From Thysanoteuthis rhombus (taxonomy: Eukaryota > Mollusca > Cephalopoda > Oegopsida > Thysanoteuthidae): a DNA stretch of 64,000 nucleotides. The translations under genes and the position numbers were made by a program. Shown here piece by piece: positions 1 through 64,000 of the stretch (positions within the stretch are counted from its first letter, which is position 1; each line of letters begins with the position of its first letter). The notes below the pieces were generated by a model. It was given only the letters and a program-made list of their open reading frames with translations. It did no database searches and had not been told where the DNA came from. The stretch covers positions 62,021,888-62,085,887 of the forward strand of contig OY735207.1 in the NCBI GenBank assembly GCA_963457665.1, written 5' to 3'.

Positions 1-322
1 GGTAGAGGTGTCGAAACGCACAGATTTTGAACATTGAGGGCAAGGGAACATGCTAAAACTCGGCCTTCAGCTAAGCAGCCACACCTCCTACTACTGTTTC
101 AGCATGTGGCCTCACCCCAACTATTCAGAATGCGCATTTTGAAACTTCTACCAAGTTTTTGGTAAAAATAATACCTGATATAGTCACCTTAACAATTTGT
201 TGCCAAAAGCTGCAAAGGACTGGGAGAAGATTTCCGATCATTCAGGAAATAAAATGAAATTTTTAAAAAGTGTATGTGCAAAAAAAAAAAAAAAACTTTA
301 ATAATCTTAATTACAATATAAA

Positions 323-328
323 TTTATT
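323..328 (-). terminator. Candidate polyadenylation signal AATAAA of gene 1
   Basis: The only AATAAA on the minus strand in the 340 bp after the stop codon. It is just 15 nt beyond the stop, so the 3' UTR would be very short. An ATTAAA variant on the same strand lies at about 296-301. Real cleavage may be further out, beyond the left window edge. Confidence 0.35.
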
Positions 329-343
329 TTTATAGGCAGGAAT

Positions 344-622
344 TTAGCTCTGGACAATTTCCTGATGAAGTTCTGTAGCTGTTGTTGTAATGTTCTGAAT
401 GTCTGCTGTGGTTACTTCCAATGGTGTCTCCCCAGATGCAATTTGCACACCATCTTGTGCAGTCACGTATTGAATAACAAACTGGTTGCCTGAAAGGTCT
501 TGATTGCCATCAGCAACTAAAACTTCTTGACCTTCCTCTTGTACAATGATGGTTTCAGGGTTCACAGTGACCATCTGACCACTGTCTGATTGCACAGTTA
601 TTTGCTGCTGGCCAAATGCTCC
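344..622 (-). CDS. ZFAT: ZFAT gene 1 terminal exon 13: Gln/Val/Thr-rich tail
   Basis: 279 nt including the TAA stop at 344-346, phase 0 acceptor TTTCAAAG/GG after a T-rich tract. Encodes about 92 residues rich in Gln, Val, Thr and Glu (ITVQSDSGQMVTVNPE..., ending ELHQEIVQS). Such Val/Gln/Thr tails close ZFAT and several related zinc-finger factors and are usually regarded as transactivation-type low-complexity regions. The ATG further upstream in this frame lies in the intron and is not used. Confidence 0.82.
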   Translation of the reverse strand, partial: GAFGQQQITVQSDSGQMVTVNPETIIVQEEGQEVLVADGNQDLSGNQFVIQYVTAQDGVQIASGETPLEVTTADIQNITTTATELHQEIVQS

Positions 623-3600
623 CTTTGAAATTAAAATTTCGGAAAAAAAGAAAAAAAAAAATTGATATAAGATGAAGTAAAAGTTCATCAATGAAAAATA
701 TTGAATACATAAAAAAAAAAATATTAGCTAGATTAAGTACCATGCTTATTCTTCATCTTCAGAACAATATAAGTAGAACAGACTCACAGTTTTGTGAAAG
801 ATTATATAACATTCAAGAACATCCCTATTCGATACAAGGTGTTTAAAAAGGAGCTTCTTTTTTGATAAATATACCTAACAAAAGCCAAAAAGTAACGTCT
901 TTCAAATTATTTTAAAAAATGTTAATCTATAATTTGTTCATCGGTATCACAATTCTAATAGGAAATTACATAAGCTTATGTCTTAGTTCAACTGTTCATA
1001 GTTCCATCCTAATCATGTTCCAAGACATGTTCAAGAGAACAGAGGGAAAAGTTTTGGCAGAGTGCATGAAAGTGTTGATAAAGCATATCCAGAGATCTGC
1101 CTGATGGCCGTGGGTTCAATCCCTGGATTGGGTAGTGCAAAATAGTCATATAAGCTGGCCTATTGGAAAAGGCAAACAAGCAACCTGGCGAGGAAGAATC
1201 AACTGATACAAGACATCCTCTAGCATGGACAGTGGAATGAGAACAATCTACCCTTGTGGATTGAATGAAGGGTTTAGTTTGAAAGCCTACAACAGACAGC
1301 TGAAAAGGGCTGGAGGATACAACGGTTGAAACAAAACTATAACAACCAAGATGAGGACTTTACTCTGAGTAAATCAGTGTACAAGAAGGAAGATTAGCTC
1401 CAAAGGTTAATGAGCAAGTCAAGAATATCAACCACAATCCCTAAGGTGGTACTAAAAAAAGGAAAAGGACCAGCAATCCTCCTTTCTTTCTCTTGGCTCC
1501 ATTCTTTTGCTAAAGAACAATTTATACTGTAATACCTCAGAATCATGATTTTTAATTTTATATTTGACAAGTTATGCTTATCTTAGTATAAGCACAAGCT
1601 CAAAGCCCAATTTCCTTGAAAATCGGTAATTGAAGTTTTGGCTTTTATCTAGGCGCGAACACCGACTACTGATTCTAATGGAAAATGCACACTAACTTAT
1701 TCACTAAGCAGGCCGCAATCATCTTTAGTTATTGAAATGCTTAATTAAATTCAAAAAGTTAAAAAACAAACCTTGTCCTTTTTTCAAAGAAGGTACAATT
1801 TCTATAAAAATTTAAGTTAGTGAGAACAAGCTACTTGCTCGGATTTATTCAGTAGGTTTAGTAAAAAATGAATTTGTGCAACAAGTATGTCACAGTTATT
1901 TTGTGCCAGAAACTAAAATGAATTAATTTATTTTTTTGAAGCTGCGAAAAGATTCATAAAAGAAAAAAAAAATGCTGAACTTGCTAAACTTTACTAAAAT
2001 ATTTAAAAAATTGAATAAAAAAAACAAAAAAAACAACTCACCTGTTGGGACATATCTATAATATGTTGTAAGATATTCACAGCCGAAGCAGTTTTCTCAT
2101 CAAGTTCTTGAGGTACTAGAAATCAAAGACAAATTTTTTCTATTATTTAAAAACATCTTGAAAAAAAAAAAAAAAAAAAAATTTTTAAACTTGTTCCACT
2201 TTAATAATATTCATTATTTTCATAACATTTCTAGAATCATAAACATCATAGAAAGAAATTATTATATAACCACACAGAACAAAGTAAAAGTTGTGAAGAA
2301 TAAAAATTCTCGGAATAAAAGAGTTGGCTTTTTCATTAAAATCTGGATAAAAAATTAAAAAAAAAAAACGACAAAAAAAATAAAAAAGCAAGAAAAAAAA
2401 GGAAAAAAGATCCAGCATGTCTTTGCCAATAGATTTGAGGGTCAATCTTCGAAAGGCATATTCTTCCATATACAATACATGGAATTGCCCAGTGATGTTC
2501 GGATTTTTTATTTGTTCCTGCCGTCACTTCTTGCAGGTTTCTCATTTGGCTTCAGCATTTGGTCTCAAGTTTCTTCATTCTATAATGGCAAATTCTTCAC
2601 AGTATTGGCCACTCTAATGCAAACATTTGAATATCAAATTTCTGGAGGGCAGCCTTTTGTCTTTGTAATAATTAGTAAGATAATCAGTATGTGGATGTTA
2701 CTGTAATAGATTAGCTTGAACCTAACTTGCATGAAGCAGAATCTGTCATGTCCATAGAGATTTGGCAAAAATTTCCCAAATAATGGAAAATTTTAGTATA
2801 AAGATGGTCATAAAAAGCATCCTAGGGCTGGTCATCTGATTCTTCAAATTCTTATTGGTTGTAGTCCGACAAAACAGAGAGAAAAGAGAAAAATAGTTAA
2901 AGAAAGCTCTGCTATGTCCAGAAAAGGTATCTCCCTGTTCAAATATCAGAAGGAAAGATAACTGCTGCTAATTATGACCAAAGCTACAGAATATACAATA
3001 AGAATGATGGCTGATCAACCAATATATTTCTTATCAAAATCAGGTGCCAAGGTTTTATTGTCAACTCAACCTCAGCATACCTGACTAAACTGGACAGTCA
3101 TCAACAGAGGGAATATATCAAGAGGCTCCTACACTATCGGGAGGTACTGTTGGGGCACGCTGGATTAGGGGTGATGATGCTTCAGACCTGAAATCATGCC
3201 TGTAATCTGATGAAAGCTTTATGGGATGCACTGCTGCTGTTTTCACAGCAGGAGTTGAACAAATTTATCTATCACTAATGGAATTACATCAGAATCAGTC
3301 ACATTCTCGACTAAATTATTTTCTTCATTCCACATTTATATGATATTGACATTTCTAGTTTCATAAATATTAAGATCATTATTAGATGCATATATTTCTG
3401 AAAAATACCTGTCTCTGCTTCTTCTGTATAAACAGGGGGCTCTTCACTCACTTGGAAAACCTAAAAAAGGAAGAAAGAAAGAAAAATACCTTAAATATCC
3501 AACCTAAAAGATATAATTTCCTCATTCTGTGAATTTTAGTAAAAACAATACAATCATCATATCAGTTTTATTCCTTTCAAAGTTGATAAGTTAAGTATCA

Positions 3601-4429
3601 GTTACTATGGACTAAAATTAGTAATTATTAGTATTGTGTAATTAGGAATCAATCATATTGTATAATTACAAATTAATCAGTTAAGCAATAACTGGATCCA
3701 GTTTTAAGCCGTGGAATGCTTTTCACTCTTCTAACCAAGATTCCGAATTGCGTTCTCATATATTGAAATTGCTGCCCTGTGGGGACATGCAGCCCTAATT
3801 CAGTACCACTGGATCTAATTGTAAAGAAAAATATCTCTCATTAAATTTCACTGTCATGACAATCAGAAAAAGTTATGTTCCAATCCACATACTGAGCAGC
3901 GAAAGGGATAGCGGTGAAATAAACATTAAAGAGATAGACAGACAAAGACACACACACTAACGTTATATTTTTATTATTATCATTAACAAGAACAACAATA
4001 TTTCAAGAGAGAATTGTTTTTACCAATTCCGATGCTGTCGTATTCTCCAGAGTCTGGATATCTTGCACCTGGACATGGTGTCGGATCCGCAGATGCCGTT
4101 TCAGGTCAGACAAATTACCAAATAAATAGTCACAGCTAAGGCAACGGTAGACTCGGGAATCAGATGTATTAGTATTTTTTTCAGTAGTTGCTGTATTGCA
4201 AGTGTACTGCATGCCTTTATGATTGCGAGTATAATGAACTTTCATGTAGCCCAGTGTATTGGCAGAATAATCACAATGTTGACATACATAACGTTTCACA
4301 ATGTCATGTGTTTCCATGTGTCGCTTCAAGTGGCTCCTCTGAGTTGCTTCATAGGAACACCTGTGCCAAGAGAGATAAATGCAAATAAATCATGGAAGAG
4401 GTTTCCTTGCATGTTACAAAATCACCCAT

Positions 4430-4465
<36 letters not shown>

Positions 4466-6377
4466 GAGAGAGAGCAAAGATGAAGAGAGATTATGAAAAT
4501 TTGTTTTCATAAAATGGAAAATGATACTATGACATCTTTGATATATAAATTGATATTTATAAATCTACATTTTCAAACTGAAAAAAATCAATCTACAATA
4601 ATTTCACATACTTTATTTATCTGTATATAAAGAGAGATTTTGTAGCAGATTCATTGGCTTAAATTATGGATTCGCATAGTAAACGAGTGTGATATTTTGG
4701 CAATCTTGTTCAATTGTATCACTGAAATAACTGCTACACTAAAAAAGCTCCCTTTATAATCAGCCAACCTGCATATTCAACCGCTTTTACTTAACTAGAA
4801 TAACTCAGTATGTTAATTTACTCATGGTTGGCTACCCTGTCTACACAGCTATCTGCGACTTTTTTTGCAACAGGAACAATCATCTTCACCTTTTAAGTGG
4901 CAGAATATATCAAAATCCAAAGTTTAAACTGGTTTCTTCCATTTTCTTGACGATAGGAGGATGCACAGTACAGTATGAAAACTGATCATTTTATACTTTC
5001 CATGCAGAGCAAAGTGAGGATTTTGAGGGATTAATTAGTCAGCAGTGAAACGTCATTGAACAATTTTGTATTATGACCATGGCATTCACAATGACCAAGT
5101 CGACCCATTTATCATTTCTTGAGCAGGTTTTTTTGGCTAAACATTGCATGGCTAGTCTGTTTGCCCCACTGTAATCAAGATTTGGATACCCGACACTTCT
5201 GGCTTTTCATCATTGAAAGGGAGGGGGATTTCAGACCATGAACGAGATTAAGGAGAATGTGTCAAAGCAGCAGATATTGATCCCAAAAGAGACTGTTTTG
5301 AAAAGTAGAAATGACTCTGGGATGAGTGTGTGAGGTCCGAAGGGGAGTACTTTGAAGATACTAAGGCGCCATTGCCCTAGGTAGATCATTCTTTTGTTGA
5401 TATTAAATCGCTGGGTACTTTCTGGATGGTCCTTGTATAGTTCACTTGGTGCAAAAAAGGGTTTGCAGATCTTTGATTTTATAAGATAAAAAGACTATTT
5501 TTTTTTTCTTTTCAGCTTGTTGAAAATTAATGGACGAGGTAGAGATACATAACAGCCAGTCAGGAATGGGGGAGAGAAAAAAAAAAGAAAAGAAATTAAA
5601 ATGACTTACTTATCACATTTGAAGAGTTTGCCATCTTTGTGCGACCGCACATGCCACCGGAGAGCAGTTTTAGACTTGTATGCTTTGCCACAGTCATTGC
5701 ACATAAATGGTTTTTCATTGGAGTGACGCAACATGTGTGCTTGCAAATTGTTCTTGCTACGACAAGCATGAGGACAGAGAGGGCAACGGAATGGCTTGAT
5801 TCCTTCGTGTATCCAGATGTGTTTCCGCAGCTCAGAATTAGCACGGATGAAAACACGGTCACAGTATGGACATTTATATGAACGGCGACCTGGGGTTTAT
5901 ATATTTTTAAAAAAAACAAAAAAAACACAGAAGATAAGATATGAACAAAGAGGGAAAGAACATGAGAAAGGAAGAAAAACCATTGTTTTATCAAAGAAAA
6001 GGAAAAAAAAAGAAGAAAAAAAAACAAACTTTTAGATATTACAGTCAAGAAGTAGTCATTTTTATAATATAGTTCATGAGAATCTCAACCTGGGCTTATA
6101 TTGAAAGACTAGGAGGAAATTTTGATTGAGATAAAAAAAAATTAAAAACACATCCACCTTCCAACCAGTGATGGTGAGTTTGATCCTCACTGAGCACTCT
6201 AGGAATTTTCCCATTGTTAGAGGATCTGCATTTGAGTGATGCTAGGTTACTAGTCTTGCACGATATTTTAAGCTATTTCATCCTCCCCGTAATTGTGAAA
6301 TGAATCTGGCCTTGAGCCAAAATTGGCTTAATCCTACAAATATCTATTTTAGAAAATGCAATTGCAGAAAAAAAACC

Positions 6378-6409
<32 letters not shown>

Positions 6410-9400
6410 CAAATATCATTTATTGGAAAACAAACCCTGCAGTGTAGGTTTCCATTGTAATCAGAACACAAAAATTATTAGCAATGACTTGGCAAGAAAT
6501 TCTTCATGTCCAACCAACTTTCTACTCTCTTTCGCATTTCAATTGAGTACGCAACTAATACTGTTATAAAACTCTAATCTGGCAACTTTAGGACCAGGCA
6601 ATCGTCTAACAACAGAAATTTTTTTTTTCATGATATTATGTAATACATTTTAGCAGTTTATTGATTTTTCACAATAGCATGGAGAATTTAACAATATATT
6701 TCCAATATACAGTAGTCCCTTTGATTTTGTGGGCTTAATTATTCACGTTTTTTTCCATCAATAAAGGGAAGTTCCACTCACGGACTTTTGAGTCAAAAAG
6801 CAACATATTCTGATAAAAATTGTTATTTTTGACAATAAATTCCATATAGTAAAATAAAGAAAAATTATTCATTACAATTCAGATAAAGTAAAGTAACGTA
6901 GACAGAATATCTCACTCTGTAAGTAATAAGAAGAGGAGGGTTCAATTAGTTAGAATGGGACTTAGAGCTAGATACATAACGGGTAAATGCACAAACAAAA
7001 AAAACAAACAAATAAATAAAAATATAGCTAAATCTAGCTCCATATTTATCTTGTTCATTCACTGAGAATGGATCTGAACAAAAACTGGAATACATAGCAG
7101 CCCAAGATGTACTTAATTTTCAAATTTAACAAAAATAAATTGATACATCAATTATTTCATAAATAAGAAAACAAAGTAAAAATTTTCAATAAATTGAAAA
7201 GACAGAGACTTAAGTGCTAAATCTTCTGCAAAGTAGCCATATCTAGCTCCAAAACAGAAACATTGGCAACCCTGAAATACATCCTTTTTTTTGTCATACT
7301 TGTTCAGTAACCCATGAAATTGACAACTCCAGGGCGCATGTTTGATTTTTCAGCCCATGTATTACTTCATAATATTGTATCTCTGACTGAACAGTCAGAG
7401 TCAGGTAGGTGAATTATCAAAGTCTTGGGAGGCAGAGAGATAAGCTCTGTAGTACACTCTTTTTGGCAGGTTATCCAAGGAGCAGGGCTGCTAAATCAGT
7501 TATTTCTCGGCAAGATCTGAGTGATTTTATTTCCAATTCAGTTGATAAAAATTACAAACAGCAAAACGAATTCTTGCTGTCTTAGTTTTTGCAATTTCTA
7601 AAATTCTATTTTCTCAATCTACTAAATATATGATTAAATGATCATTTCATGTTTGTGCGCGCACCCCCCTGCCTGTGTAATTTCTATAGTATAAATTTTA
7701 TAATAACAGATGAAAATCATTTGTGTTTGCTTATGCTGTTCAATCAGTCATGTTAAAATTATTTCAAAATTCAGAAAAAATAAATACATATCTAATTTCA
7801 TGCTAAAATAAACTTCAAAGTTGTCAAGTCTAGAGTTCTTTGATTCCGTTTCAAACTACGGTTAGGTTTTCACACATTCAGTTTGATGTGTCATTTTAGA
7901 ATCTATTAAATTAGGGTTCAAACTGCAGTTTGAAAACAAATCAAAGAATGCTAGTGGTCCCACCTATAAACTAATGGTGGCAAATTCAAAACATGCTGGA
8001 CCATGGAAGTTGTCACAAAGTACCAGATTAGAGAGGTGCAACCTCTACTTTTACCACAATTCAAATAATATTATGTTGAAATGTTTCTACTAAAAAAAAA
8101 AAAAAAAGAAAAAAAAAAAGCCTTTTGCAAATCAAATATATAAATCAATAACAGTTGGGTATATACTATATGTTATATTTATATATCAACAGCAGCCTTG
8201 TAACAAACCAAGAAGAAAAAACAAAAGCCAGACAGAGAAATAACTTTGGAAACTCACCCATCTTTCTCTGTATTCGGTGACCTAGCCCAGTCACTCGTTG
8301 CAGCTCTTCTTTGCTCATCATTGGATGCTTCAGCAGAATGTGGTTACGTAACTTTTTCAAGCTGAAAATTAAGAAGAAAAAGTCATTAGTCCAATTAGCT
8401 AATCAAAGAAATTCAAGTAAGTAATACAACAGCTATGTAATGTTGATATCAATATAAATGTAAGCAATTTAATGCAGGTGACTTCTCTAGTCATCATGGA
8501 AAAATAAGATAGAACAATGTAAATAATCACAAGCTAATTTAACATTCATAGTTTTAACAGATGCATGGAAACTTCCTGAAGATAACATTTTTGTACATCA
8601 ACTTTTTAGCTGATAAACAAAATACATTTTATTTAGATTTGTTATTAACAAATTTGAGTATTTGAATCGATTTTTATCCTTGATGATTATCCATATAACA
8701 GCATTATTCTGTCAGTAGTGCTTGCATTAATTCCTGACCACTGATAATCCCTTCCTACCTGAATTTTAATACAAAACGTATAAAGTGAGTGCCAAAACTT
8801 GCTCAGACAAGTTTCAGGCAAATAGCAGCAAAATTTGGTGGTTACATCACTAATGTTACAATGGTGATTTCCATTCATTCATCCATAGCTTTTTGAACGG
8901 CCTTCTTCTATTGGCACCAAGACCACCACAAAAAATTGGTTATTAGGAATTCTTCTTTGAAAGGGAAGGGATCAAAATGTACCATTTGCCCCCAAAGTTG
9001 ATATTTAACCCAAGTTTTCTTGCAAAACATAAGTTAAAGATGGAAATTCTTGAATCTGTTTGCTCCTTATATATATATATATATATATATATCATCTACG
9101 TCATTATAAATGCAATCATTAAAGTGAATGAAAGTTTAAATGTATTTGTTTAATAAATCCTACGTAAGACGTCATGGGTTACATATTCACCTAGTTTTTA
9201 ATTACTATAATTCTATGAATCAGTTTCCTAATGCAGAAATCATTCTTATATAATATAGATAGTAGTAACATTGGATAGATTATCGATATTTCAGAAACAA
9301 ATGATATAACTTCCTTTGGGGATTGTACCTAGGCTAGAAAATACTGCTGATGAGTTTAGAGAACTAATCAGCAGGAAGTGCAAAAAGCTTGGAATTCTCT

Positions 9401-12400
9401 ATATTAACCATCAAAAAATTCAATGGATAACATAATAAAAAAAATAACAGAAAGGCTATATAAAGCTAAGTCATTTCGGATACTTACCAGTCATAAGGTA
9501 AATAAAGCACATCTGATATTACTTACAGAAAAACCAGAGGAATCAATTAACAATGACAGAAACAGAAAAGGTTATGCAAACATGCAAGTTTATCTCAAAT
9601 ACTTATAGCTGAATGTAAAAATTGTCATTTAAAGCATTGATTAACTTACTTCTCAAACTTTTCATGGCACTCTGGACATTCCAAGCCAGAGATACCTCGA
9701 TGTTTCAACTGATGGTTCCACAACTGGGTGCGACTGTTTGCCACAAATTCACATTCTTTGCACGGGAAAGTCACCTTGTCATGTTCCCGTTCTATATGAC
9801 GTTTCAGATTGTCACGAGTGATTGCACGATAATCACAGACTTCACATTGGAATGGCTTATCTCCTGCGGATGGGAAACAAAAACAAGTTTTCTCAAACAA
9901 TAACATTGGAAAGCACAAACAAAATACATGGGTTTAGGGCTGGTTTAGAATGGAAAAACACTTCCATCTACTAAACAGTAGCCTAATAAGAGTTTTTTTT
10001 TGACCATCTTGAGAATTCATATTTGCCTGTCAGCAAATTTTCACGTGGAATCTTCTTATCGATAATTGATAATCTCACCCATAACAGCCCACCAAGCTTT
10101 CAGACTAAATAATACATCCCTATAACTTGAGTAACTATATGGTATTAGGTAGTTATATAGTTTTAACTTTAACTTCAGCATCAATACGTACTCGATATAA
10201 GAGTGTACATGTATACATGTGTAGGTAAAACCCACACTCTAACTAGAAACCCCTGGCTCTAAAATCTTTTTTTTTCTTTTTAAACCAAAAAGTTCTTCTC
10301 CTAGGTCCACTCAGAATGCATAACAAATTTGGTCGAGCTACAGCAATGAATAGCATAAAAGAGATCAGTTTCATTGTTAACAGAACCTCACCTCAGAAAC
10401 TTCTTCGAATTTTTTTCAAAAAAAAAACAAATAGTGCAAATTCTTGCCAGGTTCACCAAGTTTGTAAACCAAATTAAGTTGAGCTACACCAATATCTAAG
10501 GGGTGGGGAACACAGTGACAGACAGAGTTTTGAGGTAGATGCATTTCTCAGGAAAGAACAAATGCTTTAAACAACAATTGAATTCCACTTCCCTTTGCTT
10601 ATAAACTTATACTTTTCTAAATACAACAAACTTCTAATTTTGATTCACAGTCAACAAGAAAAGTTGCTTTTTAAACTTTACAATCAAAGAAAAAAATACT
10701 CAACATTTTTATGTGAAAAAAAAAAAAGAAAAAAAAAATGACACCGTTTCCATAACCTTGGTTTATAATCATTTTGATTAATGAAATCAATTTACGTCTA
10801 TCGGGAAAAGGAAGTTGAACTAGACTAAAGAGAAAGTTTAAGCTAAAGCTTTTCAGGTTGGTATTTTTGTTATCAAAGCTCAACTTAGCCCGACACAAAG
10901 TAACAGAGGCACCCAGTGAGAATTGAACTCACTAGTGAATGGATATGCAATTACTAACCATTTTGCTATGGTATTACCACCTTTGATTAACTTGTCACAA
11001 TTCTATTTTTTTTTTTAAATGATAGCATATAATGCAATTAAAACAGATGGTTTTGTACAATTACATGCTTACCAATTACAATGTTTTCAAACACCATAGG
11101 CTATACTAACCTGTGTGAGTCCGTACATGTGGTTCATAATCAGCACGATTATAGAAAAGACGTCCACAGAATTCACATTCTTCAGTCCCAAATGTCTGCC
11201 TCATCTTCTTGAAAATCTCCAATGAGAGGGGACGGTAACCAAGCCTCTTGATAATGTCCGAGGCCTTGGTCGACTTGCTCGTATCCTCATCCTCACTGGG
11301 CAAATCTTCCCCATTCTCAGTCTCTCCCGTTTCTGAGCTATTGTTCTGAAGTTTCAACCGTTCTTCTCCAATACTCACTGCATTTGAAACGGGCGAAGAA
11401 GAATCATTATTGCCTTTATCAATCGGATTTTCCTGATCAGCCATAATGTTTTCAGCAGCAGTGTCAATCTCATTCGCTGATTCAGGCTCATGACTGTCAG
11501 TAGTGGTCAAAGACTGGTCACTTCTCTCATTCGTCTCCACTTTGACCGTTACATTCTCAATGCCACCATTTTCAGAAGTATCCATATCAGTTTCACCGTT
11601 CTCATTTGACTCTTGCAAGTCGGCTCCCATGGTTTCGGCATCCTTTGCAACGTTGGATGTCTGGTCAGGCATTTCTACTTCCATCGGATCAACAGATGTA
11701 CCATCTCCATCTGAAATCACGGCATCCGAAGTTGTCACTGTGGTGGTAGTTGTCGATTCTGAAGATGCTGCAGTAGAACTTGTTTGAGCAGAGGATGTTG
11801 TTTCTGCTGAGGATGTCACCACAGACGTCTCCATTGGTTCTGTCTCTCCGCTATCTTTGCTGTTGTTGATGGCAACAGCAGACAGCTCTGGGGGTAGATT
11901 GTCAAATTCCTTGTCCTGATCCGGCAAAGTGTCATCAGGCTCAGGTAAGTAAAGTGATGAAGCAATACTTTCTTCAAAAATACTCTCGCTGGTCCTTTCA
12001 GCAGTACCGTCAATGTGGGTACTGTTAATATGCTCCAGCAGTCTCACCGTGCTCAAGAACTTGTCCTGACATAAGCAGCAGCAATAAATAACCCTGTGTT
12101 TGAGGAAGTGTTTTTCTAGGTAGATCCTTCGGCTTGCTGAATAGTCACATAACTCACAGTGTTGCACGCTTGGAATATCCTTAATGTCATGCACAAACAG
12201 ATGTCGGTCACAGTCAATCTTCTTTTTGAACTTACGATTACATACATGACACTGATGGATGACTGTGGTGCCACGATCTTGGCGCCCCTGCAAGAATTTC
12301 GCTAAGTATTCTTTGCCTTTCTTAGATGAGTTATGATACTTGCGCACATGGTTGACCAGTGATTTTATAGTATTGTAGTCCTTCTTGCACATTTCACAGG

Positions 12401-15400
12401 GGTGCCGAACTTTGCTGTGGGTTGCCTCATGCTCCAGCAGATGACTCTTGTTGACAGTCCTGAAAGGACACTTGGAGCACATGTAAAACTGGCCGGTGTG
12501 TTTACGCATGTGAGTATACAAGTTACCTGAAAAAAAAGAGACGAGAATCAAAAGGAGTTCAAGTGAAAATTCAATACAGGCAAATATGAATTCAAAAACT
12601 CATTGCTTCCATTAGAATCCATAACAACTTGGGAATTTTAATGTGTTTCTTCAGTGATTAGATACCAATAAATTTGTTAAAAACTCTGCCAAGATGTTCT
12701 TTTTGGATCTTGCCAGTCCAAAGCTCAGGTAAAGAAGGAGGGTTTAGTACAGGGCTAGCAACTCCATTCCATAAATTCCAAGAATCCATGGGGGAAAGAA
12801 GAGTAGAGAGGCCAAAGCAGACCCGCAGAAGATCAATTGAAAGTGAGGCAAAGGCAGTCAGACTGACGTGTGCTCAGCCAAGAAGAGTTTTATCTAGTTT
12901 TAATACAAAAACTTTGGCACAGGAGCTGTAAAGAGCTGAGGGGAGTTGTTCAGGACTAATTCTGCTAGCCTGGCGTGGTTGTGGCCCTACACACCACAAG
13001 GAGCGAACAACAAATTGGTCAAAAGCAAGAAACGTTTCAAGATTGAACTCATTCACTGTGTTGCTTTTGTTGTTACTACAATGTTTTAGTTGATCCATTC
13101 TGCAGCCTTGTTCATGAGCACAATCCATAAAAAAAGGGAATCTCCTGCTTACCTTGTAGATTGTACATCTGAAGAAGGTTGCAGAATGGATTGGACAAAA
13201 TATAGTGGTAATAACAAAAGAGGACACAAAGAATGTGTACGATAGTCAAAACAACTCTTGAAATAATAGATACTCTTCTCAAAACAAGTAAGATCAGCTT
13301 AGTCTATACATATTTAGCAGTTTTTCTTAAATGCTGATAGTATTTTTCAATTCAAAACCATAAAACCAGAAGATATGGCATAATATCACATACTCAATGT
13401 GGACAAATCCTACCCACCTTTAGAATTTGACGCATATGCACACTTGGAACATTTGAAAGGTTTTAGATTAGTATGAATGAGACAGTGCAGTCGCATATGT
13501 GACAAGGTCTTGAACACTTTGTCACACGTGTTACACGAGTACAAGGACAGACCAAAAGTCCCCGTGCGTGGCGCAGATGGTGCATTCTCATTCAAGTCCT
13601 GCTCAATAACATGTACACGAAACATGTGATCAACTCCACTCAAGTCAACGTTGAGGCTTCGCTCAAAAGCCACTTTCTCTTCTTCTGTATTGAAGACAGG
13701 GATGTCCTGGATGTGGTTCTTGGACTTGTCCCCATTGCTATCCATATCAGGGTTGGCAGACATCTGTAAGGAGCACTTGTCCTCAACACCGTCTGTAGCA
13801 TTAGGGTCTGAGGTTGTGGCAGCGACAGCAGCTGCAGCAAGGTTAGCAATTGCACCATCATCCTCTTCCGAGGTATGGGCTTCATACTCTTCCTGGTCTC
13901 CAACTGCTGCCACTTCCTCTGGTTCGTCTTCACTCTCGTCACCTTCACCAAAAAAACGAAAAAAAAAAAGGAACAAGTTTTAATAAAGCAGCATTTGATT
14001 TATTTCGGTTAAAAAGATGGCCAGTGAATGTACATATATGCCGAATCAGTGATATTGCCTAATTGGTAAAATTTTCAAAAAAAGTTCAATTTCACTTCAT
14101 TGCATGAACTTTTGATCATGAAAATATAGATATTTTATATCTCTGTTTCAATTAGAATTTTTGATCAAATCAAAACAACATGCACTTTTTTTTTACAAAA
14201 AAAAAAAAAAAAAAAAAAATGAATGATTTCACAAACCTTTGATTAAAAAAAAAAAAAAAAAAACAATAAATAAATAATTGATTTATATCTTTGTTTTCAT
14301 TAAATAAACTTTGATTAAAATAAAAGTACACATGTGAAAAAAGTTCAAATTTCACCAGTTAAGCAATTACACTGATTTACCAGAATATCCCAAACTTGGA
14401 AAATGAAGATAATTAGACATTATAGTTCAAATCAAGTGAAAGTGATGTAATCCCTTTTCGATAGACACTCAAATATCAATTGGTAATGATAGACTTATTC
14501 ATTATTTTCTTCAAGATTATGTAAGTTTGAATTATTATCTGAAGAATAATATAAAAACCAACTGCATTGACAAGCAAAGAGATTAAGTTGAAAAATAAAG
14601 ATTTGTTGGTTAAAATAATGTTTTTTTTTCATCATTAGGCAGCAGACTTATTGATGTACCTACATATACAACTCTTGATGATAGTCAAGTTAAAAAAAAA
14701 AAAAAAGAAAAAAAAACAGTAGTTCATATGTATATATAAATCTACAGGAAAATAGATTAGTGAAATCTATATATTCTTCCCTGAGCGAAAAAAAACAAAA
14801 AAAACCCCCTTGATTCTGAAGTTTTTAAATTGAAAAAAAAATATATAGTAATTTAGTAATACAAATTCTTTTTCTTTGACTAGTTTACCAATGTGGTTAA
14901 AAAGTTATGTTAGTATCTAAAAAATATTCTAATTACATTGTTCTTGAAAAATATTGGAAATATTATGTTGCACAGCATTTTCTAGTTTATGTTCAACTAA
15001 AAAATAAATAAGGAAGACTACTCTATAATTAGCATTCAATAGTCATCTGCCATGACAACATGATACAGACAGAAAATATAGACCATAATTTGGTTCATTA
15101 TATAAGTAGATAAAGTAACAGAGATGATTAATTTTAATGAAGTCATACATGTGCTAACTTTCAATCAGATGCAGCAAAATCAGTAAATTACTTTGAAGCC
15201 TCATCAACACTTTAAGGAAACTAAAACAGCATCAATCTTTACCAGTATCTGGTACAGAGGCTATACCTAAAAAGCTGCAAAATGTTTCTTTGATATACAG
15301 TAATATTGATTACTGTTATGCAACACAAACTCGGCAACCCCAGGACCGAGGATGTCCCGAGTTTCTGAAATTCGTAAGTTTTTGGTGTTGCATAAGCTAG

Positions 15401-17049
15401 GCCGACTTACAGGTACTACAGGGTCAGATCACTAAGACCACAAAGTTACGTGAATAGTCCAGAATTTAAGATTACCCTAATTTCAACAAAATATTGATTT
15501 GATTTCATGAAATAATAATAATCATAAGGATGAACAAGAAGAGAAATGAGAAAAACAGATCAGGATTATTCGAACTTGATAATTATTTGATTTTCAAAAA
15601 TGGCCAGGTTTCTGATGTTCAACAGTACTATGCAAATATAATTCAAGTTAGGGGAGGGCGAATGATTAGATAGAAATATAGATTATCTCCCCTATCAACA
15701 TAATATCGATAACTATATTCGCTAAATGAGTTTATGCATGCACGTCAACCAAATATTTACTTCCTTTTGCTTGAGAAAAAATATTCTAATAAAGAAAAAC
15801 AAATGACCCAAATGTTCAAAACTTTCAACAGAGCTCTCCTATAAAAAGAATACTTGAAAATATTAAAATTCTGTAATTAATGGATACATATTGAACACAA
15901 AGAATTATATACTATGACACAGAACAAAATAGTTACTGAGAAGCTTTCCCCCCCCCTTCAAGGTCTTATTGTAATTCAATACATTTTTATTTTTTTAGCT
16001 TATACTTATATATTATCATATTAATTTGTACAGCAATACCTTAACTGTACAACATCAAAACCAACACTATTCAAGGTATTACTGTATTCTTTATAAGTCA
16101 AAAGGGTCATGTTACATTACATAACACCAGATGTTGTTATACCATCATAACAATAATTCTCATCAAGTGATTTTCAAACAGGTTTTTATTTTTATGATTA
16201 TGCATAAGATTTCATTTATGAAGCAACCACTGCTGATAAATTTATTGAAGGCACTCAAAACTAGTATTCAACTGCTGCTTTTTTTTTTTTTAAAAACATC
16301 TACATTTGTTTTGGAGGAGCAGAGTGGCATAATAGTTAAAATGAAAACGGCAGGCTGAGCCAAAATTTGGCCAAGGCTGTTATGTTCACTTTGCATTAAT
16401 ACCCTTGGGAAAGACATGAATCCACCTCTCTCAACAGCTATGGGTAAATAGCAAGGCAGTTCATTTCAGAGAATGTTATTATGAGAAAAAAAAATTTTTT
16501 TAAGATAAAGCCTGGTTAAAAGGAGAATTGGGTGTGGTACGAAAAACTTCAACCCACAAAAACCTACTTGTTACTGGAACCATTGCAGAGTGGTTACCGC
16601 CCTATACTCCACAAGGAGCCCCCCCCCCCCAGAAATAAACCAATTTCTTTTTAATATGAATATTCAAAACGAAGTTAGTTGACAAAAAAAAAAGTTTAAA
16701 ATGATAACCTGAAATGTAAGATAAATAAGAAAAAAACCCATTAAATTAGGTTTATAGATATACCTTCAATTTTGACAACATCTTTCTTAGAGATATCAAC
16801 ATAATCAGAAGAAGCGAGACATTTATGTGTGATGAAGTAACGCTCCTTAGGGAAAGCCCGTTTGCATCTGGAACAGTGATATTTCCCATCTTTGCCTGCA
16901 GAAGAAAGAAACAGTCTAGATAAGAGACATAGTCAAACTGAGATGATCTAAAAAGATCAAAATAATTTTGAAGACATAATAGTCTAGATGAAAGTGACAA
17001 CAAAAACATGGCAGAAATTAGCAATAAATTTCAAGAACTTGATTATTTT

Positions 17050-17098
<49 letters not shown>

Positions 17099-17204
17099 GA
17101 ATGTGGATTCGCTACACAAACTAGCTCATGTTTCTGCCCTCTTTGGGCCTCATCAGGCGAATATATATTATTATATTGTGTTATACTGCTAGCCTGATTT
17201 GTAC

Positions 17205-17265
<61 letters not shown>

Positions 17266-20200
17266 TATTTGTACATCATAATTCTTTTAGAATGTTTATT
17301 ACTTAATCCACTTGGATAGTGCAATGGTTAGCATATCTGCCTTACACACAGAAGGTTCTGTGTTTGATTCCCGGTATGAGCGAAGAGTGTAGAAAACTCT
17401 TCATTCCCTGTGCATTCAACAGCTAATGGAGTACACTCTAAACCGGGTGGAGTCATCCCTTTGTGTACTTGCTTCCTTCCCAAGGGTGGGGGTTGGGATC
17501 ATAAGAAACTTGTAGGTTTAAAGTCCCGGTCACAACCAGAGATGTGCAAGGATCACTGAGTTGAAGTGTGCAACAGAAACCAACTGTCATACTACATTGT
17601 GGGGTTGTCTCTTAGGAGACATGACACTTTACTTCATCTTCTACTATGTGTTTATAAGGAATGATAGTAATGAAAATATCTTCTTGGAAGTAGTGACAAA
17701 AAAGCTGAAACCTCATCCAAAAATCGTCCCATTTTTCTGTTGTCCAAGCATCAATATCTTCTTATGATAAGATTGATGAAACAGTTTATTTCATAGTTTT
17801 TACAAGCAAAAGAGTGATGTGATCTTATTTGAAACATTCATTGTAGTGTGAAGAGAAGTATACAATTTGTAAATAAAAGCACACATCAAATAACATTTAC
17901 CCAATATCTCAGACATAGATAGCAGTGGTGTAATAAACATCATAATTCTTTTTAAAACCGATTCACATTTGCTGATAGCACAATATACTCTGGTAATCTA
18001 TTCCATAATCCTACCACTCTGTTGCTAAAAAAGAATTTTCTGACATTCAATCTACTCCTATTCACTTCCACCATATATACATAGCCTCTCAGTTCCATTT
18101 AATTAGTTTCAGCAAAAAATACATTAGGATCTACAAGTTTTCTATCACACATAATCTTAAACATTCTATCAAGTCTCCCAACTCACTTCTTTCTTCTAAC
18201 AATGTCAACCCTAACTCCTTTAATCTGTCTTCATATCTCATACTTTTTAATTCTGGTATTTACGTAGTATCCAATGTGCAGGTGGACATAGGTCTTATAC
18301 AATACATTTCCTTGTCTATAGAGGTGAAAGTATACTTGATCAGTTCTAGAACTCTGTTTGCCTTAGCAGTACCACTGGCAATGTACTTTATTTTGTCCTC
18401 TCTGTGCACCCCCAAGTGTGAAGAAAATATTAAGAGCAGGTATAAAGAGAAGGTTAGATATATGAATAAATATAACTAAGAATGTCATAGCGGGTAATCA
18501 GTTCAATTTTAACCCAAGAAGGGGCATTGACATGTAAACAGATTTTACAATCTTTGCCATATTTAGGTACAAAATAAAAATGGAGACTACCTTACCTTTA
18601 TCAGGAATTGGTAATTTCTCAGGCTCCTTAGGTACAGCATCTCTCTGAACATTTTTCTCTTCTCCCTTACGTGGGCGTCCACGACGGCGACCTACAGATA
18701 CAAATATCACAACCAAACTTTGAAAATTTTAAAATATCTTTGGAGAAAAAAAAAAAAAAAAAAAAAAAAGGAGTCCACAGAAAAATCTAATTGAACTTAT
18801 GAAAAGCAAAATGTGTGCATAACAACTCAATGAGGATATGAATTTCAGTTAAAACCTTAATAGCATGTTTCTTTGCCTCTAAAATTAGATCGACCCAAAA
18901 CTCAGAAGAAGAAAGCAATGCATAGATGATACAAAATTTGTTCATAGGAATGCCAAAATGTAAGCATACATGAACACAATTTTATATGACAAAGATTCAG
19001 AAAGGATGAATGTAGCTCTATAAATGATTAATATTTTGACTAACAAACAAGATTTGGTCAAATATATAAATTAATAGGCCATTCAATAGAAGAATAAAAA
19101 TTATCAAGAGCCATTGAATTCCAAATCAAATGGATGACCAGACAATTCAAGTCCACTCTTTCTCACATACCCTCTACTTTTGTATTATTCATGCTTTGTA
19201 ATTCTATCCATTTTCTCATCATAACCTTCATTCCAGTTGATTCTATTTTCTATGTATGTACTTGAATAAATATGCAGGAAGAGAATGATGTGAATAAACA
19301 TTGAACTATCAACAAAACCAATAAAAAATCTGGTTTTCTAAATCAAATATGGATTACTCTTAATCATGTCTTTTAGAAATTACTTTCATCTTTTTGAAAA
19401 TAGGAATTGAAAACCTTTCAGATGGATTGGAAATGTCAAAATTGACCTGACTCTAAATTGACCTTTAAAAGGTCACCAGAGGCCAGTGCCACCCATCCAA
19501 TGTTTATCCTTGCATCAAGTTACCCATATACACAAAAATGGCAGCTGTTAGAGTGCAGCCTTCTGTTGCCCTTAGGTTTGATAATGCTGAAATTGACCTA
19601 ACTCTGAAATGACCTTTAAAGGTCAGCATCACCTATCCTATGTTTATACTAGGATAGAATTACCATTTTACACAGTTTTGCAGGTTTTAAGGTGCAGCTG
19701 TCCCCATCAGATTTGGAAATGCTAAAATTGACCTGATTACAAATTAGCCTTTAGAGGTCACCAGAGGTTAGGTTACCCTAACATACAAATTTTCAGTTCC
19801 AAGGGTGTAACAGTCAGAAACAAACATTCTTTGTCTGAAGTATTTGATATATCATATTCGTCATAAGCATCATTATCAGTCAATTCATGTACACTGCTGG
19901 ACATAAGCCTTTCCTATTTTTGAGAGAGTAGAGGCTAATTTAGCTCACCTGTCACCACTTTTCTCTGGCGAGCAGGTTTTGAATTCAGAGTAGTCTTTCA
20001 ACTGGTTACCAACCAAGACCAGCCAGTCCTGCTATTTTAGCTAGAGGAGAGAAGATACATTAATGTTTTTCCAGAGGGTATCTTAAGAAAGTGAATTTTA
20101 ACAGCTCCTGCCAGATGTGATCTCAGCTTGCTGAATCCATTGACAGAGTTGTTGACTAATATGTCACACACAATTGCTAATATTACCTAGGTCAGCTAAT

Positions 20201-23200
20201 AGAGTTAGAGACCATGAAAGCAAAATGGAACATTACCTAATGATAGGCCGGATATCATTTGGTATGAATAGAGACATATTGAAGAATACCTTGCCAATGT
20301 GCTTAAATCGTACAGTATACTATAAATGCATCATACCATGCATCACTTACTGATGCGAAACATTAGAAATCAACAAAATGAACTGAGAACCAACTTGGAA
20401 TCGTATAGAGCCATCGAAAGAGCAATGCTAGGGAAAACTCAAAAGAGACAGGAAAAAAAAATTTATACTGATCCATAGGTGGACCAGGGTGAAAGATGTT
20501 ATACAAATAACCAAGAGACAAAAATGAAGATGTCATTTGTTCTTGCTATGCATACAGGCCAACAGATGGTTCAAAATGTTAGCAGATCGGTGCCCATAAG
20601 ACAGTAAACACAGTGGTAAAAGACCAGACAAAAGATGGCAAAAGAAAGAAAAATAGGAAGGTTTGCCGGTATGATATGGCAGAGGTCAGTGCAATTGCAG
20701 TTGTCATGGAAGGAGATGGGAAAGGCCTTTGACCAGTAGAGGACTTATGATAATGATGATAAATAGACCACATTCATTGTGATTTTAATCTGAAAATTAT
20801 AGCATCGTTCACCTCCAGTTGTTGTTTCACCATTAAATTATGATTTACGCAATACAGAAGAAGAATGCAATATACCTGTAGAGCTAGAGGGTGTGGTAGT
20901 GGTAGCAGTGGTGGTACTAGTGATACTGGTGATAGGTGTAGCAACAGCAGTAGTAGTTGTTGAAGTAGCAGTAGTTACAGCTGGAGTGGTAACAGTGCTG
21001 ACAGTGGTAGCATTCGGTAACACTGTCTTTGGTTGCAGTTGGTCGACGCTAACAGATTCCAGGGCTTCAAGCAGTGGTTGAACAGCAGCTGTGGTGTCAG
21101 CGGCCTGAGGAGAAGTGATGATCACAACAGCTTTCGAGTCATCTCCTGTTACCATGGCTGCTTGAGCCACTTGAGAGAGCAAATCAGCAGAGTCTACATT
21201 AACGTTTACGGTACCATCAACTACAAAAAGAGAGAAATAAAAATAAGATGAATTAAAAGCACAGATAAGAGAAGAGAGGATGATGAAGGTCGAGATTTCA
21301 GCGCTCCCATATATGTCTATGAATGAAAATGCACTTTTTAGAAACCGTCAACCAAAACTATCAAAATAAGTTTCTTCAGTTTTCAAGTTGATCTGGCTGG
21401 CTGGCTATGTATCAAGCATACAGGTGGCACCAATGGAGCTAGAGGTCTGAAATTTTCAGATATTTACTCGAAATTATGTCTAGAAAAATAAGTTTGTTTT
21501 TTTTAAATTCTACCCCCAAATAATTTTTTTACTTGGGGGGGGGGGGGTGAAGTTGGTCATGTGACAGTTTTGTATTTCTTGATCATAACCTCTTAGAATG
21601 CTTTGAGTTTGAATTTTGAATTATTTTCGACTTGTTACCATAAATTGCCACTATACCTCAAGGTTCTAGTCATGCCTTTGATTACCTTGAGCTCAAAAGA
21701 AATAGAAAATGTTATTAGTGTCAAACTCTTACTATTGAGTTTTAGCTTTATTTTTGTACATAACAATAACGAAATGACAACAACCAGACCAAAAACCAGT
21801 GACATCTTGCACGAATAACAGTGAGATGTTGTTCACCTTTGAGATTCTAATGGAGTGAAGGAGTTTGACCTTAGTGCAGCCAAGCTTGTTACATCAATCA
21901 AAGCAAATGGTGAATCAAACCATGAATGAATGAAAATCAAAATAGGAACAAGAAGACTATTACTATTTCCATTAGATATAAACCCTGCAAAAAAAGTTAT
22001 CATACCGGTTTGCTGGGGATTTTCAGATGTCTCTTCATTGGTAGATTTGAGATAATTAATAAATGAATTTGTGGTTAAAAACATTGGTACAATGTCGCTT
22101 TTTTTTTTTTTAGATCACTTTTGAAAGTATTTGTATCTTTTATGAGTTGGCCAATTCCTCACTGAGACTTAACTCTGGGAGGAGAAGAAGTGGTGCTGAA
22201 CTACAGTAGATTTTTATAATTGAAGCTCATTGCTATGCCCTTGTGTTGCATTGATGAGTGATCGGGATAGAATTAGATATTTTATGCAGTGACAATTGAA
22301 GTCCAATGTGTGAAAGAATGAAGATTTAACAAGTGTTGACTCCAAAATTTGTTTGAACAAGTTTCAGCATTCAGTCTGCTGATTATGCATGGAAAGATCA
22401 ATGGGAAATGGATTGTCAGTGATCAGGAATTTGCAGAAGAACTAATCCTTTGGTTTTCAGAAATCTATCAAGTATTTGATTCTTTCAAAACTCTTGAGCC
22501 AATTCCTACTAAAAATACCATTCAAATATTCAACTAAATGAGTGTTGAATTGAAAGAAAGTCTGATTAGTCACTCGATAGAAACCATCAAATGTTTTTTG
22601 GCAGCAAGCCATGAGGGCGGTGATCAATTAAAAAATTGGGAAAATAGGAGATCAATGGATAACTTACTTATCTTGCCCTTTGTTGGATGGTGATCACTAA
22701 AAAGAGTCTGAATTTAAAAAAAAAACAAACGTGAATGCTAGTGGACACAAATGGATCGATTCAGCACTCACATTGCAGATTGAACAACCCCACCCCCTTG
22801 TAAAAACACTGAAGGGGAAAATTTTCAGAGGAAAAAAAAAAAAAAAATTAAAAAAAATTTTTTTGGAAAAATTCAGCCTTTTAGCTCAAGTCAGCCAAAC
22901 CAACTAAAAATCTTGAAGAAAAGTTTTGACAGTTTTGGTTGACTGTTTTTTATAAGCATAATCAGGAGCAGCAGATTGAAGTAGACTATGAGATTCAAGA
23001 AGCAAAAGTAAAGCTTTTCAAAATTTGACTCTTAAGAAAACTAAGCAAAATTTACCTGATGTGTATTCCAAAGCATCAGCTATCTGGACAGCTGTTTCTT
23101 CTGTGGCAGGAGGAGATGTTGCTGGAGGTGCCTCAGCCACCATCGTAGCTGTTGAAGTGGTAGTGGGAATGCATTCTTTTTTATGGTTAATGAAAAGTTG

Positions 23201-23254
23201 GATGTCATTGAAGTTTCCCCCACATTGGCCACAGATAAAAGTGTCCAGTGGCAT
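344..23254 (-). CDS. ZFAT: Gene 1: ZFAT orthologue, complete 13-exon coding model
   Basis: Nuclear DNA-binding protein of the zinc finger and AT-hook (ZFAT) family. Seen: joined exons 23056-23254, 20876-21220, 18596-18691, 16764-16895, 13418-13942, 11111-12526, 9650-9863, 8258-8361, 5610-5889, 4024-4360, 3409-3460, 2042-2115 and 344-622 give 4053 nt, an exact multiple of three, with GT..AG at every junction. Product 1350 aa; vertebrate ZFAT is about 1240. Order: CCHC finger ZF1 (about 8-28), Ser/Thr-rich spacer (67-181), AT-hook GRRRGRPRKG (182-191), CCHC finger ZF2 (about 220-240), acidic spacer, ZF3-ZF9 (about 405-605), Ser/Thr/Glu-rich spacer, ZF10 (about 875-900), ZF11-ZF13, ZF14-ZF19 (to about 1195), Gln/Val/Thr-rich tail. 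The AT-hook plus broken finger clusters with these spacings is the ZFAT layout. Vertebrate ZFAT is known for roles in blood-cell development and survival; the function here is inferred. Small extra or alternative exons cannot be excluded. Confidence 0.9.
623..2041 (-). other. Gene 1 intron 12
   Basis: Non-coding. At about 1,085-1,450 there is a stretch with a tRNA box-B-like GGGTTCAATCCC followed by text typical of a SINE body. Elsewhere AT-rich, with poly-A tracts near 280-296 and 1,960-2,035. No ORF of interest. Confidence 0.6.
2042..2115 (-). CDS. ZFAT: ZFAT gene 1 micro-exon 12
   Basis: 74 nt, phase 1 in and phase 0 out (acceptor GATTTCTAG/TA, donor CAACAG/GTGAG). Encodes VPQELDEKTASAVNILQHII and four more residues. 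The AVNILQ.II motif is shared with the C-terminal region of vertebrate ZFAT, where it forms a short predicted helix. The match is convincing despite the size. Confidence 0.78.
2116..3408 (-). other. Gene 1 intron 11
   Basis: Non-coding, poly-A-rich around 2,160-2,410. The stretch 2,420-3,300 is less AT-rich and looks like an old unclassified repeat, but no reading frame or termini are recognisable. Confidence 0.5.
3409..3460 (-). CDS. ZFAT: ZFAT gene 1 micro-exon 11
   Basis: 52 nt, phase 0 in and phase 1 out (acceptor CTTTTTTAG/GT, donor GAGACAG/GTATTT). Encodes VFQVSEEPPVYTEEAET. The EEPP...Y.TEAE pattern is the conserved stretch directly after the last finger in ZFAT, which is how this short exon was found. 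Too short to stand out by coding potential alone. Confidence 0.75.
4024..4360 (-). CDS. ZFAT: ZFAT gene 1 exon 10: ZF17b, ZF18, ZF19
   Basis: 337 nt, phase 2 in and phase 0 out (acceptor TGGCACAG/G, donor GAATTG/GTAAAA). Completes ZF17 (CSYEATQRSHLKRHM), then ZF18 (CQHCDYSANTLGYMKVH) and, after a 20-odd-residue Thr/Asn insert, ZF19 (CLSCDYLFGNLSDLKRH). The insert between the last two fingers is also a feature of vertebrate ZFAT. Reading past the donor gives only a few more codons before a stop, so a truncated isoform by intron retention is possible. Confidence 0.88.
4361..5609 (-). other. Gene 1 intron 9
   Basis: Non-coding apart from a mariner-like relic at 5,100-5,425 (separate entry). A pure A tract of about 30 bp sits near 4,432-4,463. 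The rest is AT-rich with nothing recognised. Confidence 0.6.
5100..5425 (+). mobile_element. Decayed mariner-like transposase C-terminus
   Basis: On the plus strand, one frame near 5,319-5,378 reads WDECVRSEGEYFEDTKAPLP. This is the W-D-x-C-(V/I)-x-S-x-G-x-Y-F-E ending typical of mariner-family transposases. The preceding 200 bp read as broken pieces of the PPYSPDLAPxDYFLFP region in shifting frames with stops. Frameshifts and stops make it non-functional. No inverted repeats were found. Confidence 0.6.
5610..5889 (-). CDS. ZFAT: ZFAT gene 1 exon 9: ZF14-ZF16 and start of ZF17
   Basis: 280 nt, phase 1 in and phase 2 out (acceptor AACCCCAG/GT, donor GATAA/GTAAGT). Encodes RRSYKCPYCDRVFIR (ZF14, with HIWIHEG), CPLCPHACRSKNNLQAH (ZF15), CNDCGKAYKSKTALRWH (ZF16) and the Cys pair of ZF17. 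The linkers EGIKPF and SNEKPF are close to those of vertebrate ZFAT at the same step of the array. There is no counterpart in gene 2. Confidence 0.9.
5890..8257 (-). other. Gene 1 intron 8
   Basis: Non-coding. Contains a tRNA-like SINE fragment near 6,160-6,300 (box-B-like GAGTTTGATCC), a long poly-A at 6,378-6,407 and a small inverted-repeat element at 7,830-7,954 (own entry). The rest is AT-rich. No alternative terminal exon like that of gene 2 was found here. Confidence 0.6.
7830..7954. mobile_element. MITE-like 125-bp element with about 35-bp inverted ends
   Basis: The left end CTAGAGTTCTTTGATTCCGT and the inverted right end CTAGCATTCTTTGATTTGTT match closely, and the match continues through TTTCAAACT on each side. 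There is no coding capacity. Target duplication is unclear because the ends themselves contain CTAG. Superfamily not assignable by eye. Confidence 0.6.
8258..8361 (-). CDS. ZFAT: ZFAT gene 1 exon 8: second half of ZF13
   Basis: 104 nt, phase 2 in and phase 1 out (acceptor ATTTTCAG/C, donor AGATGG/GTGAG). Encodes LKKLRNHILLKHP, supplying the two His of ZF13 (C-x2-C-x12-H-x4-H across the intron), then a basic linker ending at RKM. It matches the ZFAT stretch that follows an isolated finger and precedes the ZF14 cluster. Confidence 0.87.
8362..9649 (-). other. Gene 1 intron 7, alignable with gene 2 intron
   Basis: Non-coding. The stretches 8,410-8,480 and 8,570-8,860 align with few changes to 50,465-50,535 and 51,710-51,990 in gene 2. 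The stretch 9,360-9,560 aligns instead with 48,470-48,650. A (TA)n tract lies at 9,068-9,092. These shared introns record the gene duplication. Confidence 0.7.
9650..9863 (-). CDS. ZFAT: ZFAT gene 1 exon 7: ZF11, ZF12 and first half of ZF13
   Basis: 214 nt, phase 1 in and phase 2 out (acceptor CCGCAG/GA, donor GAGAA/GTAAGT). Encodes CEVCDYRAITRDNLKRH, CKECEFVANSRTQLWNH and the Cys pair of ZF13 (CPECHEKFE). The ZF13 histidines come from exon 8. Exons 7 and 8 together are a phase 1-1 unit, and this two-exon unit is what was duplicated again inside gene 2. Confidence 0.9.
9864..11110 (-). other. Gene 1 intron 6
   Basis: Non-coding. 9,940-10,200 aligns with 52,500-52,770, and 10,540-10,830 with 53,570-53,830 of gene 2. 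A minus-strand tRNA-like SINE piece is at 10,893-10,985. Confidence 0.65.
10893..10985 (-). mobile_element. tRNA-derived SINE fragment
   Basis: Read on the minus strand it has a box-A-like TAGCAAAATGGTTAGTAA and, about 30 nt on, a box-B-like GAGTTCAATTCTC, flanked by short stems. It is a pol III promoter relic, not a tRNA gene, as no complete cloverleaf forms. Confidence 0.5.
11111..12526 (-). CDS. ZFAT: ZFAT gene 1 exon 6: fingers ZF4b-ZF10 and long Ser/Thr/Glu spacer
   Basis: 1416 nt, phase 1-1, acceptor TTTTTCAG/GT and donor CACACAG/GTTAG. It completes ZF4 (NLYTHMRKHTG) and carries ZF5-ZF9 in tight succession, including the CHVCNRKFKKKIDCDRH and YCCCLCQDKF fingers that match ZFAT. A spacer of more than 200 residues rich in Ser, Thr, Glu and Asp follows (probably disordered). 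Next is the block IIKRLGYRPLSLEIFKKMRQ and ZF10 (CEFCGRLFYNRADYEPHVRTH), which corresponds to the ZFAT finger preceded by a conserved helical stretch. The reading frame is fully open with no broken finger. Confidence 0.93.
12527..13417 (-). other. Gene 1 intron 5
   Basis: Non-coding. 12,560-12,690 aligns with 56,575-56,700, and about 13,050-13,240 with 56,740-56,930 of gene 2. The intervening 12,690-13,030 is absent from gene 2 and looks like an inserted repeat with a plus-strand open frame of 85 codons lacking any recognisable domain. Confidence 0.6.
13418..13942 (-). CDS. ZFAT: ZFAT gene 1 exon 5: acidic spacer and fingers ZF3-ZF4a
   Basis: 525 nt, phase 1-1. The acceptor follows a T-rich tract (TTTGGTGAAG/GT at 13942); donor CTAAAG/GTGGG. 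The first about 130 residues are acidic (GDESEDEPEEV...) with an Ala-rich insert. Then comes SLYSCNTCDKVFKTL, opening ZF3 (C2H2), and the first half of ZF4 (FKCSKCAYASNSKG). ZF4 is completed by the next exon, so an intron splits a finger. In vertebrate ZFAT the corresponding fingers use the same HTNEKP-like linker, here HTNLKPF. Confidence 0.88.
13943..16763 (-). other. Gene 1 intron 4
   Basis: Non-coding, with long A or T tracts at 14,185-14,265 and 14,690-14,720. A hairpin-forming piece at 15,317-15,394 has ends TATGCAACAC and GTGTTGCATA inverted. A tRNA-like or SINE-like stretch is at 16,315-16,630, and C-runs lie at 15,950 and 16,620. No coding exon seen. Confidence 0.55.
16764..16895 (-). 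CDS. ZFAT: ZFAT gene 1 exon 4: short CCHC finger
   Basis: 132 nt, phase 1-1, acceptor TTCTGCAG/GC and donor ATTGAAG/GTATAT. Encodes a finger of the form C-x2-C-x12-H-x-C (CSRCKRAFP ... ITHKC), residues about 220-240. The same unusual H-x-C ending is found in the matching position of vertebrate ZFAT (family knowledge), which strongly supports orthology. An Asp/Lys-rich stretch follows. No homologous exon is seen between the AT-hook exons and the acidic exon of gene 2. Confidence 0.85.
17052..17095. repeat. (TA)n microsatellite
   Basis: Uninterrupted TA dinucleotide tract of about 44 bp. A second TA tract of about 56 bp lies at 17,207-17,262 with one AA interruption. Confidence 0.9.
17310..17550 (+). 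mobile_element. tRNA-derived SINE, family copy A
   Basis: Head has box A TAGTGCAATGGTTAGC and box B GTGTTTGATTCC about 35 nt apart. The body then runs to GGTTTAAAGTCCCGGTC. A second copy with the same body lies inverted at about 49,980-50,254, which makes this a dispersed family. The body's CCTGTGCATTCAACAGCTAA and CTTGTAGGTTTAAAG are shared with that copy. Confidence 0.72.
18596..18691 (-). CDS. ZFAT: ZFAT gene 1 exon 3: AT-hook
   Basis: 96 nt, phase 1 at both ends, acceptor TATCTGTAG/GT and donor GATAAAG/GTAAGG. The core GRRRGRPRKG is a canonical AT-hook (RGRP palm flanked by basic residues), which contacts the minor groove of AT-rich DNA. It is followed by a charged tail. Vertebrate ZFAT has a single hook in the same relative place, before its third zinc finger. 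Because the exon is symmetric in phase, copies can be added or skipped without frameshift; five diverged copies lie in gene 2. Confidence 0.88.
19430..19800. repeat. Three-unit 137-149-bp tandem repeat with AGGTCA half-sites
   Basis: Units start near 19,430, 19,579 and 19,716, each opening with AATGyyrAAATTGACCT. Each holds an everted AGGTCA-type pair: TGACCTTTAAAAGGTCA at 19,459-19,475, TGACCTTTAAAGGTCA at 19,610-19,625, and a decayed TAGCCTTTAGAGGTCA at 19,745-19,760. The repeat is certain; any receptor binding is inference. Confidence 0.8.
20270..20745 (+). mobile_element. Degenerate RTE-like LINE 3' end
   Basis: Plus-strand fragments in shifting frames read as the far C-terminus of a non-LTR reverse-transcriptase ORF: WTRVKDVI, KRPDKRWQK and WKEMGKAFDQ near 20,460-20,735. 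This order (RWxxH zone, GRPxxRWxD, GxAFxQ) is usual at the end of RTE-type polyproteins. Internal stops and frameshifts show it is dead. Confidence 0.6.
20876..21220 (-). CDS. ZFAT: ZFAT gene 1 exon 2: Ser/Thr/Val-rich spacer
   Basis: 345 nt, phase 1 at both ends (acceptor TTTGTAG/TT, donor CTACAG/GTATAT). Codes for residues 67-181: an opening VDGTVNVNVDSADLL, an acidic/hydrophobic region, then a run dominated by Thr, Ala, Val and Ser. No domain is recognisable; it is probably a disordered, possibly transactivating spacer. The simple-sequence codons create long plus-strand shadow frames that are not genes. No counterpart is visible in the in-window part of gene 2, where it would lie beyond 64 kb if kept. 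Confidence 0.78.
21338..21590 (+). repeat. Dispersed repeat family R, copy 1
   Basis: Begins AACCGTCAACCAAAAC, continues through GATCTGGCTGGCTGGCTATG and a G-run to TTGGTCATGTGACAG. Related copies: 22,545-22,965 (inverted), 38,345-39,135 (inverted, split by a hAT-type insert) and 47,250-47,690 (same strand). It is a non-coding family of unknown class. Confidence 0.7.
22545..22965 (-). repeat. Dispersed repeat family R, copy 2
   Basis: Inverse of copy 1: reads from GATTAGTCACTCGATAGAAA through a GGTGATCAATT segment and the C-rich ACCCCACCCCC block to TGACAGTTTTGGTTGAC. It serves as the empty-site reference for the hAT-type insertion at 38,443. Confidence 0.65.
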
Positions 23255-23265
23255 TCTTCACCAAC
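23056..23265 (-). CDS. ZFAT: ZFAT gene 1 coding exon 1: start codon and N-terminal CCHC finger
   Basis: Acceptor TTTTTCAAG/G at 23265, 11 nt of leader, then ATG at 23254 in good context (A at -3). Encodes MPLDTFICGQCGGNF and onward: a C-x2-C-x12-H-x3-C finger at residues 8-28 followed by a Thr/Ala/Pro-rich stretch. Vertebrate ZFAT also opens with a lone N-terminal finger before the AT-hook. Ends in phase 1 with donor CATCAG/GTAAAT. It could be taken for a free-standing small gene, but the phase-1 donor and the downstream chain of phase-1 exons argue that it is the first coding exon. Confidence 0.82.
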
Positions 23266-23360
23266 CTTGAAAAAAAATAAGTTAAAAATCACTGACGCTG
23301 AATGAACAATAACAAACACAATATTACAATAAGTTCCTTCTCTCTAAACTTTCCACACAA

Positions 23361-23488
23361 AATCAGTCAAAAACAGCAAGGTCATGAACAAAAAGGTCAG
23401 TCAGAAACAGCAAGGTCATGAACAAAAAGGTCAGTCAGAAACAGCAAAGTCATGAACAAAAAGGTCAGTCAAAAACAGCAAGGTCATA
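23361..23488. repeat. 34-bp minisatellite, about 3.8 units
   Basis: The unit contains CAGTCAGAAACAGCAAGGTC followed by ATGAACAAAAAGGT. Neighbouring units differ at only one or two positions, so it is recent. It lies about 100 bp upstream of the acceptor of coding exon 1. Confidence 0.9.
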
Positions 23489-23654
23489 ACATTAATGCTG
23501 GAAAAAAAAGCTTATCTAATAAAAGCTCATAGTTTTTTCAAGATAGGCAAAATTACAATGTCTGTCCAGAAATTGTCCTTCCATTTTGAATATTTTGAAA
23601 ACTAATTGCACAGGTGAACAGACACTGTCCCATGAAGTTAGCTTGTGTACAGTG

Positions 23655-23955
23655 TAACCGTTGCATTTACAAAAACTGAGTGAGTCATTTTTCAAATCTC
23701 AAGCAAAGTTTATTGACAAAACATCGAATCACCTGGGTCTGTCATTCCCCTCCACTCACAATACAAATTTGGCAGCCTATGACTTCTCGCTTTTCCCAAA
23801 AGGTTGTCAGACCAAGGACAAGATTAAAGAGTACATGACAAGGCAGCTGAAAGAGGACTTTACAGACTATTTTGTAAAATGGAAAATACACAGGGATAAG
23901 TGTGTGAGGTTCAAAGGGTACTACTGTCTTGACCCAAGTTATGTTTCTGAGTGAC
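23655..23955 (+). mobile_element. Mariner-like transposase fragment with short open frame
   Basis: A 97-codon plus-strand frame (23,661-23,954) includes NTNLAAYDFSLFPKG and, further on, WKIHRDKCVRFKGYY. These are degraded forms of the mariner SPDLAPxDYxLFP and W-x-x-R-x-x-K-C-(V/I)-x-x-x-G-x-Y motifs. Only the C-terminal third is present, so it cannot be active. Its family is close to the relic at 5.1-5.4 kb. Confidence 0.65.
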
Positions 23956-23999
23956 CCATCATCAGGAAGCTAAATGTCGTAAGTATGGACATAAAGAAG

Positions 24000-25300
24000 C
24001 AGGAAAGGGATTGATGTCAAGATCTCTCCCATAGCTGGGCTCCAGTCCACATTGATTTGGTGCTTCTTCGATCCAGCAACCATTTTTCGATAGAAGGAAA
24101 AAGCGGGCCAACAGATAGGAACTGGTAAACGGGTTCCTGCCAGGAGCAAGCTGGCAAGACTGGTTTCCTTCTGGGAGCAAGCTGAACTTATTGGTTTCTC
24201 CCAACCATGATATCATGGAGATACTGGGTGTCTGTTCAAAAAATTGTTGTATGTTGTGGTCAAGACATTTGTCGTAGGAGTCAGGTATGATCTGAACCCT
24301 ATTGGGTCTCTGGGGAAGTATCAGAATTCCTCACCTCCACAAATGGTGGAAGTGAACTTGGCACAATCCTGATCGAACACCAGGTGTGTGAAGTATTATT
24401 TCATCATAGACCCCTTTTCAAGGATGTGATAAGAGTTGAAGTTACACAGAACGGTCTTTCATCTGCAGGCTAAATGTGAACTGAAAAACAAACAGGGAGA
24501 ACATGCTCAGTGGACCACCTGTCTTCAATAACTGGGGCAAGCAGGATATCATTTTCTGTGGCTTTGGGGATCTTATTACTCAATTGGCCATCTTTGGCGT
24601 ATAGAGCTGGAACGCGAGTGGAATGTTCATCTGGAGAAAGAACAGCATCATCTGTGTTTGCAAGAGCAAGAACAAGACTGGCTGCATTCTCAGGAGTGGA
24701 GACCATGCTGGTCTAAAAAAGAGACTACAGGGCCAAAGGAGCAACCATGATCACCATATTCATGGGAAAGACCATTCTTGCTGTGTTGACACAAGAGACT
24801 CTGTTCCTTGTATTGACCAAAGCGACGGCATTTGCTGTTTTCACACAAGGAGCCATGCTTTCCTTGTCGGTGTAAGGGGCTGTGCCCACCGTTTTGACAT
24901 GAGAGATTATGCTCACTGCATTGATGCAAGGGCATGTGCTCGTCTCTTTGCCTGTCTCTGACTCTGGATCCTGGCCATCCCATGTAATAGAACCAGGGCA
25001 ACTAGCTGCTCTGTTCAAGTGTCTGAAGTCCTCAAACTTTGCAACAGACTTGACAGTTTCACAGCTACAGCTTGCCCACCATACTCTGGCTTGGGGTTTC
25101 TGTTAAATCCTGCCATAGATTCCAGAGCTCCCTATACCTCTACCACAACAGCTATGTCCAAGTCATCATCTCAGCTCTTTCCACTAACAACAAATTTTCC
25201 TTTTGAATGAGGGCTGAGTATGCCCGTGTGGTCTGTAGTCCAGCATCAGGTTATGAGTTTGAGCTGGAGCTGTCACTCTGATTCTTCGATCAGTGATAAA
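24000..25300. other. Unclassified repeat-like block with internal short repeats
   Basis: GC-richer than its surroundings, with overlapping medium-length open frames on both strands. Around 24,770-24,950 a roughly 36-bp degenerate unit recurs (CACAAGAGACTCTGT..., TTGACATGAGAGATTATG...), giving periodic C..D.R peptides in one plus frame. No splice-consistent or domain evidence for a gene. Possibly an eroded retroelement. Confidence 0.35.
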
Positions 25301-27345
25301 AAGTTATATAGAGCAATGCATCAATTTAGCGAGATCAAAGGCGCCAATACATAACTGACTGGAGTAGTCAAAATCACATGGGAACAGGTGTCACAGAACC
25401 AGTAGGACAAGAAGGGATGTAATTTCTTTTTTGAAATAAACCAAAACTTTCTCTTTCCAACCTCACTTTTCTACAAATGCCTACATTATAATGCTACGTC
25501 ACGGCAATGGCAAAAAAATGTGTCCATTTCACAATGGATTATGATTGTAAATTGAGCACCACCCCCTAAAAGCAAGTGAAAAAAAAAGACAAATTTTGAG
25601 AGAAAAAAAAAGAAAAAAAAAAAAAAAGGAAGAAGAAAAGCTTCTTTAGAAGGTGGCTACTGGACAACATGTGTAAATTTTCAAAGCCCTATGCTGAAAA
25701 TGTGACCAGGAGCACAGACACAGACAGATAAGTGAAAAGGGAAGAATACCTAGCCATCATGTTCTTTGGTCAGGGTTGGTGATTGTGGATACAGCGATTC
25801 AATATTCGTTCTCATCATATCTATTCAGCAGCAAACAGTTTCATTCAACAAAATTGATAAACCGAAAACTGTGCCTATGTTTTTGTTCAGCATAGTTTTG
25901 CCCAATACAACAGTGGCTGAAAATAATAGGTCTTCAGCTAAGATGAATGTTTTTTTTTGGCTTTAGCTACAAAGACATTGCATCAGAAGCCCCAAGTGCT
26001 CCAGCTAATGTTGTGGAGTCTTGTTACATCTAGGGATAATCTCAAGTTAGAAAGATTTTTCTTGAACTCTTGTGGCCAGATATGACATTGATATTTTATG
26101 CTGAGATCTTTCTGAAGGTGTACTGACTTCATGCAAGGGTTAACAAACTTTTCCTCGCAAAAAAAAAAGCACAACTTGTTTTCAACTAGGATAGACTGAG
26201 TGAAACTGAATTTTAGATTACTCATTCTATCATATTGCATGAACACATTGAAACAAGACTATCTGGTTCAGAGTCAAACACCACTGACAAAAGCCTTTTT
26301 CAAATATTTCAACTTCTATGAAAATATCTTTCCCTCAACTGAAAAAGATCTTTAAATTTGGCCAGTGAAGAGGGACTCAGTAATAAAATAGTATCCAGAT
26401 ATTTTTCCAGATAAATGGCATGAAAATCTAGATAATTCTAGATGCAATTTAGTTATCAACTGAATCCACAGCTTTCCATTTTCTCTTTCTGTTCCTTTTG
26501 TTGATTGTTGACATAGAGATAGAATCTCTCTCTTTATTCATTATTTCAAACTTGACACTTTTTAATCTTAATTGAAAGTCTGAAATTGCTATTGTTGGGG
26601 AAAATAAAAAAATGAAGTCAACTCGATAGGAGTTTGACAACAATCAAGTTGCCAAGAAATAGTTTGCTATTTTTCCTTCAATCAGATGAAACATTATCTA
26701 TCATTAATAATTCTAGACTAGTATTTCCTTCATCTTAATTTTAGTTGCTTTTAGAAGCAACTGATCAGACTGTCAGTCAATGGCCATCTATGAACAGCAC
26801 AGATTCAAAGTAAAGAACAAGTTCTAGGCCAGACTCAAACCTGCATCCTTTTCACCTCAGGTAGACTGCCTATGGATAGCAACTGCTCTATTCATTTAGC
26901 TACTACAGCTTATACCATTGGCAGATTTAATTTACCCGTTAAAATTATCCTCTATTTTTCCATTATGACTATTGTGATAAAAAAAGCTACGAAAATCAAG
27001 GAGAAAGAAATACTAGTAAAAAAATTGATGGCAAACACTACTTTATTTTAAAGGAAGCTTAATCAATAATAGAAAACAAAAACTCAAGAGCTTTCAATGT
27101 CAAGAGAACGCTATATCTCATTAGAAATACGACTACAAAATACTTCCAAGTAATCATATGAAATCTGATACATAACCCTATTTCAGTTTTCACCATCAGC
27201 TACAAGATCACATTTATAATAAAGAAACAAGCCTGACTACTACAGAGTCAATTTTCACTCCTACTTCTATTCTGACTAAAGATAATTAATACGACTTTTG
27301 TATATTTACACACACACACACACACACACATATATATGTATACAG

Positions 27346-27500
27346 GACTTATCAGTTTAGCTCAGTTGGTAAGAGAGCCGCCTTCCAATCACTTGGTTGC
27401 AATTTTGAATTAGGGAAATGGTAATTTTATAAATAGGTTTAGTTTAACATGATGCGATGGACAGTGTTGAGGTTACTCCCATAAATTTAATGAGGATTGT
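27346..27500 (+). mobile_element. tRNA-derived SINE head
   Basis: TTAGCTCAGTTGGTAAGAGA is a near-perfect tRNA box A region, followed by an anticodon-arm-like stretch and a degenerate box B (GGTTGCAATTTTGAAT). The acceptor stem does not close and the 3' part is not tRNA-like, so this is a SINE rather than a tRNA gene. A (CA)n tract (27,308-27,330) abuts it. Confidence 0.5.
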
Positions 27501-28879
27501 TCTTTTGGTTCTTGTTATATGGGGGGGGGTCAACTTCAACATGGACTCAAGTTTGAGAACATAACAAAAATTCTATTGGATTACCATATTAATACTTGCT
27601 GTTCCTGTAGTGAATCAGAATAAACTACAATGTTTAAAAGGTGGAGGCTGAGCTATCTCATCATTAGCATCCATGAATTTATAAAAACTATTATCTCTTT
27701 TTTTAGTTTCTCAAATAATTTCTTTTGATTTGGAAAAGCTTAATTGACATACTTATGTACATTGTGAAAAATAGCAGAATGTTCGAGAACAAGGGTTCAA
27801 CTCATCTCTTGAATTTTAACCAAACTAAACCAACCAACCAGCAACTGAAGAATGCAACTTTGACCTTCAACCATAAAAAGAAATAGCAATTAGTCTACTA
27901 ATGAACCTATTCTCACAAATAAGAAAAGCTAAAAAAGGAAAAAAAAAGAAAGAAGAAAGAGTTATAAATCAACTGAACCAATCTTACGTAATAATCCAGT
28001 ATTGATTCTGATTTCATTATTAAAAAAGAAGCACTTGTACAATTAGTTTCAATAGTTACAGATTGAAGCCAAGCATTTAAGGTTTCAAGTTTCATCTGAC
28101 ATTGTTAGTGGAATCTTATCACTCACCCAAGAGAATGAAAATGATCTCTTTCCAATTTAGTACTTAGAAACTTACAAAATGTGGATACCAATCACATGCT
28201 TTGACCAACCTGTGTATCAACAAATGGGGAAAATTCTACATGAAATTAACAAATTTATTAGAACAAAGATTACAAATTAGTATTTTATGTCAATTAAAAC
28301 AAGAACAAAATAAAAATCACAAAAAGATATTTCCTCTTGTTCACATGATCATTTTTACTTAAATCTTCCTTTAAAGGTTCTGCATTATGATTTTACCTGA
28401 TTCCAAATTTCTTCAGGACTTCAAGAAGGGATTGAACTGAATGATTATTTTCTCATCATTGAAAACATGAATTATGAAATATAATTAGAAAAAGTTTGGA
28501 GAAGTGCACTTGGATTACTATCAGGTCTGAAGCTTTTACTCCATTTTCACTTATGAATGAAGAGATATGATGATGATGATAATAATGCTAATAATGCTAT
28601 CTCGGAGAATTGGCAATTATAAGTGAATCATATAATAGCAATATCATATATTAACATAAATACACTCCAATTAACTTTTTTATAAAAAATGTGATTGTCC
28701 TTGATTAACCTGAACTCACAAGAGAAAAAAAACAATTTTAGCAAATTGTTGACTTTGGAATAAAGTTTATCTTAGAAAACATTACCTTATAATGACTCCA
28801 TTAGGAAGGGAAAAGCTTACATCTAAATACAGAAGTGAAATTATCATTGAACAGCTGTATCCACCAGGTGTTCTATCCC

Positions 28880-29150
28880 TTTTGATATGTGCATGCGTGT
28901 CCCAATGCTCCTGGCCATACCCTTTTGTCTACAGACTTGAAAATTGGCATTCCACTAGATCATTCCTAAAAATTATTTTATTTTTGGAAAAAAAAAAAAA
29001 GCTTTTTGACAGGTTTATTAATAACCTGTAATTTCTAGTGGAAAATGCCAGTGATGTCATGAACATTTTTATTCTACGATGGAATTTTTATATATAAATA
29101 TATATATATATCATACACACATCAAATTTTGACACTACGGCTATTCTATT
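28880..29150 (+). repeat. Dispersed repeat family Q, copy 1
   Basis: Shares long identities with 42,125-42,440: GTCTACAGACTTGAAAATTGG, a poly-A-containing TTTTTGGAAAAAAAA block, GGTTTATTAATAAC, GCCAGTGATGTCAT and AATTTTGACRCTAC, all in the same order. Non-coding, family unknown. The two copies are about 13 kb apart. Confidence 0.75.
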
Positions 29151-29791
29151 ATTGACTGTAGAGGCAAGTTTTAGTCATTAAAACTATGTAAACAAACAAA
29201 CATTCAGGTTTGAAAATATCTTTCCCAATAAATAGTTAACTCTTTGACAATCCAGATACATAGATATACATAAACATTTATCATGCTTATGAAATTATCA
29301 GAAATGAATGCCTTTAGAACACAAATTATATGAAGTTTTATTTTTCATTAATTCCCATCTTACAAAATCTGAAGCCTTTTTTTCCTCATGTAACAGAAAT
29401 GACATACTTTGTGCAGTCAGATGTTCAAATGCTTCAGTGATATTTTTTTTAGTGAAAAAAGAAATAACTAAATTTTATTACTGCAGTATTTTAATGTAAA
29501 TACACCATACAAATTGTCATTATACATTGATTTATTAGAACGGGTTTCATCTTGGTTGTTATGATCATAATTTTTCTGCAACTGTACCTTCTGGCCTTTT
29601 TCATGTGCTTGTCATAACCGGTAATATTCTCGGAATTTCAAACCAAACCCTCAATTCAATCCATGGTGGGTAGGGTATCCACATTCTGCTTCCCATGCCG
29701 GGGAATATCTCGAATCTGTTATTCAGCAAAGATTTGCTAATACATCCTAGGTTTTCTTAACTATGCATGACTGAACTGGAATAACTAATTT

Positions 29792-32605
29792 TCAATCAGT
29801 AGACGAAATAGCATTTCTTTCTGTTTTGGTTGAGTTTTTCTTGAAGGTTTTAAGTAATTTGAGAAGGATTTTCAGTCTCTTCTCTTCGGAAAAACTCATC
29901 CATGCAATCTTAGAAAACATATAACTAGAACATTCATGGTTTAAGTAATGGTTACCTTCTCCAAAAAAAGCTCTTTCAAGATCATTGATTTGAGCAACAA
30001 CTATTTTCTCAAGAGACTCGATCAGGTGACTAAGTTTGACAATTTCCCAATTAATAAACAACTTGAACACATGATCAATACTCTCACAATTATCATTTGT
30101 CCAATTCAAGTTTTCAATCTTAGAAACATTTTGGTAGACATACCTTTTCAGAAGAGTAGTCAATTTTGTAAGATATTTAAATAATCCTTCGTTGTTTCTA
30201 GATAAATCACTTACATATTTTCTAGACTTAATATCAAATTCATCATCATCTTTAGATTCTAAGAGTATGTGGAAGAATAAGTTTTTTATTTCAACAATAT
30301 CACAAGCCTTCAAGCCAATTTTTTCTGATAAATACCTATCCATGTTTTCCTTTAAATGCTTAGTACATAAAGTGAGACTAGAATTCGGAAAAGCCGTTCG
30401 AATTGCTTCAATCAAGGCTGACCCCTGATCACTCCCTGAAGTAATACCTGAATCACGAATAGTGAATACAGTTTCACAATCAGTTAATATTGTTTTTAGA
30501 TGACAAAAAAAGTTCAGATAATTCTCAACTTTTTCATCCCAATGTATAAAGATTGGCCCAATCAAAATAGGAGGCTCTCTTGTTTTTTGGGAGATCAGAC
30601 ATTCAAGCTTGAAAACAGTTATAGTGACATAAGCTGATGACACATTGAAAGTTCTATCAACACCCATATATAACTTTAGATTTGGATTATCAACAATTCC
30701 TTTGACCAGATCGATTTGTTGCTCTGAATAAAGAATAAAGCTAGGTGCTTTTCCATTATGGACTATCATTTTTTTGATGAACATTGAATCCCCATTTTTG
30801 AATTTAGATATTATTTCTTGCAAATCATCAGCAATGTTGTTTTTGTTTCTGAGTGCATTTGATCTTCGTTGTTTCTTAGCATTGTAGAGTTGTTGCAGAT
30901 TTCTTGGTTGGTCATCAGCTGTGAGATTCTGCAAGTTATCAGCATAAACTTTATTAGGACAATCTCTTTTAAGATCATCTTTTAATTTTTCAATCGTCTT
31001 TGGGTTTGTACGGATATATTGACCATCAGCTCGAATGTTGTTGCCATGGGGAGCAGAAAAATTTGGAAATGATCCAATATACTCAACAAATTGATTATAA
31101 AGAAGTTTTTCAGGCAGATCCCCCGATTTTCCAATAATTTGGGTGATTTTCTTTTTATAATCAAATTTCCGAGCTAAGCAACAACTATACGTCCTTATTG
31201 TCAAAATTTTTGTTGGCTGAACATCAATAGTTTTCAATTTTTTACCAGAAACAGTAAAATATTCTCCGTTTTCTTTCATAACCATCCTAAACTTGTCGTC
31301 TATCATTCCAAATTTGTAAGTTTTAGAATAGCCACTTGACCATTGTCCGCAGTCATCGTAATAGCTAGAAACTTTGGATTCCAACCTTCTTTTCACATTA
31401 AATTCATTTTTTACCACAAATGAGATATTCTCTTTGATACCACAAGGAATAGCGTCACCAACAACTTGTGATTTACAAAGCATTTGAATTGCTGACTGGT
31501 TATCAAGGAAGCGACCATTGTTACTAATTGAGAAAGGTATCAAATGTGACTGTAAGCAATTTGTCTTTTCAAAAGGAACATTTTCTAACCCAGCATCAGA
31601 TTTTGCCTTATCTGGCTGTGAAAAATCTGTCATTTTATTTCCATTTTGAACACTGTCACCATAAACAGTTGATAATTCAGACTGTTCAGAATCATCAACT
31701 GATCTACCTTTTTTTGCCAATTTCAATGGAGGTTCATCACAACTACCTGTTTTTTTCATGACATTAGCTGGTGTCTTGTTATCATTGGAATTGTCTGGGA
31801 TCAAAGGAACAAAATGGTTAGGTATCCAATAATCTTCGCTGGTATGGTTGTGACTGGTATACATTACATGTATTTGCTTAGCTGGATTTTCAGGGACAGA
31901 AAAAAAACCATTTGCAAGAAGAAAAGTTTTATCAGAAATTCCATTAATCGGAGGATAGCTTGCCCATATTCCTATATTTAAAGCAGAGCTGAGTGCCATC
32001 ATTGAATATATACCAGCCCAACCATTTCGAGAAGAAACCTCATGGATAGTATCAACATAATCACCTACAATATTAAGAATACCACGAGGCAGACCGTTCA
32101 TAATCTTCTTCTGGTTCAAGGCAAGTTCAACCAGTGCAAGGCAACGCAATCGAAGAGATTGGCTTTCATCCCCATAAAGAGCCAATGAGCAGGAGTTGAA
32201 AAGGCAACTACCATCGGTTGAAGACTTGAATGCAGTAAAGTAATTTTTGGAGCTGTAGCTCTTATAGAGTCCATCAGATTGGATATCAACTTCAGATTTT
32301 ATATTCTTTTTATCCACATCAATGAAAAGGGTTGGTTGTAAAAAAGCTATACAGAGCTTTTCCATTTCTGCAGCTCTTTGAAACACTTCCCAATCACGCC
32401 TGCTTGCTATAAAAAGACGTCTTAGACAATCTTCATAATTGAAACAGAAAGGACAAGAAAACACTTTCTCACTGTCAAATACAGAAGAATTAAGTCCAGG
32501 TGAAAGACACTCAAAATGAAGCCATTGGCTGCAGTCATCGCATTGTACACAATCATTTACACAATTTAACTTACAAATTTTACAGGAATATTCAATATGA
32601 GACAT
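29792..32605 (-). CDS. Intact PHD-OTU-MULE transposase-like protein (937 aa)
   Basis: Single uninterrupted ORF nested in the 5' intron of gene 1 on the same strand. Seen: an N-terminal C4HC3 PHD-type finger (C8, C11, C22, C25, H30, C33, C51, C54); an OTU-like cysteine protease segment with DGSC at 131-134 and a late His in NHFVPLI (H264); a Ser/Asp-rich linker; then a MULE-type DDE region with GVDRTFN (D650), SDQGSALIEA (D726), the C-x2-H pair C747/H750, and E841 in NDNCESIDH. Known: OTU domains cleave ubiquitin chains and MULE DDE domains cut and join DNA. Whether this protein transposes, deubiquitinates, or is a domesticated gene is unknown. No stop, frameshift or missing acidic residue was found. 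Start chosen at the ATG just before the first finger. Terminal inverted repeats were not found by eye. An AATAAA on this strand lies near 29,530. Confidence 0.85.
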   Translation of the reverse strand: MSHIEYSCKICKLNCVNDCVQCDDCSQWLHFECLSPGLNSSVFDSEKVFSCPFCFNYEDCLRRLFIASRRDWEVFQRAAEMEKLCIAFLQPTLFIDVDKKNIKSEVDIQSDGLYKSYSSKNYFTAFKSSTDGSCLFNSCSLALYGDESQSLRLRCLALVELALNQKKIMNGLPRGILNIVGDYVDTIHEVSSRNGWAGIYSMMALSSALNIGIWASYPPINGISDKTFLLANGFFSVPENPAKQIHVMYTSHNHTSEDYWIPNHFVPLIPDNSNDNKTPANVMKKTGSCDEPPLKLAKKGRSVDDSEQSELSTVYGDSVQNGNKMTDFSQPDKAKSDAGLENVPFEKTNCLQSHLIPFSISNNGRFLDNQSAIQMLCKSQVVGDAIPCGIKENISFVVKNEFNVKRRLESKVSSYYDDCGQWSSGYSKTYKFGMIDDKFRMVMKENGEYFTVSGKKLKTIDVQPTKILTIRTYSCCLARKFDYKKKITQIIGKSGDLPEKLLYNQFVEYIGSFPNFSAPHGNNIRADGQYIRTNPKTIEKLKDDLKRDCPNKVYADNLQNLTADDQPRNLQQLYNAKKQRRSNALRNKNNIADDLQEIISKFKNGDSMFIKKMIVHNGKAPSFILYSEQQIDLVKGIVDNPNLKLYMGVDRTFNVSSAYVTITVFKLECLISQKTREPPILIGPIFIHWDEKVENYLNFFCHLKTILTDCETVFTIRDSGITSGSDQGSALIEAIRTAFPNSSLTLCTKHLKENMDRYLSEKIGLKACDIVEIKNLFFHILLESKDDDEFDIKSRKYVSDLSRNNEGLFKYLTKLTTLLKRYVYQNVSKIENLNWTNDNCESIDHVFKLFINWEIVKLSHLIESLEKIVVAQINDLERAFFGEGNHYLNHECSSYMFSKIAWMSFSEEKRLKILLKLLKTFKKNSTKTERNAISSTD

Positions 32606-32769
32606 CGATTGAAAAATTGAAGAAACAGAGCAGCGAACGTAGAGACAGCAACGAGAATTTGAAATTATTTAATTAATAACCACAACTTCTTCGTAGGAGC
32701 ACTTTTTGATTATTTACTTTGCTTCCAGTATTTCATCTCTCAGTAACAATGATGAAATTATACAAGAAT

Positions 32770-33410
32770 AAAGAAGAAATCTAAGCAAAAGTTCAAAATA
32801 AATAATCTAAAAGTAGATTGGTACTAACAGTAGGAATGGAGATGATCAGATAGGTAATAACTTGGTTCAGAGAAATAAAACTAACTATTTTCAAATCATG
32901 AATTTAAAAGAAAAAAAATTGAAAGTAAAATATCTACTTGAATTATGCAAAATTAAAAAAAAAGTGAGAAAATAAAATTGATGATCGGAATGAAGTAATA
33001 ACTTGTTTCATGCTGAAAATAATATTAATGATATAAAACCTGCAATTTTAAAATTGAATTGAAATTTCAAGAAAAGATGTTATCTAGTACATTTTTAGAA
33101 TTGGGAAGGAATCTAGGCAAAACTCTTAAGCAAAATATTATGTAAGAAAATAAAAATAGTACGGGATTATATGGTGACGATCGGAATATAGTTCAGAAGA
33201 CTGATAATGCAAAACCGACAATTTTGAAAATGTGAATTTGAGATCTGAGATATGACCTGATACATAAGAATTCAGAAGGATAGAAAATCTGAGTAAAACT
33301 TTCAAGTAAAAAGTAAAAAATATTTATACACAAAATACAAGTAGAAGAAGAAATGGTGATGATCAGAATAAAGGTTAGTTCAATGAGTCTAACAATACAA
33401 AAAACGACAC
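32770..33410. repeat. Degenerate tandem array upstream of the transposase-like ORF
   Basis: A motif like GGTGATGATCAGAATAAAG recurs at about 32,838, 32,980, 33,172 and 33,355. A second motif, AATCTAGGCAAAACTCTTAAG, recurs at about 32,778, 33,109 and 33,285. Spacing is 140-190 bp. Units are diverged. The array could be sub-terminal repeats of the element carrying the ORF, or an independent satellite. Confidence 0.55.
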
Positions 33411-33991
33411 GTTCCTTTCACGAATTAACATGAAAAATCAGGACAAGAAACGAACATCCTTTGGGATTAATGGAAAACCATAGCATCCATGCAAATAGTG
33501 AATATTCTCGTATATCTAAGGAGTAAATAAAAGGTAAGATGATCCAGTATAAGGGGAAAATAAAAGACCAGTCCACACGTCTTTCTTCTTCTTGACTGAC
33601 TTCTTTATAAAATGGGAAGTCAAGTAAAGCTACAACATCACACACGAACACAAGATCCTCGTAAAACAACATCGATAAAAACAACAAAAACTAAATATTT
33701 CCCCCGGCTTGCAATTTCAATTCACACAAACAAACAAACCATTTTTATCAAGAGGTGATTATTTTTCCTAATTTCTTTTAGTCTCTTCTTCGGGAGAGAA
33801 AAACAAGATTAAATCCGAAACCGCCCGTTTCTCACAAAACGAAAAACCAACCAGCTCAGTTTTAAAATGGCGAGAGCTAGGCTCCACCAAACAAGACAAG
33901 AAAAACTTTCAACTGTAGAGGGAGACCGAATTTAACATAAAGGAAGCAATTACTGATCAGAAAAAAATGCAATTATATTCTTGTGTCTTAC

Positions 33992-34110
33992 CTCAGTATA
34001 CTGCGGCGATGAAGATGAATTTTTTCAAAGGTGATGAAGGTTCAGTGATTTAGTTAGAAGACCCGTCGCTCCGTATTCCTTTCTAGTTGCGGCTAGAAAA
34101 TGGCTTCCAC
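33992..34110 (-). other. ZFAT: Gene 1 5' non-coding first exon (approximate 5' end)
   Basis: A clear splice donor CTGAG/GTAAG ends this exon at 33992, just downstream in gene orientation of CpG-rich sequence. The first coding exon begins with an acceptor at 23265 only 11 nt before its ATG, so an upstream non-coding exon is required. This is the best candidate in the CpG-rich interval. The transcription start is not determinable from sequence, and 34110 is a guess. It implies a 5' intron of about 10.7 kb. Confidence 0.55.
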
Positions 34111-34215
34111 TTTGTTCTCGACATGTAACGTATGCGTATCACGTGACCAGACACCGCGAGCGCGGCGGTGCGTAGTTCGAGCCCGACGAACTGCACACTG
34201 CTGCGAAGCCCTGTT
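34085..34215 (-). promoter_or_regulatory. CpG-rich, TATA-less candidate promoter of gene 1
   Basis: In otherwise AT-rich DNA this stretch is dense in CpG. It carries an E-box in a symmetric context, TCACGTGAC at 34139-34147 (USF/MITF-type site), and a YY1-like AAAATGGC at 34097-34104. A second AAAATGGCGAG lies at 33865-33875. No TATA box is seen at a sensible distance. Position immediately upstream of the GTAAG donor exon supports promoter use for gene 1. A divergent plus-strand transcript is possible, but no plus-strand coding exon is visible nearby. Confidence 0.5.
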
Positions 34216-34377
34216 TTGGGGTTTGTTTGTTTTTTTTCGGTGTTTATTTTCTAACAGTGTAAATAATAAAAGCGACCGACAGCTATCGTTTAAGAATTTC
34301 AATTGAGAAAAATAAATATTCGTCCACTTGAAATACATAAGAAAGCGAACCAAGTACATCGTATTACACCAGTCGCA

Positions 34378-34398
34378 CATACACATACACACACACAT

Positions 34399-34467
<69 letters not shown>

Positions 34468-34558
34468 GACACACATACATATATATATGCATGTGTGTGT
34501 GTGTACACACACATACACACACACAGACACACATACATATATATGCATGTGTGTGTGT

Positions 34559-34589
<31 letters not shown>

Positions 34590-34633
34590 CACACACAGAC
34601 ACACATACATATATATATGCGTGTGTGTGTGTA

Positions 34634-34719
<86 letters not shown>
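34378..34719. repeat. Compound (CA)/(TA)/(TG) alternating tract
   Basis: About 340 bp of alternating purine-pyrimidine DNA, built from blocks of (CA)n, (TA)n, GCATG and (TG)n. A higher-order unit of the form ACACACAGACACACATACATATATATGCATGTGTGTGTGTACAC-like order recurs three times. Self-complementary arms favour cruciform or Z-DNA. It lies 170 bp upstream of the gene 1 promoter. All long open frames here are artefacts of the repeat. Confidence 0.9.
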
Positions 34720-34721
<2 letters not shown>

Positions 34722-36329
34722 GGGGGTGTATCTATGTGTGTGTGCATGTGATATCCACTGATATACAAATACGTGTATAATATACTCGATGGCCCTGTGT
34801 GACTGGTATAACAAGATGACGTCATGTGTATCTTGATAATACTGCAGTGACGTATGTCCTAATTTTCGGGAGCTGAAACTATCGTTATTAAGAATTTAAA
34901 ACATGGTAGACACCAATATATAAACTGTATATATGGAAAACGAGTATCTATTGGCTCCTTGGCTTCGTCCAGGAAAGAAGGAAGAAATAAATGCGTAATT
35001 TGAGGAGAAATATACGAAGTAGCTAAAGTTTAAGTATTCCGGACACAATTTCTTTTATCTTGTACAATGTTATTTATTTTGCCATCAAAGACAGGAGAGT
35101 ATTAAAAGGACTATATTTATTTATTTCTTTTATTCATTTTATTTTAGTATTTATCATTTTTCATTTATCTATTATTTTTTACGATGGCACTGACAAGTCG
35201 TTCTTTGTTTTTCGTATCCCAGGACGAAAATTGACTAGTTTAGTTTCGCGCATACGCCCAGAGGCACGCTACCCACGCCTCACTTATCTTAGGTAACGGA
35301 AATCACCCGGTTCCCAAAGCACGGGAAAGGGGGGGTGTCTCTCTCAGTCTTTTTCAAGTATTAACTATTTCGGCAATTTTTAGTTTTAGGTAAGTGTGAT
35401 TTTTAACTATTGATTGACGAAATCGACTAAGGATGCACAAAATAGACAAGAGTTGTTGCAAAAGTTTTCTAACAAACTTAGTTGGTGTTGTGTGATGAGT
35501 TTTCACGGAGAAATCAAGTTGATGCGATTTTTTCCTTTGATATTATTCATAATTTACATTAGTATTTTGCGTATGTATTTTGACCAAATTATGGGACCGA
35601 TGTTTAAATGATTTTGTTTTTCAGGTTCTTTATTATGAATATTAATGAATGAATGAGAATATAAATAAATATTTAAAAGTTATGCATAAATACGCGATAC
35701 AGGATAATTCATATCAGATTTAATAAAGAATTAGTTTTAATGTTTGATCAGTCGCAATCAACTATGTTCCTATCTGTGATTGTTTTTGTCCAATTTGTGC
35801 ATCCGTAGTTGATCAAGTCAATGGTTTAAATTCGCACTTTTCAAATTTTTCATAAAATTAAAGTGAAACTTAGATGCTGCTATTATTTTTAATTGTCATA
35901 TATTTTTTTAAAAGTTCTGACATTCATTGTTTGGATCCCATGTCCTTTGGCCTTCCAGTACCTAAAACCCTACTTACAGTAGCATAAAGATGTTCCTAAG
36001 GCAACAATGGCAGTGCAAAGGAAGAGCCAGGGATATGTCAAGTTGGTGTAAGAGATATGCAAGGGACTCCCAAAGAATCATTCGGACACATCAGGATTCT
36101 CCGACGATCATGCTACAATGGAATAACAGAAGACGCAGGGTCGTGCTACGATGCCCTTAAGGTTGTACCTTAGTCAACTACAAGTTTTTTCTCCAAAAAC
36201 CAATATATTTGGACCTCCAGCCCTACTTTTGCTCATTCTTTACCATGTTGTCAAGGTTGAAATAGCGCTGAGTGAAATCTGCAGAGGAATATGAAGCCTT
36301 TTTTTTAGCTGATGATCATGATCATGTCA

Positions 36330-36698
36330 AAGAGAAAGACACCTGGGAGGAAGTAGTATGTCTGGGTGGAACCCTGGTTGCAGAGGAGGGTCATCTTGGG
36401 AGAGTATGAGCAACTTTTAACAGAGCTTCACAGTGAAGATAGAAAGGGCTATAAAAACTTCCTGAGGCTCACCTCTGACTTATTTCAGGAGCTAGTGGAA
36501 TATGTGGTGTCAAACCTTGGAAAGAAAGACACTTCCATGAAGAAAGTCCAAGGGCCGAAACTTTGTCTTACCATATCCCTTGGGTACATGGCCAGTGGAG
36601 ATTCATACAAGAGCCTCTCATACAACTTCTGCACAGCACACAGCTCCACCAGCAACCTGATTCCACAGACCTGTGTGCCCATCATCAAGGGAGTGTAG
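36330..36698 (+). mobile_element. PIF/Harbinger transposase N-terminal fragment
   Basis: A 110-codon frame (36,366-36,698) reads EPWLQRRVILGEYEQLLTEL ... LGKKDTSMKKVQGPKLCLTI ... SGDSYKSLSYNFCTAHSS and ends IIPQ-like (LIPQTC). This is the pre-catalytic half of HARBI1/PIF transposases (WVxPWLxRR, hTxLTLRyLATGDSyxSL). The DDE catalytic half is absent after the stop, so it is a dead fragment. No TIRs were identified. Confidence 0.8.
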
Positions 36699-37655
36699 AA
36701 AATTCAATGTGTACAACACAATCCATTCAATCATATATAATACATAAAATTTCTCCATAAATTTTAGATCCATTTATATTCACCACAACTTCTGTTCTTA
36801 TATCATGAATTCTAGGGTTTAATCAAGGTTGATGAAGTAAAAAATGAAGTTTTCAAACATCTTGAAAATAACACCACAATCCTAATGAGTCCCCGGACTT
36901 GCATGGGATATTGCTGGTTTAACTCAGTCATCTCCATGCACCATCATCAGATATAGCATGGATGATCACGGATTCAAACCACGGGCTTCCGGAATCAACA
37001 ACTCTGAAAGTGAGAACTAGGCTTAACTACGATGGATTTACTTCCAAGTAGAAAAGGATTGATATTTTAGTCAAATGAAGAATAAAAATCTTTATATTAA
37101 CCAGAATATTTGCAGTTTGAACATTTTGAAAGAAGAAGCTAAAAATCTAACTGAACAATTAGGTATGAACAATATGAAGCGAATTTCTATAGGAAAATCA
37201 ACATCTGAGAAATTTAGAAATCTGGCAAAAATCAGCATATTATCTAATTTGGATAAAATTTTCAATACTTATTTATCAAAGGGCAAATTTTAAAAAAAAT
37301 ATTTTTTCATTCTAAATATGGGAAAAGAATTTTGATTGTTTATTCTATTCATACAGTGATGTTTCCATTGATTTTTACATATCTAGCAGATAAATCCCCC
37401 AAGTTATTAATTATGTTTGTCAGGAAAAGATTTGATGTAACTGTCTCAAGCCTTGATGTAACTTGGTAAATAAGAGGGGACCTTACTGCATATGCATGAA
37501 TAGAGGATCACATGGGGTTACTCACTCAGTGGTGAAACAGCTATGAGTGAACTTGTTTAAATGCATCAGACTACACCCACGGAATAATAAAAATGTTGAG
37601 ATGTAATACGTATCTCTTGAATTTTTCTCTTCACTTTCCAATTGTCATTTTCATC

Positions 37656-37658
<3 letters not shown>

Positions 37659-37701
<43 letters not shown>

Positions 37702-37706
37702 TATAC
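37659..37706. repeat. (TA)n microsatellite
   Basis: About 48 bp of TA dinucleotides with one ATACAT interruption near the right end. Confidence 0.9.
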
Positions 37707-38344
37707 AGTGATGGAATGCCATTTCATCTCGTAAAAATGTGAGGGAATGTTCCCACAGCACTACACCACTGACCACATAATATTTTATGAAAGAATCACT
37801 TCAACATGAAAATTACCAAAATGAGAACAAAAAAGATGTCTCTTCTTTTGCTATAGAACTGTAAGATAATAAGACAAAATTTAATTTAATATCTTTTTCA
37901 TTCCACTGACTCAAAAAATATATTTCAACTGTTGTATATATTAGTGAATCATTGCAACCCCCCCAAATTGCCAAATCAATCAGCCAAGAGGGCTTCAGAT
38001 TCTTCCCCGTTTGAGTGTCTGTGTCTATCTATCTATCTATTTATCTATGTCTCTGTGTGTACGTGTATGTCTCTGTGTGTACGTGTATGTCTCTGAGTAC
38101 TCTTGGTTGACTTTTGGGGGGGGCTACAACCTTGAAAATTTGCATGAGTTCATCACTAGGCACCATCTAAAAACATTTTTTTTGTTTTTTCAAAAAAGTG
38201 CTTTTTCGAGTCTCCATGGTCATTTTTTTTTTTAGATGATTAGTTCTGGTACATATGTGGGCTATGGTGATTAATTCATGCGAGGTGCAGATATTCATTC
38301 AACTTATCTTTTTTTCTTCAAAGCTGTATTGAAATATTCGTTTG

Positions 38345-39135
38345 CATGTTTGTTTTTTAGGTCTGGTTTGTCGATCAACAGAAACTGTCACATGACCAAC
38401 ATCTTGTGGCAGCATGCCATGTTGAGTGTGATCAATTATAACAGCCATGGGCAACATTTGTTATCTAGCGGGCCACTTGAGAGATAGTTTATCTTCATTC
38501 AGGACACACATTCACTTCCAAAATATTGATTGTATTAGGGAAGCTTTACCTAATTTCTATTTTAGATAAACATATGAATTACTATTATTATACATATTTG
38601 TTTTGTGAAGCCAGAACATTTGTGATATTATAATATACATTAAAAAATTGACTTTCTGAGAAAAATACAACATTTTAGATAAATACCCAGATTGGCCCTG
38701 GGCCACAAAAAATCCTGCCACTGGCCAAATCTAGCCCGTGGGCCTAGGGTTGCCTATATTATAACATAGGAAAAGGGGGTGATCAATGTATTGATTGCTC
38801 CACTCACATTTTGTTGGGTAATGAACACTGAAAAATTCTGAATTCAAAAAAAAAAAAAAAAAATTCGGACACAAACTAAAGGATCAATTTAGCATGAAGT
38901 CTCAGTTGCAAATTGAACCCCCACTAAAAACCTATTCAGGAGGAAATTCAAAAAAACATTTTCTGTATACTTAATATGGAGTGAATGCTTAAATTTTCAG
39001 CCCTCTAGCTTTATTGGTGCAGCCTGTACATATCATACATATGTAGCCAGCCAGTCAGCTGAACCAACTTGAAAACTGAATGAACTCATGTAAATGGTTT
39101 TAGTGACAGTTTGGGTTGAAGGTTTCTAATACTTG
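38345..39135 (-). repeat. Dispersed repeat family R, copy 3 (interrupted)
   Basis: Reads as the inverse of copies 1 and 4 on both sides of the hAT-type insert: GACCAACATCTTGTGGCAGC and GTGATCAATTATAAC on the left; GGTGATCAATG, CCCCCACTAAAAACC, CAGCCAGTCAGCTGAACC and GACAGTTTGGGTTGAAGG on the right. Confidence 0.7.
38443..38757. mobile_element. Non-autonomous hAT-type element (315 bp) with 8-bp target duplication
   Basis: Flanked by ATTATAAC at 38,435-38,442 and again at 38,758-38,765. The ends are GC-rich and inverted: GGGCAAC near the left end and, read inverted, AGGCAACCC at the right. The interior has GCGGGCC on one side and CCCGTGGGCC on the other, typical of hAT MITEs. Deleting the element and one duplicate restores the uninterrupted repeat R sequence seen at 22.6 kb. 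No coding capacity. Confidence 0.85.
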
Positions 39136-39530
39136 CTCGCATATTGTTTCTCAAAGCTTTATTGAAATATCCATACCTCACATAAATGAATCATCATAGC
39201 CCATGCATATATCAGAACTAATTATCTAAAAAATCATCTACAAAAAAAAAAAAAAAAAGGATCTTTTTATCCAAAATCATCTAAAAAAATACCAACTCAA
39301 GATATGGGCATTGTTGGTCCACAGGGGGTTCTGAAAATCACTTTTCAGAAAAAATAGATAGTGTTTTTAGATGGTAGTTAGTGGTATACTCATGCAAATG
39401 TCCAATGTGTATCTTAAGTAATGTGACCAGGAGTGCCTGGAGACACACACAGACTCATAGATGAACATAGACACTCAAAGAGGGAAGAATCTACAGCTCA
39501 CTAAGCTGGTTTGAGCTACAGTGATTCCAT

Positions 39531-39740
39531 ACTTGCTTGTATGTTGTTTTTCAAAGCTTCAATGATATATTTGAAAGCTTTAATGAAATACTTGCTTGCA
39601 TATTGTTTTTCAAAGCTTTAATGAAATACTTATTTGCATATTGTTTTTCAAAGCTTTAATGAAATACTTATTTGCATATTGTTTTTCAAAGCTTTGTAAA
39701 AATATTTCTTTGCTTAATGTTTTTCAAAGTTTTGTTGAAA
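39531..39740. repeat. 38-bp minisatellite
   Basis: The unit contains TTGCATATTGTTTTTCAAAG and then CTTTAATGAAATACTTAT. Three near-perfect units at 38-bp spacing (39,603, 39,641, 39,679) with decayed units on each side. A single related unit lies at about 39,135-39,180. Confidence 0.88.
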
Positions 39741-42124
39741 CGACTCTCTTTATTTTGACCAAATTCTTCTCACTGACACAGATACAACCCCCCTCTATTC
39801 TCTCGTACTGAACAACCTTTTTTCCTTATTTCATTTCTCACTCTCAAACATGAGAATTTTTTTGTAACTGCGGCAGACGCTTTTTGAAAAAGTTGGTGGA
39901 ACCAACAAAATGCATAAGAGCCCATCCACATGAAAATCAAAATATTTGAGATGTAACACACGTTTTTCTCTTACATTTCTTTTCACCGTCAAATTGTTAA
40001 ATTACCACTGCCATATATACATATATGAATGTGTATGTTATGGTCTAAAGTTCTGATTCTGTGACTGAAGCTTTGAACACAAGTTGTCCTTTAAGATCAA
40101 AGACTCCTGTATGGTGTCCAGCTCTACACTAGGTGTAAAGAAAAGGTAACAGGAGCCTAGCATGTGTGCTGACTCTTTCAACCTTCTCATCTTCTGATGC
40201 TGCTCCCTGTCCAAAATTTTGCTTCCATTCCATAATGGTCAATGACTTCTTTTTCCTCTCCATATGTAATCTGCCAAGCTTGACCTAGTGATCTCTCTAT
40301 GGGTGACAGCTTTCCAGTGTTCTTCCAGTCCTACCTTTATAGTGCAGCTTGTCTCAACTTTATATTCAAGGCCTTAACAACATGGAATGCAGGACACACA
40401 ATTCTTGGCCAGGATCACATCTGATAGAGATTTGTTTTAGTAAGGTGTCTCTGTAGAGTGAAACTACTCCTGAAACTTTCCTAATATTATAAGGACCAGA
40501 AACCTTTTGGCTCCTTCAACAGCCAGAATGTTTTGTTTGAAAGTTGAACCAAGTTGAACTCATCTAAAATATTCAGACAGAAACTGAATTATTTTTGTTC
40601 ATCCTTCTGTTTTATGGTTATAAGTTAACAAGTTAAAACAGTTTGGTTAACTAGCTTCTATGAAGCAAAGTTTGAATTTGAGTCTCACTGAGAGCTTATT
40701 TACACTGTGTAGTTGTTTGATATCTGTTTCTTGTAAGGCCAAAATTCCAGGAATTTTATATAAATGTTAAAAAGACCTTTCTGCAGTATACAATATTTAA
40801 ACATCGACCCAAAACACCTGTCTTTAATTTTATTTATCTTTTACTTCATGAAGAAAAAGCAATACGACAGAAAGCACTAGAAAAGATGCCCCCATAGATA
40901 ATAAAATCCAGAGTTATTTCCCTTAGTTTTAATTTTGCTGAATGATGTGATACCCATCATTATCTACTGACCCGAATGGTTCCCTTGCAACAAAATCTAC
41001 TGTGAGTTCAATCCTGATTGAGTCAGCTATGATATTTTGCCTTGAGACAGGTTTACTACTAAATCTATAAATAAAAAAGTTCAAGAAGAACGTGATCCGA
41101 GATTAATATTGGAATTAGATTTCTTACTAAAAATTACAAAAATTAGTTTATGGAAATTTTGATTACTGCTTTAGGATGCATGTACTTAAAGAATGTTTTG
41201 AACACAGTAGATTAAATTAATACATACACATTTTTGCTGAGTAGTATTCTAAGTAGTCACAAATGCATGCAAACATACACATGTAAAGAAATTTAATGCA
41301 ATTGATTTTTGTCCATATATCCAACATTTTGAATGGTAATTAAGTCTGAAATACTTGATAAGGTAAAGTCTTCGAGTGAACTGTTACTAGAGAGTTTAAA
41401 ACTTTGCATTGAAACAAAGTCCAGTCTACAAGAAGTTTAAAATTAAATTTACAAAAATATCTTTCATTGTTTAAAAAATAACTGATTACATAATGAAAAT
41501 CATTTAATGAAAATAATTTTCTTGCTGTTTGTGCACTAGGTCTCTTGACCTTGGTGGTCATACTCACTTAAACTATTTACAGTGTATCCTTTGAAATTAT
41601 CAAGTTATCTAAGTCAGTTTTGAAATTTCCACCTGATGTACAAATTATTTAATCAAGAATATCAATTTTTTTTTTTATTAGACCATATAAGGATTCAGAA
41701 AAAAAATTATTTTCTGTATGAATAGAATTATAAACACAGACTTCCAACAGTAGCCATTCTCTAGGTAAAATTATTTTATGAGTTATGTTCCGGTAATTTC
41801 TCTTAGACTGAAAATTTGTTCACTCTTAAGTACCATAGAATCCTGAAATAAATCGATTGTACCAATTGTCTTTTCATTGTTTACACTCAATCACAAAGCG
41901 TTAATTCTAAGGAAGGATAGCTGCAAAAGTCCATAGTACATTCTGTTTGGGTGTACAGATCAAATTGCACAAACTTTTGTGCAGCATCTGGTATTCTTTC
42001 AAGAGAAATATTATAATCCTGAAATCAGTTGTGAAGCATTTGATGTTGGGAATATTTCTTGGATGAACCATTGTCATAGAATAACCATAACCATCAAAGG
42101 TAGGTTTCTATCCTTTATTTTTGC

Positions 42125-42440
42125 TGGTGTTTGTTTACGTTTGTGTGTTCCAGTGCTTTGGGCCATACTGTTTTGTCTATAGACTTGAAAATTGGTATCA
42201 CTACTCTACTACAGCCCTTCTAGGAATGGTTTTCTTGATTTTTGGAAAAAAAAAAAAAAAAGTTCTCTTGACCCTTATTTTGATGGGTTTATTAATAACA
42301 TCTAGATTCCCCAGAATTTAGATTTTTTCAGTGGTAAGTGCCAGTGATGTCATAAATAGAACTTATCCTGATCATATTTATTCTTCAATTTTGTTTTTTG
42401 CATGACTTCGAATTTTGACGCTACAGTTGTTCATTATTCA
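42125..42440 (+). repeat. Dispersed repeat family Q, copy 2
   Basis: Same order of shared blocks as 28,880-29,150, with different lengths of internal poly-A. Copy 1 carries a (TA)n insertion where copy 2 reads through. Confidence 0.75.
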
Positions 42441-42576
42441 ATAAAAAAAAATTTGTTATTCATTTACACCGTGTCATGGTAGTCCTGAACTGTCTGAATT
42501 TCATAGATAATGCATTGTCATTAATCTTTTTTATGCAACAAACACAAGAATCAATATATAATAAAAAGCAAAAAAC

Positions 42577-42880
42577 GAAGACTAATGAGTATAAATACTG
42601 TTACTGAAGACTTCATTGAGTTTAAATACTATTACCGAAGACTTCATTGAGTATGAATACTATTACCGAAGACTTCATTGAGTATAAATACTATTACTGA
42701 AGACTTCATTGAGTATAAATACTATTACTGAAGACTTCATTGAGTATAAATACTATTACTGAAGACTTCATTGAGTTTAAATACTATTACCGAAGACTTC
42801 ATTGAGTATAAATACTATTACTGAAGACTTCATTGAGTTTAAATACTATTACCGAAGACTTCATTGAGTATAAATACTAC
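42577..42880. repeat. 31-bp minisatellite, about 10 units
   Basis: The unit contains GAAGACTTCATTGAGTATAA and then ATACTATTACT. Variants alternate TATAAA/TTTAAA and ACTGAAG/ACCGAAG between units, so the array carries an internal variant map. No coding or RNA role is seen. Confidence 0.93.
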
Positions 42881-45800
42881 TGCTGCTATATAACCAAGTC
42901 TGTTGTAAGACAAGTCTTGTTTCATTTATTAATTTTTTCAAAGCAACAATATTCAGTTTTCTTTTAATAAAAAAAATCATATAATTCAAAAACATCCCAC
43001 GAGAGACTACACAGCCCTTTAGAATGTGTCAAACAAACCTGCATCCAAAAATAATCTCTTGTTCTTCTTAGAAAGAATAGAGTTAAACTTATTGTAAAGG
43101 AAAAAGAAAAGAAAATTCAGTGATTGCAATGTAGAATTGAACTTTTTAAATCAATGTTTACGTTTATCTATAAATAGATAAATTTGACTCCATTTAAATG
43201 TTAGGATTTTGAAGAATTGAGATTGTGTAATTTAAAAAAATCTACTAAAAATAATTTACACTTTACCCCTACAATATATAATTCAATCTGATAAAGTTAG
43301 TTTCATCATTATTCAACTGATTTCCAATTGGAGATAGTCATATGCTGAGCATTAAAAAAAAATGAAAGTCACTTTTTTTTTCAACTGAAGGGGTCGATAA
43401 TCCTTCATCAGACATCGATCAGTTGATGACAACTAGATGCTATGAATAGCAAAAGGGGGTTCAAGTGTTAATATACGACATGAAATATGAGATGATGTGA
43501 AGATTCCAACAATTTTGTACAATTTTGACAATCTGTAAACATTTGGATAAAGTAGCAACAATCATTATTAATAAAGTTCAATCAACCATCAATATATGAT
43601 GTTTATGATGGTTGTGACTTTATAATATCCATTCAAATAACATTTAGTTTACAATCATTAACCGTCAAAAAGCAGTAAATAACTTAAACTAAATTCCAAT
43701 TGACTATCAATTTACCACTTATTAATGATTATTACAAACTGTTAGCGAATAGCTCAATACAGTTCATTAAGAAAAAAATGGAAGAAATGAAAGTGAACGA
43801 GTTAATTTTTGGGACTATGAACTTAATTCAAAATTGTGAACTATGACAGTGAATTAGTTCATTTTAATCTATGTGAACTAAATTATGAGCTAGCTCTTCT
43901 GAAGTGTGAACTTGCACATTGTTAATCACATAGATCAAACATTTTGAAGCTGAAATTTCAGATAAAAATTCAGCTAATAACAGTCAGGCAACAGATTTAT
44001 TGATCCACTTTTATAATGTCTACACACAAAGAAATGAATACATTAAGCAACTGCACAGTAACCTTTGTAAATCAACTATTATTGTAGTAGATTGGTGCAA
44101 TAATAATTTCAGTTTTTATTTTGAAATTGATGCTTATCTTTGGAATAAACTATTATTCAACTATGTTCAGATAATATCCTATGTCGAAAGCTTAATTTTG
44201 ATTGATTTATCTAAGCTGAATGTTTTTTTTTCTACAATTTATTCTGGTTTATTTGAGGCTGTTAAATCTAAGATAGAAAAAAAAGAAAATTCGAACAATT
44301 TTGACGTACGAGTTCAAAATGGGACGCACAGCTTGCAATATCAACCAAGTATTTGGCCAGATGATCATCGAAGATAATAGAAAACAACATCAGTCAGCAA
44401 AATTTTGAAACAGAGACAACAGTCATGAACATATGTACATCATTCTATGATTGACAACATCCAATTGAGGGCAGCAATTGAAGCTAACTTGTGATGATTA
44501 AAATATCTCATCTGGAAAAATTAAGATGAGAAAAGTCATTCTTGTTTTTACTCAATTCATATTGAAGATATTTCTTTTAATCCATGATCATTATTGCAAA
44601 TTTCATACTTTTCAATGAATTATCTCCACAGCAATTTCTATCTCATTGCCTCAGCCAAAAAGATTGTGTCTGCCTTTCTACACAGTTTAGTGATCTTCAT
44701 TGTAGATTCTATACCTCACAATAAATTATTCTATCAGCAATTTCTTTCTATATGCTTCTTTTTTCTTTCTATATCCTTTATCATTGAGCCAAGAGTACAA
44801 TCATGAAAGAAAATTATACAAAAAGATATTTAGGGAAATTTAACTCTTTGAAATTACTCAGGCTTTGTCGATGGAAGAAGATAAAATATCATTTTCAAGT
44901 AGTCTCTCTCTCTCTCTCTTTCAATTCAGTGTCTTTTCTGCTTAAAGTTTATGTTGCCATTGTGCAATAAATCAAGGTAATATTTCACTCAATGCCATCT
45001 TATCAAGTCAGCCTGAGGACAACTGTTATTTGTATCTTCTACATCTCTAATTACCAAAGTGCTTTCCATCCAAGTGATTCTCTAAGTGAAATATGATATT
45101 ATCTTTTTATCTTTGTGTTTGGCAGTTTCTGACTACACTGTGACACTTCAGATTTATTTTCTACGTTAATGTCCGTAATCTTTTGACTTTTAATTTCAAT
45201 CCTTCCTGTGTTTTCTCATGACAGGTATCATTAGTGCTCTGGACATTGGCTTATCAAACGAGCTTCGAATTTATCAGTTTCTTTGTAAATATAACAATCT
45301 CTCTGGATTAAAATTCTTTCAACTTTGGAAAGATGCTTATTTGAGATACCCAGTTAGTTGCCCTTGAAGCTGGAAGATTCAGACACAACCCTATGCAGCA
45401 TCACATTGCACTGAACCTCTTGATGATATATAACTTCTGAAGAGCTACCAAAAGGTTAATGGAATTTTACCGTAGAAAGAAAAAAAATAAAATAAATAAA
45501 AATAACTTACCTAAACACCTAATTTCCATCGTTTGAAGGAGTCCTCTTGCCAATTGAGTACTTCAGAATTTCCTAGGCTAAAAATAACTGAAAAGCACAC
45601 TGTAAGTGTACAGACTAACTTAAGTGTCACTATTAGCTGGTATGAGCTTTTTCTAGTACAGTCTATGAATGGAAATAGGAGGGATTAACAAGAAACAAAA
45701 CGGCAACCCCTATGTCTATATGATAATTTATTAAATTTTTTGTTGGTTCCAGCACGTCTTGGGCTTCAATTATATTTTCCAATACGTAATCTATATGATA

Positions 45801-45892
45801 GGATATTATAATATCAGCATATTATTTCTACATTTATAAAAGCCACTTTGGCAGAGTGGTAGGTACTTATAAAGCATATACAGAGGCTTACA

Positions 45893-45922
45893 TGTGTATG
45901 TGTGTGTGTGTGTGTGTGTGTC
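45893..45922. repeat. (TG)n microsatellite
   Basis: About 30 bp of TG dinucleotides just after a tRNA-like TTGGCAGAGTGGTAGG stretch that may be the head of a SINE. Confidence 0.85.
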
Positions 45923-46140
45923 CAGATCCTGGAAAAATTTAATCTGCCTAGCAACAGGAATCCTGGGTGGCCAGAGATCCTCGTGACAAGATCAAACTGG
46001 GGATTTTACTAACCTATTTAAAGTATGCATGTATGTTTGTATAGTTCTTCTTTGCTGCGACACAATTGCTTTGCACCTTTGTGCACGAGGAGGGGTCCCA
46101 GTAAACAAAAGAATAAAAAACAAAAAATAAAGGCAAGTCG

Positions 46141-46146
46141 TTTATT
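46141..46146 (-). terminator. Candidate polyadenylation signal AATAAA of gene 2
   Basis: AATAAA on the minus strand about 190 nt beyond the gene 2 stop codon. The distance is ordinary for a short 3' UTR, which mildly supports the terminal-exon model. Confidence 0.4.
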
Positions 46147-46335
46147 TTTCTACACAGCGTGTTCCATTTTGTGTGTATCCAGACAGTCACAGCTCATAGA
46201 CGTGGGAGTTTTTGTTTAGCATGTGCAGTTTTGTCTACCGCACTTTGTCATAGTGCACCGGAATCTTCCAGAAGTGGTTGCAGAAGAATGTTCTTGGAAA
46301 ATACATGTGTGTGTATGTGTGTATGTGTGTGTGTA

Positions 46336-46586
46336 TTACGCAACAAGCCTCTGTAGCGTGGGTATATCTTTCGTCAACAGTTGATCAGCAGGTGTGTTTT
46401 CTGTTTTTACTGTGCTTTGTTGCTGCATGTCACTTTCCTCCGTCTTTGTTTTGTCTGTTTTACCAGCAGATGCGTTTTCCGTTTTTAATATGTGTTGCTG
46501 CACAGTACTTTCCTTCGTCTTTGTTATATTTTCTTCACTTTCTCTCTCCTGTGTCTCGCCTGCTTTGTCAGCTGTACTAGTATTCC
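46336..46586 (-). CDS. Gene 2 candidate terminal exon: repetitive K/T/E/Q tail
   Basis: 251 nt, acceptor TTGTTGTTCTAG/GG at 46,587, phase 1, stop TAA at 46,336-46,338. After the split Gly it reads NTSTADKAGETQERESEENI, then two 25-26-residue repeats (TKTKESTVQQHILKTENASA... and TKTEESDMQQQSTVKTENTP...), then DQLLTKDIPTLQRLVA. The repeats differ by substitutions and one whole-codon indel, so the frame is preserved. No similarity to the ZFAT tail or any domain I know. The exon was found because phase and the need for a stop pointed to it. Transcript evidence is needed to fix it. Confidence 0.62.
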
Positions 46587-49500
46587 CTAGAACAACAATG
46601 ACAATGCAACATTTTAAATTCAGAATATCAAAAAGAAAAAGATAATCTTAAATTTACTATGTATTATGGTTTCAGTCCTTTTTCAAGATAATTGAATTAA
46701 AAGACATTAAAAATATATATCGATTTAAGAATGATATTTTAAATACAAATATAATATAATTGCTATATGGCTCTGGGGATCTTCACTGTAAACAAAGAAC
46801 GAATTATAGGAGATGGTATAGTTATTTAGCCACATCATTGCAAGTCGTCTTGAAAAGCAGTTTCCAATAACTTACAGCTTTTTTTAAAAATGTTTCCTTT
46901 ATCTACACCCCCTCAGCAAATGATATGATTTGCAAAATTGTTTATTTCTTTCATTTCCCCATACAAGTATACCATGAGTAAATCAACAGCAGTTATTTTT
47001 ATACTGGGATTTTCTCTATTATACAAATCTCCATTGTATATTTACTTGTATACTTGAATAGAGAGTTGTGTGTTTGATTGTGTAAATGGGAATACATGTT
47101 AAAATATGTGCACATGAGCAAAGACTGTTCAGCATATTTTATGCATTTATATCAGCACCTCTATAGAAACAGATTTTAAACTTATTTAAAATCATTTAAA
47201 AATAAAAGAAATAAATCATTGCTATCTAGTGATGATTTATTTCTATCATAAGGAACCGTCAACCAAAGCCATCACCAAACTGTCAACATAGGTTTCTCTA
47301 GGTTTCAAGTTTGGCTGGCTGGCTGGCAATGTATGTATCATGCATATAGGACACAAGTGAAGCTAGAAGACTGAAAATCAAAACATTTACTCCTTATTAT
47401 GTCTATAAAATAGTTTTTGTTTTTTTTCTAAATTCCCCTCCTAAACAGGTTTTTAGTGGGGGTGGGGGTCAATCCACAATGTAAGTTTATGCAAAATTTG
47501 TCTCTAGTCAAGCCCAGCTGTATAAATGCTTGTTTTTTTTTGAAAATTCAAACTTTTCAGAGATCCAACAAAAGGTGAGAGAAGTACCTTATTCATTCTA
47601 ATTTTTTTTTATTGATCACTCCCAACGGCATACTGCTAAAAGATGTTGGTCACATAACAGTTTCTATTGAGTGACTAACCAAACCAGCTATTTTTCTTTT
47701 ATAAAAAATAAGTGTAATGTCTCTGATATTAATAAATTAAAGAAAGGAGTATAAATTGGCTCAGGTTTTTTCTTCCTGATGACAGAGGATTTAATGGAAG
47801 CACACAACTGCCTTACTGATTTTTTTTTCATCTTTATGATCATTGGGAAAGGTTAAAATCATATATTATTGATATCACTGCCCTACCACCATCTTCATGG
47901 CAGGCTATTATGTTCAATTTCTTTTTCTCTTCTATTCACCGCAAGCAGGAGATGCACTTGGGAAGTGAAACACTGGGAGATGTTAACATTCACAATCACT
48001 AGTGAAACAAGAGGTTGAGTGAATGCTGCAACCTTATCACTACATAGGAAATTTTTCTAGATCACATGATATCGCTTGCACATCTAAGAATAAAAATTGG
48101 ATAACTACTGAATACAGTAGCATAGAAAAGTCTAAAATCAATAGCAGTTGGGAATGGACTATATATATATATATACTACATGTTGTATATCAAGAGCACT
48201 CTCATAACAAGCCCAGATGAAAATCATATCAGGGGAAGAGAAGCAAATTTGACAACTCACCTATCTTTTTCTTTTTGGAAGGACTTGGCCCAGGCACCTG
48301 TTGTACTACTTCTTTGCTATTCATTGGATGCTGCGTCAGAATGTGGCTACGTAACTTTTTCAAGCTAAGAATTAAAAACAAAAAAATTATATCAAATCAG
48401 CAAATTACAAAAGAATCAAATTTCTTTCGTTCTGAGTGTCTTTTGTAGGCCAGAGAACTGAACAGCAGGAGGTGAGAGAAAGAATTTGAATTCACTATAT
48501 TAACCAATAAAAAAATTCAAGAGATAACCTTATAAAAAAAACAATGGAAAGGCTATATCAAGCTAAGTCATTTCAGATACTAACCAATCATGAGGCTTCA
48601 GAAGTGGGAAAAACCAGAAGAATCAATTAACAGTTACAGAAGTAGAAAAGGTTATGTAATAAAAACTGGTTATTGAATATGAAAACTGCCAGTTAAAGAA
48701 CAGACTATAACTTACGTTTTAAACTGCTCGTGACACTCTGGACATTCTAAGCCAGAGATGATACCTCGATGTTTCAGCTCATGATTCCGTAACTGGGTGC
48801 GACTATTTGCTACAAATTCACATTCTTTGCAAGTGAAGGTCACTTTTTCATGTTCCTGTTCTACATGAGGCTTCAGATTGACAGAGATACTTTGATGTTT
48901 CCGCTGATGGTTCACAAACTGCTGGGGATTCTTAGCAACAAAATCACATTCTTTGCATGGGATGTTCATGGTCACCTTGGGATGTTCCCGCCGTACATGA
49001 CGCTTGAGAGTGATACGAGCCATTGCTCGATAATCACAGATGTCACATTGGAATGGCATGTCTTCTGTGAATAGAAGATGAAAGTTTCCTAAACAATGAC
49101 AGTCAATATTTCAAAGTATAAACAAAGCAGATGGGTTAAGGGTTGGTTTAGAATGAAAAAAAATACTTTCAGCTATTCAACAGGAGTCTATTCTATCCAA
49201 AGTCAAGACAAACTCAGTATTGATGATTCAAAAAAATTTTTTGCATTAGTTTGCAAAAAATTGCAAAATAGAAAAAAATAGCCAAAAAATCCTTAAAAAG
49301 ATGCTAAAAATGGCCAAAATGTTGAAGCATTTCAGCACTAAATCAGCAATTTTTACACTGCCAAATTTTTATTTGTCAAAGATGAAATTTCATCTGCAGA
49401 TGAAGATTTAGCATCCATAGAAATGAGTTTTTTCAAACCACCTTGTATTAGCCAGTCAGCAAATTATTAAGTGGTATCATCTGAAAGATAATTGATGATC

Positions 49501-52500
49501 TCATTCATGACTGCTTTAGCTTTCAGATCGAATCATGCTCTTTTTTTGTGATGACTGGATTTAACAGAAGCACATAACAGCCTCACTGATTTCCCTGTCT
49601 ATATGCTGGGCTATAATTTTCAGTTTCTTTCTTTCCTCTTCTCTTCATCAAAGGTAGGAGATACAATTGAACACAGGGAGATGTTAATACTCACAATCAC
49701 CATGGAGACTGGAGGTTGGGGTGGATGCTACAACTTTATCCCAACATCAGTAGAGATCTCATACAGCATCATTAGACTTGCATCACATTGCACCAGAAAG
49801 AAAAAAATTTCTCTCCAAGTTGGTTAACTACTGGAGGCCCATTGCTATCGTAGCACATAAGTTGAAAAATCTCAAGTCAGGAGCATCTTTATATAAATCG
49901 ATAACAGTTGGTTTGTATCTGTCTCTCAAGAGACAAAGGAGTATAACAGCAGGTGACGAAGTCCTGGTGTTTGTTGCATGTGTCAGTTTAGTTGATCCTC
50001 GCAAGTCTCAAGTCAGGTTGAGGCAAGAACTTTATACCTACAAGTTTTTACAACCACCCCCTTCAGCAGGATGCAAGTCCACTGAAAGGATACTTCCACC
50101 CTAATCACACAGCTTAGAATCTAATCAATTACCGAGTGCACAGGGAAATTTGTCTTAATGAAGTCTACCATAATCTTAGCTCATACTTGGAATCAAAACA
50201 GGGATCTTCTGCGTGTGAGGCAGATGTGCTAACCATTACACTATCCGCACATATACTCTCCTAACAAGCCCAGTTGGAAATCATATCAGAGGAAGAGAAG
50301 CAAATTTGACAACTCACCTGTTTTTTGTTTTCGGGGACCTGGTCCAGCTACCCGTTGTACGTCCCTTTTGCTCATGGATGGATGCTCCAGCAGAATGTGG
50401 TTACGTAACTTTTTCAAGCTGAAAATTGAAAGCAAGAAACCGCTAAATAATTTCATTCCGATATTCAAGTAAGTAATACAACTGCCATGTAATGTTGATA
50501 TCAATATAAATGCAAGCAATGTGATGCAGTTGACTTTTCTAGTCATTATGAAAAAACAAGCTGAAGACCCACCCTAGCAAGCAGTCGTAATTTGCTGTAT
50601 GAAAATGTAAAGAAGTAATCCTATAGATGAGCAGAGTAAATTTGCAATTTATGTTTGAACAACATTAACTATTTTTGATATATCTTATCAATTTATTTAC
50701 TTTTTATTCATAGTTTGTTTATATAGTTTTGTTTATAGTTTTAGAAATAACCAACCTTCCTGATTGTAAAGTTTCACATACTTGCCAACTGGATGTTGAA
50801 AATGAAATACAATGAATAAAAAAAAATTTAATAATCCAAAGCAATAATAATATAATTCAAATTGATTTATTTACTTCTATTTCTCATTCATTATTTCCTT
50901 TTTTTCCATTTTTTCCTTTTCATGCCATTTTTAACATCAAGAGAGCAGGTTTATTACAAATCGTAAACTTTCACATTCATTGATTAATCTCAGTTCATGT
51001 ATCAAAAAATAGCTGAATAATCACAAGATTTGAAGAATCAGTGTATTTATTTCATGAAAATTAAATGAATAAGTTTCCGAAAAATTTCACTCTATCCCAG
51101 ATAAAGATAGCACTTTAGAAAATTAAACAACTGACACAAAATTGTTAATCCCCTTCCTAATCATAATTTGCTCAAAATCCTTACCCGTTTCACATTTGTA
51201 CACACAGGAATTGTCATGGTGTTATGCTTTGTAGTTTTTTTAAGAGATAAAATGTATTATTCACTATATTGAAAAAAAAGCAGCACTCAACAGCATTTCA
51301 AAAAATGCCTAAATTTCTTTTTCTCTCAATTACTCTTTGAACTAACCTATTTTCCCTCTATATAAGAGATACAAAGCAACAACTCAATCTTTAACTATGA
51401 ATGATAAAAGCTGCAGGCAAGGCTGTTAATAGAAAGGGGGCACCAAAAAATGCCAGTTTCAATTGTTATTATAAATAAATCAGACCCCCCCCCAAAAAAA
51501 ATCTGACACTATAAACCTTCCTAGGGCTCCCAGGTTGAGCCACTGAAATTTTCATAAAGTTATGTCGAGTTGTTTTTGCAGTAGGCTGCCATATACAGAC
51601 AGACAAGCTAGTGACTATCTACAGAGTTCAGTGTCATCTTCTTATAATTCATCAAATGTCTGTTTGTTACTCCATATTTGTTATCATAATAGATGTAACG
51701 TTTTCTGAAGATAACATTTTTGTACATCAACTTTTTAGCTGATAAACAAAATACATTTTACATGGATTTTTTGTTAGCAAATTTGAGTAATTGAATTAGT
51801 TTTTATTTTTGATGATTATATAATGGCAATATTCCATCAGTAATGCTTTAATTCCCAACTCCTGATAATACCTTTCTTCCTGATTTTCAATGCATAAAAA
51901 TATTGATCGAGGGTTAAAACTTGCTCAAACAAATTTTAGTCACAAAAAATTTGCAAAATTTGGTGATTAAATCCTCCATTCAACTTTCAAGCACTAATGT
52001 GCACCTTATTTGCTAACTGCTGATAGTTAATTAGTCTGAGCAAAAGTTGCAATAAAAAGCAACAAATAAATTAATGATGAAGGTACAAAAAAGTACTTAT
52101 AAAATATAAAAACTTTTTAAAATAATGAGAAAAAGTTATATATAAAAAGAAGCTTATATAATACGCCGAATACTGATTGTAAAAGTTTGCAGTCAACACA
52201 CTGTCTATAACTTACATCCCAAACTTCTTGTGGCACTCGGGACATTCTAAGCCAGTGATATCTTGATGTTTTCGCTGATGGTTCCAAAACTGCTGTCGAT
52301 CATTTGCCACAAAGTCACATTCTTTGCATGGGAGTTTCAAGGTCCTTTTATCATGTTCCCGTTCAACATGACGCTTAAGAGTGATACGAGTCATTGCTCG
52401 ATAATCACAGATTTCACATTGGAATGGCATATCTCCTATGAATAGAAAATAAAAAGTATCCAAAACAACAAAAGCAAATATTTGAAAGTATAAACAAAGA

Positions 52501-52771
52501 ACATTGGTTTGTGGCAGGTTTAGAATGGGAAAAATACTGTCATCTGCTGAACAGCAGTCTATTATAGCCAAATGAGATTTTTAACCAGCTTGAGAATTGT
52601 CTGCCTTCAGCAAATTTCTATATAGTATCTTAAAGATAATTGATCCATAACAGCCTACTCAACTTTCAAATTGAATTATGCATCCCTGTTACTATTGAGT
52701 AACTATACAGTAGTAGGTATTTATATAGTTGTAATCTCAACTTCAGCATCAACACATACTCTATACAAAAT

Positions 52772-52819
<48 letters not shown>

Positions 52820-53426
52820 TGTAAAAGGTGTTACCCTAAAGTTTGGAGAATTTGAATAGATTGCCTAATCTGTCCAAGTCCAGAGTTGACTTCATTTTGA
52901 ATTTTAAAAAAATCTTTTTTTTAAAAGTTAACATTCTCCCACTGGGGATTTAAAATCATAACTAACTGATTGGTAGGTGGCTCTCATGGTGATTAAGCTA
53001 AATTGATGAGTCTTAAATATTTACAAAAATTTCTCCTAAATACATCTGGGCTTATTTCATCTTAATAAATATCTCTGTAAAACATTTGAAATTGTGACCA
53101 AGTAGTGGGATCTCTAACGAACTAGGCCAAAGAGATTAGTTTTATGTATCTACAAAAGTTATCTCACAGACACACAAGGGCTTGTATTTATTTATTAAAA
53201 TGAAATAAATACATTTCAAAAAGTATATTTTTATATTCTTTCTACTTATTTCACATACAATACAAAAATTGCAGTACCCATCTTCAACCAGAATAGAAGT
53301 TAATATGGAGTTGGTCCCTGCAGCAGCCAGGATTGTTTCATTCTTTTGTAAGGTTACCTAGAGTTTCTCTGTCTCACTGGAATTTCATTTTCTACCAATG
53401 TTTGTTTGTTTTTTTTTGTTTTTTTT

Positions 53427-53481
<55 letters not shown>

Positions 53482-56400
53482 GCCTCAAGTTCTTTGAATT
53501 TTTTAGTTACTCCTTGGGAATGGAATATATCTCTATTTGGTAGATAAAAGTAGTTTTAAGGTACATGTAATTCCCAAGAAAGAACAGATGTTTTAAACAG
53601 CAATTGAATTCCACTTCCATTTCCTTATAAACTTATATTTCTCTTTATACAATGAACTTCTAATTTTGATTCAGTCAACAAGAATGGTTGCATTTTAAAC
53701 TTTGAAATCAAGGAAAAAATCTTGACATTTTTGTAACATAGTGGAAAATTTAAAAAAATGATGTTTCTTTAACCTGGGGTTGTAGTCATTCTGATTATTG
53801 AAATCAGTTTATGTCTATCAAGAAAATGGAGTTGAACTGAACTTTTCAGATTGGTATTTTTGCTATTGAAAGTGTGTTTTTTTTTGTTTGTTTTTTTTTG
53901 TTCTTTTTAAAGAGAGACTAGACTAAAAATGGAGGCATAAATTATATAAAAAAATCAATAAAAAGGGAAGATTACATTCAGTTTCTTCAGAATTTTGTTT
54001 TTTTCATCACAGCAGATGCTGCACACATATTGGTTACAACTAATATTTTAACTTTTCACATTAAACTAAATTTAGTCTACCAAATCAATGCAATTCATTT
54101 TTAGTTATGATTGATACTAAAGTGTTATTTGATTTTGATCATACATCTATGGTTAAGAGTGATGTGAGCTTCATGAAAAAAAAAAAAAAAAAAATCAGAC
54201 CAGGGAGAGGATTTTTTTTTCCACTAACATTGATCAATACAAGGACAAAATCCAATCACAGTTTAGGCACTTTCCACTTATGAAAAGATTGAACCAACTT
54301 TTAAGTAATTCAAGGTAACAATTGACCAGAAATAATACCCTGCTGTTGGAAGGTGATCAGTATAAATGTAAGATTGAAGATGGTGTAAGCAACTAAGGGT
54401 GTCTCAATCAGGAATTTGTCACAAAACTAATGATCTGACTCTGGCGTTCTTATCAAGAGATATTTCAATGCAACAAAATCATTGAATAGCTTACACTGTG
54501 AGGATTCATTCCAGGGAGCTTATCTGAAAGACTGCCTTCATTGCATAAGGACTTCTATTCAGAGTCTCTGCAGCTCTTTGCAATTGAGTTTTTTGAGTAG
54601 ACTGTTTCTATAGACTTGAGCTAAACTCCGACCAAATTATTGCCAATTGAACCTCAATTTGAACTATGTTGGTTTTAGTGAAGTGTTGTCAATTCGTTTT
54701 TGGGTTTGTTTTTTTTTTAAAGTCGCAGATCAGGACGTTTAATATTAATCACTCACGCACTGCAGAAAATTCTAGCATCAAGACCATAATATATAAATAA
54801 AAAGATAGTTATAATTTAATCAGAATTATGTTTAATTTAATTTAATAACATCATAACTACTGATTGGCTTGGCTACAATGTCTGACTTGATTGTGGAAAA
54901 TAAAATAGAATCATTCCAATTGCTACAATTGGATTGCACACGTTTTTAAGGTCATGAGGACACTATTATCGACATTTAATCGCCGATTGGACTTGAAGGA
55001 TCGTTGATCTGACAAAATCTAATCGGCAACCGATCATGAACATAGATCATTAGCAAACTGATCTCTGGAAAACAAGGTTTCAAACCATTGTGTTATTGTG
55101 AGTACACTAATAGGTATTTCCTACCATCAATTAATGTTATGACAATTCCATCAAATATGTGATCACTGACAAGGCTTGTTTTTAAAATGATAGCATATAA
55201 AGATCTTAAAACACCCTCCCTCTTACTTTGGTGTTGGCTCTGTATATCTATGTTCTTACTAAACTACAATATTTGCAAACAACCATAGGCTGTACTTACC
55301 TGTATGAATCCGTACGTGGTGTTCATAGTCAGCATGTTTTTTGAAAAAGCGTCCACAGAATTCACATTCTTCCGTCCCAAATGTCTGCCTCATCTTCTTA
55401 AATATCTCTACAGAGAGAGGGTGGTAACCAAGCCTCTTAATAAGGTCCAAGGCCTTGGTCGATTTGCTAGTATCATCATCCTCAATCAGTAAAACCTCCC
55501 CATTCTCAGTCTCTCCCGTTTCTGAGCTATTGTTTTGAAGTTTCAACCGTTCTTCTCCAATACTCACTGCATTTGAAACAGGTGAAGAAGAATCATTATT
55601 GCTTCTATCGGTCGGATCTTCCTGATCAGCCATATTGTTTCCAGCAGCAGTGTCAATCTCATTCGCCGATTCAGGCTCATTACTGTGAGTAGTGGTCAAG
55701 GAACGGTTATTTCTCTCTTCCACCGCTGTTTCCAGCTCATCATTGTCTGTAGTGGTCAACCCTACTTTGACCCTTACATTCTCAATGCCACCATTTTCAG
55801 AAGTATCCAGATCAGTTTCACCATTTTCATTTGACTCTTGTGATTCGGCTCCCATGGTTTCAGCATCCTTTGCAACGTTGGATACCTGGTCAGACATTCT
55901 TATCCCCACAGCATCTGAAGTTGTCACCGTGGTAGTTGTTGATTCAGATTCTGTAGTAATGTCATCGGGCAGTAAGTAAAACGATGAACCAATACTCTGC
56001 TCTAAAATACTATCAGTGGTCCGTTCAGTGCTACTATTAATGTGGGTACTGGTAATATGCTCCAACAGTCTCACCGAGCTCACGAACATAGTCTGACACA
56101 AACAGCAGCAATAAATAACTTGGTGTTTGAGGAAGTGTTTTTCTAGGTATTTCCTTCGGCTTGCTGCATAGTTGCACAACTCACAGCGTTGCATACATGG
56201 AATATCCTTGATGTTATGTACAAACAAATGCCGATCACAGTCAATCTTCCTCTTGAACTTACGGTTACACACATGACACTCATGGAAGACCTTGGTGTCA
56301 CCACGTACGTTGCGCCCAGCCAAGAATTGTGCCAAGTACTTTTGTCCTATCTTAGTTGAGCTATGATACGAGCGCACATGATTGATTAGTGACTTGACAG

Positions 56401-59400
56401 AACTGTAGTCCTTCTTGCAAATCCCACAGCGATGCCGCACATTGCTGTGGATCAGCACATGCTCTACAAGATGACTCTTGTTGACAGTCTTGAAAGGACA
56501 CTGGGAGCACATGTAATACTGGCCGGTGTGTTTACGCATGTGAGTATACAAGCTACCTAAAAAGGAATCAGAAGAAGTTCAAATGAAAATTAAATACAGG
56601 CAGAAAAGGATTTAAAAATTCATTGCTTCCATTTGAAATCATAACAACTTGGGTTTTTTGTGTATGTTTATACAGTAATTAAATAGCAATAAAAAGCAAG
56701 ATTTGTTCCAAGATGTATCTGGTATATTAAACATTTGTTACTTTTGTTATTACTACAATGTTCAAATTGATACATTCTACAGCTTTCTTCAAGTGAACAA
56801 TCCATGAAAAAAAGAGTCCACTCTTTTGCTTACAGGTTGTACAACTGAAGAAGGTTAGAAGGTGGATTGGCTGAAATGTTGTAGCAATTATAAAAGTGTA
56901 CACAGGAAGAAGTTCAATAGTCCAAACCACTCTTCTGATGATAATTCTTTAGGTAATTCCTATAGACTCATTGCGGAGCAGAGGGTCACAATCACTTTCC
57001 TGCAGATTCAGTATTATGTAGCTTTTATGGAGCGGAGTTACTAGTCCCACACTAAACTCACTTCCTTTACCAAGGTTTGAGAAAAGCTATGGCAACTGCG
57101 AAGTCTGAAGTGAATGTAAACAGCTTCAACAAAGCCAGCCTGATCCTCTATAATGATAATTTTTGTCTTCTCAAAATTATAAATATGAGATCTAGTGAGT
57201 CGATGCACATTTAAAGCAATTTTTTATCATATGCTGATAGAATTTTAAAATTTAGAACCATCAAACCAGAAGATAAATAAGGCAAAATATCACATACACA
57301 ATGTAAACAAATCCTACCTACCTTTAGAACTTGTTGCATATGCACACTCGGAACATTTGAACGGTTTTAGATTAGTATGAGTGAGACAGTGCAGTCGCAT
57401 ATGTGACAAGGTCTTGAACACTTTGTCACACGTGTTACATGCGTACAAGGACAGGTAGGCTGAAGGCCCAGTGCGTGGTGCAGATGGTGCATTCTCGTTC
57501 AAGTCCTGCTCAATCACTCTTACTCGGAACATGTGATCTACTGCACTCAAGTCAACACTGAGGCTTTGCTCAAAAGCCAATTTCTCTTCTTCTGTATTGA
57601 AGACAGGGATGTCCTGGATGTGGTTCTCGGACTTTTCTCCAGTGCTATCCACATGGGTTTCATCCTCTTCTTGGTCACCAACTGCTGCAACTTCCTCTGC
57701 TCTATCTTCACACTCGTCATCTTCACAAAAAAAAAAAAAAAGGGAGGAGTTTTAATAAAGCAGCCATTTGATTGATTTTTTTTATAGGAAGATGTTCTAT
57801 ATAACCACTGTAGGCCCAATATAACACAGCTTGATATAATGAGGTTTGAGCATGGACCCCAATTTTCAAAACGTTAAATTCTGCAATCAAAATGATATCT
57901 TAATACAAAAATTGAAAGACCCCCAAGGATTGTTATGCACTAACTATCCCTATCAATGTCAAATTTCCAGTATTTCGAGCCTTCAAATGTTGAGTATATT
58001 TGCCCGGGTTCAACCTCAGAGTGACCGATCTAATGATTTTATCATTAGATTTTGTTGGATCTTCATCTTTTTAGCGACAGATGAGAGGCAAAAGGGGCAA
58101 GGAGTTTCGTTTAATGATTACCAAAATGTTTTTGTCCAATTCATTTCTTTAGCCAATACCCACCCCCGCTTATGCCCTCTTATTTGTCAGCCCTCCATCA
58201 AAATGTACCTGTTACCCTCTAGTGGGATGCCATGATTCAAAAAATGTCTCTTCATTTCTGCGCAAATAACAGGTGTCGGTCTTGAAGTTGGTGGGGGAGG
58301 TTTACACCTTCCCCAGGCTCTGTTAGCATACATGACGTACTTACAGTAAATGATACTGATAAATTACTTCTATTTTCACTCTCCGTCAGGAAATGACACC
58401 CAGTATTCTTCAGGCAGTAAAGAGGAAAACCTGGATCAAGGTTTGGGAAAATGGAAAATTCACAACAATGCAGACTCACTTATAACGAATGTGCTCCGAC
58501 ATATAACAGGTCTTCATTGTACATCCAGAAACTTGGAAGTTGATGATTTGAACTACAATGTCCAATTATCAAGTGGGAGTGTTATATTTCCTTTTAGATA
58601 GACACTCAACTATCAATTGATGACAGACTTAACACTGATAGTTCATCAATAATTCTTATACTGGAGTTTAGTATAGATCAGCATCTTAAATGGAAAGCAG
58701 ATAAATCTAGACTCCATTTTTTTTCCCCACTCAGGCATGTTAATTAGTTATGAGAGGATTTAAGCTTAGGGTAGAAATGTGAAATGTCCCCTCCAAAATA
58801 TTTGGTGGAAAAAAGCTAAAACCTCATCAAAGAATCATTTCAGTTATCTGTTGTCCAAGATTCAATATCTTTTTGAATAGATAAAATTAATCATTTTTTT
58901 CCAAACAAAAGAAGGATGTAATATTATCGCCTTTGGTTTGTTTTGGTTTTCAAATTGCTCGTTTCGTGAAATAAATTTAAAGAGGAGGGATAGTAAGAAA
59001 GCTAGAAAATTAAACAAATAGAAATAAGAAGATCATAACGGGTAATCACTTTAATGTTCCCAGAAACATCAACAATCATACAAAAATTCTAACCAGATGC
59101 TTTACTATATTCATGTTCAGAAAAAAAAAATAGAGAAAAACTTACCTTGAACAGGAATTGGTGATTCCTCCGGTACAGCATCTCTCTGAACATTTTTCTC
59201 TTCTCCCTTGCGTGGTCGACCACGACCGCGAACTACAAAACAAATATCAAAACCAAATAAAGTAGTTATACAATATTCTCCCTAAAGAAAGAATAAAACA
59301 AGTCCCAGCAAAATTTGAGTGAAACAAAATCAAAATGTATAACAACACAGTAAAGAGGTAAATTTTAATAAATTACTACACAACCTTGTGACCTTTTGGT

Positions 59401-62400
59401 CAGATTGCAAGGGAAAATTAATGCAATCTGAATTGACCTAGATTTTTTGTTTTTTACGTAATTACAAATAAATGAATAAGAGAAACTACTCTGTGATTAG
59501 CATTTAAAAGTTATCTCTTTAGACAAATCATTCATCATAATATAGATAAGGATTTTGATCATAAATGGATAAATAAAACCAGACTTTTACTATTATATAA
59601 ATAGATGAAATTGGAATGTTATTAAAATTGTGAGTATGAGTAGAGACCCAACACTACTATTACTATTATTCAGTACCAGACCACCAGTATTTTTTAACCA
59701 AATGCATTTTAGAGATACTTTAATTTAATACCTCTGGCTACAAAGCACTGTTTTGCAATATAGAGATGACAAAATCAGACTTTTGGTAATTTATAGATGA
59801 GTTAAAAAACCTTACCTTGAACAGGGATCACTAATTCCTCAGGTGCAACATCTCTCTGAGCATTTTTTTCTTCTCCTTTGCGTGGTCGACCACGGCCACG
59901 AGCTACAAATATAAACAACCAAACTTTCAATATTTTGAAAATGTTCTCTCCAAAGAAAGAATTATCAGTTCCCAGCAAAATTTAATTGAACTCATTAAAA
60001 GCAAGAGTCATGCATAACAACTCAGTAAAGATATTAATTTTGATAAAATATCTTATGACACTGATTTATTTGATCACCTTTTCAGAGAAAATTAGTACAA
60101 TCTGACAACACCAGAATGGAATGTATTTTTTTACGTATTTACCTAATAAACAAATAAAGGAAACTTCCCTAAAATTAGCATTTGATAGTTATCTCTCTTG
60201 ATAAATTGGTTGTTATGATATAGATATGGGTTTGGGCCATTTATTAACAAAATCAAACTTCTATACAGGTAGATAGATGAACATGAATCAAAAGTTCAAG
60301 GAGGCATTCACTATGAAGTTAAAACACCATCATTGCCAGATCACGTGACCCCTGACTAGAAAATTTTTATAGGTGAGAAGCATCTTATCAAGAAACACCC
60401 TTCTATCAAGTTTCAAGTAAATCTAACTTAGAATAGCCAAGAAAATCAATTTTAAATAAAGTTCAAATACTTTTATTGACAAATGACGTGACAATTAGTA
60501 AAAAATTTTTGTAGGTAGGAAGTATCTTATCAGAGGACACCTTCCCATCAAGTTTAGAGTAAATCTGACATAAAACAGCTGAGAAACAATACGAGGACTG
60601 AAAGAGAGAGCTGCTTATAGAGAGACAAGGATGCCTCTAAAAGAAATGATAATCCTTATCATGGTGAGTGCAAATGCAAACCTCACACTTGGGGTATCTT
60701 AATTCAATATCTCTAGCTAATTTGTATCATTCCAGCTACTTAGATATAGTCAGCTTCAAGCGAAAGAAAATGAACAAACAGGCAGTAAGAGATAGAAAAA
60801 CAGAGGAACATAATTTTCTTGAATGTTAACATCTGAGTTGGAAAACAACAAATTTGGAATTCGTCCTCTCTTGAAATTAAATAGGCATTTATTAGTTATG
60901 ACAGAATTTAAGTTCAGGATGGAAATGTCCAATGAGAAAAGGCAAAAAGCTAAAACCTCATCCAGGAATCATATCAAATTTCTGTTGTCCAAGCTTTGAC
61001 AGCTTTTTGCATCGATAAAATTAATGAAACAGTTGTTTTGTTTTTTTACAAGCAAGAGAAGAATACAATCAATATCCTTCATTTTGTTTTGGTGTTCATG
61101 TGTTTAAAAAAAAAACCCCTAACAAACAAAAAAAAGCCATCAAGATGAGGGATAGCCAGGAAGCTAGATAATTAAGTAAATAGGAAAAAGATTATAAAGA
61201 GTAATCATTTTAATTTTCCCCAAATAGAAACATTGATATACAATCAAATTCTACAAAAATTTCAGTGAAATGCTTCACCATATTCATGTTCAAAAGGAAG
61301 AAGACCTTACCTTGAACAGGAATTAGTAATTCATCAGTTTCCTTAGGTACAGTATCTCTCTGAACATTTTTCTCTTCTCCCTTACGTGGGCGTCCACGAC
61401 CTCGAGCTACAAATACAAACAACCTAACTTGAATAATTTTTTTTTTTTTTACATATTTCGAAAATAAATAGATGTGGAAACTACTCTATAATTAACAATT
61501 AATGAGACAGAAAAACAGAGGAACATTATTTCTGTACATTAACACCTTAATTGGAAAACAGAAAACTAGTAGGTGTTTTTAAAGTAATACAGGTTCTAAG
61601 TTCAAGGTGGAATTATCTCTTGGAAAAGGGCAGGAGGTAAAATATTAAAATCTCATCCAAAAATCATTTCAGTCCTCTTTCGTCTAAGCTTCAATATCTT
61701 TTTAAGATGATAATGAAATTACTGACATTTTCTAATTTCACGGTTTCTACCATCACAAGAGAGATGTTATCTCATCTCTTCAGTTTTGTTTATAAATGGT
61801 GCATCTAATTAAAAAATACAACAAAAAAACAAACAAAAAACAACATCAGAAGGAGTTATAACAGGAATGCAAGATAATTAAACAAACAGAACTAAGATCA
61901 AAAAGTGTATCATATATTTTGGTTAGTAAGACAATCTTCTGAAAAGAGACCTCAATTTTAATCGGAATTTCATGGTTTAGGTAGATCACCATTCAGTCAG
62001 TTTAGGGATCCTGCCTATAAGATGAGCCCATGTTTTTTGTGGGGGGGAGGTCTTCTTTTTTTTTTTTTTTAAAAGATGTTTCACAGGTCATATTATCAAT
62101 CAAAATATACGGGAATCACTTTAATTTTACCCAAACAGAAACATTGACATGTATATCAGTTTTACAAAAATTTTAATGAAATTCTTCACCATATTCATGT
62201 TCAAAAAGAAAAAAAACTTACCTTGAACAGGAATTGGTGATTCCTCAGGTGCAGCATCTCTCTGAACATCTTTCTCTTCATCCTTGCGAGGTCGACCTCG
62301 ACCGCGAACTACAATTATCAAAACCCAAACTTTAAACATTTTCAAACTGATCATTTTAGAACTTGGACATGTGTATATTAGTTGAAACAGGATTTAAGTA

Positions 62401-63383
62401 TGGTGTGGAAATATCTCCTAAGAAATGGTTGGTGGCAAGAATCTAAAAACTCATCCAAGAATCATTTCAGTTATCTGTTGTCCAAGTGACAATATCTTAT
62501 TCATGCTGATAATAAATATAATTAAGATTTATCATTTAATTGATTTCTCACAAGCAAAAGAGAAATGTTATCTTATCTGGTTTAGGATTTGTTTCTGGGT
62601 TTTTTGGGGGGGGTGGTGGTATTCATTTGAGAGAAAAAAAACATCAAGGGGGATAGGGAGAAGGTTAAATAATTGAACAAATCAAACTCAGATATCATTA
62701 TTATTAACAATTTAATCCTTGCAAAAAAATTCAGATGTTTGAACTTATGAGATGATTTTTTTGAGGAAAAAAAAATACTGATTCCATTTAGCCAGCAAGA
62801 TTAGCTTGTTGATCATTAATTGTCTTTTGACATTATTTGATAATGCATTTCGAGGTTAGACCATCAAAAGTGGGACATCTGACAAGGATCGAACCCATTA
62901 TAACAGCCTGCAAGATTAGCTAGCTTATCATTGATATACAACGTGCATCCTCATTGATTTTTTCTCTCCATATGAACAACTAGTTACCCCTGAGTGAAAA
63001 AATCCACGGATATATTTGTAAAAGTACTGAATTCATTTCACTGCAAGAGGCCATAGTTTCAAAGGTTGGGAAGGAAGGATTTTCATCAGTAGAATTGTTA
63101 CCTTTAATTTGGAAAGTCAATTGTTATGGACAGAAAACCAAGAAAATCACTGTTCATTACATAAGTGAATTTCTGACTACATCTCAATTTCACTCCCTAC
63201 TGAAAAAAATTTGTCATTTGCAGGGATATTGACAAATAAACCAATTATACAAAAAATTCAAATAAATGCTTCATTATATTTACATTCATTCATATATTTT
63301 GGTTAATAAGGTGAACTTTAGATAAGAAGTCTGAATTTCACAGTTTTAGCTCACTGTTTTTTTTTTTTTTAAAGATGATCTCA

Positions 63384-63422
<39 letters not shown>

Positions 63423-64000
63423 TATTTGCAGAAATATTCACATTAATCTAATTTCACCCAAGTAGGGACATTAACATATAAACCAATTCTAAAACAATTC
63501 CAATGAAATTAGTCACCATATTTGAGTTGAAAAAAAAAAAAAAAAAAATTACCTTGTATACCTTGAACAGGAATTGGTAATTTCTCAGGTTCCTTAGGTA
63601 CAGCATCCCCAGGAACAATTTTCTTTTCTCCTTTGCGTGGTCGACCACGACCACGAGCTACAAATATAACAATCAAACTTTATATATTTTTAAAATGTCC
63701 TTTAAGAAAGAAAAAAGAAACGGTCCCTAGCAAAATTTAAACAAACCCATGACTAAGATACACTTACAAGAGAAAAGCATCCAAGTCAACAGATATATAT
63801 ACGAGAGGAAAGCATTCAAATAAAATCAAAGAGATAAACTGAATAGTACAGGCATATACTAAGTCAACTTTAATTGGAGAGGAATGAACAAAGCAGTAGG
63901 AAGGTAGAAACAGAAAAACAGAAAAAAATTCTTTTGTACATTAACATCTAAGTAAAAATAAGCAAAATAAAAATTCTTTTTTTCAAATTAGGTAGTTGTT
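46336..64000 (-). CDS. Gene 2: tandem ZFAT-like paralogue, 5' end outside window
   Basis: Twelve in-window exons with GT..AG borders: 63562-63657, 62222-62308, 61311-61406, 59816-59902, 59146-59232, 57322-57720, 55300-56556, 52216-52435, 50318-50418, 48716-49064, 48261-48364, 46336-46586. They total 3134 nt and stay in one frame from a split codon to TAA (1043 residues). Layout: five AT-hooks, acidic spacer, ZF3-ZF10, ZF11-ZF13, a second ZF11-ZF13 group with an extra finger, then a novel Lys/Thr/Glu/Gln-rich tail. There are 15 intact fingers in the window. Compared with gene 1 it lacks the exon 4 CCHC finger, ZF14-ZF19 and the ZFAT tail. No stop or lost zinc ligand in the intact fingers suggests a functional gene under constraint. 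It is probably a nuclear DNA-binding protein; competition or cooperation with gene 1 is inference. Confidence 0.82.
46587..48260 (-). other. Gene 2 last intron
   Basis: Non-coding. Contains dispersed repeat R copy 4 (47,250-47,690) and AT-rich sequence. No ZF14-ZF19-like exon on the minus strand. Confidence 0.6.
47250..47690 (+). repeat. Dispersed repeat family R, copy 4
   Basis: Same orientation as copy 1: GGAACCGTCAACCAAAGCC, TTTGGCTGGCTGGCTGGCAA, the G-rich TTTTTAGTGGGGGTGGGGG block and TTGGTCACATAACAGTTTCT in the same order. Confidence 0.7.
48261..48364 (-). CDS. Gene 2 ZF13b exon, second copy
   Basis: 104 nt, phase 2 to 1, acceptor ATTCTTAG/C, donor AGATAG/GTGAGT. Encodes LKKLRSHILTQHPMNSKEV and a lysine-rich end (SKKKKI). 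Open and splice-competent, though it has no start codon of its own. Its phase-1 donor needs a downstream phase-1 acceptor, which is met by the exon at 46.6 kb. Confidence 0.8.
48716..49064 (-). CDS. Gene 2 ZF11-ZF13a exon, second copy (expanded mosaic)
   Basis: 349 nt, phase 1 to 2, acceptor TTCACAG/AA, donor AAAAC/GTAAGT. Encodes CDICDYRAMARITLKRH, CKECDFVAKNPQQFVNH, then a finger remnant lacking its Cys pair (SVNLKPHVEQEH), then CKECEFVANSRTQLRNH and CPECHEQFK. The first half resembles the 52.2-kb exon; the second half resembles gene 1 exon 7. The exon therefore has three intact finger bodies plus the ZF13 Cys half. Confidence 0.87.
49065..50317 (-). other. Gene 2 intron with SINE
   Basis: Non-coding. 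Shares 49,080-49,160 and 49,440-49,540 with the sequence upstream of gene 1 exon 7. Carries SINE family copy B at 49,980-50,254. Plus-strand open frames here (for example 49,778-50,104) are intron and SINE sequence. Confidence 0.6.
49980..50254 (-). mobile_element. tRNA-derived SINE, family copy B
   Basis: Minus-strand head GTGCGGATAGTGTAATGGTTAGC (box A) and CCCTGTTTTGATTCC (box B), followed by the same body as the copy at 17,310-17,550, including CCCTGTGCA and ACTTGTAGGT. The copies are in opposite orientation and lie in non-equivalent introns, so they inserted independently. Confidence 0.72.
50318..50418 (-). CDS. Gene 2 ZF13b exon, first copy
   Basis: 101 nt, phase 2 to 1, acceptor ATTTTCAG/C, donor AAACAG/GTGAGT. 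Encodes LKKLRNHILLEHPSMSKRD and a basic linker. Paralogue of gene 1 exon 8 with one codon deleted. Confidence 0.85.
50419..52215 (-). other. Gene 2 intron, homologous to gene 1 intron 7
   Basis: Non-coding. 50,465-50,560 and 51,700-51,990 align with gene 1. The middle part, 50,570-51,700, has no counterpart and is AT-rich. No exon seen. Confidence 0.65.
52216..52435 (-). CDS. Gene 2 ZF11-ZF13a exon, first copy
   Basis: 220 nt, phase 1 to 2, acceptor TTCATAG/GA, donor GGGAT/GTAAGT. Encodes CEICDYRAMTRITLKRH, CKECDFVANDRQQFWNH and CPECHKKFG. Relative to gene 1 exon 7 it has two extra codons between ZF11 and ZF12. ZF13 is completed by the 50.3-kb exon. Confidence 0.87.
52777..52816. repeat. (TA)n microsatellite
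   Basis: About 40 bp of TA dinucleotides in a gene 2 intron. The equivalent gene 1 position (near 10,200) has only a short ACATGTATACATGT, so the tract grew after duplication. Confidence 0.88.
53427..53480. repeat. (TC)n(AC)n compound microsatellite
   Basis: A TC run passing directly into about 38 bp of AC repeats, preceded by two poly-T tracts. Confidence 0.9.
55300..56556 (-). CDS. Gene 2 ZF4b-ZF10 exon
   Basis: 1257 nt, phase 1-1, acceptor TTTTTAG/GT, donor ATACAG/GTAAGT. Paralogue of gene 1 exon 6, about four-fifths identical over ZF5-ZF9 by eye. All Cys and His ligands are kept, and helix residues of several fingers are the same (for example NKSHLxEH in ZF5). The Ser/Thr/Glu spacer is rearranged: a block is deleted after ZF9 and a LTTT.. 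N(D/E)(P/L)E segment is repeated. ZF10 is CEFCGRFFKKHADYEHHVRIH. Confidence 0.9.
56557..57321 (-). other. Gene 2 intron, homologous to gene 1 intron 5
   Basis: Non-coding. It aligns with gene 1 at both ends and around 56,740-56,930 but lacks the 12,690-13,030 insert of gene 1. Confidence 0.65.
57322..57720 (-). CDS. Gene 2 acidic spacer and ZF3-ZF4a exon
   Basis: 399 nt, phase 1-1, acceptor TTTGTGAAG/AT after a T-rich tract, donor CTAAAG/GTAGG. Paralogue of gene 1 exon 5 but 42 codons shorter: the Ala-rich and Asn/Asp-rich insert of gene 1 is missing. ZF3 (CNTCDKVFKTLSHMRLH) is unchanged at its key positions, and ZF4 starts with CSECAYATSSKG. Confidence 0.88.
57721..59145 (-). other. Gene 2 intron where the CCHC-finger exon is missing
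   Basis: I read the minus strand for a C-x2-C...H-x-C exon like gene 1 exon 4 and found none. 57,795-58,560 looks like an old DNA transposon piece: TATAAC-rich ends such as CCACTGTAGGCCC and AACGAATGTGCTCC, with open frames on both strands but no domain. 58,800-58,900 is AT-hook-unit flank. Confidence 0.5.
59146..59232 (-). CDS. Gene 2 AT-hook exon e
   Basis: 87 nt, phase 1-1, acceptor TTTGTAG/TT, donor TTCAAG/GTAAGT. Core VRGRGRPRKGEEKNVQRDAV, short PEESPIPVQ tail. The next exon in phase is the acidic exon at 57.7 kb. Confidence 0.82.
59816..59902 (-). CDS. Gene 2 AT-hook exon d
   Basis: 87 nt, phase 1-1, acceptor TTTGTAG/CT, donor TTCAAG/GTAAGG. Core RGRGRPRKGEEKNAQRDVA with the short PEELVIPVQ tail, as in exons b and e. 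Confidence 0.82.
59903..61310 (-). other. Gene 2 intron with a two-unit 142-bp repeat
   Basis: At about 60,325-60,590 two diverged copies of a 142-bp unit follow each other. Each starts ATTGmCArATsACGTGAC and contains TTTTTrTAGGTrrGAAG, CAAGTTT and AGTAAATCT. The rest shares flank with other AT-hook cassettes. Confidence 0.6.
61311..61406 (-). CDS. Gene 2 AT-hook exon c
   Basis: 96 nt, phase 1-1, acceptor TTTGTAG/CT, donor TTCAAG/GTAAGG. Core RGRGRPRKGEEKNVQRD, then a PKETDELLIPVQ tail. Full-length tail like exon a. Confidence 0.82.
62222..62308 (-). CDS. Gene 2 AT-hook exon b
   Basis: 87 nt, phase 1-1, acceptor ATTGTAG/TT, donor TTCAAG/GTAAGT. Core VRGRGRPRKDEEKDVQRDAA, then PEESPIPVQ. Three codons shorter than exon a, in the PKE...L tail. 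Confidence 0.82.
63386..63418. repeat. (GT)n microsatellite
   Basis: About 33 bp of GT dinucleotides between AT-hook exons a and b of gene 2. Confidence 0.9.
63562..63657 (-). CDS. Gene 2 AT-hook exon a
   Basis: 96 nt, phase 1-1, acceptor TTTGTAG/CT, donor TTCAAG/GTATAC (a second usable donor CAAG/GTAATT nine nt further would add three codons). Hook core RGRGRPRKGEKK. The tail PKEPEKLPIP is the one most like gene 1 exon 3, so this may be the least changed copy. Confidence 0.82.
63658..64000 (-). other. Gene 2 intron reaching the window edge
   Basis: AT-rich, with intron flank like that upstream of other AT-hook exons (CAAAATTTAA, acagaaaaacag). No further AT-hook exon before the edge; upstream exons of gene 2 must lie beyond 64,000. 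Confidence 0.5.

Follow-up and report, generated by a model that had tools for sequence, protein, structure and literature searches.

A remodelled tandem paralogue of ZFAT with six AT-hook exons in Thysanoteuthis rhombus

Background

The closest described counterpart of the locus reported here is vertebrate ZFAT (ZNF406), in which an AT-hook lies between the N-terminal finger and the main zinc-finger array. Several AT-hooks per protein are found in multi-AT-hook factors (HMGA type, MLL2), of which HMGA is small, made up of AT-hooks and free of zinc fingers. The sections of PMC4427657 drawn on here describe ZFAT as conserved from fish to human and, together with those of PMC11354804, as carrying one AT-hook. 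In cephalopods, the part of PMC12513265 used here reports C2H2 expansions in clusters of 25 to 984 sequences. No ZFAT paralogue or multi-hook ZFAT was found in the literature searched on ZFAT, a result that says little about molluscs and invertebrate paralogues given the coverage of these.

Here we describe a head-to-tail pair of ZFAT genes on the minus strand of Thysanoteuthis rhombus contig OY735207.1 (assembly GCA_963457665.1). Copy B has the ZF3-ZF13 order and sequence and the hook position of vertebrate ZFAT; in copy A, which shares these, ZF14-ZF19 and the exon with the AVNILQ-II motif are present as well. In contrast to vertebrate ZFAT, copy B has six AT-hooks instead of one, an extra ZF11-ZF13 cassette and a new tail, and lacks ZF14-ZF19 and the ZFAT C-terminus. 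It resembles the multi-AT-hook factors in hook number, but its hooks adjoin 16 zinc fingers (15 by finger pattern, plus that of exon 1), which set it apart from HMGA proteins, and are homologous to the copy A hook exon. Like the members of the cephalopod expansions, it is a duplicated C2H2 gene in a C2H2-rich genome; unlike those clusters, the locus holds just two copies, a tandem duplication of a conserved orthologue in which domains have been remodelled.

Results and Discussion

The window is the whole stretch of DNA analysed, 64,000 nucleotides (contig positions 62,021,888 to 62,085,887), and all coordinates are in window numbering. Minus-strand exon models were built at base resolution, with splice sites picked as AG/GT; the AG/GT count is hence no independent test of the exon models. 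Copy A occupies 23254-344 (12 coding exons, 1306 aa). Copy B runs from 66663 to 46336, crossing the window edge, and comprises 14 coding exons encoding 1128 aa, in phase from ATG to stop. The two copies are collinear, with five still-alignable intron blocks 75-82% identical (intron divergence was taken from blastn-alignable blocks only), and blocks of their 5' flanks also align (A, 23.3-34.2 kb; B, 66.8-76.6 kb). An earlier note on this DNA had likewise recognized a second, head-to-tail ZFAT copy, but its distance of 12 kb must be corrected, as 23.1 kb separate the stop of copy B from the ATG of copy A. When a 418-aa stretch from one large exon of copy B was searched against the 2.73-Gb host genome, its strong matches among the best 100 of 5347 candidates scored were to copies A and B only: it matched itself with 942.5 bits and copy A with 323.3 and 286.6 bits, the next match reaching 55.1 bits at 31% identity. 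Common descent of the two copies is supported over exon 1 and ZF3-ZF13. A tRNA scan found none.

Copy A is a near-complete ZFAT orthologue

The coding exons of copy A are as follows.

23056..23254, minus strand: exon 1, ATG and CCHC finger; 72.7% identical to copy B exon 1
20876..21220, minus strand: exon 2, T/V-rich linker; counterpart in copy B not found
18596..18691, minus strand: single AT-hook exon (RRRGRPRK), phase 1-1
13418..13942, minus strand: ZF3 and start of ZF4
11111..12526, minus strand: rest of ZF4, ZF5-ZF10
9650..9863, minus strand: ZF11, ZF12, Cys half of ZF13
8258..8361, minus strand: His half of ZF13
5610..5889, minus strand: ZF14-ZF16, start of ZF17
4024..4360, minus strand: remainder of ZF17, ZF18, ZF19
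3409..3460, minus strand: small exon with EEPPVYTEEAET
2042..2115, minus strand: exon with AVNILQHIID
344..622, minus strand: last exon, C-terminal tail and stop

With 18 fingers through ZF19 (ZF14 was missed by the finger pattern and counted from a separate listing) and one AT-hook near the N-terminus, copy A has the finger order of ZFAT. The small exons at 3460-3409 and 2115-2042 are additions to the earlier reading of this copy; the human counterpart of AVNILQHIID is AVNILQQIIE. The C-terminal fingers align to the human ZFAT sequence (E of 7e-16 and 1e-15). Over ZF3-ZF6, the human sequence used here agrees with two ZFAT structure chains apart from the first residues of each chain. Further ZFAT chains exist in the structure listing. 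ZF3-ZF6 of copy A align to ZFAT structures 2rsi and 2rsj in single stretches of 77.5 and 75.3 bits; by summed score these rank 8th and 9th, the printed stretches of the top three chains reaching at most 57.4 bits. Solved ZFAT fingers are thus a better match to ZF3-ZF6 than other fingers are. In a structure search with ZF10-ZF12, the 60 rows shown of 281 included no ZFAT chain covering these fingers. The CCHC finger of both copies owes the name ZF1 to its position alone: human ZF1 gave no match to copy A exon 1, and human ZF2 was not found in A or B.

Copy B is rebuilt from ZFAT exons

The coding exons of copy B are as follows.

66663-66465, minus strand, outside the window: exon 1, ATG and CCHC finger (ZF1)
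64248-64204, minus strand, outside the window: AT-hook exon 1 (RGPGRPRK), divergent
63553..63657, minus strand: AT-hook exon 2 (RGRGRPRK), phase 1-1; identified by open frame, AG/GT and phase
62222..62308, minus strand: AT-hook exon 3
61311..61406, minus strand: AT-hook exon 4
59816..59902, minus strand: AT-hook exon 5
59146..59232, minus strand: AT-hook exon 6
57322..57720, minus strand: ZF3 and start of ZF4, phase 1-1; overlaps a block 84.9% identical to A in DNA
55300..56556, minus strand: rest of ZF4, ZF5-ZF10, long linker
52216..52435, minus strand: ZF11, ZF12, Cys half of ZF13
50318..50418, minus strand: His half of ZF13
48716..49064, minus strand: fused exon with ZF11', ZF12', a relic of a third ZF11 that lacks the Cys pair, ZF12'', and Cys half of ZF13'
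48261..48364, minus strand: duplicated His-half exon of ZF13'
46336..46586, minus strand: terminal exon, 82-aa T/E/K/Q-rich tail and stop; putative splicing

Copy B is classed here as a remodelled ZFAT paralogue and not among ZFAT genes of standard architecture. All 12 of its exons in the window are open and phase-compatible (12 AG acceptors, 11 GT donors, stop at 46336), as the earlier note had read them, and ZF3-ZF13 are kept throughout. ZF4-ZF6 align to the human ZFAT structure 2rsi in one stretch of 78.5 bits covering residues 1-81 of 82; 2rsi is fifth by summed score, the printed stretches of three of the four higher chains reaching at most 34.1 bits. The supposed loss of a CCHC finger does not hold, as that finger lies in exon 1, beyond the window edge. 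Sequence searches found in copy B no counterpart of copy A exon 2 (21220-20876) or of the ZFAT C-terminus, and the copy A exons for ZF14-ZF19 gave finger-to-finger matches only (at most 43.9 bits, compared with 241 and 212 bits to themselves), bearing out the loss of ZF14-ZF19. A Pfam search returned finger families, several weak or unrelated sub-threshold matches and a sub-threshold AT-hook (PF02178, 15.9 bits, under the 17.4 cut-off).

Six hook exons, five in the window and one outside, lie at the position of the single ZFAT hook exon, in line with the multiplied AT-hook described before. The five in-window cores all read RGRGRPRK, a canonical AT-hook core, and at least nine substitutions among them are all synonymous (P about 3e-5 without selection). 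The hook at 64248-64204, which has a proline within the core and is shortened, stands outside this test. In a tree of the hook exons all three inner branches were open, so the order of the hook duplications was not recovered. The array might predate the gene duplication and have been lost from copy A, although searching positions 1-46000 with the hook exon turned up no relic hook in that copy.

In addition, copy B has a second, duplicated ZF11-ZF13 cassette of two exons (49064-48716 and 48364-48261), absent from the earlier reading; the first of these exons is internally fused. This exon enters in phase 1 and leaves in phase 2, and alignments to A and B meet at about 48881/48882: the 5' half is nearer to the corresponding exon of B (83.1%, versus 78.5% for A) and the 3' half to that of A (85.3%, versus 79.1% for B). 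An exchange with copy A in the second cassette is possible, judging from the 3' half. We read the block at 48-49.5 kb as a cassette duplication inside copy B; a remnant of a third ZFAT copy was rejected as a reading, as the block is in phase with B and flanked by related intron stretches (47903-48045/49609-49747).

The tail has no match to that of copy A and is in this sense unrelated, as previously proposed. We infer that copy B is spliced to it at a phase-1 junction. Alternatively, copy B may be a real gene with another ending, the exon at 46586-46336 not being part of it; no relative corroborates the tail, and two long open plus-strand frames overlap the exon. This is unlikely, however, as the acceptor is in phase and the coding score of the used frame (0.386) exceeds that of the other five (-0.37 to 0.27), a value that 0.15% of 3233 non-coding windows reach when stops are ignored. 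The tail also contains an imperfect internal repeat (46386-46450/46464-46525) offset by 78 bp, or 26 codons, and has a single match in the host genome, which argues against a high-copy repeat.

Copy B reads as an intact gene under constraint

The two copies could instead be alternative halves of one transcription unit, with splicing between them producing ZFAT isoforms. They lie on the same strand 23 kb apart, and the mostly phase-1 junctions mean that exons of B could in principle join the phase-1 exons of A. Against this, each copy has a stop and an ATG exon of its own, a candidate splice acceptor immediately precedes the ATG in both, and alignable 5' flanks accompany both copies; we consider a single locus quite improbable.

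Several features would suit a pseudogene, partly rearranged and in decay, with an open frame left over from a recent duplication: the fused exon holds a relic finger, the first hook is divergent and shortened, exon 2 and the exons from ZF14 onward are missing, and the second-cassette His-half exon has a dN/dS of 1.02 against A (34 codons; 0.62 against B's own exon, 33 codons). However, the duplication is not recent, because the alignable intron blocks are 18-25% diverged, and copy B has no internal stop in 1128 codons. In a drift simulation of the 12 in-window exons, mean stops were 6.6, 12.6, 17.0 and 21.2 at K of 0.05, 0.10, 0.15 and 0.20, and stop-free runs numbered 0 of 400 at each K. Gaps between the copies come in multiples of three in 11 of 11 cases within four exon pairs, compared with 5 of 20 in the five intron blocks. 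Relative to human ZFAT, each copy has 13 unique changes over 379 shared-finger columns, so over these columns the rate of copy B equals that of copy A. None of the 44 zinc ligands of ZF3-ZF13 has changed. Over 639 shared codons dN/dS between the copies is 0.31 (bootstrap 0.24-0.40), well below 1, by a simple pairwise Nei-Gojobori count averaged over both branches; it is 0.39 in exon 1, and for the fused exon it is 0.18 relative to A and 0.34 relative to B's own exon. On the open frame, the in-frame indels, the synonymy of the five hook cores and the equal rates, decay was dropped as the best reading: a pseudogene is unlikely, in the form set out above very much so, and copy B is very probably an intact gene under selection. 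An assembly duplication of one locus, which the earlier note had named as a possible refutation, can be dismissed as next to impossible, since both copies sit on one 72-Mb contig, differ in exon content and diverge by 11-21% across four pairs of exons and by 18-25% across five intron blocks, and nothing was found in its favor.

Origin and putative function of copy B

We consider it likely that copy B is an intact tandem ZFAT paralogue under purifying selection, rebuilt from exon cassettes, and it may modify or compete with ZFAT. A segment that held the gene, and probably some of its 5' flank, would have been duplicated head to tail, and copy B would then have been rebuilt from phase-1 exon cassettes, which can multiply without breaking the frame. 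The AT-hook exon would have multiplied to six, and the two-exon ZF11-ZF13 cassette would have been duplicated, with a fusion within an exon of its second copy. The exons from ZF14 onward would have been lost, with a new tail exon put in through a phase-1 junction. The predicted protein comprises ZF1, six AT-hooks, ZF3-ZF13 and four extra fingers, and if expressed, as we infer, it may act in the nucleus as a DNA-binding protein that holds the AT-rich minor groove with higher avidity.

The earlier description of a working, neofunctionalized gene stands as far as intactness and constraint are concerned; neofunctionalization finds no backing in the equal counts of unique changes or in the fingers' predicted contacts. 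Base-contacting positions, assigned from canonical finger spacing, have changed in 14 of 44 cases compared with 33 of 147 other finger positions, so enrichment at DNA-contact residues was rejected as not significant (P 0.23). It is the architecture that suggests an altered function, and copy B probably binds DNA differently from copy A. According to the section of PMC4427657 drawn on here, the fingers of ZFAT form four predicted recognition units, with a predicted preference for AT-rich DNA in the N-terminal fingers and for GC-rich DNA in the C-terminal ones. Copy B keeps three of these units and lacks the last; having lost the fourth unit and the C-terminus, it would occupy some ZFAT-type sites and so modify or compete with ZFAT instead of copying it. 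That copy B is an AT-rich-biased modifier or competitor is a tentative proposal, and we lowered our estimate slightly because the duplicated ZF11-ZF13 lie in the predicted GC-preferring half; indeed, the unit that is kept and partly duplicated (ZF10-ZF13) falls in that half in the same section of PMC4427657, which argues against a simple AT-rich shift.

More speculatively, copy B could be a ZFAT derivative particular to this lineage that has become a polyvalent binder of AT-rich DNA, such as satellite or centromeric heterochromatin, and that opposes or relocates ZFAT. This reading draws on the retention of the N-terminal fingers, with their predicted AT preference, alongside six hooks instead of one, and on the loss of the C-terminus and of one of two units predicted to prefer GC-rich DNA (fingers of the other being duplicated). 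Vertebrate ZFAT acts at centromeres with CENP-B, according to the section of PMC11354804 drawn on here, and copy B could therefore have evolved with host satellite DNA, although we regard this as a long shot.

An invertebrate thus carries a near-complete ZFAT orthologue beside an intact six-hook paralogue in which a finger cassette is duplicated and the C-terminus is new. The locus is an example of a phase-1 cassette gene remodelled through exon duplication with its frame kept, and the pair provides a natural experiment on the roles that hooks, C-terminal fingers and C-terminus play in ZFAT.

A remodelled tandem paralogue of ZFAT

Judged from its sequence, copy B is a tandem paralogue, remodelled in architecture, of the known transcription factor ZFAT, and reads as an intact gene. 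It is truncated by the window, in which 12 exons are open and in phase, and the remainder was seen in the adjoining 40 kb (positions above 64000 continue the window numbering):

66663-66465, minus strand: copy B exon 1, 72.7% identical to copy A exon 1
64248-64204, minus strand: copy B sixth AT-hook exon, encoding RGPGRPRK, with a proline in the core

The core reading of the earlier note, an intact-looking tandem ZFAT paralogue, stands in a full model of 14 exons and 1128 aa, with complete ligands in 16 fingers (15 by pattern count, plus exon 1). The CCHC finger that the note had considered lost is encoded by exon 1, outside the window, and the 12 kb that it placed between the copies gives way to 23.1 kb from the copy B stop to the copy A ATG. 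Counterparts of copy A exon 2 and of the copy A exons from ZF14 onward were sought in copy B and none was found, the 52-base copy A exon at 3460-3409 being compared at the DNA level only.

Copy A, the neighboring gene, is modeled as 12 coding exons encoding 1306 aa (23254 to 344, minus strand), with the terminal stop as its sole stop. From its N terminus it carries a CCHC finger, named ZF1 from its place, a single AT-hook and then ZF3-ZF19; two small C-terminal exons were added on resemblance to the human ZFAT C terminus. Eighteen fingers have complete ligands (17 by pattern count, plus ZF14). Finger numbers follow the UniProt style, and those of the NMR paper appear to be one lower. Copy A was identified as ZFAT from human ZFAT structures 2rsi and 2rsj, each matched by ZF3-ZF6 in a single stretch, from alignment to human ZFAT in two parts (91/237 and 46/142 identities over ungapped columns), and from its C-terminal fingers against the same protein (E = 7e-16 and 1e-15). 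Counted against this identification were the scores summed over many fingers in the structure-chain search, by which ZNF568, CTCF and others outrank ZFAT chains, and the absence, among the 60 rows listed, of a ZFAT chain covering ZF10-ZF12. For ZF14, ZFAT chain 2elp scored 39.7 bits in one stretch, compared to at most 23.8 for the printed stretches of the two best chains.

Assembly of copy B from phase units

Each AT-hook exon, the ZF3 exon and the ZF4-ZF10 exon are of phase 1-1, and the two ZF11-ZF13 exons together form a 1-1 pair. Copy B has changed in such units: its hook exons number six, the ZF11-ZF13 pair occurs a second time, and the tail exon is joined in phase 1. The exons of the second pair and of the tail are as follows:

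49064-48716, minus strand: fused exon, start of the second ZF11-ZF13 pair
48364-48261, minus strand: His-half exon of that second cassette
46586-46336, minus strand: terminal (tail) exon

The 5' half of the fused exon is nearer copy B's own exon (83.1%, versus 78.5% to A), whereas its 3' half is nearer the copy A exon (85.3%, versus 79.1% to B's). Only the His half remains of a third ZF11 within it, and related intron stretches flank the second cassette.

The 82-aa tail has a coding score of 0.386, reached by 0.15% of 3233 non-coding windows with stops ignored, and contains an internal repeat, imperfect and offset by 78 bp. Its single match in the genome was itself (8 candidates scored). We infer that copy B is spliced to this exon; a polyadenylation-like hexamer lies ~190 bp 3' of the stop, with more farther downstream. 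The last intron of copy B also holds one copy of a ~200-bp dispersed repeat (21342-21544, 38917-39130 and 47248-47468; 71 to 74% inter-copy identity, both orientations).

Age and selection

Five intron blocks that align between the copies are 75 to 82% identical (JC distance, 0.21 to 0.30), and four exon pairs 79 to 89%. Gap lengths were divisible by three in 11/11 exonic and 5/20 intronic cases. The dN/dS between copies, a check that the earlier note had named, was 0.31 (0.24-0.40) over 639 codons, well below 1, with a per-exon range of 0.27 to 0.42; exon 1, computed separately, gave 0.39. The fused exon gave 0.18 against A and 0.34 against copy B's own exon, and the second-cassette His-half exon 1.02 and 0.62, respectively (34 and 33 codons). 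In a drift simulation every run acquired stops. None of the 44 zinc ligands of ZF3-ZF13 has changed, and the five in-window hook cores, the ones covered by this test, carry at least 9 substitutions, all synonymous (P ~3e-5).

Against human ZFAT, A and B have 13 unique changes each over 379 columns, and predicted contact residues changed in 14/44 cases compared to 33/147 other positions (P = 0.23). On these figures, constraint on the shared fingers is about equal in copies A and B, and the copy B fingers show no sign of special adaptation; the data do not establish the neofunctionalisation proposed earlier.

Flanks, intervening elements and copy number

Several elements lie between and around the genes:

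23363-23491: 34-bp tandem repeat, 3.8 copies, immediately 5' of the copy A first coding exon
29792-32668, minus strand: 958-codon open frame, stop to stop, between the copies
36357-36760, plus strand: fragment whose translation resembles a PIF/Harbinger-type transposase
42586-42879: 31-bp unit in tandem, 9.5 copies, 94% matches

The 958-codon frame is probably a DNA transposon, with a PHD finger at 24.1 (Pfam cut-off, 24) and OTU and MULE transposase domains below cut-off. A protein-level comparison with the adjoining 40 kb on the upstream side found no counterpart; DNA spanning its 3' end (29294-30246) has a counterpart at 73.7-75.5 kb. Likewise, 23298-23413, overlapping the 34-bp repeat, is matched at 66802-66919, 5' of copy B exon 1. 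The similar 5' flank blocks are as follows:

Copy A: 23.3, 28.9, 29.3-30.2 and 33.8-34.2 kb
Copy B: 66.8, 72.2, 73.7-75.5 and 76.2-76.6 kb

These blocks suggest that the duplication carried upstream sequence along, and repeats may lie behind some of them.

A 418-aa copy B query (ZF4-ZF10 exon) returned 103 rows genome-wide, with the best 100 of 5347 candidates scored: B took row 1 (942.5 bits) and A rows 2 and 3 (323.3 and 286.6 bits). After these, the strongest of the scored candidates reached 55.1 bits at 31% identity. The window occupies 62021888-62085887 of contig C10 in a 2.73-Gb genome, in which a first look counted 17,868 candidate C2H2 stretches. By eye, many of the 150 scored and listed fell on contig C17 and a run on contig C46 near 31.7-32.0 Mb, which suggests large zinc-finger clusters. 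Such an abundance fits a coleoid cephalopod, a group in which C2H2 expansions are described (PMC12513265).

Putative function

A ZFAT-annotated transcript is among the hematopoietic fingerprint proteins of the Octopus maya white-body transcriptome (PMC6522055). In PMC4427657, ZFAT is proposed to have four recognition units, two per half, with N-terminal fingers preferring AT-rich and C-terminal fingers GC-rich subsites. Compared to ZFAT, copy B has six hooks, retains units 1 to 3, duplicates fingers of unit 3 and is without unit 4. The hooks and the loss of unit 4 point to AT-rich DNA, whereas the duplicated unit 3, from the predicted GC-preferring half, points away from it. From this hook and recognition-unit content we infer, as a somewhat unlikely role, that copy B could modify ZFAT or compete with it, with a bias toward AT-rich DNA.
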